Source of the DNA: Pseudomonas paralcaligenes
GTDB taxonomy: Bacteria; Pseudomonadota; Gammaproteobacteria; Pseudomonadales; Pseudomonadaceae
Direction: 5' to 3'
NCBI RefSeq assembly: GCF_019655855.1
Contig: NZ_BPFX01000021.1
Location: 8,583 to 72,582 of the forward strand
Length of the DNA: 64,000 bases
Shown here: piece after piece, positions 1-64,000 of the stretch
Numbering within the stretch: the first letter of the stretch is position 1
Layout of the letters: each line of letters begins with the position of its first letter
The notes under the pieces: generated by a model
Told to the model about the DNA's origin: nothing
What the model saw: the letters and a program-made list of their open reading frames with translations, nothing else
Databases searched by the model: none
Position numbers and translations under genes: made by a program

Positions 1-1258
<1,258 letters not shown>

Positions 1259-1272
1259 CGGTTTCTCCGTGG

Positions 1273-2691
1273 TCATTTCATGAAGCCCTCCATGAAGCCC
1301 GCCACGCCCTGGGCCAGGCGGCGGCGCCAGGGGGCGCTGTGGGGATCGGCCAGCACCCGGTCCTCGTGGACGAAGCTGCGGATGATGGCGTTGTAGCCCA
1401 GCCAGCGGCATGGCTCCGGCTCCCAGCCGGGCAGGCGCTCCAGGCCGGAATCGGCGTGGACCCAGGGCTGGCGGGTCAGCTCGTTGTCCTGGCCGAGGAT
1501 CAGCGCGGCCAGGGTGCGGCCGCCCAGGTTGCTGGCGCCCACGCCCTCCCCGCCGTAGCCGCCGGACAGGGCGATGCCGTTGCGCGGATCGCGCAGCATG
1601 TGCGGCTGGAAGCGCCGGGCCATGCCCAGGTTGCCACCCCAGGCGTGGGTCAGGCGCACGTCGCGCAACTGCGGGAACAGCTCGCCCAGCAGGTAGCGGC
1701 GCAGCTCGCGCTCGTCCTCGGTCAGGTTGAAATCGCTGCGCAGGCGGCCGCCGAAGCGGTAGCCGCCGCGGGCACCGAACACCAGGCGGTCGTCGGCGCT
1801 GCGCTGGCCGTAGGTGACCTGGCGGCTGGCTTCGCTGAAGGCCTGGCCGCGCTCCAGGCCGATCTCGGCCCAGACGGAGGCCGGCAGCGGCTCGGTGGCG
1901 ACGATCAGGCTCTGCACCGGCAACTGGTGCCGGCCCAGCGGCGGCAGGCTGGCGGCGTAGCCCTCCACCGCCGGCACCACCCAGTCGGCCTGCACGCTGC
2001 CGCTGGCGGTGCGCACCAGGCCGCGCTGCCAGTCGGTCACCCGGCTCTGCTCGTACAGCTCGACACCCATGGCCTCCACGCAGCGGGCCAGCCCGCGGGC
2101 CAGCCTGGCCGGCTGGAGCGTGGCGCAGTGCGGGCTGTACAGCGCCCCGTAGGGCCTGGCGACACGCAGTTGCTCGGCCAGCTCCGCCGGCGCCAGCCAG
2201 CGGTAGTCGTCCTCGCCCAGCCCCAGGTCGTGCAGATGCCGCAGGTGCTCCTGCAGGCCGCTCAGCTGTTCGGGGTAACGCGCGGCGCAATAGAGCACGC
2301 CGCCCTTGCGCAGATCGCAGGCGATGCCTTCGCGCGCGGTGACATCCGCCACTTCGTCGGGAATGCCGTGCAACAGGTCGAAGGCCGCCCGCCGTGCCTC
2401 GGCGGGCAGGCCGGCCAGCAGGCGATCCTCGCCGAGGATGTTGCCCATCAGCCAGCCGCCGTTGCGCCCGGAGGCGCCGAAGCCGGCGATCTCCGCCTCG
2501 AGCACGACGATGCGCAGCTGCGGCGCCTGGCGCTTGAGGTAGTAGGCCGTCCACAGGCCGGTGTAGCCGGCGCCGACGATCACCACGTCGGCACGCAGGT
2601 CGGCCTGCAGGCTCGGCCGCGCCGCCAGGGGCTCGTCGAGCTGGTCCATCCACAGGCTGATATCGCGCCACGGGCTCATCGGGGTCTCCAT
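1273..2691 (-). CDS. FAD-dependent amine oxidoreductase (PuuB/DAO family)
   Basis: 472-residue flavoprotein of the D-amino-acid-oxidase fold. The N-terminal Rossmann motif VVIVGAGYTGLWTAYYL is at about residues 35-51, followed by an acidic residue ending the second strand (VVLEAE) and the GASGRNGGWLMG segment usual for gamma-glutamylputrescine oxidase-like enzymes. GGYGGEGVGASNLGGR near residue 375 is the C-terminal FAD contact. By family it would oxidise a gamma-glutamylated or free polyamine to an aldehyde with release of ammonia and peroxide. It lies 33 bp behind an AraC regulator gene and overlaps or abuts the cupin gene, so the set is probably one operon with the polyamine-binding protein. 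The exact substrate is inferred, not shown. Confidence 0.88.
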   Translation of the reverse strand: METPMSPWRDISLWMDQLDEPLAARPSLQADLRADVVIVGAGYTGLWTAYYLKRQAPQLRIVVLEAEIAGFGASGRNGGWLMGNILGEDRLLAGLPAEARRAAFDLLHGIPDEVADVTAREGIACDLRKGGVLYCAARYPEQLSGLQEHLRHLHDLGLGEDDYRWLAPAELAEQLRVARPYGALYSPHCATLQPARLARGLARCVEAMGVELYEQSRVTDWQRGLVRTASGSVQADWVVPAVEGYAASLPPLGRHQLPVQSLIVATEPLPASVWAEIGLERGQAFSEASRQVTYGQRSADDRLVFGARGGYRFGGRLRSDFNLTEDERELRRYLLGELFPQLRDVRLTHAWGGNLGMARRFQPHMLRDPRNGIALSGGYGGEGVGASNLGGRTLAALILGQDNELTRQPWVHADSGLERLPGWEPEPCRWLGYNAIIRSFVHEDRVLADPHSAPWRRRLAQGVAGFMEGFMK

Positions 2692-2724
2692 CGTCGGTTG
2701 ATCGACAGAGACTAGTCAGCCGGC

Positions 2725-3546
2725 TCAGGACTTGTCTTGCGTGCGTGCCCGCGAGGAAATTTGCCGGAGGTAGGCCCGGGGCGTCATGCCCAGGTGCTCG
2801 CGGAAGCATTTGTAGAAGGCCGACAGCGAGTTGAAGCCGGCAGCGAAGGCCAGGTCGTCCACCCGGCCCGGGTCGCTGCCCACCTCCAGGCCGTCGAGCA
2901 GGTGCTGCAGGCGGGCCTGGTTGACGTAGCGGTAGAAGCTCTGGCCCAGCACCTGGTTGAGCAGGTGGGAAATCTGGTTGCGGCTGTAGCCGGTGGCGGC
3001 GGCGACCTGCTGCAGGTCCAGTTCGGGGTCGAGGAACGGCTTGTGGCGCTGGAAGTAGTCCTGCAGGTCCTGGGCCAGCAGGCCGAGCTGGCGTGCGGAC
3101 AGGCCCAGGCGGCTGGTCGCCGGACGCGCCAGGGCGCCTTCGCCGCCGCCGCGGGCCTCGCGCACCAGGGTGGCGTACTCGTTGATCCGCCAGATCAGCC
3201 CGTCGCGCACGGTGATCGCCTCGCCGGTACGGAACGACACCAGCCCCTCGCCGCCCAGCACACGGGTGCGGTACTGGATGAAGGCGGTGTGGCCGTCGAT
3301 ACGGATGCGGTCGACATGCTCCAGCAGCTCGCCGGGGCGCCGCGGCAGGTTGTTGCCGACGTACTCGCGCAGGTCGCCCAGGCGCATGGTGCGCTGCTGG
3401 AAGAAGTCGTTGTACTCGATGTCCGGGTGGTACAGCGCCAGCACCGCCTCCAGGTCGCGGTGCTTCCAGCTCAGGTGGTAGCGCAGGATGGTCTCGCGGG
3501 TGCGCTCGGTCTGCGCGGCGTCGTCGGGAAAGTCGCTGTCGTGCAT
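2725..3546 (-). CDS. AraC-type regulator with N-terminal NTF2/SnoaL-like domain
   Basis: 273-residue protein with an unusual pairing. Residues about 12-130 look like an NTF2/SnoaL-type cone (RETILRYHLSWKHRDLEAVLALYHPDIEYNDFF, then EYVGNNLP), and the C-terminal third is an AraC-type double helix-turn-helix (ATGYSRNQISHLLNQVLGQSFYRYVN; LAFAAGFNSLSAFYKCFREHLGMTPRAYLR). The first domain probably senses a small ligand. I start at the ATG at 3546: the open frame reaches 3615, but that would overlap the upstream AraC gene, and the extra residues look like noise. It sits directly in front of the amine oxidase gene and probably controls it. Confidence 0.85.
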   Translation of the reverse strand: MHDSDFPDDAAQTERTRETILRYHLSWKHRDLEAVLALYHPDIEYNDFFQQRTMRLGDLREYVGNNLPRRPGELLEHVDRIRIDGHTAFIQYRTRVLGGEGLVSFRTGEAITVRDGLIWRINEYATLVREARGGGEGALARPATSRLGLSARQLGLLAQDLQDYFQRHKPFLDPELDLQQVAAATGYSRNQISHLLNQVLGQSFYRYVNQARLQHLLDGLEVGSDPGRVDDLAFAAGFNSLSAFYKCFREHLGMTPRAYLRQISSRARTQDKS

Positions 3547-3589
3547 GGCGGTTCGGCGGGCTGGGGACCCGCGCAGCTTGCCCGATTCC

Positions 3590-4369
3590 TCAGCCGGCGA
3601 ACAGGCGGATGCCACGCGGCTGGGCCAGCGCCGCTGAGGGGCTCATGCCGATGATGGTGCGGAAGGTGTGGCTGAAATGCGCCGAGTCGGTGAAGCCGGC
3701 GGCCATCGCCGCATCGGTCAGGTTCATGCCGCGGGCCACGCCGACGCTGGTGACGAACAGCCGGTGCCACTGGCGGTAGCGGCGGATGGGAATGCCGATC
3801 TTCTGCCGGAACAGCTGGGTCAGGCGCGGCACCGACAGCCCCACCTGCTCGGCCAGGAACTCGATGGACTGGTTACACGCCACGTCGGCCTTGATCAGCT
3901 GCACAGCCCGGACGATGCGCGGGTCGCAGGCGAAGCCGGGCGGCGGCCGCTGCTGTGGATTGATCAGCCGCTCCAGCCAGTCGTAGGCCTCCGGCGGCGA
4001 CGCGATGCGCCGGTGCAGGTCGTCGAAGTCGGCGATGCAGGCCGCCTCGTCGCCCAGGGCGAAGTGCACCGGCCCGTGGCGGTTCTCCATGCGTGGCAGC
4101 AGCAGGGCGTGGTCCTCGCCGAACACATCCAGGTAGATGATCGCCACCCGCGAGCCACGGCTGTCCACGACCAGGTCCAGGCCCGCGGGCAGCAGGGCGC
4201 TGCGGCAGGCCAGCTCGTCGTCGCGGCAATGGATCGCCAGCTCGCCGTCGAGGGCGACCAGCAGCATGGCGGCGGCCTGCGACAAGCGCAGCGGCTCGTC
4301 GAAGGCACTGAGGTAGAAGGTGCGCTTGTCCCACAGGTAGAGCAGGACCGGGGCATCGCTCGGAGGCAT
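3590..4369 (-). CDS. AraC-family transcriptional regulator
   Basis: 259-residue regulator. The N-terminal half (LLYLWDKRTFYLSAFDEPLRLSQAAAMLLVALDGELAIH) resembles a cupin-like effector domain. The C-terminal half holds two helix-turn-helix units: SIEFLAEQVGLSVPRLTQLFRQKIGIPIRRYRQW and LTDAAMAAGFTDSAHFSHTFRTIIGMSPS. The ATG at 4369 has GAGAGA just upstream; the frame stays open to 4489, but that extension has no family likeness. It is divergent from the lipase gene, with about 220 bp between them, and is followed after 43 bp by the second AraC gene. It could act on itself, on the lipase, or on the downstream amine genes. Confidence 0.85.
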   Translation of the reverse strand: MPPSDAPVLLYLWDKRTFYLSAFDEPLRLSQAAAMLLVALDGELAIHCRDDELACRSALLPAGLDLVVDSRGSRVAIIYLDVFGEDHALLLPRMENRHGPVHFALGDEAACIADFDDLHRRIASPPEAYDWLERLINPQQRPPPGFACDPRIVRAVQLIKADVACNQSIEFLAEQVGLSVPRLTQLFRQKIGIPIRRYRQWHRLFVTSVGVARGMNLTDAAMAAGFTDSAHFSHTFRTIIGMSPSAALAQPRGIRLFAG

Positions 4370-4591
4370 GGACGTCTCTCGCCCTGTTCTTGTTTTTGTG
4401 GGCGGCAGGGTTACCACAGGCGCGCCGGCGATGAAAGTCCATCTGCCAACGGCGTCGCAATAATTCGCGTGCCGCCCGGGCGATTTCATCAGTTCTTACA
4501 AGCCGACCCTGTGCGCGAGTGTTTTCATGGCCGCCACCTCCGCTGCTGTGTGCGGAGCCACAAAAACAAAAACGAACACACAGGTACCCCC

Positions 4592-5530
4592 ATGAAGAAG
4601 CTGCTGATCCCGGCGCTGGCCACTCTCGGCCTGTGCGCCACCCTCCCTGCGCAGGCCAACACCCAGTCGCAGACCAAGAACCCCATCGTCCTCGTCCCAG
4701 GCATCTTCGCCTTCGACACCATCGCCAGCGTCGACTATTGGCACCAGATCCCCAGCGCCCTGCAGAGCCAGGGCGCCAAGGTCCACGTGCCGAAGATCAA
4801 CGCCTTCGACAGCTCGGCCAAGCGCGGCGAATCGCTGATCGCCCAGCTCGAGCAGATCCGCGCCAGCTCGGGCGGCAGCGTCAAGAAGTTCAATCTGATC
4901 GGCCATAGCCAGGGCGGCATCACCGCACGCTATGTGATGAACACCCGCCCCGACCTGGTGGCCTCGGTGACCACCCTGAACTCGCCGCACAAGGGCTCGC
5001 CGCTGGCCGACCTGGTCACCGGCGTCGCACCGCCCGGCAGCCTGAAGGGCGTCGCCTTCGACGTGTTCACCAACGCCGTGGGCAACCTGGTCAACCTGCT
5101 GTCCAACAACCGCAAGAGCCCGTCGGACGTGCGCGCCATGCTCGCCGAGTTCAACAAGCCCGGCGCCACCGCCAACAACCAGCGCTACCCGGTTGGCGTG
5201 CCGACCAGCGCCTGCGGTGAAGGCCCGGAGACGGTCACCCTCAACGGCAACAGCATCCGCCTGTACTCGCTGAGTGGCACCGCGCCCCTGACCAACGTGT
5301 TCGACCTCTCCGACCCGCTGTTCGCCGTCACCTCGCTGGCCTTCAGCGAGGCCAACGACGGCGTCACCGGCCGCTGCTCCAGCCACTTCGGCAAGGTGCT
5401 CAAGGACAACTACACGATGAACCATCTGGACATCAACAACCAGGTGCTGGGTCTGGTGTCGCTGTTCGAAACCAATCCGAAGACCCTCTACCAGAACCAG
5501 GCCAACCGCCTGAAGAACCTCGGTCTGTAA
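4592..5530 (+). CDS. lipA: Secreted triacylglycerol lipase (subfamily I.1)
   Basis: 312-residue exported lipase that hydrolyses ester bonds of long-chain acylglycerols outside the cell. A signal peptide ends at ...LPAQA (residue about 22). The mature enzyme begins with the oxyanion-hole strand IVLVPGIFAFD. The nucleophile elbow GHSQG places Ser106. Later segments AND(G) and NHLDINNQV carry the expected Asp and His of the triad. Two Cys in TSACGEG and TGRCSSH match the single disulfide known in P. aeruginosa LipA. Length agrees with that family (about 311). It is followed by its foldase gene, as is usual for this subfamily, with a hairpin in the 52-bp gap. Export is expected through Sec and then the type II system. 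Confidence 0.96.
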   Translation: MKKLLIPALATLGLCATLPAQANTQSQTKNPIVLVPGIFAFDTIASVDYWHQIPSALQSQGAKVHVPKINAFDSSAKRGESLIAQLEQIRASSGGSVKKFNLIGHSQGGITARYVMNTRPDLVASVTTLNSPHKGSPLADLVTGVAPPGSLKGVAFDVFTNAVGNLVNLLSNNRKSPSDVRAMLAEFNKPGATANNQRYPVGVPTSACGEGPETVTLNGNSIRLYSLSGTAPLTNVFDLSDPLFAVTSLAFSEANDGVTGRCSSHFGKVLKDNYTMNHLDINNQVLGLVSLFETNPKTLYQNQANRLKNLGL

Positions 5531-5535
5531 GCCGC

Positions 5536-5567
5536 GCGGGCATGGCCAGGCACTGCGCCATGCCCGC
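5536..5567 (+). promoter_or_regulatory. Perfect 11-bp hairpin between lipase and foldase genes
   Basis: GCGGGCATGGC at 5536-5546 pairs exactly with GCCATGCCCGC at 5557-5567 across a 10-base loop. No T-run follows, so it is not a plain terminator. It could partly attenuate read-through or stabilise the lipA end of the mRNA, giving more lipase than foldase. The role is inferred. Confidence 0.6.
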
Positions 5568-5582
5568 CGCGAGGAGTGCTCG

Positions 5583-6608
5583 ATGTCCAGCAGAATCATC
5601 CTGGCCGCCCTGGCCGTCGGCGCGACGGTGGTCGGCAGCACCTTGCTGCTGTATCGCCCGCAGCCCACTACCCCCATCCAAGCCGAATCCACGTCGCCGG
5701 CCGCCGCGCCCGCGAACGACGAGCGCAGTCGCCAGGCCAGCGCCCTCAACCACCAGCTGCGCAAGACTCAGGCCGCCGCTCTGGCCGACCCGGGCCCGCT
5801 GCCACCCTCCCTGCAAGGCGCCAGCCATGGCGTGATCCTCGGCATGGATGCGCAGGGCAATCTGGTGCTGCAGTCCGACCTGCTGCACCTGTTCGACTTC
5901 TACCTGGCCGGCCGCGAGGAAGAAGGCCTGGACAAGGTACTGACCCGCATCCACCGGGACCTGGCCGCCCAGCTGAAAGGCAACGCCCTGAACCAGGCGC
6001 GCGACCTGCTGAGCCGCTACGTGGACTACCGCATCGCCCTGCAGAACCTGCCCGAGGCCGGCATCGCTCTGGATGCCGAGGCCCTGCGCCAGCGCCTGGA
6101 CGCGCTCAACGCCACGCGCCAGCAGTATTTCAGCGCCGAGGAATACGCCGTGTTCTTCGCCCGCGAAAACGCCGAGGACGAATACGCGGTGCAGCGCCTG
6201 GCGCTGGGCCAGCAGAAGGACCTCAGCGAGGAGCAGCGCCACCAGGCCATCGCCGAACTGGAACAGCAGTTGCCCAATGAGGTTCGCGAGACCCGGGCGG
6301 CCAGCACCCGCCATGGCGACCTCTATGCCGCGACCCAGGCCATGCAGGCACGAGGCGCCAGCGCCGAGGAAATCCGCCAGTTGCGCGAACAGGAACTGGG
6401 CAGCGAGGCCGCAGACGCCCTGGCCGAACTGGACCGCCAGCAGGCCGCCTGGCAGCAGCGCCTGGTCGACTACGCCGCCGAGCGCAACCGCCTGCGCGCC
6501 GCGGGGCTCAGCGACACCGACCTGCAGGCGGCCGTCGCCGAGCTGCAGGCGAGCCGTTTCGACGCGCTGGAGCGCAAACGGGTAGAGGCACTGGACGCGG
6601 AGCTGTAA
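5583..6608 (+). CDS. lifO: Lipase-specific foldase (Lif, steric chaperone)
   Basis: 341-residue inner-membrane-anchored periplasmic chaperone that folds LipA before secretion. It has an N-terminal membrane anchor (IILAALAVGATVVGSTLLLY, residues about 5-24), a Pro/Ala-rich linker, and then the conserved region with HLFDFYLAGREEEGL, a variant of the Lif RxxFDY motif. The rest is long and alpha-helical, rich in Glu, Gln, Arg and Leu. This matches the extended helical foldase known from Burkholderia and Pseudomonas. GAGGAG lies a few bases before the ATG. Position directly after lipA supports the call. Confidence 0.94.
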   Translation: MSSRIILAALAVGATVVGSTLLLYRPQPTTPIQAESTSPAAAPANDERSRQASALNHQLRKTQAAALADPGPLPPSLQGASHGVILGMDAQGNLVLQSDLLHLFDFYLAGREEEGLDKVLTRIHRDLAAQLKGNALNQARDLLSRYVDYRIALQNLPEAGIALDAEALRQRLDALNATRQQYFSAEEYAVFFARENAEDEYAVQRLALGQQKDLSEEQRHQAIAELEQQLPNEVRETRAASTRHGDLYAATQAMQARGASAEEIRQLREQELGSEAADALAELDRQQAAWQQRLVDYAAERNRLRAAGLSDTDLQAAVAELQASRFDALERKRVEALDAEL

Positions 6609-6648
6609 ATCCCACCGCCTGAGCTAAGCTGAGCCCAGGAGGTGTCCG

Positions 6649-6873
6649 ATGGACCAACAGAACGACGACAACAACAAGCCGCTGACCTTCCGCGAGATGC
6701 TGCAGAGCGTGCTGGCCGCCGCCATCGGCGTACAGAGCGGCAAGAACCGGGCGCGCGACTTCGAACGCGGCAAGCCGATCCACTTCATCCTGCTCGGTGT
6801 GCTGTTCACTTCGGTGTTCGTGCTGCTGCTGTTCGCGCTGGTCAGGCTGGTGCTGCACCTGGCCGGGGTCTGA
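6649..6873 (+). CDS. DUF2970 small membrane protein
   Basis: 74-residue protein with a cytosolic N-terminal half (LTFREMLQSVLAAAIGVQSGKNRARDFERG) and one C-terminal transmembrane helix (FILLGVLFTSVFVLLLFALVRLVLHL). The pattern of an FRE.LQSVLAAA.GVQS..NR..DF stretch followed by a membrane helix is that of the DUF2970 family, widespread in proteobacteria and of unknown function. A strong CAGGAGG ribosome site precedes the ATG. It follows the foldase gene by 40 bp and may be cotranscribed with it. Confidence 0.85.
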   Translation: MDQQNDDNNKPLTFREMLQSVLAAAIGVQSGKNRARDFERGKPIHFILLGVLFTSVFVLLLFALVRLVLHLAGV

Positions 6874-6876
6874 GGC

Positions 6877-7929
6877 TCAGCGCAGCAGGCTGTCGATCGA
6901 GCAGGAATAGGCCTTCATGGCCCGATTGCGGGTGGCGCTGAAACGACGGAAGTCCAGGCCCAGGTCGGCACTGCCGATCCGCTTCAGGAGTTTCTTCGCC
7001 TGTCCCGCATCGACCAGGCGCAGCAGGCGGGCCATCTGGTCCTTGCCACCGCGCTCGGCGAAGTCCAGCCCGGCGGCGTGATCGTGCAGCATCACCAGCG
7101 CGCAGCCACCGAGAATGAAATGGCCGGTGGCGAGCGTGCCGATCCTGCCGTCCATGCGTGCCCGCAGCGCACGTTCGGAATTGTTCAGCGCCGTGTAGGC
7201 GAGGCGTCTGCCCTGCTCTTCCGCCGCCTGCATGGCGCCGAAAGCCATCTCATCGTTGGCCGACCAGACCAGGGCCACATTGGGATAGCGGGGCAAAAGG
7301 GCCCCGGCCTGCTCGTAGGCGCGCTGCCGGCTCCACTCGCCGTAGAGCAGCTGGCGCAGGCGCACCTGAGGCCACTCCGCAAGGGCGCGGTGCAATCCTT
7401 CTTCCCGCAGGGTGGCGGAAGGCGTGTTCTTCACCCCGGAAAAAGCCACCAGCTCGCTTCCCTCGCGCGCGCCCTTGAGCAGGTCACGCGCCATCAGGTA
7501 GCCGGCCTCCTCGTCGTTGGCGACCAGACTGCCGATCCAGTTGGCGTACTTCTCCCGGCTACCGCCGGCCAGCCGCTGCTGCTCCACGGTGAGCGTGCTG
7601 TGCAGGGTGAACAGGCGGATGCCGCTGTCGGCCAGCAGGCGGAGGATCTCCGGGCCGAGATACTGCTCGTTGGAAAACAGCAGGTAATCGGGCTTGCGCT
7701 GGCGTTCGAGCAGGGCACGGGCGTTGCGCAGGACCGTCTCGTTGTCGCGCTCGCCGTAGAGCACCTCCAGCTCCATGCCCAGGTCGCCAGCCGCATCCTG
7801 CATGTAGCGGCTGTAGTCGACCCAGAAGCTTTCGCTGGAATAGCCGGGGTTGAAGAAGACCACGGAGGTGGCCTGCACCGGGGCGCAGAAGGCGCTGAAA
7901 CAGAGGCACAGGAAAATACGGAACGACAA
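6877..7929 (-). CDS. Periplasmic ABC-type sugar-binding-like protein
   Basis: About 350 residues with a type I periplasmic binding fold. Recognisable pieces are VVFFNPGYSSESFWVDYSRYMQDAAGDLGMELEVLYGERD, ANDEEAGYLMARDLL, and the hinge-like NVALVWSANDEMAFGAMQAAEEQGR. No permease or ATPase is adjacent, so it may feed a sensor rather than a transporter. The start is uncertain: the signal peptide (LSFRIFLCLCFSAFCAPVQA) begins at a TTG at 7929, which I prefer. An ATG at 8025 would put 32 unlikely residues before it. The gene converges on the DUF2970 gene with only 3 bp between the stops. Confidence 0.8.
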   Translation of the reverse strand: MSFRIFLCLCFSAFCAPVQATSVVFFNPGYSSESFWVDYSRYMQDAAGDLGMELEVLYGERDNETVLRNARALLERQRKPDYLLFSNEQYLGPEILRLLADSGIRLFTLHSTLTVEQQRLAGGSREKYANWIGSLVANDEEAGYLMARDLLKGAREGSELVAFSGVKNTPSATLREEGLHRALAEWPQVRLRQLLYGEWSRQRAYEQAGALLPRYPNVALVWSANDEMAFGAMQAAEEQGRRLAYTALNNSERALRARMDGRIGTLATGHFILGGCALVMLHDHAAGLDFAERGGKDQMARLLRLVDAGQAKKLLKRIGSADLGLDFRRFSATRNRAMKAYSCSIDSLLR

Positions 7930-8065
7930 TTCGTGAACCCGGATTCGGCAGTAGGCGGCGGAGTATACAGCGCCACTGTCGATCAGGGGTCTCGTCGATC
8001 CGCGCGGACAGGCAGCCGGAAGCAACGCCGGGCTCTCGACGCAGGCTCCGGCTTGTCGAAAGGGT

Positions 8066-8179
8066 TTACTGGTGGCTGACCCAGAACACGGCGGTACTCA
8101 CCACCAGCACGATCAGCGCCAGTATCGCCCAGGCGTCGACGACGCTGTCCTTGTCATCAGAGACTGAATGCTTGGTCAT
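8066..8179 (-). CDS. 37-residue single-pass membrane protein
   Basis: Small gene. The protein starts MTKHSVSDDKDSVVDAW and continues with one hydrophobic helix (AILALIVLVVSTAVFWV) before a short SHQ end, so it should be a single-pass inner-membrane protein. AAGGTG stands eight bases before the ATG. It is divergent from cysI. I do not recognise a named family, and its function is unknown. Confidence 0.6.
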   Translation of the reverse strand: MTKHSVSDDKDSVVDAWAILALIVLVVSTAVFWVSHQ

Positions 8180-8413
8180 GGCTACACCTTTCTTGTGGTT
8201 ATTGGGTGTCACCACAGTTAAGACCAGGCTCGCCGTCGCCTCAAGCCGATTCGCTTATCTAATTTAGCTATGTACTTATATGGAAACTTCACTTTTTCCC
8301 ATATTTACGAACTGGTATCTTCCCCAGCCTGAATAAAGAGCGCGTTTACCGTGCGCGCGAGAAAAAACCATCGCTGCCTGATGAAGCAGTAGCCTGACCT
8401 CCACAGGACACCT

Positions 8414-10072
8414 ATGTACGTATACGACGACTACGATCAGCGGATCGTCGAGGACCGCGTCAAGCAGTTCCGCGACCAGACCCACCGCTACCTGGCCGGT
8501 GAGCTTTCCGGCGAGGAGTTCCGCCCGCTGCGCCTGCAGAACGGCCTCTATATCCAGCGCTACGCGCCGATGCTGCGCATCGCCGTGCCGTACGGCCTGC
8601 TGAACTCCACCCAGGTGCGCAAGCTGGCGCAGATCGCTCGCGACTATGACAAGGGCTACGCCCACATCAGCACCCGCCAGAACGTGCAGTTCAACTGGCC
8701 GGAGCTGGAAGACGTGCCGGAGATCCTGGCGGAGCTGGCCACCGTGCAGATGCACGCGATCCAGACCAGCGGCAACTGCATCCGCAACACCACCACCGAC
8801 CAGTTCGCCGGCGTGGCCAAGGACGAGATCGTCGACCCGCGCCCCTGGTGCGAGATCATCCGCCAGTGGTCCACCTTCCACCCCGAGTTCACCCACCTGC
8901 CGCGCAAGTTCAAGATCGCCGTCAACGGCGCCGTGAGCGACCGCGCCGCGGTCGAAGTGCATGACATCGGCCTGGAAGCAGTGCAGAACGAGGCCGGCGA
9001 GCTGGGCTTCCGCGTCGCCGTCGGCGGCGGCCTGGGCCGGACCCCGATCGTCGGCAGCTTCATCAACGAATTCCTGCCGTGGCAGCACCTGCTCGGCTAC
9101 CTCGACGCCATCCTGCGCGTGTACAACCGCTATGGCCGTCGCGACAACAAGTACAAGGCGCGCATCAAGATCCTGGTCAAGGCGCTGACCCCGGAAGTCT
9201 TCGCCGAGAAGGTCGAGGCCGAGTTCGCCCACCTCAAGGATGGCCCGACCACCCTCACCGAGGCCGAAGTCGCCCGCGTCGCCGCCCACTTCGTCGACCC
9301 GGCCTATCGTGAACTGGCCGAGCAGGATGCCGAGCTGGCCGCCCTCGACGCCCAGCATCCGGGCTTCGCCCGCTGGCGCCAGCGCAATGCCTTCGCCCAC
9401 AAGAAGCCGGGGTACGTCGCCGTGACCCTGTCGCTGAAACCCACCGGCGTCGCCCCCGGGGACGTCACCGACAAGCAGCTGGAAGCCATCGCCGACCTGG
9501 CCGACCGCTACAGCTTCGGCGAGGTGCGCAACAGCCACAACCAGAACATTATCCTCGCCGACGTCGAGCAGCAGCAGCTGTTCACCCTGTGGGGCGAGTT
9601 GCGCGAACTGGGCTTCGCCACGCCGAACGTGGGCCTGCTGACCGACATCATCTGCTGCCCGGGCGGCGACTTCTGCTCCCTGGCCAACGCCAAGTCGATC
9701 CCGGTGGCTGAAGCCATCCAGCGCCGCTTCGACGACCTGGACTACCTGTTCGACATCGGCGACCTCGACCTGAACATCTCCGGCTGCATGAACGCCTGCG
9801 GCCACCACCACGTCGGCCACATCGGCATCCTCGGCGTGGACAAGAAGGGCCAGGAGTTCTACCAGGTCTCCCTCGGCGGCAGCGCCGGTCGCGAATCCAG
9901 CCTGGCGCAGATCCTTGGCCCGTCCTTTGCCCAGGAGCAGATGGCCGACGTGATCGACAAGCTGATCAAGGTCTACGTCGAGCAACGCACCGAAGAAGAA
10001 ACCTTCCTCGATACCTTCCGCCGTATCGGGATCGACCCGTTCAAGGAGCGCGTCTATGCAGCGAATCATTAA
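8414..10072 (+). CDS. cysI: Nitrite/sulfite reductase hemoprotein (sulfite reductase, CysI type)
   Basis: 552-residue siroheme and [4Fe-4S] reductase of sulfur assimilation, reducing sulfite to sulfide. It has the duplicated ferredoxin-like halves of the family (YGLLNSTQVRKLAQIARDYDKGYAHISTRQNVQFNWPEL early; later DRYSFGEVRNSHNQNIILADV). The siroheme/cluster cysteines are in CCPGGDFC (about residue 415) and SGCMNACGHHH (about residue 460). The Pseudomonas enzyme is of the ferredoxin-linked, one-subunit type. AGGA precedes the ATG. It overlaps the DUF934 gene by 17 bp, the usual arrangement in this genus, so the two are translated together. Confidence 0.94.
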   Translation: MYVYDDYDQRIVEDRVKQFRDQTHRYLAGELSGEEFRPLRLQNGLYIQRYAPMLRIAVPYGLLNSTQVRKLAQIARDYDKGYAHISTRQNVQFNWPELEDVPEILAELATVQMHAIQTSGNCIRNTTTDQFAGVAKDEIVDPRPWCEIIRQWSTFHPEFTHLPRKFKIAVNGAVSDRAAVEVHDIGLEAVQNEAGELGFRVAVGGGLGRTPIVGSFINEFLPWQHLLGYLDAILRVYNRYGRRDNKYKARIKILVKALTPEVFAEKVEAEFAHLKDGPTTLTEAEVARVAAHFVDPAYRELAEQDAELAALDAQHPGFARWRQRNAFAHKKPGYVAVTLSLKPTGVAPGDVTDKQLEAIADLADRYSFGEVRNSHNQNIILADVEQQQLFTLWGELRELGFATPNVGLLTDIICCPGGDFCSLANAKSIPVAEAIQRRFDDLDYLFDIGDLDLNISGCMNACGHHHVGHIGILGVDKKGQEFYQVSLGGSAGRESSLAQILGPSFAQEQMADVIDKLIKVYVEQRTEEETFLDTFRRIGIDPFKERVYAANH

Positions 10073-10553
10073 GAACGGCCAGGTGCTGGACGAAACCTGG
10101 CACCTGCTGCCCCAGGACGCCACCCTCGACAGCGTCAGCAACTGCGACGACCTAATCGTGCCGCTGGCCCTCTGGCGCGAACACGCCCACGCCCTCAAGG
10201 CCCGCGACGGCGGCCTGGGCGTGTGGCTGGACGCCGGCGAGGAAATCGAGGAAATCGTCGACCAGCTGGACCACTTCCAGGTGATCGCCCTCAACTTCCC
10301 CGCCTTCACCGACGGCCGCCACTGCTCCACCGCCTACCTGCTGCGCAACCGCTACGGCTACAAGGGCGAAGTGCGGGCCATCGGCGACGTGCTGCGCGAC
10401 CAGCTGTTCTCCTACAAGCGGGTCGGCTTCGACGCCTTCGCCCTGCGCGCGGACAAGGACCCCTACGACGCGCTCAAGGCCTTCGAGGACTTCTCCGAGG
10501 TCTACCAGGCCTCCACCGATCAGCCGCTGCCGCTGTTCCGCCGCCGCGCCTGA
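10056..10553 (+). CDS. DUF934 protein of sulfite assimilation
   Basis: 165-residue soluble protein. The family signature is FPAFTDGRHCSTAYLLRNRYGYKGEVRAIGDVLRDQLFSYKRVGFDAFALR, with a conserved Cys in GRHCS. DUF934 proteins accompany cysI across Pseudomonas and related bacteria and are thought to help sulfite reduction, though the exact role is not established. The start lies inside the end of cysI (17-bp overlap), which strongly implies coupling. Confidence 0.9.
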   Translation: MQRIIKNGQVLDETWHLLPQDATLDSVSNCDDLIVPLALWREHAHALKARDGGLGVWLDAGEEIEEIVDQLDHFQVIALNFPAFTDGRHCSTAYLLRNRYGYKGEVRAIGDVLRDQLFSYKRVGFDAFALRADKDPYDALKAFEDFSEVYQASTDQPLPLFRRRA

Positions 10554-10615
10554 CTCGCCTCACCACCGCTCACGCCGGTCGCCACAATGGCGCCGGTTGG
10601 GCGGTCGGTTCGAAA

Positions 10616-11959
10616 TCAAAGCGCTTCCAGGGTCTGCAGCAGGACCCTCACCTTGGTGATGGACTCCTGGTATTCCGAACGCCAGTCCGAATCGGTCACG
10701 ATGCCGCCACCGCCCCAGCAGCTGACGACGCCATCCTTGACCAGCAGGCTGCGGATGGCGATGGAACTATCCAGCTCGCCGCGCACATCCAGATAGAGCA
10801 ATGAACCGCAGTAGAGCGCGCGACGGGTCGGCTCCAGCTCGTCGATGATTTGCATCGCGCGGATCTTCGGTGCGCCAGTGATGGAGCCGCCCGGGAAGCT
10901 GCCAGCGACCAGGTCCAGGGCATCCTTGTCCGCGCTCAGCTCGCCGGTCACGGCACTGACCAGATGGTGCACGTTGGGATAGCTCTCGAGCGCGAACAGC
11001 TCGGGCACCCGCACCGATCCCGTGCCACAACTGCGCCCTAGGTCGTTGCGCAAGAGGTCGACGATCATCAGGTTCTCGGCGCGATCCTTGGCGCTGGCCA
11101 GCAACTCGGCCGCATTGGCCGCATCCTCCGCGGGCGTGGCACCCCGAGGCCGGGTGCCCTTGATCGGTCGCGTCTCCACCCTCCCCTCACTGACCTGCAG
11201 GAACCGCTCCGGCGACAGGCTGAGAATGGCATCGCCGCCCTCCAGCGCCTGGAAGCCGGCGAACGGCGTCGGACAGGCAGCGCGAAGCGCGCGGTAGGCG
11301 CTCCATGCATCACCTTTGCAAGGCGCCTGGAAGCGCTGGGCGAAGTTCACCTGATAGCAATCCCCCGCCTCTATATAGGCCTGGATACGCTCGATGGCAT
11401 CGCGGTACTCGCCCTCATCGAGATCGGCACGGAATGGCTGGCGCAACGAGAAGGGCTCGGGCACCGGCCCTGCATCCGACTCGAACAGCGCCACCAGGCG
11501 CTCGCACTCTTCCTGCGCCAAGTTCGGGTGAAACACCAACTGACTGGTCTGGCGCAGATGATCGCTGACCAGCGCCCAGCCATAGAGACCGAAGCGCGCA
11601 TCGGGCAGGTCCAGATCATCAACGGCATTCTTCGGTAGCCGCTCAAAGCGTCGACCGAAGTCATAGGCCAGATAACCGATCAGCCCACCTGTGAAAGGCA
11701 GTTCGAAACCATCCGGCGCCTCGGCACGCCCCAGGCGGGCCAGGCCTTCGCGCAAGCGCTGAAAGAACTGCCACGCCGCTTCATCGGCCTGCGGCACATA
11801 GGTCGCCAGCGGCCAGGCGCTGAGCAGATCGAAACGCCCCCGCTCCGCCTGAGGCCGGCCGGCATCCAGCAGCACGGCGCCCGGCTCGCGGCGCACCCTG
11901 GAAAAGTACGCGGCAGGATCGGTCCGGTAAGGGAGGGAGTGGACGCGGCAGATGCTCAT
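10616..11959 (-). CDS. pabB: Aminodeoxychorismate synthase component I
   Basis: 447-residue chorismate-using enzyme of p-aminobenzoate (folate) synthesis; it aminates chorismate with ammonia from PabA. The N-terminal region shows LPFTGGLIGYLAYDFGR. The C-terminal catalytic domain carries IKGTRPRG, ENLMIVDLLRNDLGR, HHLVSAVTGEL and FPGGSITGAPKIRAMQIIDELEP, all standard for the TrpE/PabB family. IKGT (Lys) favours PabB over TrpE, and no trpG lies nearby. The gene ends at 10616, convergent with the DUF934 gene. The ATG at 11959 gives a normal family N-terminus although its ribosome site is weak. Confidence 0.93.
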   Translation of the reverse strand: MSICRVHSLPYRTDPAAYFSRVRREPGAVLLDAGRPQAERGRFDLLSAWPLATYVPQADEAAWQFFQRLREGLARLGRAEAPDGFELPFTGGLIGYLAYDFGRRFERLPKNAVDDLDLPDARFGLYGWALVSDHLRQTSQLVFHPNLAQEECERLVALFESDAGPVPEPFSLRQPFRADLDEGEYRDAIERIQAYIEAGDCYQVNFAQRFQAPCKGDAWSAYRALRAACPTPFAGFQALEGGDAILSLSPERFLQVSEGRVETRPIKGTRPRGATPAEDAANAAELLASAKDRAENLMIVDLLRNDLGRSCGTGSVRVPELFALESYPNVHHLVSAVTGELSADKDALDLVAGSFPGGSITGAPKIRAMQIIDELEPTRRALYCGSLLYLDVRGELDSSIAIRSLLVKDGVVSCWGGGGIVTDSDWRSEYQESITKVRVLLQTLEAL

Positions 11960-12015
11960 ACTGAGGAGTCGAAGGCTGGGCTTGCGATTGTAAAAGCACG
12001 CGAATCAATGAAAAC

Positions 12016-12102
12016 AGCCCCGCAGACCTGAATCTGCAGGGCTTTCCATAGTGGAGGCCGAGGTCGGAATCGAACCGGCGTACACAGATTTGCAATCTGC
12101 TG
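12016..12102. repeat. Left attachment repeat (att) of the tRNA-Cys island
   Basis: These 87 bases match 19101-19187 with three differences (12038, 12086, 12098). They include a terminator-like hairpin and the 3' half of a tRNA-Cys. Such a pair of direct repeats, one within an intact tRNA gene, is the footprint of integration by a phage-type integrase. The match stops at 12102, near the anticodon arm. Confidence 0.9.
12052..12102 (-). pseudogene. Displaced 3' half of a tRNA-Cys gene
   Basis: Reads as the CCA end, acceptor 3' strand, T arm, variable loop and anticodon arm (anticodon GCA) of tRNA-Cys on the minus strand, then changes to unrelated DNA where the D arm should be. It cannot give a tRNA. 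The anticodon stem has an A-T pair where the intact copy has G-C, so pairing is kept. Confidence 0.88.
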
Positions 12103-12348
12103 TAAAAACCCTTACCCATCAGTATGTTAGGTAAAAATTATTTCAGCAAGCTCGCCGACGCACATGCTCTGCAGCCCTAGTACCACGCGGGACCACCTCG
12201 GCGATGCGGAAACGATTTTGCCCCCTTCTCGCCCATTCTGGGCAATCCCCCTTCAAAAGCCTCAGGTGAATTTGGTGACAGTGTTTTGGCTTTGAGCCCC
12301 GCTTCTATGGAACAGTCTTCTACCCCCCCCTCAACAAAGGAAAATGAA
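12103..12348. other. Intergenic stretch at the left end of the island
   Basis: Between the left att repeat and the first island gene I see no coding frame with family likeness, no tRNA and no repeat. It presumably carries the promoter of the 92-residue membrane protein gene; no clear promoter boxes stand out. Confidence 0.5.
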
Positions 12349-12627
12349 ATGGGTACGTTGCAACTGTTTTCGATTGGCGTACTGAGCCTCGTAGGCGGCC
12401 TAGCGATGGTCACGCTGTATGGCCTGTATTACCTCACGCAGGCGTTTGGCGCATGGACCGGGAGGGGCGAAAAACCGAAGGACCGCCTGAGCTTCTTCAT
12501 CCCCTTCTCGTTTGCCTTCGGTCTGGCTATAGGCAGCTTCGCGCAGGGCATTTATGACATGAAGCCGGCCTGTGACGCGGCGGGGCAGCCGCTGTTCTTC
12601 TGCCTTGCGTCTATCGCCCAGAGCTAA
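12349..12627 (+). CDS. Hypothetical two-helix membrane protein of the island
   Basis: 92 residues with two likely membrane helices (LFSIGVLSLVGGLAMVTLYGLYYL and FFIPFSFAFGLAIGSFAQGIY) joined by a charged loop (GRGEKPKDR). AAAGGA lies seven bases before the ATG at 12349, which I prefer over an in-frame start at 12286. I do not recognise the family. Its place among prophage remnants leaves open a phage holin-like or exclusion role. Its stop overlaps, tail to tail, the remnant of a minus-strand spanin-like gene. Confidence 0.6.
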   Translation: MGTLQLFSIGVLSLVGGLAMVTLYGLYYLTQAFGAWTGRGEKPKDRLSFFIPFSFAFGLAIGSFAQGIYDMKPACDAAGQPLFFCLASIAQS

Positions 12628-12896
12628 CAGCTCGCCTTACAGCCTCAACTAGCCTCCGGTGGTGATGCCGCTGGCATTCGAGGTACTTCCCGGCCATTGC
12701 AATATCAGCGAGGATCAGCTCGGCCGGGTCGCCGATGCCATCGTCAACGATCGGCACCGGCGGCAAGCCGGGCACCGCTCCAGCAGGTACTGTTGGTACT
12801 CGGCCGGCGACTGAAATCAGTAACCCGAGGGTTTACAACTTCGAGCAACAATTGCTCGCGCAGCCGTTCGCCGTGGACGAGAGGTCAGACTTCCCT
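12611..12896 (-). pseudogene. Remnant of a phage spanin pair (Rz/Rz1-like)
   Basis: Two overlapping minus-strand frames show a typical nested Rz/Rz1 end. One reads ERLREQLLLEVVNPRVTDF and onward to a stop near 12726. The other, open from 12832 to 12611, reads TLGLLISVAG and then a Pro-rich stretch and PAELILADIAMAGKYLECQRHH, like a small outer-membrane spanin lipoprotein. The lipobox Cys and the start are missing, so the genes are dead. Family assignment is by pattern and context only. Confidence 0.5.
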
Positions 12897-13151
12897 CGCC
12901 CTCCGGATAATACCGGCGGCCAAACACCCGGACGCCAACCCACATCACCCGACCAATCACCACCGAAGCAACGGCAGCAGCTGCGGCAAGTCCTGGGTTG
13001 TCAGCAGCCCAGACCCGCTACACACCTGCAGGCGCTCGTCCGCCAAGGCCTGGCCGATCTGTTGAGAATAGTCGATGTCGTGGATCTGGCAGCAGTGCGC
13101 CCACCAGCCTTCGGGGAACAGGGTACAATACATCACAGAGCCCCTGCGCAC
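12897..13151 (-). pseudogene. Frameshifted phage lysis-cassette protein remnant
   Basis: The minus strand begins with MRRGSVMYCTLFPEGWWAH, followed by a CQIHDIDYSQQIGQALADERLQVC segment with a Cys-His-Asp pattern. A shift of frame then leads to a hydrophobic segment (AAAAAVASVVIGRVMWVGVRVF) and RRYYPEG. Together they resemble one small phage membrane protein found beside Rz genes. The frameshift near 13010 kills it. The function is inferred only from the lysis-like neighbourhood. Confidence 0.5.
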
Positions 13152-13241
13152 TGAATGCTGATGCGGTGGGGCGCGACGGCCAGCGCCACAGCCTCCCGGC
13201 TCACCGTGCGTACCTCAGTCGGTAGGCCGCAATAGCGAGCG

Positions 13242-13817
13242 GTGGCGAAGGCTGAGGCGATCAGGAGGGCGCTGACCGGCGAGGAAGTTGGCCAGCCGTC
13301 GGAAGCCGCCCACACCTACGCATTCACACTCGCGGCCGAGCGCATCAGCGGCACCCCACTGGATGGCGGGTTTGAAACCTGGCAGATGAAGCGCGGCCAT
13401 GAGCTTGAACCTGATGCCAGGATGGAGCACGAGATACAGACCGGCCTGGTGGTGCAGCGCGCCGGTTTCGTCACTACCGATGACGGGTTATTCGGCGCCA
13501 GCGCCGATGGTCTGATCGGACGGGACGGAGGCAGCGATTACAAGTGCTTCCTGGCTCCGGAGAAGCTCCGCGCCTTCCACATCGACAACGACGCCAGCGG
13601 CATCATGGACCAGGTGCAGGGCTGTATGTGGATCACCGGGCGCAAGTTCTGGCACATCGGCATGTACTGCCCCGCCCTTGAGCCTGTCGGCCGCCAGCTC
13701 TGGTGGAGAGAGTTCCAGCGCGATGACGACTACATCGAGGCACTGGAGGAAGACCTGTGGTGCTTCAAGACCCTCGTTGACCAGTACGAGGCGAGGCTTC
13801 GGGAGCGAGCAGCATGA
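13242..13817 (+). CDS. YqaJ-type phage recombinase/exonuclease, N-terminally truncated
   Basis: 191 residues with the YqaJ (lambda-exonuclease-like) pattern: WQMKRGHELEPDARMEHE (helix with the conserved Glu), GASADGLIGRDGGSDYKC (the D...(E/D)xK metal site) and DQVQGCMWITGRKFWHIGMYCP. This nuclease family makes recombinogenic ends for phage strand-annealing recombination. The N-terminal part that normally precedes it is interrupted: the same frame upstream (from 13155) has a TAG at 13233, and the only start left is a GTG at 13242 with no ribosome site. It is probably an inactive prophage remnant, although the catalytic core remains readable. Confidence 0.65.
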   Translation: MAKAEAIRRALTGEEVGQPSEAAHTYAFTLAAERISGTPLDGGFETWQMKRGHELEPDARMEHEIQTGLVVQRAGFVTTDDGLFGASADGLIGRDGGSDYKCFLAPEKLRAFHIDNDASGIMDQVQGCMWITGRKFWHIGMYCPALEPVGRQLWWREFQRDDDYIEALEEDLWCFKTLVDQYEARLRERAA

Positions 13818-14281
13818 TCCAATCACCCCACTTCCGCAGCCACGCAGAACAGCAGGCCGTCCTCAGCTGCCCTGCCAGGAGATGACGTAGGAAAAACGGC
13901 GCCGCCAGCTTAGCTGCAACAAATGGGAAAAGTGATCTTGCCAATTATGAGCCCGAAGCAAAAGCTTCCTGATTTTTGGGGACCGCAGCATACCTGCGCG
14001 CCCGGTATGGCGGAACCCAGTTCATTTGCTCATACCGCCATCCAGGCGGATCCCTATCAATCGCCTGTCTGCAGCACCGCTACCGGCCGGGCTCTCTGCA
14101 TGCCGGAGAAAGCATGTCCGCCTACGAACAGCTCCTGCAGACTAACCAACTACGAGACTGTGCGCGACGGCAAGCTGGACCCTCGCCATTTCGCGGCCAC
14201 CTGCCTGAACTAGGCCGACATGCTGCGGGATTTTGGTGGCAGCAAAAGGCAGCTTAAGTACCTCTTGCCTGCTCCTTGCTA
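13818..14281 (+). pseudogene. Degenerate phage-like coding remnants
   Basis: No intact gene. About 13990-14050 reads AYLRARYGGTQFICSY, vaguely like a Mor-type activator. About 14115-14281 reads in pieces MSAYEQLLQTNQLRDC, then DGKLDPRHFAATCLN, an internal TAG, and ADMLRDFGGSKRQLKYLLP. The frame changes and in-frame stop show decay. The right end overlaps a minus-strand microprotein gene. Confidence 0.4.
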
Positions 14282-14406
14282 GGCTTTGTCGGCGCTGGAG
14301 CTGGCTGAGGGCGATCAGCTCGGGTCATCGGGGGAGCGCCATTCGTATCTTCGAAGGACGGTGTTTCCTTGCCAGAATCATTCGTGATGAAGTGAACGAT
14401 GCTCAT
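14254..14406 (-). CDS. 50-residue microprotein with Pro/Ala-rich tail
   Basis: MSIVHFITNDSGKETPSFED followed by a tail rich in Pro, Ala and Lys. GTGGAG stands eight bases before the ATG, a good ribosome site. It lies 30 bp behind a 47-residue Pro-rich microprotein, which itself follows a DUF6338 membrane protein gene, so the three look like one minus-strand operon. No named family is recognised and no function is claimed. Confidence 0.5.
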   Translation of the reverse strand: MSIVHFITNDSGKETPSFEDTNGAPPMTRADRPQPAPAPTKPSKEQARGT

Positions 14407-14436
14407 TGAAGTAACTCCACTAGGTCAGCGCTTTAA

Positions 14437-14580
14437 CTATGGTTTACGGGGAGGTGGAGGTGCCGCCGGTGCTGGAGGGCGAACATTTGTAGGACGCGTA
14501 GGATTTGCGTTATTAGTCTGAATCTCCCCACTTGGACGTACCACGCGAGGAGGGATTGGGCGCGGAGCTTCACTAGACAT
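14437..14580 (-). CDS. 47-residue proline-rich microprotein
   Basis: The protein begins MSSEAPRPIPPRVVRPSG; the C-terminus is a run of Pro and Ala ending PPPPRKP. The ribosome site AGGTGA overlaps the stop codon of the DUF6338 gene, whose end is only 7 bp away, so translation is probably coupled. It is likely unstructured and could bind a partner through its Pro-rich motifs. It is unrecognised otherwise. Confidence 0.55.
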   Translation of the reverse strand: MSSEAPRPIPPRVVRPSGEIQTNNANPTRPTNVRPPAPAAPPPPRKP

Positions 14581-14587
14581 AAGTCAC

Positions 14588-15184
14588 CTACCACGTTTTT
14601 TGGCTGAATTCGACCCACTGTACTCGAGAAGCGTCGATTGTAAAAATGTCCGACGGAAGGGGAATTTCACCTCCTTTCTCATCGAGCCAGCTCGGATCCT
14701 GAATAACAAACTGCCCTTGCATAGGCTCTGTGGGCCAATGAAGCGGCCAGCCATAGATTCTGCGATCATCAACCAGATGAAGAACTACAAACCGAGGGTA
14801 CTCGGTGAAAGCGCTATACCACTCGGTCGGATAGGATGTTTTTTTCGTTATTCGCTTGTCTCGAAGCCACTTATGCAGCTTGTCATTGCAAGCGAAGTAG
14901 CAAGAAACACCACCCAAAATCAGCGCCATGACCCCAGACCACATGGCTTTGGTCGTAGCAGTCCACTCTCCACATGACCAGACATGTTCACCGAACCACT
15001 TGGCCCCAATCTCGATCGGAGCCACAAGCAACTGGATGATGAAAGTAAAGATCAACGCCTGAACTATCTGGCCGAATGTGTCAGGTCGTCGAAATGCAGT
15101 GAAAGAGTAGAAAATCCAAGCGGTTAAAAATCCAGGTATCAGGTACTGCAGAAGCGGAATCACTTCCTTTACAAGCTCGTCCAT
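14588..15184 (-). CDS. DUF6338-like membrane protein
   Basis: 198 residues. The N-terminal half has three hydrophobic segments (VIPLLQYLIPGFLTAWIFYSF; IVQALIFTFIIQLLVAPIEIG; MWSGVMALILGGVSCYFAC). The C-terminal half is soluble, with FVVLHLVDDRRIYGWPLHWP and GQFVIQDPSWL, a pattern I associate with DUF6338. GAGAGGGA precedes the ATG. The family has no known role. It is the first gene of an apparent three-gene unit with two Pro-rich microproteins, all three intact within a decayed prophage, which suggests selected cargo. Confidence 0.65.
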   Translation of the reverse strand: MDELVKEVIPLLQYLIPGFLTAWIFYSFTAFRRPDTFGQIVQALIFTFIIQLLVAPIEIGAKWFGEHVWSCGEWTATTKAMWSGVMALILGGVSCYFACNDKLHKWLRDKRITKKTSYPTEWYSAFTEYPRFVVLHLVDDRRIYGWPLHWPTEPMQGQFVIQDPSWLDEKGGEIPLPSDIFTIDASRVQWVEFSQKTW

Positions 15185-15284
15185 ATATCCCTCTCTTTCG
15201 CTCCATGCGATTGAACACTACCTCATAGCCAATTTCCACCACGCCGCATCCAGCCATGGAGGCGCGCCAGCACCTGGAGCATTC

Positions 15285-15423
15285 ATGACCATATCCGCGC
15301 CAGTGATCCAGTATCACGACTCCAAGTTTCGCCTGGCACCGTGAATCATTGAGCACCTGCCAGCTCACACCTGCTACGCCAGCGGATCGGTCGGCTTGGT
15401 TGGTCGATCGATCGCGCCCTGAC
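15285..15423 (+). pseudogene. Second, shorter remnant of a phage adenine methylase gene
   Basis: Reads MTISAPVIQYHDSKFRLAP, a TGA stop, then IIEHLPAHTCYASGSVG. This aligns with the start of the better-kept methylase at 15636 (MTVTRPIIRYHGGKWKLAP W IIKHMADHHTYIEPFGGGG). The conserved Trp codon has become TGA and the DNA diverges after about 15400. It is probably an old duplicate or a remnant of another phage. Confidence 0.55.
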
Positions 15424-15635
15424 ACAGCCCAGCAAAGCTAAATCTTAGCCAACAGCTACTTCAGCCTGCTCCGCACAGCCACCGAGACAGAGCAGCGCCT
15501 GCTGGCGTCGTTCTGCGCCGCGGCCATGCCCAGAGCGCCCGGCCGAAGCGCCGCCGGCGCCGGAACCCACCCCGATCTACATCCCCACGCCATCGGCCGC
15601 CCTGAGCGAGCAGCTGGCCCTGTTCTGAGAAGCCC

Positions 15636-16347
15636 ATGACAGTCACACGCCCGATCATCCGCTACCACGGTGGCAAGTGGAAACTTGCGCCCTGGATCAT
15701 TAAGCACATGGCCGACCACCACACCTACATCGAGCCTTTTGGGGGCGGAGGTTCCGTGCTGCTGCAGGCGCTGCGACTGACACCATTTAGTTCGCCATCA
15801 GCTACCACGAGACGGCGGATCCGCTCGAGCGGGCGTGCAGGATGGTGGTGCGCTCCCTCCAGGGCTTCAGTAGCGCCGCCGCCAACGGCGAGCGCACTGG
15901 CTTTCGGACGTAGTCATCCCGCTCCGGCACCTCCCCCGCGCAGGACTGGCGCAACTACCCGGACGCGCTGCCTGCGATCACCGACCGCCTGCAGGGCGTC
16001 GCCATCGAGAACCGCGACGCCCTGGCGGTTATGGCCCACCACGACAGGCCGAGCACGCTGCACTACGTCGACCAGCCCTACGTGCACTCGACCCGCAGCA
16101 CGAAGGTGCGCCACAACGACACCGGGGCCTGTCGCTGTTCCTCCGCTCGCTCCAGGGCAAGGTCATCGTCTCCGGCTGCTCCTGCCCGCTCTACGACGAA
16201 ATTTTCAGCGACTGGCACCGCGTCGAACGCCAGGCACACGCCGACGGAGCCCGTGAGCGCATCGAATGCCTCTGGCTGAACAACACGGCTCGCGACGGAC
16301 TAGCTCAGCTCGACATCTTCAACGACTCCAAGGACCCCGCCGCATGA
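15636..16347 (+). pseudogene. Frameshifted phage DNA adenine methylase (Dam/MT-A70-like D12 class)
   Basis: The N-terminus is clear: IIRYHGGKWKLAPWIIKHM, then YIEPFGGGGSVLLQ, the S-adenosylmethionine motif of D12-class adenine methylases. After about 15785 the frame shifts repeatedly. Another frame carries ISYHETADPLERACRMVV and RNYPDALPAITDRLQGVAIENRDAL, then YVDQPYVHSTR (a damaged DPPY catalytic motif: D-Q-P-Y), and a third frame ends with LYDEIFSDWHRVERQAHADG, CLWLNN and KDPAA before the stop at 16347. The gene is inactive. Just before it, the tail of another phage gene ends ...ALSEQLALF at 15628. Confidence 0.75.
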
Positions 16348-16399
16348 CATCGCCCGCCAGATACTGGTGGTAATTACCGAACTGCAACAACGAGGGAAA

Positions 16400-16765
16400 T
16401 CAGGCTACACTTGGGAGATCAAAATAGCGCTCCAATCCAGCTATTAGGATGTCGATATGTTCAGATTTAGAAAGGCCGACCCTAGGCCACTTATGCCTTG
16501 GATCGATCTTTACAGGCTGACCGGTTGCAAGGAATAGTTCGTTGACTGCTGCACGCGCCCCATCCTCGGTGTCACCTGCTCTTGCAGCCATGCTCTTAAC
16601 CTCGAATGCCAGCTCAGCCAAGTTACCAGCAGCGATATTCTTTCTATAAAGCGTCACCCTTCCCTTGGCTGTTACGTTACACCTGACCCCAGTGTCACCA
16701 CCCCAAGATTGCATCGCACCATAGATTGGCCAAAGTCGCTTCTGAGTATCGCTGAAAACACCCAT
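16400..16765 (-). CDS. Hypothetical 121-residue protein
   Basis: An open frame with even composition: MGVFSDTQKRLWPIYGAM, GVRCNVTAKGRVTLYRKNIAAGNLAEL, ARAGDTEDGARAAVNELFLATGQPVKIDPRHKWPRVGLSKSEH and IDILIAGLERYFDLP. It appears soluble and acidic to neutral, with no membrane segment. I do not recognise a family. It lies downstream of a possible damaged small frame and of the EVE/HNH gene on the same strand, with gaps of about 100 and 390 bp, so cotranscription is possible but not evident. Confidence 0.55.
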   Translation of the reverse strand: MGVFSDTQKRLWPIYGAMQSWGGDTGVRCNVTAKGRVTLYRKNIAAGNLAELAFEVKSMAARAGDTEDGARAAVNELFLATGQPVKIDPRHKWPRVGLSKSEHIDILIAGLERYFDLPSVA

Positions 16766-16862
16766 ATCTTTACTCCCACTTCAATGTACTTGATCAATTG
16801 GCGATGAGTCGCCAATCGACTATCCCCCAGGCCCACGGAGCAAGCAACTGTGCCGATCAAAC

Positions 16863-17063
16863 TCAACGAGTGGCGTAGGCATTGCACCTAAGCCAGTAAT
16901 CAACAATTGCATCTCGCGCTTGTTCCGAGGTCTCGAACGGACCTGTGGGTTTATCTACTCCGGCAATCGTTTTCTCGAACTCGCAAAGCACTCCCCCGCC
17001 AGGTAAAGATCGAAGTACACATACAGTTATACTGTGCCCCTGGTTACAGAAATTCTTCGCCCT
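16863..17063 (-). other. Possible small or truncated coding frame without a clear start
   Basis: The minus strand is open for 66 codons and reads like real protein: FCNQGHSITVCVLRSLPGGGVLC, then EFEKTIAGVDKPTGPFETSEQARDAIVDYWLRCNAYATR. No ATG lies in frame, a TAG bounds it upstream, and only an internal GTG is available. It may be a truncated or frameshifted gene that once started further right. Confidence 0.35.
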
Positions 17064-17152
17064 CTAAATGAAAAACCACCTCGAAAATTTCTATCACACG
17101 ACCTCCCAATAACCGTGGCTGCCTGGAGCAAACATGAGCATCTTTCGCCTCC

Positions 17153-18805
17153 CTATCGCTTGTCTCGGTAGACATCTTTTCTATGGTGCATCAAGTAACC
17201 GCGCTGCTCCTGTGTGAAAGGGCCAACGTTTGAATTTGGGTCAACATTCCACCGTTTCAGTACATCGCTTACGCCATTCGCAAGCAACAGCTGACCGTTG
17301 TCTAAAAACGAGATCCAGCCTCGATCGAAAAGCTTGTCGATGTGCGGCGCGAGCATCAACCCGTTATTACCGTCTAACCGCTCGCGGTGATCGCAGTCCT
17401 TCCACGGCTTTATGTGGCTGGCAATTAGGAAGTTCTGGTCGGACACGCCAGTGAGCAAGCAGGTAGGTGACTTCTGCAACACGCGCTGGCGGAATAGTCC
17501 CTGGCCATGGCGAGATTTCACCAGCTGAATTTTTTCGGTATCAGGGATGGTTGGGGAGGAGACTATTTCCAGCTCAACCGCATCAGCCTCGGCATCTGCC
17601 TCAAGGTCCTCGATCGCTTCAACTGCGGGAGCATCGGCATGCCTCGCAAGCTCGAGTATCAAGGCGGCCAGCTCCTGATTCACGGCAGCTAGATAGCAGG
17701 ATTGGTTGCCGTGGCCATTGTCCTGCAGTGGGGAGTTTTTAGAGGGCAGTAATGGCCGGATCTGATGGATGTATTCCTTCGGAGAGATAGGTACCGCCAA
17801 TGCAGTCCATTCGATCGGCACCAGCCAACCAGAGTCTGACCAGTTCGCATCGGCCTGTCCGAATCCATCCGGCTTCGGCTTCTCGATATAGTGCCCTCTG
17901 GCTACTCCGATAGCTTTGATCTTGCCTGATGCATAGGAGATAACCAGGTCTCCAGGCTGAACCAGGGTCAGGTTCACATATGTTTGATTGCGAGCACCGT
18001 TCTGGTTTTCCTTAGGGGACCAAATGTAGCCACCTTCAGTCTCCGCCTTGAATGTCTGCTTGTGGTTTACCCACCAGAATCCACTCGCCGGGCGCGGGTC
18101 GCAGCGGGTGCAGAACTGGAGCGGTTTTCCGAACTGCCGATCGCTCCACCCCTTTAGGGCATCAAGGGATTCAGAGCAGACCTTGTAGTAAGAGCCAGTG
18201 GTGAAGTTCTTGCCTTGGACGATAAGATTGCATGAGGAGGTGTGCGCGAGCGGGTACTGAGGAACAGAATGTCGCTTGTCTATGTTGGCGACATAGCCAG
18301 AAGGGTGAGCGCCCGCCCATTCAAGGTACTGATCCTCAGCCCCCCAGAATTTCGTGACCGCTGAAAACGACACGGCGGCAGCTGCCTGCTCAGCGACTAG
18401 CGACTGGACCTCCTGACCCGTAGCATCGTTAGTGGCTGCGCAAGTGCGACGAACTGGTGCTGATCGCACTTCGCGATGGGCTACCGCATCGGCCAGATTT
18501 GGTATCAGGTGAACCCAGCGAACACCGAGCCAATGCCTATGACCGTTAGCGAATGCCAGAGTGAGTTGGGCTTGGTCTACAAGCTCATAGGGTCTGGTGG
18601 GATCTATCTCAGCCACCGCGACGAATCCTGTGTCCTCGGCGTAGGCAAGGATCCGATCGCCGATCTTGAACCTGGTGAGAATTTTCTCACCATCGTCCCC
18701 GGGCTGGCTCTCAAACCCGCACGTGAGAATTCTCAATCGCTGCAGCTCCGACCACCAGTTCTGGTCCGCGGTCTTGGAGCCGATATTGAAGACGTAGTAG
18801 GTCAT
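17153..18805 (-). CDS. Double EVE-like / HNH endonuclease (candidate modification-dependent restriction enzyme)
   Basis: 550 residues with four parts. Residues 1-110 (MTYYVFNIGSKTADQNWW, GFVAVAEID) look like an EVE/PUA-type domain. Residues about 150-240 hold a Cys/His-containing region (YLEWAGAHPSGYVANIDK, SYYKVCSESLDALKGW, FCTRCDP). Residues about 245-355 look like a second EVE-like domain (YVNLTLVQPGDLVISYASGKIKAIGVARG). After an acidic linker comes an HNH nuclease: ASHIKPW (His464), LDGNNGLMLAPHIDKLFDRGWISF (Asn482, His488). In known enzymes EVE domains read modified cytosine, and EVE-HNH proteins cut modified DNA. The gene is intact inside a decayed prophage. The domain borders are my reading; activity and target are inferred. 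Confidence 0.75.
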   Translation of the reverse strand: MTYYVFNIGSKTADQNWWSELQRLRILTCGFESQPGDDGEKILTRFKIGDRILAYAEDTGFVAVAEIDPTRPYELVDQAQLTLAFANGHRHWLGVRWVHLIPNLADAVAHREVRSAPVRRTCAATNDATGQEVQSLVAEQAAAAVSFSAVTKFWGAEDQYLEWAGAHPSGYVANIDKRHSVPQYPLAHTSSCNLIVQGKNFTTGSYYKVCSESLDALKGWSDRQFGKPLQFCTRCDPRPASGFWWVNHKQTFKAETEGGYIWSPKENQNGARNQTYVNLTLVQPGDLVISYASGKIKAIGVARGHYIEKPKPDGFGQADANWSDSGWLVPIEWTALAVPISPKEYIHQIRPLLPSKNSPLQDNGHGNQSCYLAAVNQELAALILELARHADAPAVEAIEDLEADAEADAVELEIVSSPTIPDTEKIQLVKSRHGQGLFRQRVLQKSPTCLLTGVSDQNFLIASHIKPWKDCDHRERLDGNNGLMLAPHIDKLFDRGWISFLDNGQLLLANGVSDVLKRWNVDPNSNVGPFTQEQRGYLMHHRKDVYRDKR

Positions 18806-18861
18806 CTGCTTCCTGCATCACACTGCTTCGGAAGCGGAACGCTAACCCATCAGATCGCCTG

Positions 18862-19035
18862 CTGACCACTAGCCCTTGGCATGAGCCCAAGGGGCTGCCT
18901 CGTGCTTCCACGCTCTATGCCGCGTCGGAAATCGAAGACCTGACCGCTGCAAGCAGACTGCTGTGCCACTCGAAAGAGCAGATCACGAAGACGGTATACC
19001 GGCGCGTCGGCGAGGTGGTGAACCCGACGAAGTAG
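18862..19035 (+). pseudogene. C-terminal remnant of a phage-type tyrosine integrase
   Basis: Reads ...TLYAASEIEDLTAASRLLCHSKEQITKTVYRRVGEVVNPTK and stops at 19035. LLCHS matches the LLGHS box of tyrosine recombinases, and VYRRVGE matches the segment with the catalytic Tyr. Only the last 45-58 residues remain. It lies just inside the right att repeat, where an island integrase is expected. Confidence 0.7.
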
Positions 19036-19098
19036 CCGGCCATTGCGGAAACAGTCAAAGCGGTTGCGGAAACAGGGCGTTTTCCTGCTGGCAAAGAA

Positions 19099-19130
19099 AA
19101 AGCCCCGCAGACCTGAATCTGCGGGGCTTT
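19099..19130 (-). terminator. Rho-independent terminator of tRNA-Cys
   Basis: On the minus strand AGCCCCGCAG pairs perfectly with CTGCGGGGCT around an eight-base loop, and a T-rich tract (TTTTTCTTT) follows. It lies 7 bp after the tRNA CCA end. The same hairpin, with one G-U-type change, is in the left att repeat. Confidence 0.85.
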
Positions 19131-19187
19131 CCATAGTGGAGGCCGAGGTCGGAATCGAACCGGCGTACACGGATTTGCAATCCGCTG
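19101..19187. repeat. Right attachment repeat (att) of the tRNA-Cys island
   Basis: 87-bp partner of 12016-12102. It spans the terminator and the 3' two thirds of the intact tRNA-Cys gene, ending in the 5' side of the anticodon arm. Two of the three differences between the repeats (positions 19171 and 19183) form a base pair in the anticodon stem. Confidence 0.9.
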
Positions 19188-19210
19188 CATGACCACTCTG
19201 CCACCCGGCC
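19137..19210 (-). tRNA. tRNA-Cys (anticodon GCA)
   Basis: 74 nt with an encoded CCA end. The acceptor stem GGCCGGG pairs with CUCGGCC (one G-U), the discriminator base is U, and the anticodon GCA lies at 19176-19178 (complement). The T arm GCCGG/UUCGAUU/CCGAC has one weak pair. It is intact and used as the island integration site. Confidence 0.95.
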
Positions 19211-19433
19211 TCAAACGAAAACGCTGCTCTTGGCAGCGCCTGCGTCAATAAATCGGAGTGGGGAACGAGGCTATTCTTAGCTTCTAACTCTTTGATTTAA
19301 CAAAGATTTCCGCACTCACTACGTGAGCAGCGGACGCATTATGGCCTTGTTTGCAGAGCCAAGCAAGTCCAGCTTCGACTTTTTTCCTGCTCCGAATAGG
19401 GAAAGCCGCTGCTCTTCTTTCCCCTGCGCCCAC

Positions 19434-21737
19434 CTAGTTTTTCACCATCACCTCCAGCGGGCTGAGCCTGAGGATCAGGAGGTTGGGATCGGCATCTATC
19501 TGCTCGCGCGTGAACGGGATCGGTTGCCATGCCTGGCGCGAAAAGAGCTCGGTCTGGTCCGCGAAATGCGGCGATTTCGGATCACTGGACTGCGAGAAGG
19601 CCAGCAGCCCCCTCGCCACCGGCCCCTGCTCGTCGAAACTAACCAACTGGATGTAGCTGCTGCCGCCCACCACCTCCAGATGCCCGCCCTCTCCGGGCTG
19701 GCTCTGGATCGCGTTGTAGATGCCCAGGTGTCCGTCACCGCCGGGAATCGGGATTCGTACGGTGCCCCGCTTGGCCAGCTGGATCTGGCCCCAACTGGTG
19801 CCGGCCGGCAGATGCGTTTCAGCGATCTGACGCGCCGCCTCGCTCAGCGCCTGTTCGAGCTGCGCAGCCACTTGCGGGTCCTGCCAGGCCAGACCGCGCG
19901 GCGTGTGCAGCGGGTCCTGCGGATCGAAGGGATGACGCCAGACCGCATCGGGCTCGGCGAGCGCCTTCATGAAGAGCTGGAAGTACAGCATGCCCAGCCC
20001 GCTCTCCAGCGTTGCACGCCTGTCCCAACCGGCCAGCGCCTCGCAGCTCTCCACCGGCCCGCGCTCCGCTGTGCGGGACGCGCAGAATGCCAGTAGATCG
20101 TCGAGAACCAGATCGGCCAGGTAGACCCGATTGTCGGTCACCAGCTGTTCGAGAAACGCCTCGCTCAACGGCTTTTTCCCACGGCTTTCGAGGGACTTCA
20201 GGGCATAGCGGGTACGCGCGCTGAGCGGCCGGCCTTCGCGACTGACCAGAGGAGAAAAGCCCGTCAGCGGTGCGGCGGGGTTGCTCAGCCAGGCGCTGTC
20301 GTTAGAGTTCTGCACGAAGTCGTCACGCTGTAGCAGCGGCAGGTCGCGGCCCGCCACGACCCCGGGCTGCGCCGCCCCCGGGCCCGTCTGCCAGTTGCAA
20401 TCGCTGCGGCTGCCGTCCAGGCCAGGCAGTCCGTGGGCCAGCAGGGCCTGATCGACGCACGTCCCCAGTTGCTCAGGGGAAAGCTTCGGCACCAGCGAGC
20501 CGTTCATGTACAACGCGCTGCCACGATCATCCACCGCCAGGGTGTTGACCCACGGAATCCCCTGGGTGCCCTGGATCGCCGCGCGGAAGGTCTGCAGATC
20601 GCCGGCCTGGTTCATCTCCATCCACTGCTGCAGGACGCGGGTGTTGCCCAGGTTGACGTCCTGCAGGGCGTAGGCGTGCTGCCGGCTCCAGTCGAGCAGG
20701 CCGGGCCAGTTCAGCACCGGGCCGAAGGTGGACTCATAGATGTCCCGGGTCTGTTTCGACAGGCGCCCGTCCGCTCCGAGCACATCGATGCTCAGAGAGG
20801 TCCGGCGCAGCGGCAGACTCTTCCCGTCGAGCAGGTAGCGCGTAGGATCGTCCGGGTCCAGCGCCAGCCTGTGCAAGGTGAAGTGGCTGGAGGTATCCAC
20901 GGTGTGGGTCCAGGCCAAGTGCTGGTTGAAGCCGATATTCACCACCGGCAGGCCGGGCAACGCGGCGCCCATGACGTCCAGCTTGCCCGGCACGGTCAGG
21001 TGCATCTGGTAGAAACGCAGCCCGCCGCTCCAGGGGAAGTGTGGATTGGCCAGCAGGCGTCCCTTGCCGTTCTCGGTGCGCTGCCCGCCCACAGCAATGG
21101 CATTGCTGCCGCGCTCCAGACGGAAGTCCGACAGGCGCGCTGCCAGGTCGGTCATGGCACGAGGCCTGGACACGGCAGCCGCCTCCCGGGGCGGCGTGGC
21201 GGCCAGCATGGCATCGGCGAACTGGCCGATGCCGCCTTCGACCAGCAGGCGCCGCACCAGCCGCACCATGTCGTCCTCTTCCAGCGGACGCAACCAGGCG
21301 GCGCCACGGCATGTGGCAGGCTGGCGGTCATCGGCCAGGTAGCGATTGAACCCCTGCACGTAACCGGACAACAGTTGGCGGATCGCAGGCGTCTGGCTGT
21401 CGCGGAATGCGGCGATGGCCTCGTCGGTATTCAACCAGCGGAAGAAGAAATCCGACTGGACATTCTCCATCCCGGCGGAGGAGCGCCCTTCCGAACCGAG
21501 GAAGCGGGCTCGCTCGCCCCTCACGGTCAGCACCTCGTCGGCCAGCAGGCACAGGTTGTCCCGCGCGTAGGCATAGCCGATGCCATAGCCCAAGCCGTGT
21601 TCGTCGGCCGCACGAATGTGCGGAATGCCGAAGGAGGTCCAGCGGATTTCGGCTTTGTAGGTCATTGGCGCATCGGCCATTGCCGTGGCCATGAAGCCCC
21701 CTGCCGCCAGTGCGATAAGAATCCTGCGCACGCCCAT
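19434..21737 (-). CDS. pvdQ: Pyoverdine maturation acylase PvdQ (Ntn hydrolase)
   Basis: 767-residue periplasmic N-terminal-nucleophile acylase. It removes the fatty acyl chain from the pyoverdine precursor after export, and family members also cleave long-chain acyl-homoserine lactones. The signal peptide ends at ...ATAMA. The alpha chain carries IRWTSFGIPHIRA and YGIGYAYARDNLCLLADEV. Self-cleavage should occur before Ser211 in LERG|SNAIAVGG, giving the beta chain with ANPHFPWSGGLRFYQMHL, AWTHTVDTSSHFTLHRLALDP and VQNSNDSAWLSNP. These segments match P. aeruginosa PvdQ closely, and the length (762 there) agrees. A PvdS-type promoter lies at its front, overlapping the fpvI stop codon. Confidence 0.95.
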   Translation of the reverse strand: MGVRRILIALAAGGFMATAMADAPMTYKAEIRWTSFGIPHIRAADEHGLGYGIGYAYARDNLCLLADEVLTVRGERARFLGSEGRSSAGMENVQSDFFFRWLNTDEAIAAFRDSQTPAIRQLLSGYVQGFNRYLADDRQPATCRGAAWLRPLEEDDMVRLVRRLLVEGGIGQFADAMLAATPPREAAAVSRPRAMTDLAARLSDFRLERGSNAIAVGGQRTENGKGRLLANPHFPWSGGLRFYQMHLTVPGKLDVMGAALPGLPVVNIGFNQHLAWTHTVDTSSHFTLHRLALDPDDPTRYLLDGKSLPLRRTSLSIDVLGADGRLSKQTRDIYESTFGPVLNWPGLLDWSRQHAYALQDVNLGNTRVLQQWMEMNQAGDLQTFRAAIQGTQGIPWVNTLAVDDRGSALYMNGSLVPKLSPEQLGTCVDQALLAHGLPGLDGSRSDCNWQTGPGAAQPGVVAGRDLPLLQRDDFVQNSNDSAWLSNPAAPLTGFSPLVSREGRPLSARTRYALKSLESRGKKPLSEAFLEQLVTDNRVYLADLVLDDLLAFCASRTAERGPVESCEALAGWDRRATLESGLGMLYFQLFMKALAEPDAVWRHPFDPQDPLHTPRGLAWQDPQVAAQLEQALSEAARQIAETHLPAGTSWGQIQLAKRGTVRIPIPGGDGHLGIYNAIQSQPGEGGHLEVVGGSSYIQLVSFDEQGPVARGLLAFSQSSDPKSPHFADQTELFSRQAWQPIPFTREQIDADPNLLILRLSPLEVMVKN

Positions 21738-21785
21738 CTCCCGTCATGAAATACGCGCCGGGGCTCGGCGCGCGATCAGGAAGAG

Positions 21786-21809
21786 ACGCAGCGAAGACGA
21801 GGAAATTTA
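21786..21809 (-). promoter_or_regulatory. PvdS-type promoter of pvdQ
   Basis: TAAAT (minus strand, 21809-21805), 16 bases, then CGT (21788-21786): an exact match to the iron-starvation promoter used by sigma factor PvdS. The first three bases of TAAAT are the TAA stop codon of fpvI. Confidence 0.8.
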
Positions 21810-22343
21810 GCGGTAGCGCAAGCGGGAAACCCGGCGGGCGGCGTCATCGGGGTCGGCCTTGGAATACTCCATTTCCTTGACCCGGATGCGGCAATGCTTC
21901 ATCGCATTGACGATGTGCTTCTCGACCATGTCCTTGGAGATGCCCATCCGCGAGGCGATCTCATGGTGGGCCATCCCGTCCAGCTTGCGCAGCAGGAAGG
22001 CTTCGCGACAGTTGGAGGGCAACTCGCCCAATGCGCGCTCGACCAGCTCGGCGCGCTGGCGCAGGTACAGCGAGTCCTGCGGGGAGAGGAATTGGTTTGC
22101 GGCCTGCGCCTGTGGTTCGATATCGTCGAGCGATTCACTCTGCCGCACGACGCTGCGGCGATGAACGTCCACGACGATGTTCAGCGCCGTACGATAGAGG
22201 TAGGCCTGCGGATATTCGGCCGCGCTGCCGCGCCCGCCTTCGAGCACGCGCACGTAGGCATCGTGGGCGACATCCGCTGCCAAATGCTGATCACGCAGTC
22301 GTACGGTCAGGTAATGAACCAGTTGCCGGTAATACTTCTCCAT
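21807..22343 (-). CDS. fpvI: ECF sigma factor FpvI (FecI-like)
   Basis: 178-residue iron-starvation ECF sigma factor. Region 2 (VRLRDQHLAADVAHDAYVRVLE, AYLYRTALNIVVDVHRR) binds core and the -10 element. Region 4 (LPSNCREAFLLRKLDGMAHHEIASRMGISKDMVEKHIVNAMKHC) reads the -35 element. It is divergent from a FecR-type anti-sigma gene and lies between pvdQ and pvdE, the neighbourhood known for fpvI in P. aeruginosa, where it drives the pyoverdine receptor gene fpvA. The intergenic region has a Fur-like box. PvdS itself is not in the window. Confidence 0.88.
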   Translation of the reverse strand: MEKYYRQLVHYLTVRLRDQHLAADVAHDAYVRVLEGGRGSAAEYPQAYLYRTALNIVVDVHRRSVVRQSESLDDIEPQAQAANQFLSPQDSLYLRQRAELVERALGELPSNCREAFLLRKLDGMAHHEIASRMGISKDMVEKHIVNAMKHCRIRVKEMEYSKADPDDAARRVSRLRYR

Positions 22344-22470
22344 GCTCCTCCCCAGGCAGAAACGCAGCGCCCTTGCGCCCCAGGAATGCGTGACAAAAAG
22401 CCGCCATGCTTGCCCGACCAGCTGCCTTGAGCCACTATCGGTCGCATTCTATACTGGCACAGTGCCAAAT

Positions 22471-22489
22471 CATAATAATTCTCATATTT
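22471..22489. promoter_or_regulatory. Fur-like box between fpvI and fpvR
   Basis: 12 of 19 positions agree with the consensus GATAATGATAATCATTATC. It lies in an AT-rich spot between two divergent genes that are Fur-controlled in P. aeruginosa. The match is moderate, so the call rests partly on context. Confidence 0.55.
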
Positions 22490-22542
22490 AATAGAAATCC
22501 TATTGTATTGCTTGATTGCTTCCCAGCCGAACCGGTAGCCCG

Positions 22543-23535
22543 ATGACTCTCCACACTTCATCCCATGCGGTAGACGACAGCCTCACCGAGGAAGCGGCCC
22601 GCTGGTGCATGCGCCTGCACGCGGATGACTGCACGGATGCGGAACGGGCGGCATTCGACCGCTGGCTGAGCAGCGATCCGGCCCATGCCCGCGAGTACCA
22701 GGGCATGATGGAGATCTGGCTGGTCAGTGAGCATCTGCCCAGCCAAGCCACGCAGCCTCAATCCCGCACCAGCCTCGAGCAGGCTCCCCCGGCGAGCCCG
22801 CGCAGACGCCGAAGCAAGCGCTTCGTAGCGACCGCGGCTGCGCTGGTCCTGGGACTGGGAGGGTGGCTGGGTTGGCACCAGGGGCTGCTGCCGAACAACA
22901 TCCAGCGCTATAACGCCGGCGAGAACATGCGTATCGCCACCCTGCCCGACGGTTCGCGCGCGGAACTCAACCTGGGCACCACACTCTGGTACGGTCATTT
23001 CCGAAACGGCCGCAGTGTGGCGCTTCGTGAGGGCGAGGCCTATTTCGAGGTCCGGCACGATGCCGTACACCCCTTCGTGGTGTACGCCGGCAACGGCAGC
23101 ATCACCGTCACCGGCACCCGCTTCAACGTCTGGACCTACGGGGACCAGGTGGTGGTCACGCTGACCGAAGGCTCGGTCAAGGTACAGAGCAACCTGAGCG
23201 AACCCAGCCAGGTGGCCTATCTGTCTCCGGGCCTGCAGGCCCGCTTCGACGACGGCGACGAGCTACCGCGCGTGTCGAGCGCGAGCACTAATGCGCTCTC
23301 CTGGCGCACCGGCAAGCTGGTGCTCGACGACCTGACGCTCGCCGAGGCCCTGCCGGTGATCAACCGCTATCTGGATAGACCGGTTCGCCTGGCCGATCAG
23401 AAGACCGCACGGGTGCGCATCGGCGGCATCTACGACACCCGCAACGTCGCCCAGCTGGTACAGACCCTGCCCAAGGTGCTGCCGGTCTACCTGAGTCAGA
23501 ACGCCGACGGCGAGACCGTCATCCACAGCCGCTGA
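22543..23535 (+). CDS. fpvR: FecR-family anti-sigma regulator FpvR
   Basis: 330-residue inner-membrane regulator that holds the sigma factor and relays the receptor signal. The cytosolic N-terminal domain (EEAARWCMRLHADDCTDAERAAFDRWLSSDPAHAREYQ) is the FecR anti-sigma helix bundle. One membrane helix follows a basic stretch (RRRRSK, then FVATAAALVLGLGGWLGW). The periplasmic FecR part shows VALREGEAYFEVRHD and PFVVYAGNGSITVTGTRFNVW. The C-terminal STN-like lobe (LVLDDLTLAEALPVINRYLDRPV) should contact the FpvA signalling domain. In P. aeruginosa FpvR controls both PvdS and FpvI. The ATG at 22543 is my choice; an in-frame TTG at 22516 is the alternative. Confidence 0.9.
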   Translation: MTLHTSSHAVDDSLTEEAARWCMRLHADDCTDAERAAFDRWLSSDPAHAREYQGMMEIWLVSEHLPSQATQPQSRTSLEQAPPASPRRRRSKRFVATAAALVLGLGGWLGWHQGLLPNNIQRYNAGENMRIATLPDGSRAELNLGTTLWYGHFRNGRSVALREGEAYFEVRHDAVHPFVVYAGNGSITVTGTRFNVWTYGDQVVVTLTEGSVKVQSNLSEPSQVAYLSPGLQARFDDGDELPRVSSASTNALSWRTGKLVLDDLTLAEALPVINRYLDRPVRLADQKTARVRIGGIYDTRNVAQLVQTLPKVLPVYLSQNADGETVIHSR

Positions 23536-23536
23536 C

Positions 23537-23560
23537 TAAATATCCCTCTCGCCTTCTCGT
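23537..23560 (+). promoter_or_regulatory. PvdS-type promoter of pvdE
   Basis: TAAAT at 23537, 16 bases, CGT at 23558-23560; it begins 2 bp after the fpvR stop and 57 bp before the pvdE start. Confidence 0.8.
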
Positions 23561-23616
23561 CTCAACGACTCCAGCCGAGCCCTCGGCATTCCCCGTCGGC
23601 ATCCGAGAAGGCCTCC

Positions 23617-25272
23617 ATGACGCCCACTGCAGACAGCCTCACCCACGAAACCCTGAGCATCCTCAAACCCTTCTGGCCGCAGGTGCTGCTCTCGGCACTT
23701 CTCGGCATCGCCGGAGGGCTGAGCATCACCGCCCTGCTGGCCACCATCAACAGCGCCATGAACACAGAAGCCGGCCCCGACCTGGGCCTGGCGTCGCTGT
23801 TCGCCCTGCTCTGCGTCGCTACCGTGGCCTGCTCCACCCTGTCCAAGCTGCTGACCAACTATGTGGGCCAGCGGGTGGTGGCCAACCTCCGTCAGGATCT
23901 GGCTACCAGAATCCTGGTAGCCCCCATCGAGCAGCTGGAGCGCTACCGCGCCCATCGACTGATCCCGGTCCTACTCAACGACATCGGTACTCTCAGCGGC
24001 TTCGCCCTGAGCGTAGCGCCGATGCTGATCGCCTTCGCGATCACGCTTAGCTGCCTGACCTACCTGGCTTTGCTGTCCTGGCAGATACTGCTGCTCACAG
24101 TAGTCACAGTGATCATCGGCACTGGCGCTCAGTACCTGGCCCATCGACATGGCATGCGGAGCCTTCAGGCGGCCCGAGATGGCGAAGACGAACTGCAGAA
24201 GCACTATCAGGCCATTTCCGCGGGCGCAAAAGAGTTGCGCATCCAGCGCGAACGACGCCTGGACATGCTTCACCGGCAGCTTCACGACACTACGGAAGGG
24301 ATCTGCCGCGCCAATATCCGCGCTGCCAACATCTTCATCAGCGCCGAAACCTTCGGCTCGATGCTGTTCTTCGTGGTGATCGGCATGGCCATTGCCTTCC
24401 AAGTGCTCTGGCCCACCACCGAGCGTACCGTATTGGGCGGTTTCGTACTGGTCATGCTGTACATGAAAGGACCGCTGGAGCAACTGGTCAGCAATATCCC
24501 CATTTTCAGCCGCGCCGAAGTCGCCCTGCGCCGTATCGGTGAACTGTCCCAACGCTTCTCCACCTCGGAACCCCATCTGCTGACCACGCCACCAGCGGCA
24601 ACGCAGGAGCCGCTGGAGCGCATAGATCTACGCCAGGTGCGCTACGACTACCCCCAGACCTCTGGCAGCCAGCCCTTCCACCTCGGCCCAATCGACCTGA
24701 GCATCCGCCGCGGCGAGATCGTCTTCATCGTCGGCGAGAACGGCTGTGGCAAGACCACCCTGATCAAGCTTCTGCTGGGCCTCTATGCACCCCAGCAGGG
24801 CGACATACGCCTCAACGGCCGGGAGATCGACAGCGAACGCCGCGATGACTACCGGCAATTGTTCACCACCGTATTCACCGATTACTACCTGTTCGACGAA
24901 CTGCTTCAGGGGCGCTCCGAGCTGCCGCAGGAGGCCCTCAAGTATCTGGAGCGACTGGACATCGCTCACAAGGTCGGCATCCGCGACGGCGCCTTCACCA
25001 CAACCGACCTGTCCACCGGTCAGCGCAAGCGTTTGGCCCTGGTCAATGCCTGGCTGGACGACCGCCCAGTGCTAGTGTTCGACGAGTGGGCCGCCGACCA
25101 GGATCCAGCCTTCCGCCGGGTGTTCTACACCGAACTACTGCCCGAACTGAAGCGCCAGGGCAAGACGCTGATTGTTATCTCCCACGATGATCGATACTTC
25201 GACATCGCCGACCAGTTGGTGCATATGCATGCCGGGCAGGTCGTGAACGAAAACACTCCTCAGTCTGCGTGA
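23617..25272 (+). CDS. pvdE: Pyoverdine precursor exporter PvdE (ABC permease-ATPase fusion)
   Basis: 551-residue half-transporter moving acylated ferribactin from cytosol to periplasm. Residues about 15-310 form the membrane domain (several hydrophobic spans, e.g. VLLSALLGIAGGLSITALLATI, ILLLTVVTVIIGTGAQYL). The ATPase follows, with Walker A GENGCGKTT (about residue 375), signature LSTGQRKR (about 467) and Walker B VLVFDEWAADQDP (about 484). The NTF-type SyrD/PvdE arrangement, location beside fpvR and a PvdS promoter agree with the call. The order (membrane domain, then ATPase) and length match P. aeruginosa PvdE. Confidence 0.94.
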   Translation: MTPTADSLTHETLSILKPFWPQVLLSALLGIAGGLSITALLATINSAMNTEAGPDLGLASLFALLCVATVACSTLSKLLTNYVGQRVVANLRQDLATRILVAPIEQLERYRAHRLIPVLLNDIGTLSGFALSVAPMLIAFAITLSCLTYLALLSWQILLLTVVTVIIGTGAQYLAHRHGMRSLQAARDGEDELQKHYQAISAGAKELRIQRERRLDMLHRQLHDTTEGICRANIRAANIFISAETFGSMLFFVVIGMAIAFQVLWPTTERTVLGGFVLVMLYMKGPLEQLVSNIPIFSRAEVALRRIGELSQRFSTSEPHLLTTPPAATQEPLERIDLRQVRYDYPQTSGSQPFHLGPIDLSIRRGEIVFIVGENGCGKTTLIKLLLGLYAPQQGDIRLNGREIDSERRDDYRQLFTTVFTDYYLFDELLQGRSELPQEALKYLERLDIAHKVGIRDGAFTTTDLSTGQRKRLALVNAWLDDRPVLVFDEWAADQDPAFRRVFYTELLPELKRQGKTLIVISHDDRYFDIADQLVHMHAGQVVNENTPQSA

Positions 25273-25293
25273 GTCGGCAAGCAGGGGGATGCC

Positions 25294-26904
25294 TCAGTCC
25301 GGCGTCGCCCCCGCAGCGAGGTAACGCCCATACCAGGGGCGGCGCGGCACACGCCCCTCCAGGCGGGTAGCCTCATCCTCGTCGGCGAACACAATGCGCA
25401 GAGCCAGCATCATGGTCTCCACGTCGAACTCACCATCCTCTCCCCAGTTGCTCCTACCCCACGCGCCGCAGCCCGCACGGGCTGGTCCCAGCCAGGGCTC
25501 GGTGATACGCACCCAGCGCCCTGGCGCGAACCAAGACTCGCCATTCACGCTCCGGCGCACGACCTGCCCAGGGTGCCGGCCCTCGTGGGCACTGAACCAG
25601 TCCTCGATCCGGTCGTCGATCCAGCCGTGGAACGCCCAGAACAGCGGATCGACATGGGACGAGAACGGATCGCCCAAGAAGTGGTTGCCGGCGCCGTACC
25701 AGCGCCCCGCAAAATCACTGGAGCCACGGCCATAGGGCGTCGGCAGGCCGCTGCTGGGATCGCGTGGCAGGCTGGACCAGCGCATGTGCAGCCAGTCGTG
25801 GATGCCCAGCTCGATGCGCGAACCAAGCTCCCCCAGGCACAGGCTGGAGAGGTATTCCGGATCGCGGTACTGCGCCTCCCAGGCTTGGAAATCGTTGTAA
25901 TAGCCCTCGCTGCTCTTGATATAGAGCAGCCACTGGTTGAAAGCATCATCCCCTGCAATCTCCCAGGCTGGCGGCACGGACGTGCCATCGACATTGGCCA
26001 GGTAATCGGCAAAAGCCTGTACACCATGCCCGATGAATGGCCTGGGTGCGGGCAGTTGTGGCCAGGATGGCAACGACTGCATCGAGCGGGCGCGATTGAG
26101 CATCTGCCGGTGCATGAACAGGAAATCCTCACCAGAACCATTCTCATGGCGCCGCTTGCCCCTGGCGTCACGTTCCTGCCCCAGCGGCCCGGCCTGCCAG
26201 CCGAGGCCACGCAGCGACTGGCGCCGGCCCTCATCCAAGTGGTGCCAGCGATCGCGGCTGGCATGCCAAAGCTGGTGGAACAGTCGATGCCCCGACGAGA
26301 TCAACCAGCCCTCCAGCTCGGGGGTATAGGGTCGCAATTGCCTCGCGGTTACGAACGGGAGGCGCACGGCAACGAACCGTACCTCGGGAGTGGAATACCC
26401 CCTTTGAATGCCAACTCTGCGCAAGCTGCCACTCAAGGTCGCCTGCCCCCCCCCAGAACTCCATTCGCCCCAGACCTCATCGAAGATCGCATCGAGCTCA
26501 AGGGAATGCCCATTGCCATCGCTCAGCCCCAAGCGCACGTGCGGAGCCCTGTCGCCAGCCAACCGGCCGATGGCATGCAACCCATCACCGGAAAAAGGCA
26601 GTCTGCCCAAGTAGCCATGGATGGCCCGGCCACCTGGCCCGACATCTAGCAGCAACTGCAGATCGCCTTGCGGCAATTCGGGAAACCTGTCGTGCCCGTC
26701 TATGAAACGCACGGCCCATGCGCCGATCAGGCGATTGGCCAACAGGGCATCCGGCAGGATGGGGACCGGCGTTTCCGGCTCATCCGAGGCCAGCTCGGCC
26801 TCCCCGGCTTCCTTCCATTTATGGTGCGCATACAGCCCCGCTGGCAAAACGACCGCACCGACAGTCGCCATACCGGCCACGAAGCCTCTACGGGTAACCT
26901 TCAT
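25294..26904 (-). CDS. pvdP: Tyrosinase-like chromophore maturation enzyme PvdP
   Basis: 536-residue periplasmic copper enzyme that oxidises the tyrosine of ferribactin on the way to the dihydroxyquinoline chromophore. A twin-arginine signal (VTRRGFVAGMATVGAVVLPAG) opens the protein. Copper-site-like histidines occur in GHRLFHQLWHASRDRWHH, LGIHDWLHMRW and SHVDPLFWAFHGWIDDRIEDW, the last matching the CuB motif of tyrosinases. Length and N-terminal domain (LIGAWAVRFIDGHDRFPELPQGDLQLLLD) agree with PvdP. It is convergent with pvdE, 21 bp between stops, and has its own PvdS promoter at 26938-26961. Confidence 0.93.
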   Translation of the reverse strand: MKVTRRGFVAGMATVGAVVLPAGLYAHHKWKEAGEAELASDEPETPVPILPDALLANRLIGAWAVRFIDGHDRFPELPQGDLQLLLDVGPGGRAIHGYLGRLPFSGDGLHAIGRLAGDRAPHVRLGLSDGNGHSLELDAIFDEVWGEWSSGGGQATLSGSLRRVGIQRGYSTPEVRFVAVRLPFVTARQLRPYTPELEGWLISSGHRLFHQLWHASRDRWHHLDEGRRQSLRGLGWQAGPLGQERDARGKRRHENGSGEDFLFMHRQMLNRARSMQSLPSWPQLPAPRPFIGHGVQAFADYLANVDGTSVPPAWEIAGDDAFNQWLLYIKSSEGYYNDFQAWEAQYRDPEYLSSLCLGELGSRIELGIHDWLHMRWSSLPRDPSSGLPTPYGRGSSDFAGRWYGAGNHFLGDPFSSHVDPLFWAFHGWIDDRIEDWFSAHEGRHPGQVVRRSVNGESWFAPGRWVRITEPWLGPARAGCGAWGRSNWGEDGEFDVETMMLALRIVFADEDEATRLEGRVPRRPWYGRYLAAGATPD

Positions 26905-26937
26905 CCATCTACTCGCTATCCAGCCATTCCAACGAAA

Positions 26938-26961
26938 ACGAATGCCGTAACAAAGGATTTA
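26938..26961 (-). promoter_or_regulatory. PvdS-type promoter of pvdP
   Basis: On the minus strand TAAAT (26961-26957), 16 bases, CGT (26940-26938), 34 bp before the pvdP ATG. It is back to back with the promoter of the transferase operon at 27074. Confidence 0.8.
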
Positions 26962-27073
26962 CCGTATCGGTATCCGGCATTTGCCACAGCAGTGCACCGG
27001 CCACTGCACACTCATGGCGCTTCATGCATAAGCAGTTGTGGCAGCTCCTAGAGGCTCTCAGCCGGGCTCGCTA

Positions 27074-27097
27074 TAAATTTCGCCTCACTCTGCTCGT
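27074..27097 (+). promoter_or_regulatory. PvdS-type promoter of the gamma-glutamyltransferase operon
   Basis: TAAAT at 27074-27078, 16 bases, CGT at 27095-27097, 70 bp before the ATG at 27167. The exact match puts this operon under the pyoverdine sigma factor. Confidence 0.8.
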
Positions 27098-27166
27098 TCC
27101 TCCCCGGACCTTCCCAGGCAAAGACAGGCGTACGCCTGCAAATGCCTTTCTTGACACGGGCCGCGA

Positions 27167-28876
27167 ATGAAAAACCATTGTTTTCCGAATCGACAGCAAG
27201 GCATGAGACGGCTGACCCTCATCCTGTCGCTATGGCTGATGAGTTCGGCCACCCAGGCCCAGACTCCAGCGCAGGGGGCGGTGGCTAGCGCCCATCCTCT
27301 TGCCACCGAGGCAGGACGGAAGATTCTTGAGACCGGCGGTAACGCCTTCGATGCCGCTGTTGCCGTAGCCGCCGTGCTGGCAGTCGTAGAGCCTTATGGC
27401 TCCGGACTGGGAGGGGGCGGTTTCTTTCTTCTGCGCGAAGCGGGAGAAAAGCCGCGATACCATTTCCTGGATGCCCGTGAACGCGCCCCACTGGATGCCA
27501 AAGCGGACCTTTATCGGCAAGATGGCAAGATCCTGGCCCACCTCTCCGTGGATGGTCCGCTGGCCACCGCTATTCCTGGGCAGCCCGCCGCGATGGCGAA
27601 ACTTTCCGAGCAATATGGACGCCTGCCGCTGAAGACCAGCCTAGAGCCGGCCATTCGGCTGGCTCGCGAGGGTATCGAGACGGATCCGCATTACCGCAAG
27701 TGGGCCCAAATCAGGCTGGACGCCTTGCGCAGCGATCCGGAGAGCGCACGGCAGTTTCTCGTCGATGGAGAATTGCCAGCTGAAAACCAACGGATGAAAT
27801 ATCCGCAGCTGGCTGCCACGCTGCAGCATCTGGCCGATCAAGGCCACGCAGGTTTCTACGGTGGCGAACTGGCAGAAAAGCTGGTGAATGGCGTGCGCAA
27901 AGGAGGCGGCGTCTGGAGCCTGAAAGACCTGGCCGAGTACCAAGTCATCGAACGGCAACCCCTGCGCTGGGAGCTGCCAGACGGTGGTGAGCTGATCAGT
28001 GCCCCGCCGCCATCGGCCGGTGGGCTGGCCCTGATTCAGAGCCTGGGCATGTTGCAATCACTGCCCTGGCGAGACGCCAAAACCGCTCAGCGCACCCACT
28101 ATGTGGTCGAGGTACTGCGTCGAGCCTATCGTGACAGGGGAGCACTGGGGGACCCGGACTTTGTCGAAATGCCTCTGAAGCGGCTGACCTCCCCGGATTA
28201 TCTGAAGCAGCAGGCAAGCAGCATCGCCCCCGACCGTACCACGCCCAGCAGCAGCCTACCGCCCGCGGAGCCATGGCGTGAAGGTAATCACACCACGCAC
28301 TTCACGGTTCTCGACTCACAAGGCAATGCCGTCTCCGCCACCCTCTCGCTCAACAGCATGTTCGGCGCAGCCTTCACCGTTCCGGGCACCGGCATATTGC
28401 TGAACAACGAAATGGACGATTTCGCCATCGATGTAGGCGGCAGCAATGCCTACGGGCTCCAGGGCACCACCCCCAACGCCCTGGCGGGAGGCAAGCGACC
28501 AATCTCCAGCATGACGCCGACGTTCATCGAATCCGACAAGAACTTCGCCACTTTCGGTACGCCTGGCGGCAGCCAGATTCCCAGCATGGTCCTAATTGCG
28601 CTGCTTGCATACCTGCAGGACGAACCGGCTTCACGCTGGGTAAGCCTGCCGCGCTATCACCATCAGTACCTGCCGGACGTAATAACTCACGAGCCGGATG
28701 CCTTCAACCAGGCCGAGCGCGGCGAACTGGAGGCACTTGGACATCGGCTGGAACAGGTAGCGAGCTATGGCAACCAGCAATCCATCCACTGGCACAAACT
28801 GACCGGAAAAGTCGAGGGCGCCAGCGACCCGCGCGGCATTGGCACGACTGAAATCTCGCCAGCACCAACTCAATAA
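27167..28876 (+). CDS. Gamma-glutamyltransferase in the pyoverdine locus
   Basis: 569-residue periplasmic Ntn enzyme that cleaves or transfers gamma-glutamyl groups. A signal peptide (MRRLTLILSLWLMSSATQAQ) follows 12 extra residues; an ATG at 27203 would start right at it, but its ribosome site is too close. The large subunit shows GGNAFDAAVAVAAVLAVVEPYGSGLGGGGFFL and the carboxyl-binding LDARERAP. Self-cleavage is expected before Thr376 in NH|TTHFTVLD; later come NNEMDDFA and the gating GTPGGSQIPSMV. It has a PvdS promoter and leads two membrane-protein genes. It may act on the Glu side chain of the pyoverdine chromophore; that role is inference. Confidence 0.9.
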   Translation: MKNHCFPNRQQGMRRLTLILSLWLMSSATQAQTPAQGAVASAHPLATEAGRKILETGGNAFDAAVAVAAVLAVVEPYGSGLGGGGFFLLREAGEKPRYHFLDARERAPLDAKADLYRQDGKILAHLSVDGPLATAIPGQPAAMAKLSEQYGRLPLKTSLEPAIRLAREGIETDPHYRKWAQIRLDALRSDPESARQFLVDGELPAENQRMKYPQLAATLQHLADQGHAGFYGGELAEKLVNGVRKGGGVWSLKDLAEYQVIERQPLRWELPDGGELISAPPPSAGGLALIQSLGMLQSLPWRDAKTAQRTHYVVEVLRRAYRDRGALGDPDFVEMPLKRLTSPDYLKQQASSIAPDRTTPSSSLPPAEPWREGNHTTHFTVLDSQGNAVSATLSLNSMFGAAFTVPGTGILLNNEMDDFAIDVGGSNAYGLQGTTPNALAGGKRPISSMTPTFIESDKNFATFGTPGGSQIPSMVLIALLAYLQDEPASRWVSLPRYHHQYLPDVITHEPDAFNQAERGELEALGHRLEQVASYGNQQSIHWHKLTGKVEGASDPRGIGTTEISPAPTQ

Positions 28877-28906
28877 TCCCCCTTCGCCAGACACTGGAGA
28901 TATCGA

Positions 28907-30100
28907 ATGTCGGCAGGAAACGTCTCGCCTGGCAGTCATTGGCTGGATCAGGAATATTCGGAAAGCCACAGGACAAAACTTCGGATACTGACCCTGAGCT
29001 TCGTGGTTGTGTTTTTCACATCCTATGAGCATTATTTCGATGAATGGGTATATACGCAGTGGGTTCTGAACTATGACTTCGGCTTCGTCAGAAGAGGCTT
29101 GGTCGGTGGCCTGCTGAAAGCGCTCGGGTATGTGCCAAACCCCGAGTTCTACATGGCCGCGGCCTTCCTCTTTGCGCTCGGTGTCTGCATCGCCCTGTTT
29201 TGGATCTTGTCACGACCGGCACTTGCCTATTGCAAGCAGAGCACAGCGGCTTTTCTCCTGACATTATTCTTCATCTGCCATCCAATGATCATTCCGCACT
29301 TCGCGCAAGCCGCCGGATTCCTGGACAACATCAACTATCTCATTGCCATCCTCGGCATCGTGGTTATCCTGAAGTGCTCGGCCAAGATGGGAGTGCTCGC
29401 CGTTTTGCTTGCGGGCGGCCTGATCATCCCCGTTCATGAAGCTGGTTTCGTGATGTTCGTCCCCCTCCTCACCGGCATATGGATCTACATCAACAGGCCG
29501 AAAGTAGCTAGCTTCGACAGCTTCCTGATCCTTATCGCCGTCGCCCTTCTCGTGGCCGAAGTGATATTCATCGGAACGAGCAATCCGAGCGCCAGAATCT
29601 CCCTGCAGGAATATTACGAACACCTTCTTTCGACGACTCAGCCAATCAATATGGATGCAGTTGGAATCCTGTTCAATACGCTACAGGGAAATTCGTCGGA
29701 AACGGCGAGCGTAATGCTGAGCACGCTCTATCTGAAATTCCACGTAAACATGCTACTCGGACTGATCCCAACATTTCTCATTGGCGCGAAGATACTGAAG
29801 TCGCTTCAAGGCCATATAAGGCTGTTTTCCTACGAATCACTTTTGCTTGCATCCTCGATCTCGCCCCTGACCTTGTATCTGATTGCGACGGATTTCACCC
29901 GCTGGTGGAGCATCACTCTTGGAAACATTGCCATTGCTATAACGATACTGATGCGCGACCCCACGCTTTCCGCAGTAATAGCCAAGGTCATTTACCAGCA
30001 TAAGTGGCTTGTCATTTTCACGACAGGCCTGGGACTTGCGCTCGGCCCGCTCACCTCGCACCTGAGCTACAGGAATCTCAATTGGCTCTATAGCCTATAA
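28907..30100 (+). CDS. Multi-pass membrane protein, unrecognised
   Basis: 397 residues with about ten hydrophobic segments (ILTLSFVVVFFTSYEHYF; YMAAAFLFALGVCIALFWIL; YLIAILGIVVILKC; FLILIAVALLVAEVIFI; LALGPLTSHL). A short loop near the start, VLNYDFGFVRRGLVGGLLKAL, is well conserved in character and may be the active face. The style resembles GT-C type membrane glycosyltransferases, but I cannot name a family. CTGGAGA gives a ribosome site, and it begins 30 bp after the transferase gene, so it is cotranscribed from the PvdS promoter. Base composition is lower in GC than pvdE or pvdM, suggesting later arrival. Confidence 0.7.
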   Translation: MSAGNVSPGSHWLDQEYSESHRTKLRILTLSFVVVFFTSYEHYFDEWVYTQWVLNYDFGFVRRGLVGGLLKALGYVPNPEFYMAAAFLFALGVCIALFWILSRPALAYCKQSTAAFLLTLFFICHPMIIPHFAQAAGFLDNINYLIAILGIVVILKCSAKMGVLAVLLAGGLIIPVHEAGFVMFVPLLTGIWIYINRPKVASFDSFLILIAVALLVAEVIFIGTSNPSARISLQEYYEHLLSTTQPINMDAVGILFNTLQGNSSETASVMLSTLYLKFHVNMLLGLIPTFLIGAKILKSLQGHIRLFSYESLLLASSISPLTLYLIATDFTRWWSITLGNIAIAITILMRDPTLSAVIAKVIYQHKWLVIFTTGLGLALGPLTSHLSYRNLNWLYSL

Positions 30101-30114
30101 ATACAGGATGCCGC

Positions 30115-31671
30115 ATGCGCTCATACACGCCGCTTTTCAGCATAGGGCTTTTCAGCCTTCTTTTCCTAGTGATACTGGCAGCCATCATTCAGCAGAATCC
30201 GGCAGGCTTTTCCTACACACTCGACGACCCCTACATCCATCTGGCATTGGCCGAACGAATCGCGAATGGGCACTACGGCATAAATCTCGGGGAAAATACC
30301 TCGCCGTCGTCGAGTATTCTGTGGCCCTTCATTCTCGTAGTCGGCACGGGTCATGCCTGGCATCAGTATTTGCCGCTGGCCATAAACTTTGTCTGCGGCA
30401 CACTTGCCGCACTGCTGATTGCCCGGATCGCAGACAGCCTCCAATGGCGGCCCGATGATAGGTTCGTGCCGCTCAAGAAAATGTTCTTGATATTTCTATT
30501 GCTGTTCATTGGCAATATTCCTGGTGTTGCCTTTTCCGGGATGGAACACAACCTGCAAATATTAATAGCCGTCGTTGGGGCCTATGCCTTGCTGCTATTC
30601 TCCAAGGGCCGGCCAATCCCTTTGTGGTGCCTGGCCTGCATAGCGATAGGCCCCTCGGTTCGCTATGAGCTGCTTGCCATCGTCGCGGTCATAGCAGCGC
30701 TTTTCTGTTTCCAGAAGAGACCCTGGCACGGATTGCTCTTCCTCTCTGGAAGTCTGGTGATTCCGGTAACCTATGGCATCTACCTGAATCATCTAGGACT
30801 CTCGCCGCTACCCAATTCGGTATTGGCAAAATCTGATATCCACGAATTCTCCACAAGCGAGCTGGCCCAGCTTTCGGATGTGATCAGATTTTCAACGATC
30901 AAAGCGCTATTTTGGAGCCATGCCCAACAAGCTTATATCTTACTAATGTTCGGACTGCTGCTCTGCCTTATCAAAGAAAAACGCACCGAGCTTCGTCTGA
31001 TTACCTTACTGACTCTAGGCGCCATGCTGGCCCATCTCGCTATTGGACGCTTCGGCTGGCTCAACAGGTACGAAGTTTATATGTTCCTGTTTGGCGCCCT
31101 CATGTTTTGCATAACAGTCTCCGGCTTCGCAAGAAACAACCTGGCATCGGTACTTTCTGCCACTGCCGTACTGATGCTGTGCTCCTACCCCTACCTGAGG
31201 GATACCACAGGGATCCCCTTTGCATCCGAAGATATTTACTCACAGCAATTCCAGATGCATCGATTCGTTCAGGAATATTACCAGGGAAACTTCGCCGTCA
31301 ACGATCTGGGCTGGGTCAGCTATAAGCTTCCTCAGGACAGATACGTCTTGGATATTTACGGACTGGCTTCCAATGATGCGCTAAAAACAGAAAAGAAAGA
31401 TGCCAAATGGCTTGACGAAATCACACACAAGCACAGTGCCAATCTAATCATGTATTACTCGGATTGGTTCGATGGTATCCCTTCGTCATGGACCAAATTG
31501 GCAACACTGAAGCTTGCAGATGGAAACACCATAATCGCTGGCGATGAGGTTTCCTTCTATGCAAGTGGAAGCGCTGATGAAAATACTATCGAGCTATTGC
31601 ACCGCCAACTCAAAGAATTTTCGAAAACCTTGCCCGAAGCGGCAATCCTAGAATTGCAGGACATTCATTGA
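30115..31671 (+). CDS. Putative GT-C type membrane glycosyltransferase
   Basis: 518 residues. After one membrane segment there is a periplasmic loop FSYTLDDPYIHLALAERIANGHYGINLGENTSPSSSILWPF. The DD followed by a G..N.GE.TSPSSS stretch is the usual first-loop pattern of GT-C glycosyltransferases that use lipid-linked sugars. About nine more membrane segments follow, then a soluble C-terminal domain of about 130 residues (FAVNDLGWVSYKLPQDRYVLDIYGL). It lies 14 bp behind the other membrane gene in the PvdS-driven transferase operon. Codon use is less GC-rich than flanking pvd genes. No known pyoverdine pathway step requires it; sugar and acceptor are unknown. Confidence 0.65.
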   Translation: MRSYTPLFSIGLFSLLFLVILAAIIQQNPAGFSYTLDDPYIHLALAERIANGHYGINLGENTSPSSSILWPFILVVGTGHAWHQYLPLAINFVCGTLAALLIARIADSLQWRPDDRFVPLKKMFLIFLLLFIGNIPGVAFSGMEHNLQILIAVVGAYALLLFSKGRPIPLWCLACIAIGPSVRYELLAIVAVIAALFCFQKRPWHGLLFLSGSLVIPVTYGIYLNHLGLSPLPNSVLAKSDIHEFSTSELAQLSDVIRFSTIKALFWSHAQQAYILLMFGLLLCLIKEKRTELRLITLLTLGAMLAHLAIGRFGWLNRYEVYMFLFGALMFCITVSGFARNNLASVLSATAVLMLCSYPYLRDTTGIPFASEDIYSQQFQMHRFVQEYYQGNFAVNDLGWVSYKLPQDRYVLDIYGLASNDALKTEKKDAKWLDEITHKHSANLIMYYSDWFDGIPSSWTKLATLKLADGNTIIAGDEVSFYASGSADENTIELLHRQLKEFSKTLPEAAILELQDIH

Positions 31672-31855
31672 GCGGGCATGCCGCTCGCCACACGCTAGTC
31701 CACCCTATCTGACCCGGGGCCGCACGAGCCAAAAAGATCGCTTGCATTACGCACGTCGCGACCGTCAGACCGGCGGACCTCTACAACCAGCCAAGGCCAG
31801 GTCCGCAGTCTATCACCGCAACCTGGAGCAAAAGCCCCAGAGATCGAAAGCCCTA
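31672..31855. other. Intergenic region before pvdM
   Basis: No coding frame of note. GAGCGG-GCATG-CCGCTC at 31669-31685 could end the transferase operon transcript as a small hairpin but has no T-run. Confidence 0.4.
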
Positions 31856-31879
31856 TAAATTCCACGATCGCAGGCTCGT
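31856..31879 (+). promoter_or_regulatory. PvdS-type promoter of pvdM-pvdO
   Basis: TAAAT at 31856-31860, 16 bases, CGT at 31877-31879, 57 bp before the pvdM ATG. It places the transcript start after about 31885 and argues against the GTG at 31897 as start. Confidence 0.8.
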
Positions 31880-31935
31880 TCTCCTAAGAATCGCCGGTGC
31901 TCCTGTCGGCGAAGCATCATCCGCAAGGAAGTCCC

Positions 31936-33279
31936 ATGAGCCCGAGTCGCACCATCTGGAAATGGCCACTGCTGGTCCTGTCACTATTACTGCTGATCGG
32001 AGCCGCCTCGCTGACCTGGTGGTTTCTGCCCGGCAAGAGCGCGCTTTATCCGAAGGACGTCATCGCACGAGCCAATGCGCTGCAGGAGCGCATCCTCTCA
32101 TTCGACGCTCATCTGGACATTCCAGCTCACTTCGGCGCTGAAGGTATGGAAGCTGATCGCGACGGCTCCGGTCAGTTTGACTTAGTCAAGGCCGAGCGTG
32201 GCCGGTTGAGCGGTGCCGCACTGACCATCTTTGCCTGGCCTGAATTCTGGACCGGCGACAACAGCCCGCACCGCCCCACCGCGGGCTTCGTCGAAGCCGC
32301 GCGCCACGAACAGGAAACCCGCTACCGCATCATCACCGGCATCGCCCGCGACCTCCCCGAGCGTGCTGGTATCGCCTACACGCCAGCCGACTTCCGTCGG
32401 CTGGCCCATGAAGGCAAGTTTGCCATCGTCATCAGCATGCTCAACGCCTATCCGCTGGGTGACGACGTTTCCCGGCTGGATGACTGGGCCGCCCGGGGCA
32501 TGCGCATCTTCGGCTTCAATTACGTCGCCAACAACGCCTGGTCCGACTCGTCGCGACCGATGCCCTTCTTTGGCGACTCGCCCGACGAACATGGCGGCCT
32601 CTCGGAGCTGGGTCGTCAGGCAGTGCGTCGCCTCAATGATCTGGGTGTGGTCATCGACGTGTCCCAGATGTCCACGGCCGCGCTGGAACAAACAACCGAA
32701 CTGAGTCGCGCGCCCATCATCGCCTCCCACTCAGGTGTACGCGGCCTGGTGGACCTACAGCGCAATCTCACCGACAAGGAGATGCGCCTGATCCGCGATA
32801 CCGGCGGCGTGGTGCACATCGTCGGCTTCACCTCTCAGCTCAAAGCCTTTTCCAAGGAGACCCTGGACAAGGTAAACCGCATGCGCGCCGAGTTTGACCT
32901 ACCCGAGGTGCGGAACCTGTCCCAGGCCAGCATGCCAGCCGACCCGGTCTTCTCCATCTGGCCGGAACAACGCTTCGGCGAGTACGCCAGCCGCCTTTAT
33001 CCGATCCTGGAGGCCGATCCTCGCGCCTCGCTGAAGGAACTCGGCGACAGCATCGACTATGCAGTGCAGAAAATCGGCATCGACCACGTGGGCATCAGCT
33101 CGGACTTCAACGATGGCGGCGGCCTGGTCGGCTGGGAGAACGTCGCAGATACGCGCAACGTCACCGCCGAACTCATCCAGCGCGGCTACTCGGACGAGGA
33201 TATCGCCAAGTTGTGGGGCGGCAACTTCCTGCGAGTCTGGGAATCGGTGCAACAACTGGCCGGACCGCAAGCGCGCTAG
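31936..33279 (+). CDS. pvdM: Membrane dipeptidase-like pyoverdine maturation protein PvdM
   Basis: 447-residue M19 dipeptidase-like protein anchored to the periplasmic side by an N-terminal helix (WPLLVLSLLLLIGAASLTWWFL). Metal-site motifs include SFDAHLDIP (HxD), SHSGVRGL and IDHVGISSDFNDGGGL. In Pseudomonas PvdM acts in the periplasm during oxidation of the chromophore together with PvdP and PvdO; a peptidase activity is not required in that model. The ATG at 31936 has AAGGA in front. pvdO follows by 52 bp. pvdN, which lies between pvdM and pvdO in P. aeruginosa, is absent. Confidence 0.92.
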   Translation: MSPSRTIWKWPLLVLSLLLLIGAASLTWWFLPGKSALYPKDVIARANALQERILSFDAHLDIPAHFGAEGMEADRDGSGQFDLVKAERGRLSGAALTIFAWPEFWTGDNSPHRPTAGFVEAARHEQETRYRIITGIARDLPERAGIAYTPADFRRLAHEGKFAIVISMLNAYPLGDDVSRLDDWAARGMRIFGFNYVANNAWSDSSRPMPFFGDSPDEHGGLSELGRQAVRRLNDLGVVIDVSQMSTAALEQTTELSRAPIIASHSGVRGLVDLQRNLTDKEMRLIRDTGGVVHIVGFTSQLKAFSKETLDKVNRMRAEFDLPEVRNLSQASMPADPVFSIWPEQRFGEYASRLYPILEADPRASLKELGDSIDYAVQKIGIDHVGISSDFNDGGGLVGWENVADTRNVTAELIQRGYSDEDIAKLWGGNFLRVWESVQQLAGPQAR

Positions 33280-33331
33280 CTGCGAAGAAGAACATTCCGC
33301 AAATCCAATCCTGAATCAAGGACCAAGCAAG

Positions 33332-34198
33332 ATGCGTTGCACATATCGCCTTGGCAACTTCCTGTTGCTCTGCCTAGCGGCAGCCTCCTCCGCCCAGGCA
33401 TCGGACAAATCCTCCCCCCTCGGAACAATTTTCAAGGATTGCCAGGACTGCCCTGAAATGGTCCTGCTGCCTGCCGGCAGCTTCGTCATGGGCGCTCCGC
33501 AGGACGAGCTGGGACGCCAGCCCGATGAGGGACCGCAACGTACCGTGACCTTTGCCAAGCCCTTCGCCATCAGCCGCTACCAGGTGACCGCTGCCGAGCT
33601 TGATGCTTATATCAAACAGTCGGGTGTGGTAATCAAGAGTGGCGATGAGCGCCCCGGGCGCTGGTGCGAAGCAGGTAAGCCGAGTTACGAGCAAGGACCG
33701 AGGCAGCCCGCCGTCTGCGTCGATTACCATGAGGTCCAGGCCTACGCCAAATGGCTGTCGGAAAAAACCGGCCAGACCTATCGGATGCTCAGCGAAGCCG
33801 AGCGTGAATACGCCGCCCGCGCCGGCTCCACCGGGCCCTTCCCGTTCCCCTTCGACGAAGAAGGGGACTATCAGATCAGCAAACACGCCAATACCTATGG
33901 CCCCAGGGACGGCTTCACCTACAGCTCTCCAGTCGGTAGCTACTCGCCCAATGCCTTCGGCGTATACGACATGCACGGCAACGTTTACGAATGGGTCGCC
34001 GACTGCTGGCATGACCACTACAACGGCGCGCCCACAGACGGCAGCGCCTGGATTGACGACGACCACTGCGAAACGGTGCAGATCCGCGGCAATGACTGGG
34101 GGGAACCGCCTATTTTTTCCCGTTCGGGCAATCGCAATAACGCATACAAGAACACCCGCGGCGACTGGCTGGGCTTTCGTGTCGCGCGCGAACTCTGA
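33332..34198 (+). CDS. pvdO: Chromophore oxidation protein PvdO (formylglycine-enzyme fold)
   Basis: 288-residue periplasmic protein with signal peptide (LGNFLLLCLAAASSAQA) and a sulfatase-modifying-factor fold. Typical pieces are MVLLPAGSFVMGAPQDELG, FAISRYQVTAAELDAYI, YRMLSEAEREYAARAG, NAFGVYDMHGNVYEWVADCW and GDWLGFRVARE. In P. aeruginosa PvdO catalyses the last oxidation that gives the fluorescent chromophore. AAGGA lies before the ATG, and the gene is in operon with pvdM. The long open frame starting at 33059 overlaps pvdM and is only an extension of the true frame. Confidence 0.93.
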   Translation: MRCTYRLGNFLLLCLAAASSAQASDKSSPLGTIFKDCQDCPEMVLLPAGSFVMGAPQDELGRQPDEGPQRTVTFAKPFAISRYQVTAAELDAYIKQSGVVIKSGDERPGRWCEAGKPSYEQGPRQPAVCVDYHEVQAYAKWLSEKTGQTYRMLSEAEREYAARAGSTGPFPFPFDEEGDYQISKHANTYGPRDGFTYSSPVGSYSPNAFGVYDMHGNVYEWVADCWHDHYNGAPTDGSAWIDDDHCETVQIRGNDWGEPPIFSRSGNRNNAYKNTRGDWLGFRVAREL

Positions 34199-34330
34199 CT
34201 CCGGGCGCTCGAACGATTCACTATCTGGCCTCCCGGCTGTCTGGATGGCCTTGTGTACTTGACTGATCGGCCGCGCGCGCTCCATCCAACGCGCTCGCAG
34301 GCGTCTCGTATCGGAAGGCCGAGCGCTCGC

Positions 34331-34354
34331 TAAATCCCATCGCTCCATCCTCGT
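34331..34354 (+). promoter_or_regulatory. PvdS-type promoter of the acyltransferase-pvdA operon
   Basis: TAAAT at 34331-34335, 16 bases, CGT at 34352-34354, 36 bp before the ATG at 34390. Confidence 0.8.
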
Positions 34355-34389
34355 CTGACAGCTAAAGCCTTCATGGTGTGGAAGCCCAG

Positions 34390-35466
34390 ATGAACAGCAA
34401 TAGAGACATCCCAGTACTCAGCAGCCTTTACCCTGATCGCCAGTTGCGAGCGCGCTGCGCAGACGAGCGGATTACAGTCTCGCTGAATGATCTGCCCCAG
34501 TTGGAACTCTTCCTGCAGCCGGTATCTGCGCATGTGTTACAGGGCACTATCAATTACCTGGCGCGCGACGATGATCAGCAGACGCACTGCCTTCTGGCCG
34601 CGTGCGAGGCGGCATTCATCCATACTCCAAGTCTCGACGAGCTGCGGCTCGCGGCAGCAACTCCCCATGCAGTTGTCAGCGCCCTGCTAGCCTCAGGCCT
34701 CTTCCATCAGATTGTGCAGGACACAGTCGTCTGCTCGGCTCATTCACTGTGGCAACAACCCCTCCCATGGCTGCACAAAGGCTCCGTCACGGCATTTCCA
34801 CAGCAATATGTGAAGGCAGGGTCCAGCCGACATCCACTACGGGCGACGCCAGCACATGGGACACTCTACAGCCGTTTCATTCCCTGGCTGGGGCAGACAA
34901 TCACCCTGGAACAGGCCGATCCAGATCGCGACCTGCAAGCCTTCAACCGCTGGATGAACAATCCACGCGTCGCCCAGTTCTGGGAGGAAGAAGGCAACCT
35001 GGAACAGCACCGCGCCTACCTTCAAAAGCAGTTGGACGATCCCCACACACTACCCCTGATCGGCCGCTTCGACGGCCAGGCCTTCGGTTACTTCGAAGCC
35101 TACTGGGCCAAAGAAGATCGCATTGCACCGTTCTACGATGCAGGTGACTACGACAGGGGCCTGCATCTACTGGTGGGCGAGGAAGCCTTCCGCGGAAAGC
35201 GCTTCTATACCGCCTGGTTTTCTTCGATCTGCCATTACTTGTTTCTCGACGATCCCCGTACCCAGCGCATCGTCTGCGAGCCCCGGCACGACAACCACCG
35301 GCAGATTGCCAACTTCAACCGTAGCGGCTTCGCCAAGGTGAAGCATTTCGACTTCCCCCACAAACACGCGCTACTGGTAATGCTGTCCCGCGAGCGCTTC
35401 TTTTTCGACCGTCTGTACACGCCTCTGGACGCCGTCCAGCCATCGCATGAAGGAACCATCGCATGA
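34390..35466 (+). CDS. Siderophore GNAT acyltransferase (N5-hydroxyornithine acetyltransferase-like)
   Basis: 358 residues. The first half is poorly defined; the second (from about residue 160) is an IucB/PvdYII-type GNAT domain: FIPWLGQTITLEQADPDRDLQAFNRWMNNPRVAQFWEEEG, then LHLLVGEEAFRGKRFYTAWFSSICHYLFLDDPRTQRIVCEPRHDN and FNRSGFAKVKHFDFPHKHALLVMLSRERFF. This class moves an acyl group, often acetyl, onto a hydroxylated amine to form a hydroxamate. The ATGA overlap with pvdA couples making hydroxyornithine to acylating it, so the siderophore probably contains N5-acetyl- (or otherwise acylated) hydroxyornithine. The acyl donor is inferred. No PvdF-type formyltransferase is visible here. Confidence 0.82.
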   Translation: MNSNRDIPVLSSLYPDRQLRARCADERITVSLNDLPQLELFLQPVSAHVLQGTINYLARDDDQQTHCLLAACEAAFIHTPSLDELRLAAATPHAVVSALLASGLFHQIVQDTVVCSAHSLWQQPLPWLHKGSVTAFPQQYVKAGSSRHPLRATPAHGTLYSRFIPWLGQTITLEQADPDRDLQAFNRWMNNPRVAQFWEEEGNLEQHRAYLQKQLDDPHTLPLIGRFDGQAFGYFEAYWAKEDRIAPFYDAGDYDRGLHLLVGEEAFRGKRFYTAWFSSICHYLFLDDPRTQRIVCEPRHDNHRQIANFNRSGFAKVKHFDFPHKHALLVMLSRERFFFDRLYTPLDAVQPSHEGTIA

Positions 35467-36788
35467 GCACCAGCAAGATTCATGACGTCATCGGCGTGGG
35501 CTTCGGCCCCTCCAACCTAGCCCTAGCCATTGCTCTCGAGGAACTTGCGCAGCACAGCGGCAGGGACTTGGACACGCTGTTCATCGACAAGCAACTCCAC
35601 TACCGCTGGCATGGTGACACGCTATCCTCGCAGAGCGAGCTGCAGATATCCTTCCTCAAGGACCTGGTTTCACTGCGCAACCCCACCAGTCACTACAGCT
35701 TCGTCAACTACCTGAAGCAACAGGATCGCCTGGTCGACTTCATCAACCTGGGTACCTTCTACCCCTGCCGCCTTGAGTTCAACGACTACCTCGGCTGGGT
35801 CGCCGAACAATTCGCCGACAAGGCCGCCTATGGCGAAGAAGTCGTACGAGTCGAGCCGGAATTCGACAATGGCATTGCCAATCACTTGAGACTCGTCTCC
35901 CGCACCGCCCAAGGTCAGGAACAGATACGGCGCACACGCTCAGTGGTCATCAGCACCGGCGGCTCACCGAAGATCCCCGAGCTGTTTGCTTCGCTCAGGG
36001 ACGACGCACGCATCTTCCACCACTCGCAGTACCTGAGCGCTCTCAAGAAGCTGCCCTGCAGCGCGGGCAAGCCCATGCGCATCGCCATCATCGGCTCCGG
36101 GCAGAGCGCCGCCGAAGCCTTCATCGACCTCAACGACAGCTTTCCGTCAGTCAAGGTCGACATGATTCTGCGCAGCACCGCCCTCAAGCCAGCCGACGAC
36201 ACACCCTTCGTCAACGAAATCTTCGGACCTCAATACACCGACCTGGTCTTCCAGCAGACCGCCACTGACCGCGAAAAACTGATCAAGGAGTACCACAACA
36301 CCAACTATTCTGTAGTCGATCCGGAGCTGATCGAGCGCATCTACGGCGTGCTCTACCGCCAGAAGGTCGCCCGCCAGTTCCGTCACGCCGTGCTCTGCAG
36401 GCAACAGGTCGAAGGCGTGCACTCCGACGATCAGGGCATCGAGTTGACCTTGCGTGACCTGGCTAGCAATCAGCAACGCACTCACCGCTACGACGCCATT
36501 ATCCTGGCCACCGGCTATGAACGCCGCACTCATCGTTCGCTGCTGGCACCTCTGGAAAATCACCTGAAAGGCTTCGAAGTCGACCGAGATTACCGAGCCC
36601 TGGCAAGCCCTACCCTGCTGGCTCCGGTATTCCTGCAAGGCTTCTGCGAATCGTCCCACGGTCTGAGTGACACACTGCTTTCAGTACTGCCCATTCGCAG
36701 CCAGGAAATCGGCAAGGCCTTATACCGCTCGCTAAAAATCCCGGCCAGCCACCATGAAGCTCAAACAACTACGCTGATCAGCGCCTGA
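35463..36788 (+). CDS. pvdA: L-ornithine N5-monooxygenase PvdA
   Basis: 441-residue FAD and NADPH enzyme that hydroxylates the side-chain amine of ornithine, giving the hydroxamate precursor. FAD site GVGFGPSNLALAIALEE at residues about 11-27, the substrate-region LSSQSELQISFLKDLVSLRNPTS, NADPH site AIIGSGQSAAEAF (about 213), and ATGYERRTH near the end. Length and motifs match PvdA of P. aeruginosa. Its start overlaps the acyltransferase stop by four bases; both use the PvdS promoter at 34331. Confidence 0.96.
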   Translation: MSTSKIHDVIGVGFGPSNLALAIALEELAQHSGRDLDTLFIDKQLHYRWHGDTLSSQSELQISFLKDLVSLRNPTSHYSFVNYLKQQDRLVDFINLGTFYPCRLEFNDYLGWVAEQFADKAAYGEEVVRVEPEFDNGIANHLRLVSRTAQGQEQIRRTRSVVISTGGSPKIPELFASLRDDARIFHHSQYLSALKKLPCSAGKPMRIAIIGSGQSAAEAFIDLNDSFPSVKVDMILRSTALKPADDTPFVNEIFGPQYTDLVFQQTATDREKLIKEYHNTNYSVVDPELIERIYGVLYRQKVARQFRHAVLCRQQVEGVHSDDQGIELTLRDLASNQQRTHRYDAIILATGYERRTHRSLLAPLENHLKGFEVDRDYRALASPTLLAPVFLQGFCESSHGLSDTLLSVLPIRSQEIGKALYRSLKIPASHHEAQTTTLISA

Positions 36789-36958
36789 TGACGTGAAAGG
36801 GATTTGACCCAGACGCCTCAAGGAGCCTTCCGCACCGCTCGTTGCAATACCCTTTGAACCGGCATGGTGGATGATCCGAGCATCAGCCACCTTCTACCAA
36901 CGCTCGGGCTGCACACCGATCACACCATGCCCAAGGCATGTGCCTGCCTCACCTCGCC

Positions 36959-36982
36959 TAAATCAGCCTGCCAACGCTTCGT
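36959..36982 (+). promoter_or_regulatory. PvdS-type promoter of the thioesterase synthetase
   Basis: TAAAT at 36959-36963, 16 bases, CGT at 36980-36982. It lies inside the long open frame that begins at 36871, so translation must begin downstream, at 37027. Confidence 0.78.
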
Positions 36983-37026
36983 TCAATTACCAGGACTTTT
37001 CACCAAGCTCGCCTGGAAACTGGACC

Positions 37027-40000
37027 ATGGACATCCCCGACTCTCTGCTTGAAGACGATATGCTGGCGTTGCTGCTCGGCGACCTGCCGACGGCCCCTCA
37101 AGTGCTAACCAACGGGATGCCCGCGGTTGCAGTCGACGGACCATTGCCGCTGTCATTCGCCCAGCAGCGACTGTGGTTTCTGCAGCAGCTCGACCCGGCC
37201 AGCTCAGCCTATAATCTGCCACGTGTCTTGCACCTGGAAGGTGTGCTGGATGTCAAACGGCTTGAACGTGCGCTGAACCGGGTAATCGAGCGTCATACCA
37301 TTCTGCGCACCCGTTTCATCACCCAAGCCGGCGAACCCATGCAGGTGGTGGAAAATAGTCTTGCCCTTACCCTGACGCGCGTCAGCCTGCGCCATCTGGA
37401 CAGCTCAGCATTAGCTAGCGAAACCGAACGACGCATCGTCGAAGAGTCCGCGCAGCCCTTCGATCTCAGCGTGGCACCGCTGATTCGTGCCAATTTGCTG
37501 GAAACCGGCGAGCATCAACACTTGCTGCTGCTGACCATGCATCACATTGTCTCCGACGCTTGGTCCAATCCACTGCTGGTAGCCGACCTGACCCAGGCCT
37601 ACGCCTTGCCCGCCGGGCAAGGCCTGCCGCAATTGCCTCGACAGTACAGCGACTACGCCCACTGGCAGCGGCAGACCTATCCAAACACCCCGGCCTTTAC
37701 CACCAGCGGCGCTTATTGGCGCAATTACCTGGCCGGTGAGCTAACCCCACTGAGCTTGCCATACGATCATCCGCGCCGCCCGGGCCAGACCCATATGGCC
37801 GGCTACCATGCCGCTACCCTCGACGCAGGCTTGCGCCAGCAGCTCGATGCACTGTGCCGTGAGCACAAACTGCAACCCATGGTGGTCCTGCTAGCCGCCT
37901 GGCAACTGCTGCTGGGTCGCTACAGCGGCCAAAGCGATTTCACCGTCGGCATACCCAGCGCTACCCGCAGCCACAGCGAGACTCATGAGCTGGTTGGCCT
38001 GTTCGTCAGCAGCTTGGTTTTCCGCGCTCGCCTAGATCCCTGCCAGAGCGGCCTGGACCTGTTGCAGCGGCTCAAGCAGGAAAGCCTGCAGGCGCTGGAG
38101 CATGTCGACTATCCCTTCGAACTGTTGCTGGACGACCTCGATCTGCAACGCAGCAGCCTGGCCAACCCGCTGTTCCAGACCATGTTCAACTGGCGGGTCA
38201 GCAGCAACGACAACGCTCCCTTCACGCTGGGCGAACTGCAGGTGGAGATGCTCGACAGCGGTACACGCCAGTCTAAATTCGACCTGTCACTGGATGTCGA
38301 CCATGGGTCTGAAAGCACCTCCTTCAGCCTTGAATACAGCACCGACCTGTTTGAACCCGCCAGCGTGGCACGCCTAGCACAACATTGGCAGCAACTGCTG
38401 CTCGCCTTGGTCAGTACGCCGCAGGCATCGCTGGGTGAGCTACCCATGCTTGCCCCTGCAGAAACGCACGCCATCCTGCATGGCCTCAACCAAACCCACC
38501 AAGACTACCCTGGAGAGTTCCGCATACAGCGCCTTTTCGAGACCCAGGCACGCATGCGCCCCGACGCCACTGCCCTGATTTTTTCTGACAAGCACCTAAC
38601 CTATGCCCAGCTCGACCAGCGCGCCAACCGTTTGGCCCACGCCCTGCGTGCACAGGGTGTTGGCCCCGAAACCCTGGTCGGCATCGCTGCTGAGCGCTCC
38701 CTGGAAATGGTCATCGCCCTGCTGGCCATCCTCAAGGCCGGCGGTGCCTATGTTCCTCTGGACCCGGAGTACCCCACCGATCGCCTGGCCTACATGGTCG
38801 AAGACAGCCGCATCGCCCTACTGCTTACCCAGCCACACCTACAAGCTCAATTGCCGATCTTTGACGGCACCACCCTGCTGCTCGATCAGGATTTTGCCTC
38901 CTATCCCAACTACGCCCCTGACATCAAGATCGAAGGCGAGCACCTGGCCTATGTCATCTATACCTCCGGCTCTACCGGCAAGCCCAAAGGCGCCGGCAAC
39001 CACCACCGCGCCCTGTTCAACCGCCTGGCCTGGATGCAGCAGGCCTACCGCCTGGACAGCGGTGACCGAGTCATGCAAAAGACTCCTTTCAGCTTCGACG
39101 TCTCGGTCTGGGAGTTCTTCTGGCCGCTGATCGAGGGGGCCTGCCTGGTCATCGCCAGCCCCGGTGAGCATCGTGAACCACACAAGCTCATCGCCACCAT
39201 CGAGCGCCATCAGGTCAGCACTCTGCACTTTGTGCCATCCATGCTTCAGGTGTTCATGCACGAGCCCGGGGTCGAGCGTTGCACCTCACTACGCCGCATC
39301 GTCTGCTCCGGCGAAGCCCTGCAGGTCGACGCCCAACAGCAGGTGTTCGCCAAACTCCCCGGCGCGGAGCTGTACAACCTCTACGGCCCCACCGAAGCCG
39401 CCATCGACGTGACCCACTGGACCTGCCGTGACGAAGGCCTGGACAGCGTGCCGATCGGGGAACCTATCGCCAACCTCTACGCTCACATCCTTGACCAAGG
39501 ATTGGGCGCAGTACCCATGGGGGTCCAGGGTGAGTTGCTGTTGGGCGGCGAAGGTCTGGCCCGCGGCTATCACCGCCGCCCAGCATTGACAGCCGAACGT
39601 TTCATTCCTGATCCCTTCGCCATCAGCCCAGGGGCTCGTCTGTACCGTACCGGGGACCTGGCCAGGTATCGCCCGAACGGAGTCATCGACTACTGCGGTC
39701 GTCTTGACCATCAGGTGAAGATCCGTGGCCTACGCATCGAGCTGGGCGAGATCGAAGCCCGGTTGCTGGAACAGGACACGGTGCGAAAGGCCGTCGTACT
39801 GGCCGTAGAGAGCCCAACAGGTCTTCAACTGGCGGCTTATGTCGTACCCGCATACTACGAAGAAGATGCCAGTGCCCAGGCAAACCTGCGCGATATCCTG
39901 AGAGCCGCCCTTAGAACCAACCTACCTGATTACATGGTCCCACCCCAGATCAGCTTCCTGCCCGAACTGCCGATAACACAAAACGGTAAACTCGACCGAC

Positions 40001-43000
40001 GCGCGTTGTCTGCAGCAGAAGCCCTAACGGCGCAGAACCTCTACGTGCCGCCAGCCACAGAAATGGAAAAATCCGTCGCGGTCATTTGGCAGAATGTGCT
40101 GAAAAAAGACAAAATTGGTCTAGGCGACCACTTTTTCGAACTAGGCGGTCATTCGCTCCTAGCGACGCAAGTCATATCCCGAATTCGCCAGGAACTGAAC
40201 ATCGAAGCCTCGCTTAGCGCGCTATTTGAGCACCCACAGCTGAGTGACTTCATTGGCTCATTGAGCACCGATCAAACAGACGATATGCCGGCCTTGTCGG
40301 TAGTTGATCGCCACCAGCCGCTACCGGTGTCTTTCGCTCAGCAGCGCCAATGGTTCATCTGGCAAATGAACCCGACGAGCGTTGTCTATCATATCCGGCA
40401 GGCAGTCAAGCTCACCGGAAAACTGGATATTCTCGCGCTTGAAAAAAGCTTCAACGCCCTAGTCCAACGCCACGAGTCCTTAAGAACCCGTTTTATCCAT
40501 GATGGCTCGCGGTTGGTACAAACCATCGACCCAACATCTGCATTCAAATTACAGATAGCTTCGGGCACGACAGATACCTCCACAAAAGCAACTGATGAAT
40601 TTATCAGCACACTGGCAAACACCCCATTCGATTTGACCAACGACCCACTATTTCGGGCCGGCGTCATCACAGCGAATGATGAAAGTTTGCTAATCATGGT
40701 TTTCCACCACATCATCTGCGATGGCTGGTCAATAAAACTGATCGCACAAGAGCTGACAGAAGACTACAACGCCATTATCCAGCAGCAGCCTATATCTAGG
40801 CAGGCACTGAAGCTTGATTATGTCGACTATTGTTCCTGGCAACGTCAATGGTTCGATTCCGCTAGAAAAGATGAGCAGGTTGCATACTGGAAAGAGAAGA
40901 TTTTAGATCCTGATACAACATTGGATTTGCCGTTCGATCGCCTCAGAACCCCTGAACGCAGTGACGCTGGACGTACGATTACCCACCACCTCACAAAAGC
41001 TCTGCATGATCAGGTCATCACCCTGGCCAAAGCCCATAAAGCCACGCCGTTCATAGTGTACCTCGCGTCGTTCCAAGCGTTATTTCACCACTATAGCGGC
41101 CAGCATCATATTCGTATTGGCGTCCCTATCGCCGGCCGTAATCGAAGTGAAACCGAGCGAATGGTGGGGTTGTTTGTCAACACACAAGTCATGTGCTCAA
41201 CCATTGACGACATGACAGATTTTTCGCAGATGGTCAACAATGCCCGGCGCCATGTGATAGAAGCGCACCAGCATCAAGACTTACCTTTCGACTACCTCGT
41301 CGAAGCGTTAAACCCTACTCGAAGTACCAGTTACCATCCGCTGTTTCAGGTATTCCTCAACTATCAGGTCTCCAACGCCAAAGAGGAAAACCCCGAACTT
41401 CCCTTGATCCTAACAGGCGCAAATACCGGAAGTGATACGACGCATTTTGATCTTCATCTTACACTCTGCGAAACAGAAGATAGCGTTTACGCAAGTTTTA
41501 CCTATGCCTGCGATCTTTTCGACCCTACCACCGTTGAAAGAATGATCGATCACTGGTCAAACCTGCTCCAGGTCGCATTGAGGGCACCCAATTTCCCTAT
41601 AGAACGACTGCAAATAGCCAGCGAAGCAGAATATCTTCAAGTCACGCAGGAATGGAATACAGCACAATTAAGCGATGATTATCCCGCTCATATTTATGAC
41701 ATGATCGCCGCACAGGTGTCGGCCAAGCCCCTTAGCGTCGCGATTATTGATAAAGAAACGACATTCAGCTTTGCAGATATCGACCGCCGCGTTGCCGCGC
41801 TGGCCAGCACACTGGTGAAGCATGGTGTCCAAAAAGAAACGCGTGTAGCGATTGCCATGCAGCGATCCGCAACCATGGTCATCGCAATACTGGCGGTTTT
41901 GCGCGCAGGCGGTACCTATGTACCACTGGATCTTGACTATCCTGCAAACCGATTGGACTACATCCTTAAAGACAGCGATGCTCGTTTTTTACTGAGTGAT
42001 GAGCAATCCACCCTTTCTCTCTTCGACAACCATACTGCCGAAGGCCTATTGGTTCACTTGGCAGAAGAAGATTTTGTCAGGCACGCTGTGTACCCAAATA
42101 CGCATAAAAACAATCTTGCCTATATCATCTATACTTCAGGATCGACAGGGCTGCCGAAAGGTGTGGCCATTACTCACGCAAACATAACCGCACTGGCCGC
42201 TTGGTCCAGCAAAGTTTACTCAGCTGATGAAATAGACGGCGTATTGGCTTCTACCTCTATCTGCTTTGACCTGTCAGCCTGGGAGATACTCGTAACCTTG
42301 GCAAATGGAGGAAAGATAATTCTCGCAAAAAACGCACTTGAGATTTCTGACCTGCCGGCACGCAATCAAGTCAAGCTGATCAATACTGTTCCCTCTGCAA
42401 TCACAGCCTTGTGCCGCCAACAGGTAATTCCACAGAGCGTGAAGACAATCAACCTGGCGGGTGAACCCCTAAAGCAATCGCTGGTGGATGAACTCTACGA
42501 ACTGGATCATCTCAGCAACGTTTATGACCTGTATGGACCTTCCGAAGACACCACTTATTCAACTTATGCAAGGCGAACACGCGGTGGTAGCCCCACTATT
42601 GGCCGCCCGCTACCCGGCACACAGGCTTATATTTTAAACGAACAACTGGTTGCCATACCCCAGGCGCTGTTGGGTGAGCTTTACCTGGCCGGCAAAGGAG
42701 TCTCTCGAGGCTACCTCAATCGTCCCGCACTGACCGCCGAACGATTTGTTCCCGATCCGTTCAGCACGCGCGGTGAACGACTCTACAGAACTGGAGATAT
42801 GGCCCGCTTTACCCAGGATGGAAATCTGATCTATCAGGGCCGTAAAGATCACCAGATCAAGATTCGAGGGTTCCGCATAGAGTTGGCGGAGATAGAGTCT
42901 CGGTTGGTCAAACATCCGGCAATATCCGAATGCACGGTCCTGGCGCTGGAAAATCCTGCTGGCTCTACCCTTGTGGCCTACATTGTCCCCAATTCTGCCC

Positions 43001-44322
43001 ATCATCTGATGAATGACGCAGGCTCTTTGCCAGCCACGTTGAAATCCTATCTCCGTCAAAGCCTACCAGACTACATGACCCCTTCACGGATCATAGTTCT
43101 AGAGGCGTTGCCGTTGACGTCCAACGGAAAACTTGATCGAAACAAGCTCATTCAACTGGATCAGGTTTACTCTGTAAGCGCTGGAACGCCCCCAAGAAAT
43201 GATTTCGAAGCGAAGATTGCGCGGGCATGGCAAACCGCTTTGCAGGTCTCAGCTATCAATATCGAGGATAATTTTTTCGAACTCGGCGGAAGCTCGATCA
43301 GTGCCATGCTAGTTGTCAGCACACTGAGAAAGGATTTCGGTATCAGCCTATCGCTGCACGACCTGATGCTGGGTCAAACCATTGCAGGCATAACGGAACG
43401 TGCTCAGCTCGGTGGTTTCAAGCAGCCCTTTATTACCCCGCTCAACACCTCTCGCGCTTGCGTGCCACCACTCTATTGCATCCACCCGGTGGGAGGATCG
43501 TCTTATTGCTATTACCCATTAGCCCTTTCTCTCGCAGACTTGTGCCCGGTCATGGGCGTGACGTTCCCCGAGATGGTTGGGGATACGCTGAAACTGAACA
43601 CATGGGAAGAGATCATCTCGACCTACACGGCAGCAATCTCCGCCGATGCCAACGGTCGTGACATCCAGTTGCTAGGCTGGTCGCTGGGTGGTTCTATTGC
43701 CCTTGAAGTTGCCGCACGCCTTGAAGGTCAAGGCAACCGGGTTTCCTTCTTGGGCCTGCTGGATGCAACCACACCCGAAGGTTGCAAATGGAACGCTGAA
43801 AACATAGAGAAAAAATCCAAAGAGCTGGATACGCCCCCCCATCTCTTGGAGATTTTGGTCGATTACACGCGCGTTCTTTTCCCGAAACATGCGCAAGCAG
43901 TAGACCAGTACTTTACTTCACGGGCTGACCAGCTTCTGGACGAAACATCAGAACGTAACGCATTTATCGAGTGGTGTGTTGAAAATCTAGATGTAAACCT
44001 GCAACAAGCCCACAGCATCGTCGAAAACATCCAAACGGAAAACCAAAAAAACCTGAGCAACAATATTTACGAAAAACTCAATATCCTATCAGTAGCACAC
44101 AAGCCTCAACCGCTTCGGATAGAGCCTGTATGCTGGTGGCCTGCTGGAGAAAAATCACCGGAAACCATTGCAAAGCTGATTGAAGACTTAGCGTTTTTTA
44201 CGCCACAAGGGAAAATTTCCGTGAATCTAGAAACGCCTACCTTGCATAACGCGATGGCTTATGCCCCTGAGTTTATCAACAGCATGGTAGAGATTTTTGA
44301 GGACACTCCTCAAGGACGTTGA
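37027..44322 (+). CDS. Two-module non-ribosomal peptide synthetase with terminal thioesterase (PvdD-like position)
   Basis: About 2431 residues: C-A-T-C-A-T-TE. C1 has HHIVSDA (His172, DA in place of DG). A1 pocket residues read DVWHVSLID, the serine type. T1 Ser is about 1043. C2 (about 1099) has HHIICDG. A2 reads DLWNNALTY, nearest the Ala type (DLFNNALTYK). T2 Ser is about 2090. The thioesterase nucleophile is Ser2219 in GWSLGG. It adds the last two residues and releases the chain. I start at 37027 because the PvdS promoter lies at 36959. DNA up to about 39.9 kb is GC-rich; the rest is clearly more AT-rich, implying a recombinant gene. Residue predictions are by-eye inference. Confidence 0.9.
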   Translation: MDIPDSLLEDDMLALLLGDLPTAPQVLTNGMPAVAVDGPLPLSFAQQRLWFLQQLDPASSAYNLPRVLHLEGVLDVKRLERALNRVIERHTILRTRFITQAGEPMQVVENSLALTLTRVSLRHLDSSALASETERRIVEESAQPFDLSVAPLIRANLLETGEHQHLLLLTMHHIVSDAWSNPLLVADLTQAYALPAGQGLPQLPRQYSDYAHWQRQTYPNTPAFTTSGAYWRNYLAGELTPLSLPYDHPRRPGQTHMAGYHAATLDAGLRQQLDALCREHKLQPMVVLLAAWQLLLGRYSGQSDFTVGIPSATRSHSETHELVGLFVSSLVFRARLDPCQSGLDLLQRLKQESLQALEHVDYPFELLLDDLDLQRSSLANPLFQTMFNWRVSSNDNAPFTLGELQVEMLDSGTRQSKFDLSLDVDHGSESTSFSLEYSTDLFEPASVARLAQHWQQLLLALVSTPQASLGELPMLAPAETHAILHGLNQTHQDYPGEFRIQRLFETQARMRPDATALIFSDKHLTYAQLDQRANRLAHALRAQGVGPETLVGIAAERSLEMVIALLAILKAGGAYVPLDPEYPTDRLAYMVEDSRIALLLTQPHLQAQLPIFDGTTLLLDQDFASYPNYAPDIKIEGEHLAYVIYTSGSTGKPKGAGNHHRALFNRLAWMQQAYRLDSGDRVMQKTPFSFDVSVWEFFWPLIEGACLVIASPGEHREPHKLIATIERHQVSTLHFVPSMLQVFMHEPGVERCTSLRRIVCSGEALQVDAQQQVFAKLPGAELYNLYGPTEAAIDVTHWTCRDEGLDSVPIGEPIANLYAHILDQGLGAVPMGVQGELLLGGEGLARGYHRRPALTAERFIPDPFAISPGARLYRTGDLARYRPNGVIDYCGRLDHQVKIRGLRIELGEIEARLLEQDTVRKAVVLAVESPTGLQLAAYVVPAYYEEDASAQANLRDILRAALRTNLPDYMVPPQISFLPELPITQNGKLDRRALSAAEALTAQNLYVPPATEMEKSVAVIWQNVLKKDKIGLGDHFFELGGHSLLATQVISRIRQELNIEASLSALFEHPQLSDFIGSLSTDQTDDMPALSVVDRHQPLPVSFAQQRQWFIWQMNPTSVVYHIRQAVKLTGKLDILALEKSFNALVQRHESLRTRFIHDGSRLVQTIDPTSAFKLQIASGTTDTSTKATDEFISTLANTPFDLTNDPLFRAGVITANDESLLIMVFHHIICDGWSIKLIAQELTEDYNAIIQQQPISRQALKLDYVDYCSWQRQWFDSARKDEQVAYWKEKILDPDTTLDLPFDRLRTPERSDAGRTITHHLTKALHDQVITLAKAHKATPFIVYLASFQALFHHYSGQHHIRIGVPIAGRNRSETERMVGLFVNTQVMCSTIDDMTDFSQMVNNARRHVIEAHQHQDLPFDYLVEALNPTRSTSYHPLFQVFLNYQVSNAKEENPELPLILTGANTGSDTTHFDLHLTLCETEDSVYASFTYACDLFDPTTVERMIDHWSNLLQVALRAPNFPIERLQIASEAEYLQVTQEWNTAQLSDDYPAHIYDMIAAQVSAKPLSVAIIDKETTFSFADIDRRVAALASTLVKHGVQKETRVAIAMQRSATMVIAILAVLRAGGTYVPLDLDYPANRLDYILKDSDARFLLSDEQSTLSLFDNHTAEGLLVHLAEEDFVRHAVYPNTHKNNLAYIIYTSGSTGLPKGVAITHANITALAAWSSKVYSADEIDGVLASTSICFDLSAWEILVTLANGGKIILAKNALEISDLPARNQVKLINTVPSAITALCRQQVIPQSVKTINLAGEPLKQSLVDELYELDHLSNVYDLYGPSEDTTYSTYARRTRGGSPTIGRPLPGTQAYILNEQLVAIPQALLGELYLAGKGVSRGYLNRPALTAERFVPDPFSTRGERLYRTGDMARFTQDGNLIYQGRKDHQIKIRGFRIELAEIESRLVKHPAISECTVLALENPAGSTLVAYIVPNSAHHLMNDAGSLPATLKSYLRQSLPDYMTPSRIIVLEALPLTSNGKLDRNKLIQLDQVYSVSAGTPPRNDFEAKIARAWQTALQVSAINIEDNFFELGGSSISAMLVVSTLRKDFGISLSLHDLMLGQTIAGITERAQLGGFKQPFITPLNTSRACVPPLYCIHPVGGSSYCYYPLALSLADLCPVMGVTFPEMVGDTLKLNTWEEIISTYTAAISADANGRDIQLLGWSLGGSIALEVAARLEGQGNRVSFLGLLDATTPEGCKWNAENIEKKSKELDTPPHLLEILVDYTRVLFPKHAQAVDQYFTSRADQLLDETSERNAFIEWCVENLDVNLQQAHSIVENIQTENQKNLSNNIYEKLNILSVAHKPQPLRIEPVCWWPAGEKSPETIAKLIEDLAFFTPQGKISVNLETPTLHNAMAYAPEFINSMVEIFEDTPQGR

Positions 44323-44465
44323 TGGTTTTTCGAAAATCGACGGATTTGGAATACAGATAGACTTCCTGCAGGCATCGGAACGCGGAAGGGGAGGAAACTC
44401 AGGAGCCGTGGGTGTTGTGAAGCGAGCCTCAACGTGAAAGCGCACGTCTTGCTGTTCCTGTGAAC

Positions 44466-45060
44466 ACCATGTGCCGTGGCTGGGCGTCGCCCGCAGCGGC
44501 TTCTATACATGGAAATTCATGGAAGACGTCGATGCAAAACCAGCGAAAGGCCAAGCTTGGTAAGCAGGTCGCGAAGGCCTTCAGCGCTCGCAAGGGGCGC
44601 GAGTTCCACAGCTATCTCACAATCAGGACCGCCCTGCACGATTGCCGCCTCGATACAACGACAAGAACTGCGCGCCAAGGTTGCCGAAGTTCAAGTCCAT
44701 CAAGCTCCAACACTCGTTGCCGGTGGCAGATAACCTGCCCAAGCAAGATTTCACAGCTAAGCGCTGAATCAGAAATGAGCTCACCTACCTGCATACAGAG
44801 GAAGGCTGCCTGTATCTGAAAGTGTGTACTTACGGATGGTGAGCAGCTGGGCCATGGGCGAGCAACGGCTCTAGTCTACGATAGATACCTTGAGCATGGC
44901 ACTGTGAAGACGCAAGCAGCCCAGAGAGATGATCGTGTGTAGCTACCGCTGAGCCAATACTGCTCGGCGATTTACCAGGAGCTGATGCCTATCACTCACA
45001 CTGGGGGACATCAGTCCGGAGGACTTCAAGACCCGGATGAGTTTAAATCGTCCATAACTG
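44466..45060 (+). pseudogene. IS3-family transposase remnant (orfB)
   Basis: Pieces of an IS3 integrase subunit appear in shifting frames: WLGVARSGFYTWK near 44480, PVADNLPKQDFTAKR near 44713 with ELTYLHTEEGCLYLKVCTYGW after an in-frame stop, and SQYCSAIYQEL near 44950. The DDE catalytic core is not intact. No terminal inverted repeats or target duplications are evident. It lies between the two convergent transcription units (thioesterase synthetase and fpvA) and marks past rearrangement there. Confidence 0.65.
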
Positions 45061-45114
45061 CTGGGAAAGATCAGATGGAGCCCAGACATTGCTTTCGGAT
45101 AGCTGATCGCAATA

Positions 45115-45149
45115 TAAAAGCCCCGAGCTGCGCCACCGCAGCCCGGGCC
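45115..45149 (-). terminator. Terminator of fpvA
   Basis: On the minus strand GCCCGGGCTGCG pairs with CGCAGCTCGGGGC (one mismatch or bulge) and TTTT follows. It lies about 11 bp after the fpvA stop codon. Confidence 0.75.
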
Positions 45150-45159
45150 TGACCTCTAA

Positions 45160-47625
45160 TTAATAACTACCGCGCAAGGTCAGCATAAAATTGCGTGGAT
45201 CGCCATAGAAATTGCCGTAATTTGAATTACCAAGAGTCGAGTAGTACTTCTTGTCAGCTAGGTTATTTCCATTGAGCGCCAAGCTCCAGTGTTCGTTAAG
45301 GCGGTAATCGGCAAAGGCATTATACAGCGCATAACCTTGCTGGGAGGAGTCGAGATCGCCTTCCAATACATAGCTGGCGCTCTGCGCGCTAATTCCAGCA
45401 CCTATACGCAGGTTTTCCAGTGCACCCGGCATGCGATAGGTTATAAAGGCTTTACCCAAATGCTTGGGCGTCAGAGTCAGGGCGGTGGCGTTGGTGGTCG
45501 AGTTGCTACTGGTGTTGTGGTTGTAGGTATAACCAAAGGTACCTTCCAGGCGCTCTATGATCTGCCCGCTGATCTCGAACTCGACACCCTTGCTGGTCAC
45601 CTCGCCATCGTCCAACCAGCAGCAGCTCGCACCTTGCCCGGATTCGGTCAGCGGATAGCGCGTATCGAGCATGGCCTCGCCCTCACGCTTGATGTAGTAC
45701 AGCGCGGTGGTGGTATTCAGGCGTCCGTCGAACAACTCGCCCTTGATGCCAATCTCGTAGGCACGCCCTCTGATCGGATCCAGTGGCGAACTGCCCGGAG
45801 GTGGACCCTTGAGGCTGCTGGCCTGGGATAGGTAGATATCAGCAACGCTGGTATACGCGGTCCACTCATCGCTCAGACGGTAGGTAAGTGCGGCGAAAGG
45901 GGTAAACACATTGTCGTCACTGTACACAGTGCGGGAACTAAAGGTTTCTGCACCGGTGGGGTCGTAGCCGGTAAAGCCCCACTTGTTGTAGTAGTCGTTG
46001 TAACGGCCGCCGAGGATCAGGTGCAGCGGGTCGGCCAATTGCAGACGCAACGAGCCGTAGACGCCATTCTGCTTGCTGTGGGTCAGCAGGCTGGAGCGCC
46101 GATAGGTATCGCCTTGGTGAGAGGGATAATCGTCCGGATCGAAGGCGAAGATGTCACCCGCCGATACCTGGCCGCCCGATGCCCAAGAATAGGCGTCGCC
46201 GGGCCAACGGGAGTTTTGCCAAGTGTAGCCCAGCACTGCATCGTGACGGCCGCCCAGCAGATCGAAGCCACCCTTGAGCGATAGGTCGATCGAGCGATCT
46301 CGATAGGTTCCGTCCTGATAGGACCAGTCTGCCGTGGAGCCGGCATGGGTCAGTGGATCGATGGCGCCGTAGAAGTTGTAGTAGTCGCGGTACTGCTTTT
46401 GGTTGGCATAGATGGCGTCGACTGTGGCAGTCCAGTCTTCACTCAGGCGCTGCTCGATGCGGGCATAAACACTATCGCGATCCCGGATCATTTCATCATG
46501 GTTACCAGCCAGGAAAACGCTACGCGACAGGCCGAGATCACTGCCATCACTATAGCGTGGCAGGCCGTAGGTCTGATCGGCAGCATTGAAGCGATCACGA
46601 GTGTAGCCAATGGTGAACAGCGTACTATCGGTGATATCCGCTTCAAGTACACCGTGGAAGAGCTTGCGGTCAGAATCGAACTTGTCCATATAGCCGTTAC
46701 GATCCTGATAGACGATGACACTACGTCCACGTAGCCGGCCGTCAAAGCCCAGCGGGCCACTGATATCCAGTTCAGTACGGTAGTTATCCCAGCTACCTAT
46801 CGATTGAGTTATCGAAAACTGACTTACAGCAGTCGGTCGCTTACGTACCAGATTAACGCTGCCGCCTGGTTCACCGTTGCCTGAATATAGGCCGTCGGCA
46901 CCACGCAAGATCTCAACGTGATCGTAGATGGCCATATCCATGTCTTTCGAAGCAAATGTAGCGGCACTCACCGGTGCGCCGCCATCGACCCGGAAGTTGG
47001 TGATCTCAAAACCTCGAGAAAGATAACGTGAGTCGTTCGTGCCCCCTTCATACGCACTGATACCGGTGGTCTGGGTCAGAACATCGTTTATGGTATTCAG
47101 GCGCTGATCTTCAATACGTTGTCGCGTAATAACACTAACCGATTGTGGCGTATCCTTGATCGAAGCCGGCAGCTTGCCAATCGACACTGAACCCGTAGTG
47201 TAGGAGCCCGTATTCTCAGTGGTCGCGCCAAGACCGGTACTGTTGATATCGGTCGCCCCCAGCTCGACTGTACTTCCATCAGAAGGCGGCAATAGCAACA
47301 ATGCGCCGTCCTCCATGCGATACCTCAGACCACTACCCTGCAGCAATCGACTGACCGCAGCGCTAGAATCCATTTGTCCACTAACCGCACCCGCCCGCTT
47401 ACCCTCAAGCAAGCTCGGCTCATACAGCACTTGGATACCAGACTGGTCACTGAACGCACGCAACGCGCCAGCCAAGTCCTGAGCCGGAATATCCAGCGTC
47501 ACCGGGGCAGCCGTTGCCATGCCAGCACAGCCCAACATCCCTACCAATAACCAAGCTGCTGCAGCCGAGCGTTCTACCTGAGCGAAACGCGAAAATGCAT
47601 GCAATGGACGAATCGTGAACCCCAT
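45160..47625 (-). CDS. fpvA: TonB-dependent ferripyoverdine receptor with signalling domain
   Basis: 821-residue outer-membrane receptor. After a signal peptide (ends ...GMATAAP) comes the STN signalling domain (LDIPAQDLAGALRAFSDQSGIQVLYEPSLLEGKRAG, LLQGSGLRYRMEDGALLLLPP). A plug domain follows (LPASIKDTPQSVSVITRQRIEDQ, YDHVEILRGADGLYSGNGEPGGSVNLVRKRP), then a 22-strand-type barrel ending in ...RNFMLTLRGSY with an aromatic last residue. The STN domain should signal through FpvR to FpvI, so iron-loaded pyoverdine induces the receptor. It lies among pyoverdine genes; specificity for this strain's own pyoverdine is inferred. Confidence 0.93.
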   Translation of the reverse strand: MGFTIRPLHAFSRFAQVERSAAAAWLLVGMLGCAGMATAAPVTLDIPAQDLAGALRAFSDQSGIQVLYEPSLLEGKRAGAVSGQMDSSAAVSRLLQGSGLRYRMEDGALLLLPPSDGSTVELGATDINSTGLGATTENTGSYTTGSVSIGKLPASIKDTPQSVSVITRQRIEDQRLNTINDVLTQTTGISAYEGGTNDSRYLSRGFEITNFRVDGGAPVSAATFASKDMDMAIYDHVEILRGADGLYSGNGEPGGSVNLVRKRPTAVSQFSITQSIGSWDNYRTELDISGPLGFDGRLRGRSVIVYQDRNGYMDKFDSDRKLFHGVLEADITDSTLFTIGYTRDRFNAADQTYGLPRYSDGSDLGLSRSVFLAGNHDEMIRDRDSVYARIEQRLSEDWTATVDAIYANQKQYRDYYNFYGAIDPLTHAGSTADWSYQDGTYRDRSIDLSLKGGFDLLGGRHDAVLGYTWQNSRWPGDAYSWASGGQVSAGDIFAFDPDDYPSHQGDTYRRSSLLTHSKQNGVYGSLRLQLADPLHLILGGRYNDYYNKWGFTGYDPTGAETFSSRTVYSDDNVFTPFAALTYRLSDEWTAYTSVADIYLSQASSLKGPPPGSSPLDPIRGRAYEIGIKGELFDGRLNTTTALYYIKREGEAMLDTRYPLTESGQGASCCWLDDGEVTSKGVEFEISGQIIERLEGTFGYTYNHNTSSNSTTNATALTLTPKHLGKAFITYRMPGALENLRIGAGISAQSASYVLEGDLDSSQQGYALYNAFADYRLNEHWSLALNGNNLADKKYYSTLGNSNYGNFYGDPRNFMLTLRGSY

Positions 47626-48060
47626 GTTGCCCCCATATGAAATAGTAATGATTAGGTTTTGCCTTAATTGTCTGAGTAAGACGCAAGAACTGAAAAAAAC
47701 CAGACAATTTTCTGGGCCCGTCGTGAATTGCGCTGGGGCAAAGGCGTTTTCATCGGTTAATCGATAGGAAGGCGCTGCTGGGGAAGACCGGTAGGCTACT
47801 CAAATAGCTGGCGAATGCTGTGGTACAGACAGGCAAGTGAGCGAGCAGATCTTTTGTCTAGAAGAGAGTAAGGGCAGGCTTCGCGGCTGAAGCCACTCCC
47901 AGAACAGAGCTGTATTTGCTGCAGACAGCCTGGTGCCGAGACAGCGGGCAAGCACATACCAGAAGCCATACGGACATAATATCTAAAACCTCCCCCGCCG
48001 CAGAGCTGAGCAAGTACGGGATAAGGCGAACAGTCGTCCGCCTTATCCTGTTGCAACACC
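47626..48060. other. Intergenic region between fpvA and the minus-strand synthetases
   Basis: 435 bp without a convincing gene. It must hold the fpvA promoter: near 47,640-47,710 the minus strand has a T-rich tract followed by CGTC and an AT-rich segment (AATCATTACTATTTC) that resembles half of a Fur box. No exact TAAAT-N16-CGT site is present, in keeping with FpvI rather than PvdS control. The assignment is tentative. Confidence 0.45.
48019..48048 (-). terminator. Perfect 10-bp hairpin after the synthetase operon
   Basis: GGATAAGGCG and CGCCTTATCC pair exactly across a ten-base loop, 13 bp after the stop of the Asp-loading synthetase. No T-run follows on the minus strand, so it may be a processing or weak termination site. 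Confidence 0.5.
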
Positions 48061-51000
48061 TCATGCGGGATCGCTCTGTTTGAGTGCCCGGGCCCTGGCC
48101 ATCAGTGCAGCTCTCTCCTCCGGCCCCATGGCATCAAGCCGCAGGCGCGCCTCGGCCAGGCGCTCGAAGGTTCCTGGTGCTGTTTCATGTGCCAACAGTG
48201 CTTCAGCCAACGCCACCGGGGTTGGATGGTCGAAGACGATTGCGGGTGGCACCTGACATTGCAGCAGCTTGCGAACTCCAGCAACCAGTTTGATAACCAA
48301 GAGAGAGTGCCCACCAGCGGAGAAGAAGTCCTGCTCCATACTCAATCCGGTACTGCCAAGCAACTGCCGCATGCTGCCTAGCAGCCAGCGTTCCAGAGCG
48401 CTGGAAGGTTCGAGGGACGGCTTTTGATCAACCTGATGCAACAAGACCGTCAAAGCCACGCGGTCGATCTTGCCATTGCCCAGGCGCGGCCATTGCGCCA
48501 GCGCTACCAAGCGTACCGGCACCATGGCCGCCGGCAGGCTATCTCTAACGTTCGCCAGCACTGCCGCGACAATCCCAGACGGAGCACTGTCGACATGGGT
48601 GACGAAGGCCACCAGCTCACCCTCATGCTGCATGACCAAGGCATCACGTACGCCCTCACTTGCACGCAGGCGTTGCTCGATCTCCCCCGGCTCGACACGA
48701 ATACCACGCACCTTGATCTGCTGATCACTACGCCCGAGCAGTTGCACCCCGCCGCTGGCCCGGTAGCATGCCAGGTCGCCGGTGCAGTACAGACGCTCAC
48801 CGGCATTAAATGGGTCTTCGATAAAGGCCTTTGCAGACAGCTCCGGCTGGTTGAGGTAGCCCGTGCATAACTGCGCACCACCTATATATAGCCCACCAGT
48901 AACGCCCACAGGTGCCAGGCGGTGTTGTTCATCGAGCACATATACCCAATTACCGGCCAACACCCGAGTCAGTGGTGCATGACATTCGCTGGCGTCCAGA
49001 GCATGAATCATCACCCCTACGGTCGATTCGGTGGGGCCGTAGTGGTTGAAAACCCGCGTGGCAGGCGACACTTGGGCAATGCATTGCAATAGTTCCGTGC
49101 TGGGGGCTTCGCCACCAAGCACCAGCGTTGCGGGCAAGTGGGCCGAGGCGGTTTCGAGCAAAGCAGCCAGGTGAGACGGCACAATCTTCAGGCAGTCAAT
49201 GGCGTTTGCCTTGATGAAACCGGCAAAGGCATCGCCATCCTGCATGGTCGCATCGTCGGCAACATGCAATGTGGCGCCTTGCAGTAGCGCGCCAAACAGG
49301 GACGTGTGGCCCAGGTCGGCCGCCACGGTGGAGCCAAAAGCGAACTGTGTGCAACTCGCCAGTTCCAGCGCTTCGCTGGCCGCCGCGACATAGTTGGCCA
49401 AGTTACCATGACTGATTGAGACGCCCTTGGGCTGGCCAGTGGAGCCAGATGTGTACAGCACATAGGCGGTATCGCTGGCATGGTTGGTCTGCACCTGCCA
49501 AGCGTCCGTATGGGCCAGTGCCCAGTCCAGCGCCAAAGCCGGTGGTGCGGAGGCCGGCAAGCTTTCGAGCGCCGAGGCATCACCCAGGATACAGGCCACT
49601 TGGGCTTGCTCAACCACCTGCCACTGGCGCTGGCGTGGCCACTGCGGATCAAGGGCAACGTAAGCGGCGCCAGCCAGCCAGGTACCGAGCATCGCCACTA
49701 CCCAGCGATCACTGCGCGGCAATGCCAGCGCCACTCGATCACCCGGCGCGACTCCAGCCACCTGCAGGCTGCCAGCCACTCGCTGTGCTTGCTCAAGCAG
49801 GCTAGTATAGCTCGTGCGGCGCGGACCGTCGGTCAGCGCCAGGGCCTGTGGTCGTTCAGCGGCATGCTGCTGCATTGCTTGAGGCAGCAACAGAGGCGCA
49901 GAACTCAACTCGGCACCACGCCCTTCAGCCAGCAGCCACTGAGCACGCGCCTCACTGTTCAGGTGCACCTGGGCCAGAACATTGTCGGGCTCTGCCACCA
50001 CATGCGCCAGCAGTGTCTGGAACTGCTCAAGCAGTACCGCCATATCTACCTCGGCCCGTACACCCGCAGGATAATTCAGGTTCAGGTCCAGGCGGGCACT
50101 ATGCACATCAAGGCTCAGGTTCAAGCTCACACCTTCGCTGCGCCCACTCTCTGCCAGCAGGCTTGCCTGCCAGCCGCGACCTAGCACAGGAGTAGCAGGC
50201 GCAACGCTGAACGCCAGCCACCCTGGCGAGCGATCTGCCGGGCAGTATTCCTGCCAGGTGATCTGCTCATCCAGCTGCATGGCCAACCGTGCAACCCATT
50301 GACTGAAGCGCTCATCCTCGATCAGTTTCAGGGTTAGTGGCAGACGCTGGACAAACACGCCAGCGCAACCGCTAAAATATTCATAGTCGGTCCGACCATC
50401 ATGCTGCCAGTCGAGGTTTAGTGCCTGCTGCCCTTCCAGGCGTGCGAGCAACCAGTACCAGGCGGCCTGCAGCACACGCTCCGGAGCCTGCCCCAAATGC
50501 TGAGCCAGGGCCAGTAACGGTGCAGCATCGAGCCCCAGCAGCCGTTGTTGCTCAGCCTCGCCCTGGCCCTCTGCGAAAGTCAGGCCCGACACCTGCGAAG
50601 CGGCCTGTAGTTGCGCGTGCCACCATTGGCCAGCCTGGACGGCATCTTCGTCTTGGACCACCTCGGCACGCCATTCCAGGTACTGATCGAACGAAAACTC
50701 GTCCTCCCCGGTGGGTGCATCGGTCGTGTACAGCACATGAAGCTGCTGCAGGAGCAACGCCAGCCCGACTTCATCGCTGGCACAGGTGGCCACGCTCAAT
50801 GCCAGCCGGGAACCCGTCGCTTGGGTCCAGACTGCAATACGGTACAAGGCCTCGCGCGGATCGAACGCTTGCTCAAGCCAGGCCGCAAGCCCTTCGTCTG
50901 TATCTGTGGCAGTTGCCAGCACCGGTTGCACTTGCGTTGCATCGACGAAGAACTGGCGCAGGCCACGATACCCCGACACCTCGGCCAGGCGCAGGCGCAG

Positions 51001-51189
51001 CGCCGACTGGCTCTTCTCCAGGCGGGCCAGCGCACGGGCCAGGCGTGGCACATCAAGGGAACCGTCAATCTCCAGCAACCCGGTGGTGGCAGCCGTGCGC
51101 CAGGTCGAGCCTGCCGCCGCCAGCGCTGCGGCCTGCCGTGGGCTAAGGGCCAGACCGCTGCCTCTCAGTTGCTCATGGGAAGTGCTCAT
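48061..51189 (-). CDS. Synthetase with interface-like C domain, Asp-type A domain and carrier domain
   Basis: 1042 residues: degenerate condensation-like domain (1-440), A (445-930), T (Ser about 961, in FFSAGGHSLLVIKL). Where HHxxxDG belongs the protein reads ATCASDEVG, so the first domain cannot condense. It fits the interface domain known to recruit siderophore aspartate beta-hydroxylases. The A pocket reads D-L-T-K-V-G-H-V-G, nearly identical to the Asp code DLTKVGHIGK; the unusual STVAADLGHT segment carries the Asp that fixes the amino group. Its ATG overlaps the upstream synthetase stop (51186-51189). Together they form one split module for beta-hydroxyaspartate, an iron ligand. It probably feeds the thioesterase synthetase. 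Confidence 0.9.
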   Translation of the reverse strand: MSTSHEQLRGSGLALSPRQAAALAAAGSTWRTAATTGLLEIDGSLDVPRLARALARLEKSQSALRLRLAEVSGYRGLRQFFVDATQVQPVLATATDTDEGLAAWLEQAFDPREALYRIAVWTQATGSRLALSVATCASDEVGLALLLQQLHVLYTTDAPTGEDEFSFDQYLEWRAEVVQDEDAVQAGQWWHAQLQAASQVSGLTFAEGQGEAEQQRLLGLDAAPLLALAQHLGQAPERVLQAAWYWLLARLEGQQALNLDWQHDGRTDYEYFSGCAGVFVQRLPLTLKLIEDERFSQWVARLAMQLDEQITWQEYCPADRSPGWLAFSVAPATPVLGRGWQASLLAESGRSEGVSLNLSLDVHSARLDLNLNYPAGVRAEVDMAVLLEQFQTLLAHVVAEPDNVLAQVHLNSEARAQWLLAEGRGAELSSAPLLLPQAMQQHAAERPQALALTDGPRRTSYTSLLEQAQRVAGSLQVAGVAPGDRVALALPRSDRWVVAMLGTWLAGAAYVALDPQWPRQRQWQVVEQAQVACILGDASALESLPASAPPALALDWALAHTDAWQVQTNHASDTAYVLYTSGSTGQPKGVSISHGNLANYVAAASEALELASCTQFAFGSTVAADLGHTSLFGALLQGATLHVADDATMQDGDAFAGFIKANAIDCLKIVPSHLAALLETASAHLPATLVLGGEAPSTELLQCIAQVSPATRVFNHYGPTESTVGVMIHALDASECHAPLTRVLAGNWVYVLDEQHRLAPVGVTGGLYIGGAQLCTGYLNQPELSAKAFIEDPFNAGERLYCTGDLACYRASGGVQLLGRSDQQIKVRGIRVEPGEIEQRLRASEGVRDALVMQHEGELVAFVTHVDSAPSGIVAAVLANVRDSLPAAMVPVRLVALAQWPRLGNGKIDRVALTVLLHQVDQKPSLEPSSALERWLLGSMRQLLGSTGLSMEQDFFSAGGHSLLVIKLVAGVRKLLQCQVPPAIVFDHPTPVALAEALLAHETAPGTFERLAEARLRLDAMGPEERAALMARARALKQSDPA

Positions 51190-54100
51190 ACGTCGATACT
51201 CTCCTTGCTCCCCGCTGGCCGCGTCATCTGCGGACGCGTTTCGACCAGAGCTACCCGATCCACCATGTCCCCCATGGCCACCACGATCTTGCGTGGCCCC
51301 TCAAAGGGATCACGGGCGTGGGCCACAAGCATGTTGTCCAGCAGAATGATGTCGCCCTTTCTCCAGTCGAAGCGCACTGCACAAGCCTCATAGAGTTCGC
51401 CGATGGCCTGCAGGTCGGCTTCGGCAATCGAACTACCATCGCCGTAGTAAACGTTTCGTGGCAGCCGATCATTACCGAACATACCCACCAAGTCGTCGCG
51501 CACATCGGCATCGAGCCAGAACGGATGGTGCAACTGCACCTGGTTGAAGAACGAACGCTGGCCGGTGATCGGGTGAGTGATGATCGCCGGACACCACGTG
51601 CGGATCTGCAGCCCGTCCTCTTCCAGCCATTGCCACTCGATACCACTCTCGCGGCAACGGGCTTCAACACTGGCGCGCTCTTCGGTCTTGAAGAAGTGCT
51701 GCCACGGCACGTCGAATCCGGTGAAGGTGCGTATGTACAGCAGCCCCTTTTCTTCCAGGGTCTGACGCAATGCTTGTGGCAGGCGCTGATACATCACTCG
51801 GCAATCAACCACTGGCGTGGCACCGCCGATCGGCGATGGTAGTTCGCAGTAGAACATCTGCTTGCGCGGCCAGCGGTCCTGATGCGAACTCTCGTTGTGG
51901 AACAGGATCATCTTCTGCTCCGGGTACGGCGTGGAGCGGTAGGTATTCTTGCCGCCTTCCTTCTTCGGTAAGTCACCGTACTGGCCGTAGAGACCAGGCT
52001 GAACCGCCTCAGCGAAGGCTTCGAAGCCTTCAATGCCGTTGACCTCGAAACCGCGGAACAGAATGCCGGCGTTCTCGCCAAGGCGCGCCTCAATCAACGG
52101 GCGATTGGCCGCCACCCAGCCCACCAAGTCAAGTCCCGGGTCGTTCGGTTCCATCACCAACGGAAACGCCTGGTCTGGCAGTAGCGGGTACTCGCGCACG
52201 GCTGCGTTCAGCGGTCGTATCGTAGCCCCGCCCTTCTTGAGGAACTTGCCCAGTTTGTCAGCCTTTTCCTTGCTATTCGCGTTGATCTGCGGCGCCATGC
52301 TGGGGGCTACGGCCATATCGATGTCTCCCACTGTAAATGACTGATTGGCAGCGATGTGCTCCAAGGTATCGGTCCAGGCGCTCACGAAAGCTTCTATGGT
52401 TTCTCGTCGGTACAACGAGGAGGCGTATTGCCAGGCGCCGCTCAGGCACTTGTCCTGTTCCCCCATGAACAGGGCCATATCGAATTTGCTATGCACCTGG
52501 CTGTTCGGTACCTCCTCTACCTGCACACCATGCAGGCTGCTGGCACGGGCGGGCAGGTTGTCCATCACAAACAGCACCTGGACCAGCGGGTTCATACCCG
52601 GTATGCGCTTGGCACCCGCGCTCTCGACGATATGATCGAATGGCAGATCCTGATGCTCCAGGGCATCCAGCATCACCTGGCGCATGCGCACCAGACGCTC
52701 GGCGAAAGTCACCTCGGCGGAGAAATTCGAACGCAGCGGCAACACGTTGACGAAGAATCCAATCAGGCCCTCCAGCTCAGGCTGATGACGACCGGCAATA
52801 TCCGCGCCGATAACCACATCATCGCAGCCGCTCAAGCGCTGCAAGAACATGCCAAAGGCCGTCAGCAAGGCAATGTACGGCGTCACCCCGGCAGCCTGGG
52901 CCAGGCCACGCAAGCGTTCGCTCAGCGCCTCGGACAACGTGAAGCTGACCACACCGCCCTGCTGGTCGCCTTTAGGGTTGCGTGGGGTGTCAAAAGGCAG
53001 GTCCAATTGCCCGCTGTAACCGGCCAGGGTGTCACGCCAGTAAACCGCTTGCTGGCCAAGCACTCCGCTTTCCTCCAGACGTAACTGCCATACGGCATAG
53101 TCGGCGTACTGGATAGGCAGGGCTGGTGCTTCCAGGGCGAGCCCTTGAGTGAGCTGCCCGTAGCGGGTCACCAACTCATTGACCAGTACCCCCATCGACC
53201 AGCCATCAGAGATGATGTGGTGCATGGAGAACAGCAGCACGTGCTCATCGCCTGCTAGCTTGAGGATACGGGCACGCCATAGCGGAGCCTGCTCCATATC
53301 GATCGGCTGACGAGCGTTGTCCAGGGTATCTTCCGCTACCCGCTCCTCCTGACGCGCACGCGGCCAGTCGCTGATGTCCAGCACCGGTACATCCAGAGAA
53401 ATATGCGGCTGAATCACCGCAATCGGATCACCTTCATCATCCTGCAGGTAAGCCGTGCGCAGCACGTCATGCCGAGCAACCACGCCGGCCAGGCTCTGCA
53501 GCAACCGCTCTACCGACAACTCGCCATGCAGACGCAAGGCAAGCGGCATACCGTAGGCCGCCCCGCCCCCAGACAACTGCTCAACCACCCACAACCGACG
53601 CTGAGCCAGCGACAACGATGCCACACCGTGCGGGAACTCATTGCGCACCAGCCGGGGATAGGCCGGGCCAGGCTGAACCTCTGCACCCTGCAGAGCAGCG
53701 GCCAGATCAGCCAGGACCGGATGGTTGAACAGATCGCGCAACTGCACCGGACATGGCATGCTGTCACGGCAACGGGCAACCATCTGGGTCGCCAACAGTG
53801 AGTGGCCGCCCAATTCGAAGAAGTGGTCGTGACGCCCTATCTGTTCGATACCCAGTACTTCTTGCCAGATCACTGCCAAGCGCTGTTCAAGCTCACCCTC
53901 AGGCGCAGCATAGTGCTCTTGGCCTTGCGCTTCTGGTTTGGGCAGCGCCTTGCGATCCAGTTTGCCATTGCCAGTCAATGGCATTGCCGTCAGGAATTGC
54001 CACAGGCTCGGCACCATGTAGTCCGGCAGGTCAGCTTTCAGTTGCGCCGCCAGTTGCTCACGCAAGCCATCTTGCTCATCGGTCGGCACCACATAGGCCA

Positions 54101-57100
54101 CCAGCCGGTCTTCATCGACCAAAACAACCGCTTCCCGAACCCCGGCCAGCGCGCTCAGGCGCGCCTCGATCTCACCCAGCTCGATGCGGAAACCACGGAT
54201 TTTCACCTGCTGGTCCATCCGTCCGATGTATTCCACTGCACCATCGGAACACAGCCGCGCCAGGTCACCAGTGCGGTACAGGCGACCTCCATCGGCGCCA
54301 TGCGGGTCAGGTAAAAAGCGCGCAGCACTCAGGTCGCCACGGTTCAGGTAACCTCGTGCCAGACCATCACGCCCCACGTACAGCTCACCCACGCATCCCG
54401 CCGGCACTGGATTCAACTCACCGTCCAGCACATACCAGGACAAGTCCGGGATCGGCAAGCCGATTGGGCTCGCCACACCATTGTCCAGATCGGTCCACGA
54501 TAATGGCCGGTAGGTCACGTGCACGGTGGTTTCAGTAATGCCGTACATGTTGATCAACTGCGTCGGCGCATCGCCAAAACGCTCGAACCACGGCCGCAGG
54601 CTTTGCACTTCAAGAGCCTCGCCACCGAACACCACGGTCCTCAGGTTGTGCGCGCGGCTGTCGGCACACGCTACATGCATCAATTGGCGGAATGCAGACG
54701 GCGTCTGGTTAAGGACCGTCACTCGCTCATTGATCAGCAACTCGTGGAAGTCCTCCGGCGAACGGCTGACTAGATATGGCACGATTACCAGACGCCCGCC
54801 ATGCAGCAATGCACCAAATATTTCCCATACCGAAAAATCGAAAGCGTAGGAATGGAACAGCGTCCAAGTGTCTTCTGCATTAAAGCCGAACCAGCGATCG
54901 GTCCCTGCAAACAGGCGTTGTACGTTGTGATGGCTGAGCAGCGTACCTTTGGGCTTACCGGTCGAACCCGAGGTATAGATGATGTAGGCCAGGTTGGCCG
55001 GGGTCATCACCACTTGCGGATCAGCATCGCTGTAGCCCGTCAGATCTTCATCAAGGGCCAGAATCGGCCCGTCAAAGTTCGGAAACTTCAGCCCTGGCTG
55101 GCTCAGCAGCAATGCGATGCCGCTGTCCTGCATCATGAATTCCAGACGCTGGGACGGATACATCGGATCCAACGGAACATAGGCACCACCCGCCTTGAGG
55201 ATCGCCAGTAAGCCAACCACCAGCTCCAGTGAACGCTCGGCCACCAGACCCACCCGTACCTCAGGACCTACACCGGCAGCAATCAAACGGTGAGCCAGGC
55301 GGTTGGCGCGGATGTTGAGCTCAACATAACTCAGTTGCGCACCATCGAAACTCAGTGCTACCGCCTGCGGTGCACGTATCGCCCATGCAGCAATGCGCTG
55401 GTGCAGGCATGCGTCACTGGTGTAGCGCACAGCCTGTGGATTGAGGGCATGAATCAGCTCATCACGCTCCGCCCCCAGGATATCCAGCTCACCCACAGGG
55501 GTATCAATTGCAACTGAACCAAACGCCGTCAGCAGGCGCTGCAGATGAATGGCCAGTTGCTTGGCAATACCCTGATCAAGTCTGGCAAGGTTGTAGCGCA
55601 ACTCAATAGACAACTGTTGACCCAGGCCGACGACCAGGGTCAGGGGGTAATGGCTCTGCTCGCGATCGAGCACCTGACCAAAACTCAACTCACCCGAACC
55701 ACCAGCTTCCAGGGCTTCAGATATCGGGTAGTTTTCGAAAACGACCAGACTGTCGAACAATGCCGAGCCGCCCTGGCCTGTCCAGCGTTGGATATCAAAC
55801 AGCGGGGTATGCTCATACTCTCGCAGGTTCAGGTTCCGCGCCTGCAGCGCCTGCATTACCTGTGCAAGACCCAGCTCACCGGTCGCTGCGAAACGAACAG
55901 GCAAGGTATTGATGAACAAGCCGACCTGCTGCTCGATACCCTTGAGTTCAGCCGGGCGCCCAGACACAGTCGCCCCGAACACTACTTCGTCACGCCCAAG
56001 GTAGCGCTGCAACACCAATGCCCAGGCACCTTGCACCAATGTATTGACGGTGACTTTCATGTTGCGGGCCAAGGCTTCCAGGCTGCCGGTTTCAGCGACC
56101 GACAAAAGCACATAGCTTTCGCTATAACCAATCTGCCCACGATCACGGACTGGCAATGCATCGGTCAGCAAAGATGGCTCACCCAAGCCGGCCAGTTCCT
56201 GCTGCCAGAAGTCCTGGTCACGTGCCTGATCCTGGCGGGCCAGCCAGGCAATGTAGTCACGGTAGCGGCCCGATTGACGAGGCAGTGCCTCCCCTGCGTA
56301 GGCCAACATCACCTCTCCCATCAGTTGCGAGCAACTCCAGCCATCCATGAGAATGTGATGGTGGGTGTAGATCAGGTGCCAGCTCTGCTCACCGCGGTGC
56401 ACGAGCAGCAGACGTAATAGGGGTCCATTGGACAGATCGAAACCAACCTTCAGTTCAGCATGAGCCAGCGCCTCAAGCTGCTCTCGGCTCTGCTCTTCGA
56501 CTACCTGCAGGGGCACCAGCACCTGGCGGCTCACCAGTTGCACAGGTCGTTGTAACCCCTCCCAGATGAAACTGGTGCGTAATATCTGATGACGCTCGAT
56601 GACCCGCTGCCAGGACGCGCGGAAACGCTCCGGATCCAGGCCGTGGATATCCACACGCAGTTGGTTGATATAGTCACCACCCGTCTGTTCATACAGCGTA
56701 TGGAACAACATTCCCTGCTGCATTGGCGACAGCGGATAAAGGTCTTCGATATCCCGAGCCGCTAACGGCAGACTACTCAATTGAGACTGACTGATGGTGG
56801 CCAGATCGAAGTCGGATGGCGACACGCTGCCATTGTGCGGATCACAACAATGCTCGATCAGCAAGCGCAGCTCGGCCGCATAGGCATCGGCCAGACGTTG
56901 CATCACCGCTGGTTCGAACATGGCCTCACTGAAGGTCCAGCTCAGACTCAGCTCACCACCGTAGACTTGGCCGTTGATCGATAACCAGTTATCCAGCGGC
57001 GCATGGTCACTGATATCTGCCCCATGTGCCTCTCCCGTCGGCAGGAAGGCGCTGGCCTGACCCTGGAACGAATTATCAAACTGTCCAAGGTAGTTGAAGG

Positions 57101-60100
57101 TGACCCGCGCCTCGGGCAGGCGCTGCAGACGCTCACGCTGCTCAACGCTGCCCAGGTAACGGAGCACACCATAACCCAGGCCTTTGTCCGGCACGGCACG
57201 CAGCATTTCCTTGACCTGCAGGATGGACGTGCCCAGGTCATCGTTAGTGCGCAAGCGCACCGGGTACATGCTGGTGAACCAGCCCACCGTGCGGGTTAGG
57301 TCAATATCATCGTAGAGGGTTTCGCGACCATGCCCCTCGAGTTGCACAACCAGCTCCGCCTGGCCAGTCCAAGCGTTTATCGCACGTGCCAATGCCGTCA
57401 ACAGCAAGTCGTTGACCTGGGTACGGTAAGCAGCCGGCGCCTCTTGCAGCAGTTGGGAGGTATAATGCGCGTCCAGGTGCGTCTGCACACTGGATGCCTC
57501 GCCGGTAAGCAGCCTGGCCTGTGCGTCCGCCCCTGGCAAGTGAGTGTCTACACCTTCAAGCTGGGCTGCCCAGAATTCCAGTTGCTCTTGCAGCGCGCCA
57601 ACGCCAGCCTGCTGCTGCAAACGCTCGGCCCAAGCCTTGACCGAACTGGTACGGGCCGGCAAATGCACAGCTTCACCACGACAGGCCTGCTCATAAGCCT
57701 GTTGCAGGTCTTCCAGCAGAATACGCCAGGAAACCCCGTCCACGGCCAGGTGATGAATTGCCAGAATCAAACGCTGGCTGCCATCCGCCAGATCGGCCAA
57801 TACCGCACGTATCAGTGGGCCATTGGCCAGGTTCAGACTGCGCTGGGCTCGCTCGCCCAACGCCTCCAGCTCGACGGCATCAATCACCTGGGCCTGCCAT
57901 AGCAAGTCCTGCGGCGCCTCAGCATCGCTGTAGCGAGCCTGACACCCCTCGGGGCTTTCGCTGAACCGCAGGCGCAGTGCGTCATGCTGCTCCCACAAAA
58001 TGCTCAGTGCACTCTGCAGAGCCGGACGATCAACCAGATCGCGGGCGCGCAGTATCACAGACTGGTTGAAGTGCCATGGCTCGGATAGCGCCTGCTCGAA
58101 GAAACGCTGCTGAATCGGCAATAGTGGCAGCTCGCCGCTGGCCGGGACTTGGTCAATCTGAAGCCCACTCTCATCGCCCTGCGTGGCCACCGAAGCCAGG
58201 CCCTGCACCGTCTGGTGCTGGAACAATTGCTTGGGCGTGAAGCGGATACCGGCCTGACGAGCACGGCTGACTACCTGGATCGAGATGATCGAATCGCCGC
58301 CCAGTTCGAAGAAATTGTCGCTCAGGCCAACTTGTTCGATGCCCAGCACCTCGGCCCAGATCGCGGCGATCTGTTGCTCCAGTTCGCTTTGCGGCATCAC
58401 ATAGGTCACTTGCAGTTGGCTGGCATCCGGTTTGGGCAGCGCCTTGCGGTCCAGCTTACCGTTCGCAGTCAGCGGCAGTTTGTCCAGCAACACCCAGTGC
58501 GCCGGCACCATGTAGTCCGGCAGCACCATCTTGAGCTGCCCACGCAAGCGCTGGCACAGCGCACTTTCATCTTCGTGCTGACCCGCCTCGGCAATCAGGT
58601 AAGCCACCAGTTGCTTACCGCTCGGGCCGTCGATATCCAATACTACCGCCTCACGAACTTCGGAGCACTGCTGCAACCTGGCTTCTATTTCGCCCAGCTC
58701 GATGCGGAAGCCACGGATCTTCACCTGATGGTCGATGCGACCGACATATTCGATCACTCCTTCGCCACGATCACGCGCCAGATCGCCGGTACGGTACAAG
58801 CGACCGCCGCCATGCTCGCTGCGGTCGAACGGATCGGGGATGAAACGCTCGGCAGTCAGAGCTGCACGCTGGTGGTAACCACGGGCCAGGCCAGCCTGGC
58901 CGACATGCAGCTCACCGTAGGTGCCGGGAACGGCGAGGTTCAACTGGCCGTCGAGCAAATACCAGGACAGATCCGGAATTACCTCGCCAATTGGACTGAG
59001 CGCATCCTGCTGCAGGTCGGCTGAGTTCAACGGCCGGTAGGTCACATGTACGGTAGTCTCGGTGATGCCATACATGTTGACCAGTTGCGGGCCGGCATCA
59101 CCGAAGCGGGCGAACCAGGGTTGCAGGCTGTTGACATCCAGCGCCTCGCCGCCGAACACCACGTAACGCAAGGCAAGCCCCGGCACGCTACCTGCCAGAT
59201 CGCAGGCAACCGGGATCAGGTGCTTGAATGCAGATGGCGTCTGGTTGAGCACCGTGACCCGCTCGCGCACCAACAGGGCATGCAGGTCCTCGGGCGAGCG
59301 CGCCACTTCCTTGGGTACCAGTACTGCCTTACCGCCGTACAACAGGGCGCCAAACAGCTCCCACACCGAGAAGTCAAAGGCGTAGGAGTGAAACACGCTC
59401 CACACGTCCTGCGCATTGAAGTCGAACCAGTTCTGGGTGGACTGGAACAGGCGCATCACATTGTGGTGCGGCAGCAGTGTGCCCTTGGGCCTACCGGTGG
59501 AGCCGGAGGTGTAGATCACATAGGCCAGGTTGTCAGGCGTGGTGAGCAGCACCGGATTGTCGCGGCTCTGCTGTTCGATAACGGCCTGACCAGCATCGAG
59601 GAGCACGCTGCGCACGCCGGCCGGAATCGGCAACTGCGCCTGCAGGTGGGCCTGGGTCACCAGCAGTTCGATGCCGCTGTCCTCAATCATATAGCTCAGG
59701 CGAGCTTCGGGGTATTCGGGATCCAGCGGCACATAGGCGCCACCGGCCTTGAGGATAGCCAGGATGCCAACCACCATGTCTAGGCTGCGCTCCACAGCAA
59801 GCCCCACTCGTACATCTGGACCGACACCCTGGGCGCATAGGACGTAGGCGAACTGGTTGGCGCGCTGGTTCAACGCATCGTAGGTCAGCGTCTGCTCGCC
59901 AATGGCTACGGCAATAGCCTGTGGTGTGGCGGCGGCGCGCTGCTCTACGGCCTGATGAATGCACAGCTCGCGGCCATGTTGTACATGGGCCGGGTTCCAA
60001 TCCTGCACCAGCCGCTGTTGCTCCTGCAGGTTCAACAGCGGCAAGTCTGCGAGCCGCTGTTGCGGCCGCTGCACAATCGCTTCCAGCAAACGCTGCCAGT

Positions 60101-61474
60101 GTTTGGCCATGCCTGCGATGGACTGAGAGTCGAACAGTGCCGTGGAGTAGTTCAGCGAAGCATCAATGCCCTGCTCGTGTTCAAAGATTTCCAGCATCAG
60201 GTCGAACTGAGAAGTATCGGTGTCCCATGCCAAGCTCTCCACCGTCAGTCCTGGCAACTCATGGCGTTGCCCCTTGACCTGGGTCTGGTGGTTGTACATC
60301 ACCTGGAACAACGGGCTGTGGCTGAGGCTACGCTCGGGCTGTAGGGCATCAACCAGTTGCTCGAACGGCAAGTCCTGATGGACCTGGGCACCCAGTACAG
60401 CCTGCTTGACCTGCGCCAACAGCGTGGTGAAGGTGCTGTGCGGGTCGAACTCGGCCTTGAGCACCTGGGTGTTGACGAAGAAGCCGATCAGGCCTTCAGT
60501 CTCCACCCGGTTGCGGTTGGCAATCGGGATGCCGACACGGATATCGCTCTGACCCGAATAGCGTTGCAGCAGGGCCTGGAAGCTGGCCAACAGCACCATG
60601 AACAGGGTCATGCCCTGCTGCTGAGCCAATTGCTTGAGCTTGTGGGCCAGGGAGGAGTCAAGCTGAATATCCAGGCTGGAACCAGCATCGCTGCGCACCG
60701 CTGGACGTGGCCGGTCGGTCGGCAACTCCAGCACCGGCTGGTCGTCGCCCAACTGGTTTTTCCAGTAACTCAGCTGCCGCTCCAGTTCGCCGTTTTCCAT
60801 CCATTGGCGCTGCCAGAGCGCATAGTCAGCGTACTGAATGGGCAAATCCGGCAAGCTCACGGGGAGCCATTGCACAGGCCCTGATAGACCTGCACCAACT
60901 CATCTACCAGAATCGGCATCGACCAGCCATCGGAGACAACATGGTGCAAAGTCATGATCAACACATGTTCATCGGTTGCCAATTGCAACAGTTTCACCCG
61001 CATTAACGGGCCATGCTCCAGATCGAACGGTCGCCGGGTCTCACTTTCGACCAAAGCCTTGACGGCAGAATCCCGTGCGCCGCCAGCAGGCAGGCCCAAG
61101 GCTTGGATCTCCAGGGCTATTGGTGCGGGCGGATGAATGATCTGTACTACGCGATCGCCCTCCTGCCGGAGGGTGGTGCGCAGGGTTTCGTGACGGGCGT
61201 TTAAAGCCTCGAAGCTGGCACCAAGGGCCTTAATGTCCAAGTCGCCCTTGAGCACAAGGGCGGTGGGTATGTTGTAGGCGGAGCTATCCGGCTCCATCTG
61301 CCACAGGAACCACTGGCGCTGCTGGGCATAGGACAGAGCCAGACTGTCCTCGGGATCCCTCGGGCAGATTGGCCCGACTCCGTACAAATTGATCCCCTGC
61401 TCTTTTAGCAGGGTCGCCAGAGCCTTACGCTCCTTGCCAGATAACAGTTTTACGGAGTCGAGTAACGCCTGCAC
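51186..61474 (-). CDS. Large non-ribosomal peptide synthetase with C-terminal beta-hydroxylase; one-base frameshift near 60867
   Basis: About 3430 residues if the frameshift is repaired: C-A(Thr)-T-E-C-A(Thr)-T-C-TauD. Both A pockets read DFWNVGMVH (Thr code DFWNIGMVHK). T1 is GGDSI, as expected before an epimerisation domain (E, with HHLAVDG). The second C (HHILMDG) should take a D-donor. The last 375 residues are a TauD/SyrP-like Fe(II), 2-oxoglutarate hydroxylase with HNESSHQ (HxE) and a distal His in VAHARDP. The start is a GTG at 61474 with GGGGA in front. The reading frame breaks around 60863-60870: TCCCCGTGA needs one more C to join CNGSP to VSLPDLPIQYADYALWQRQW. Confidence 0.9.
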
Positions 61475-61485
61475 TGAAACATCCC

Positions 61486-64000
61486 CTATGAGATCAACTC
61501 ATCAATTTCCTCCTCAGTAAGACGTTTAAGGGCCTCCAGCGATTTAGCCAGTTGCTCCTGAATCGGGTCAGCCACCGGGGTTTTCTCCGACAGCCGTGAT
61601 GCGAAGTCCCCCAGGCGCGGAGCCTCGAACAAGTCCCTGAGCTGCACTTCGATACCGATGACCTGGCGAATCCGCGAGATCACCTGAGTGGCCAACAGCG
61701 AGTGGCCGCCCAGCCCGAAGAAGTTGTCGGTCAGACCGACCTGCTCCAGACCCAGCACCTGTGCCCAAATCGCAGCCAGTTGATGCTCCAACTCCGTCTG
61801 CGGCGCCATGTAGGCCTGCTGCAACTGGCTGGCATCGGGCTTGGGCAATGACTTGCGCTCCAGCTTGCCGTTGACCGTCAACGGCAGCTTGTCCAGCAGT
61901 AGCAGGTGTGCCGGCACCATGTAGTCCGGCAGCACCGCCCTCAACCGCTCGCGCAGGCTGCTGCGTAGCGCGTGCCACTGCTGCTCCGTCAACTCCACAA
62001 CTGCTACCAGATAGGCTACCAGTTGCTTGCCAGCCGGGCCTTCCTGGGCCAACACCACCGCCTCGCGGATAGTCGGCTCATCTAGCAGCTTCGCCTCGAT
62101 CTCACCCAGCTCGATACGGAAGCCACGGATCTTCACCTGGTGGTCGATGCGACCGACGTACTCGATCCCCCTTTCGCCACGGTCACGAGCCAGATCACCG
62201 GTTCGGTAGAGCCGCCCACCGCCCTGCTCGCCGAACGGATCGGGGATAAAGCGTTCCGCTGTCAGCGCTGGACGGTTGTGGTAGCCCCTCGCCAATCCCG
62301 CACGCCCCACATGCAGTTCGCCATGGCTACCGGGAGTCGCCAGGTTGAGTTGGCCATCCAGCAGGTACAAGGACAGATCAGGGATCGCTTCGCCGACCGG
62401 GCTAGCCGCGCCCTGTTCCAGATCCGCTAGCCCCAGCGGCCTGTAGGTCACATGCACCGTGGTTTCGGTGATGCCATACATGTTGATCAGTCGCGGCTTG
62501 CGATCGCCGAAGCGATCGAACCAAGGCACAAGGCTGCTCACTTCCAGAGCCTCACCGCCGAACACGATATAGCGCAGCGCCAGGTCATCGGCGCCCGCCG
62601 TGGCAATCGGAATCAACTGCCGGAACGCCGAGGGTGTCTGATTCAGCACCGTGACTTGCTCCTGAACCAAGAGCGCATGGAAATCTTCCGGCGAGCGTGC
62701 CATTTCCCTCGGCACGATCACCGCCCGCCCCCCGTGCAGCAACGCGCCGAACAGCTCCCAGACCGAGAAATCGAAGGCGTAGGAGTGGAAGACCGCCCAC
62801 ACATCATGTTCATCGAAATGGAACCAGGACTCCGTCGCCTGGAACAGGCGCATTACGTTGTGATGCGGCAGCAACGTGCCTTTCGGCTTGCCAGTGGAAC
62901 CGGAGGTGTAGATCACATAGGCCAGGTTCTCCGGCTGCGCCAAATTGCTTGGATTGACTTCGCCGTAACCTGCCAGCCACTCCTCACCTGCCTCAAGTTC
63001 CAGGCAGGTAGCGCCTTCAGGAACCGGAAGTGATGATGTGAGATGCGCCTGGGTCAACAGTAAGCGGATACCGCTGTCTTCCATCATGTAGGCCAGACGA
63101 TCCTGCGGATATTCCGGATCCAGCGGTACATAGGCACCGCCTGCCTTGAGGATGCCCAGCAGCCCTACCACCATCTCCAGGCTGTGCTCCACCGCGATGC
63201 CCACCAGCACGTCCGGCCCCACGCCCAGTTCCCGTAACTTGTGCGCCAGACGGTTAGCACGACGATTCAGTTCATTGTAGCTAAGTGCCTGTCCGTCAAA
63301 CACCAGCGCCCTCGCGTCTGGCGACTTCTCTACCTGCTGCTCGATCAGTTGATGGATGCAGGCTTCGCTAGGGTAGCTAGCCTGGGTATGGTTCCACACC
63401 TGGATCAGTTGCTGCTGTTCCTGCTCATCCAGCAGCGGCAGCTCGGATACACGCTGCTGCGGCTTTTTACAGACGCCCTCCAGAAGAATGCGCCAATGCT
63501 CCAACAGCCGCTTGATCGTCGCCCGGTCGAACAACTCCGTCGCATAGCTCAACGAGACACTCAACCCACCTTCGTAATCGCTGGTATCCAGCATCAGGTC
63601 GAACTGCGTGGTCGTGCTGTCCCAGGCCAGTCCTTCGATCCGCAGCCCTGGTAGTTGCCACGCCTCTCCCCTCGCTCCACTCTGGTGGTTAAACATCACC
63701 TGGAACAACGGGCTATGACTCAGGCTGCGTTCCGGCTGCAGAATCTCCACCAACTGCTCGAACGGCAGATCCTGATGCGCCTGCGCACCCAGCGCCGCCT
63801 GCTTGACCTGCTGCAGCAGCTCGTCGAAAGTCATCTGCAGATCGAACTCGGCCCTGAGTACCTGGGTGTTGACGAAGAAACCGATCAGCCCTTCCGTCTC
63901 CACCCGGTTGCGGTTGGCAATAGGTACACCTACGCGAATGTCGTTCTGCCCCGAGTAACGGTGCAGCAGGGTCTGGAAGCTCGCCAGCAGCAGCATGAAC
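61486..64000 (-). CDS. Non-ribosomal peptide synthetase, last module (C-A(Thr)-T), N-terminus beyond window
   Basis: 838 residues visible; the frame is open to the right edge. It begins late in a condensation domain (ASFQTLLHRYSGQNDIRVGVPIANRNRVETEGLIGFFVNTQV). The A domain follows (AYVIYTSGSTGKPKGTLLPHHN), with pocket DFWNIGMVH matching the Thr code exactly. The carrier domain has DNFFGLGGHSLLATQ, and a docking-like tail ends with KRLTEEEIDELIS. The tail and the next synthetase's N-terminus (LLDSVKLLSGKERKALATLL) are probably docking partners. The gap to that GTG start is 11 bp, so they are one operon. Earlier modules, perhaps including the hydroxyornithine one, lie outside. Confidence 0.9.
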   Translation of the reverse strand, partial: FMLLLASFQTLLHRYSGQNDIRVGVPIANRNRVETEGLIGFFVNTQVLRAEFDLQMTFDELLQQVKQAALGAQAHQDLPFEQLVEILQPERSLSHSPLFQVMFNHQSGARGEAWQLPGLRIEGLAWDSTTTQFDLMLDTSDYEGGLSVSLSYATELFDRATIKRLLEHWRILLEGVCKKPQQRVSELPLLDEQEQQQLIQVWNHTQASYPSEACIHQLIEQQVEKSPDARALVFDGQALSYNELNRRANRLAHKLRELGVGPDVLVGIAVEHSLEMVVGLLGILKAGGAYVPLDPEYPQDRLAYMMEDSGIRLLLTQAHLTSSLPVPEGATCLELEAGEEWLAGYGEVNPSNLAQPENLAYVIYTSGSTGKPKGTLLPHHNVMRLFQATESWFHFDEHDVWAVFHSYAFDFSVWELFGALLHGGRAVIVPREMARSPEDFHALLVQEQVTVLNQTPSAFRQLIPIATAGADDLALRYIVFGGEALEVSSLVPWFDRFGDRKPRLINMYGITETTVHVTYRPLGLADLEQGAASPVGEAIPDLSLYLLDGQLNLATPGSHGELHVGRAGLARGYHNRPALTAERFIPDPFGEQGGGRLYRTGDLARDRGERGIEYVGRIDHQVKIRGFRIELGEIEAKLLDEPTIREAVVLAQEGPAGKQLVAYLVAVVELTEQQWHALRSSLRERLRAVLPDYMVPAHLLLLDKLPLTVNGKLERKSLPKPDASQLQQAYMAPQTELEHQLAAIWAQVLGLEQVGLTDNFFGLGGHSLLATQVISRIRQVIGIEVQLRDLFEAPRLGDFASRLSEKTPVADPIQEQLAKSLEALKRLTEEEIDELIS

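Follow-up and report, generated by a model that had tools for sequence, protein, structure and literature searches.

What do a gamma-glutamyltransferase (GGT) and two large membrane proteins do inside a pyoverdine locus? We addressed this question for a stretch of 64,000 nucleotides from Pseudomonas paralcaligenes (the window), in which three same-strand genes, ggt, P2 and P3, lie between pvdP and pvdM with gaps of 30 and 14 bp (Table 1). The earlier note had described such a set behind an exact PvdS promoter and between these two genes, with membrane genes that are less GC-rich, and the layout bears this out: the GC content is 0.614 in ggt, while P2 and P3 stand at 0.517 and 0.499 compared with 0.602 for the window.

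PvdQ, PvdP and PvdO scored above the cut-offs of their curated NCBIfam models in the window, and pvdM was recognised through Peptidase_M19. The pattern TAAAT-N16-CGT, which we take to be the PvdS box consensus, occurred exactly seven times in the window compared with 0.38 expected (seven were reached in 0 of 100 shuffles), and six of the seven boxes lie just 5' of a gene start. The seventh (36959) falls inside a listed NRPS open reading frame and probably lies 5' of the true NRPS start. By its promoter box, ggt-P2-P3 is predicted to belong to the PvdS regulon. Adenylation codes that presumably specify Ser were found for a single NRPS module in each of three loci (the window, L114 and L115) and for none in L075-L077, with a pattern that missed other modules.

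Table 1. Genes and PvdS boxes of the pvdP-pvdO region, in window positions
Feature	Position	Strand	Evidence or remark
pvdP, divergent type, transcribed divergently from ggt	25294..26904	-	NF051454 660 bits, cut-off 625
PvdS box of pvdP	26938..26961	-	exact motif match
PvdS box of ggt-P2-P3 operon	27074..27097	+	TAAAT-N16-CGT; starts 93 bp 5' of GGT ATG
ggt	27167..28876	+	PF01019 E 3.5e-152; TIGR00066 above cut-off
P2, 397 aa, multi-pass, probable GT-C fold, candidate pentofuranosyltransferase	28907..30100	+	low-confidence model; 12 relatives
P3, 518 aa, predicted GT-C glycosyltransferase, AftB-like fold	30115..31671	+	model and Foldseek
PvdS box of pvdM, 3' of ggt-P2-P3 unit	31856..31879	+	exact motif match
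pvdM, M19 dipeptidase family	31897..33279	+	PF01244 Peptidase_M19
pvdO, directly 3' of pvdM, no pvdN between	33332..34198	+	NF051459 above cut-off; start codon by eye

The encoded proteins and the pyoverdine side chain

The window GGT scored 508 bits against PF01019 (cut-off 27) and 391 bits against TIGR00066 (cut-off 358). Residue 376 is where the alignment to the small subunits of solved GGTs begins, which places the nucleophile at Thr376, and the Arg, Asn and Asp of the gamma-glutamyl pocket are kept, while a Glu takes the place of E. coli Gln430; for these pocket residues and for the catalytic motifs we assume the roles usual in the family. A probable Sec signal peptide was read by eye, as was the true start, which is likely the second Met at about 27203. 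In a tree of 42 rows drawn from the best matches (without L143, L144 and the weaker GGT-like L141 and L145-L148), the five pvd-linked GGTs formed one clade (100/100; stem 0.64 changes per column) that excluded the other sampled Pseudomonas GGTs, among them the second copies in these genomes. Such a second GGT (62-63% identity) is present in four of the five P2-bearing genomes, Azomonas having the pvd copy only, and a GGT relative occurs in 199 of 199 genus genomes. At seventeen positions the five pvd-linked GGTs share a residue that differs from the one found in at least 90% of 34 others (a comparison without L140, L136 and L142), and the changes L397S, P398M and R470Q adjoin catalytic motifs.

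The predicted substrate class of this GGT, a gamma-glutamyl amide, would fit the gamma-linked Glu of ferribactin. In ferribactin, the gamma-carboxyl of L-Glu forms the bond to D-Tyr, the alpha-amino and alpha-carboxyl groups of this Glu being free after PvdQ, and the excerpt of PMC6206403 that describes this calls it not easily rationalised why ferribactins start from a gamma-linked Glu when that residue is changed later on. PvdN, whose gene usually lies within a pvdMNO operon (PMC6206403, excerpt), scored below the cut-off of NF051467 in all five P2-bearing genomes and above it in one (G187) of the 12 genomes searched. Loss of PvdN was considered as proof that GGT replaces it, and this argument is weakened because five of six comparison genomes without P2 (G148, G180, G156, G051 and G154) lack PvdN as well. 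A side-chainless ferribactin has been reported from strain S3a20, which also makes succinyl-type pyoverdine (excerpt of PMC8888394); it is taken as a sign that Glu loss can occur. Pseudomonas sp. ABC1 is described as having neither pvdN nor ptaA, and its product could resemble an azotobactin (excerpt of PMC8085936). In the literature covered, outside which most subscription journals lie, we found nothing on a role of GGT in the maturation of pyoverdine or on pyoverdine that bears a sugar, and nothing on the ggt-P2 locus in work on pyoverdine tailoring, P. flavescens pyoverdine (where the work found concerns a different siderophore), azotobactin and Azomonas siderophores.

Neither P2 nor P3 matched a Pfam or NCBIfam family at E 0.001, and comparison with solved structures by sequence gave no convincing match for either. 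The structure predictions that the earlier note had called for bear on its description of both as glycosyltransferase-style membrane proteins. For P3, the model was confident (pLDDT 94.0, pTM 0.93), and Foldseek returned AftB first and GT-C-type entries throughout ranks 1-20, two of them at E < 0.001. Identity to AftB in structural alignments was 15-16%, and phmmer against solved structures returned no AftB chain for P3 at E 1; the likeness is one of fold. The acidic pair D37-D38 in the first outer loop of P3 is invariant across 53 aligned sequences, and the modelled fold is that of a GT-C glycosyltransferase. The P2 model reached a pLDDT of 58.5, and its fold searches point to GT-C, yet no Foldseek match had E < 0.001. 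D45 and D57 of P2 are invariant in 13 aligned rows and were placed in the first outer loop by eye. P2 is probably a GT-C glycosyltransferase, on a weak model. Membership of P2 in a named family was rejected, 'EpsG' being merely the UniRef label of one relative.

Conservation of the ggt-P2 pair and the donor-type cassette of relatives

P2 has 12 relatives at 66-78% identity among 7996 candidates scored, metagenome proteins included. It was found in one of 199 genus genomes, the window's own, and in three of 398 family genomes, besides a single weak and partial hit (25% identity) in G221. A contig scan with exact peptide patterns from the P2 alignment, in a collection outside which the window's own genome lies, matched 49 stretches, of which four were confirmed: P. 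dryadis, P. 'mendocina' PSB00032, P. flavescens and Azomonas agilis. In all four loci, ggt lies directly 5' of P2 and beside divergent pvdP, has a PvdS box 5' of it and encodes a product 76-77% identical to the window GGT, and the window pvdP is 60-64% identical to theirs. pvdM and pvdO then follow in three of the four (window pvdM 89-92% identical), and in Azomonas other genes lie 3' of P2. The boxed GGT-P2 pair is kept in five genomes, another genus included, at protein identities of 75-86%, and no GGT was found near pvdP in 20 of 20 pvdP regions of other genomes (one of 10.7 kb, the rest of 19.9 kb).

A tblastn search of the four related loci, and of these alone, did not recover P3. Its relatives in five of the other 198 genus genomes stood at 33-36% identity, with one further fragment at 51%, and its best non-self match was 44% among the best 120 of 859 significant proteins (7995 candidates scored). 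The conserved unit is GGT-P2 without P3, and the trio, which the earlier note had treated as one unit and proposed to survey in other pvd loci, was rejected as such: the survey gave GGT-P2 in four loci and P3 in none. P3 looks like a separate acquisition, because it was not found in these loci and its relatives are remote.

In P. 'mendocina' PSB00032 and Azomonas, four genes lie 3' of pvdP on the same strand and encode a HAD-UbiA fusion, an FAD oxidase, an SDR and a PF03706 protein, families that were determined on the Azomonas copies. The HAD-UbiA fusion scored 156 bits against the decaprenyl-phosphate phosphoribosyltransferase model (cut-off 234) and 651 bits against the general UbiA model (cut-off 351). 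The SDR scored 171 bits against DprE2 (cut-off 250) and 336 bits against the general SDR model (cut-off 267), and the nearest NCBIfam model of the FAD oxidase was DprE1 (338 bits; cut-off 500). The flippase-like gene of the Azomonas cassette belongs to PF03706, not to MATE or SMR, and has relatives in the other three genomes. Judged by sequence, the cassette resembles a polyprenyl-phosphate-arabinofuranose set (UbiA-HAD, DprE1-like, DprE2-like and flippase-like).

The DprE1-like gene was found at 83-85% identity in the other three P2-bearing relatives. P. flavescens carries the whole cassette on the GGT-P2 contig, about 35 kb away, and P. dryadis carries it whole on a contig other than that of GGT-P2; in both, it is divergent from an NRPS gene with a PvdS box near its start. 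The cassette is linked to pvd-type genes in four of four relatives. No exact PvdS box was found directly 5' of the cassette in the relatives, and in two of them it might be read through from pvdP, across gaps of roughly 140-170 bp (starts by eye). DprE1 of the cassette type (at least 83% identity) occurred in two of 398 family genomes, both P2-bearing, one of which is the query's own because the coordinates match the Azomonas and PSB00032 assemblies; the next match stood at 60%. Cassette-type DprE1 was seen in P2-bearing genomes only. The window's pvd locus holds no donor cassette and cassette-type DprE1 is absent from the window's genome, whose best DprE1 match (45%) lies on contig C4 (L116), near a UbiA-like gene and glycan genes assigned by eye.

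Proposed tailoring branch, alternatives and known systems

Because the ggt-P2 pair is conserved, carries PvdS boxes and co-occurs with the cassette, we propose a periplasmic tailoring branch. Our best reading, held tentatively and close to evenly balanced between right and wrong, is a PvdS-controlled branch in which GGT takes off the gamma-Glu and the siderophore receives a pentofuranose from P2. Once PvdQ had removed the fatty acid, ferribactin would carry a free L-Glu attached to D-Tyr through the gamma link; the GGT, exported and self-cleaving, would hydrolyse the gamma-glutamyl amide of ferribactin, dihydropyoverdine or pyoverdine to a free amine; and P2 would transfer a pentofuranose from a polyprenyl-phosphate donor to the siderophore, at the freed amine or a peptide hydroxyl. 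The donor would come from the pvd-linked UbiA-HAD/DprE1-like/DprE2-like/flippase-like cassette in the four relatives, and the window's genome could supply it only from a remote cassette on another contig. There, the extra GT-C enzyme P3 would attach a second pentofuranose or one of another kind. The sugar is probably D-arabinofuranose (D-Araf), with ribofuranose as the alternative, because DprE1-like and DprE2-like genes accompany the donor synthase. A glycosylated pyoverdine from which GGT strips the gamma-Glu and to which a GT-C enzyme adds D-arabinofuranose from a polyprenyl carrier is possible but somewhat doubtful.

From the observed promoter, gene linkage and conservation, P3 fold, GGT catalytic residues, PvdN absence and cassette linkage in relatives, we infer the substrates of GGT and P2, the sugar and the order of the steps. 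The earlier note had suggested a change of the chromophore Glu side chain or transfer of a lipid-linked sugar to pyoverdine; both ideas gain from the gamma-linked Glu, the GT-C fold of P3 and probably of P2 and the relatives' pvd-linked cassette, and the part that falls is the trio as a unit. Against the best reading stand the missing cassette in the window's pvd locus, the P2-free genomes that also miss PvdN and a literature in which we found no sugar-bearing pyoverdine.

The most serious rival, because of GT-C and arabinofuranose precedents in glycans and of a gene pair in G221, is that P2 (and P3) put the sugar on a surface glycan or protein (LPS or another envelope part) under iron starvation, GGT being a separate iron-starvation enzyme on the same transcript. 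Surface glycans offer precedents for GT-C enzymes that use such donors, and pilin offers one for arabinofuranose (excerpt of PMC11127046); in G221, distant P3-like and P2-like genes adjoin amid glycan genes assigned by eye, and such genes also surround the DprE1/DprE2/UbiA-like set of the window's genome. We nevertheless consider this rival unlikely, since P2 lies 3' of ggt and beside pvdP in five of five loci and the relatives' cassette is pvd-linked. That GGT alone remodels pyoverdine, by removing or exchanging the gamma-Glu, with P2 acting elsewhere or as an accessory, would suit the gamma-Glu linkage, the missing PvdN, the distinct GGT clade and the ferribactin of S3a20 (PMC8888394, excerpt), but we judge it improbable, as no locus examined held pvd-type GGT or P2 without the other, and all four of the other P2-bearing genomes carry the cassette.

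It is quite improbable that GGT serves PvdS-induced salvage of glutathione or gamma-glutamyl peptides, supplying glutamate or altering periplasmic thiols during PvdP quinone chemistry. An M19 dipeptidase acting after a GGT is reminiscent of the glutathione pathway, but PvdM belongs to ordinary pvd loci. Glutathione cleavage is a usual role of the GGT family (excerpt of PMC8062742) and all 199 genus genomes have a GGT relative, whereas the pvd-GGT clade is marked by fixed substitutions of its own close to the active site, and a further salvage GGT is not needed in the four P2-bearing genomes other than Azomonas, because a second GGT is present there. That ggt, P2 and P3 are neutral hitchhikers, by chance under a PvdS promoter, is very improbable: the lower GC of P2 and P3 and the remoteness of P3's best non-self relative among the matches listed agree with it, but the boxed GGT-P2 pair has been retained across genera.

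If the proposed branch is true, its product would be the first sugar-bearing pyoverdine, and lipid-linked pentofuranose machinery of cell-surface glycans would have been taken over, under PvdS control, for a small secreted metallophore, so that periplasmic pentofuranosylation would reach beyond glycans to a nonribosomal peptide. Glu removal together with a sugar would alter siderophore charge, solubility, receptor recognition and piracy. The branch would be a new remodelling route for the well-studied pyoverdine, in a few Pseudomonas relatives.

With E. coli GGT, which we take PDB 2DBU and related entries to represent, the window GGT shares the sequence family, the first Thr of the small subunit and the gamma-Glu pocket; it differs in its PvdS box, its pvd location and the three changes near the catalytic motifs relative to other Pseudomonas GGTs. 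Like the proposed GGT branch, PvdN and PtaA are periplasmic and concern the same Glu residue, but they are PLP enzymes that convert Glu in place, whereas here a GGT that could remove Glu stands beside probable glycosyltransferases (PMC6206403, excerpt). The relatives' set resembles the GT136 three-component pentofuranose systems, which comprise a phosphatase-UbiA fused synthase, a flippase and a periplasmic GT-C enzyme; those described in the excerpt of PMC11127046 modify glycans, whereas the present set lies in the context of an NRPS siderophore, its flippase-like protein is PF03706 rather than MATE, and the likeness lies in the gene set. The cassette genes come nearest to the NCBIfam models of the mycobacterial DPA pathway (DPPR synthase, DprE1/DprE2), with scores that fall short of the cut-offs for DPPR synthase, DprE1 and DprE2 but exceed those of general UbiA and general SDR. 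AftB, first among the Foldseek matches of P3, resembles it in fold, at 15-16% identity in the structural alignments. Ram29, the ramoplanin mannosyltransferase, is a membrane enzyme with a polyprenyl-linked donor. It glycosylates a nonribosomal peptide, as is proposed here, but with mannose on Gram-positive antibiotics, whereas here the acceptor would be a siderophore (excerpt of PMC4635501). Pyoverdine tailoring and lipid-linked pentofuranose transfer are thus each known, and their combination appears to be new.

Uneven divergence and a probable NRPS start in the pvd locus

Comparison with the relatives that carry GGT-P2 loci revealed only 59-64% identity for PvdE and PvdP of the window (23617-26904), versus 89-92% for PvdM, a sequence contrast that may reflect the exchange of blocks within this locus. 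In the segment 36871-37030, the PvdS box at 36959 falls within the NRPS ORF as listed, so the true start of this ORF is probably an internal one, the Met in MDIPDS. The mobile-element-like genes were read by eye as exonuclease-like, adenine-methylase-like and HNH-like.

Features at and beyond the pvd locus
Feature	Location	Strand	Context
Phage or mobile-element remnant-like genes (by-eye reading)	window 12286-18805		upstream of pvdQ
Second, distant DprE1/DprE2/UbiA-like set	L116:8335-11680		window's own genome
Distant P3-like/P2-like gene pair	L118:7572-10385		genome G221
HGSNAT_cat membrane acetyltransferase-type gene	L084:4487-5806	-	between pvdM and pvdO
HGSNAT_cat membrane acetyltransferase-type gene	L085:14046-15254	+	between pvdM and pvdO

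Distant gene sets

By-eye reading suggested glycan genes both as neighbours of the second DprE1/DprE2/UbiA-like set and around the G221 pair. A Y(D/E)FGxxRR stretch, also identified by eye, was common to the membrane protein P2 and the G221 P2-like protein.

The pvdM-pvdO interval

In two pseudomonads (L084 and L085), both with divergent pvdP, an HGSNAT_cat gene takes the position of pvdN. Single relatives (~50%) also occurred at other places in several genomes. The gene in this interval possibly represents another tailoring step.
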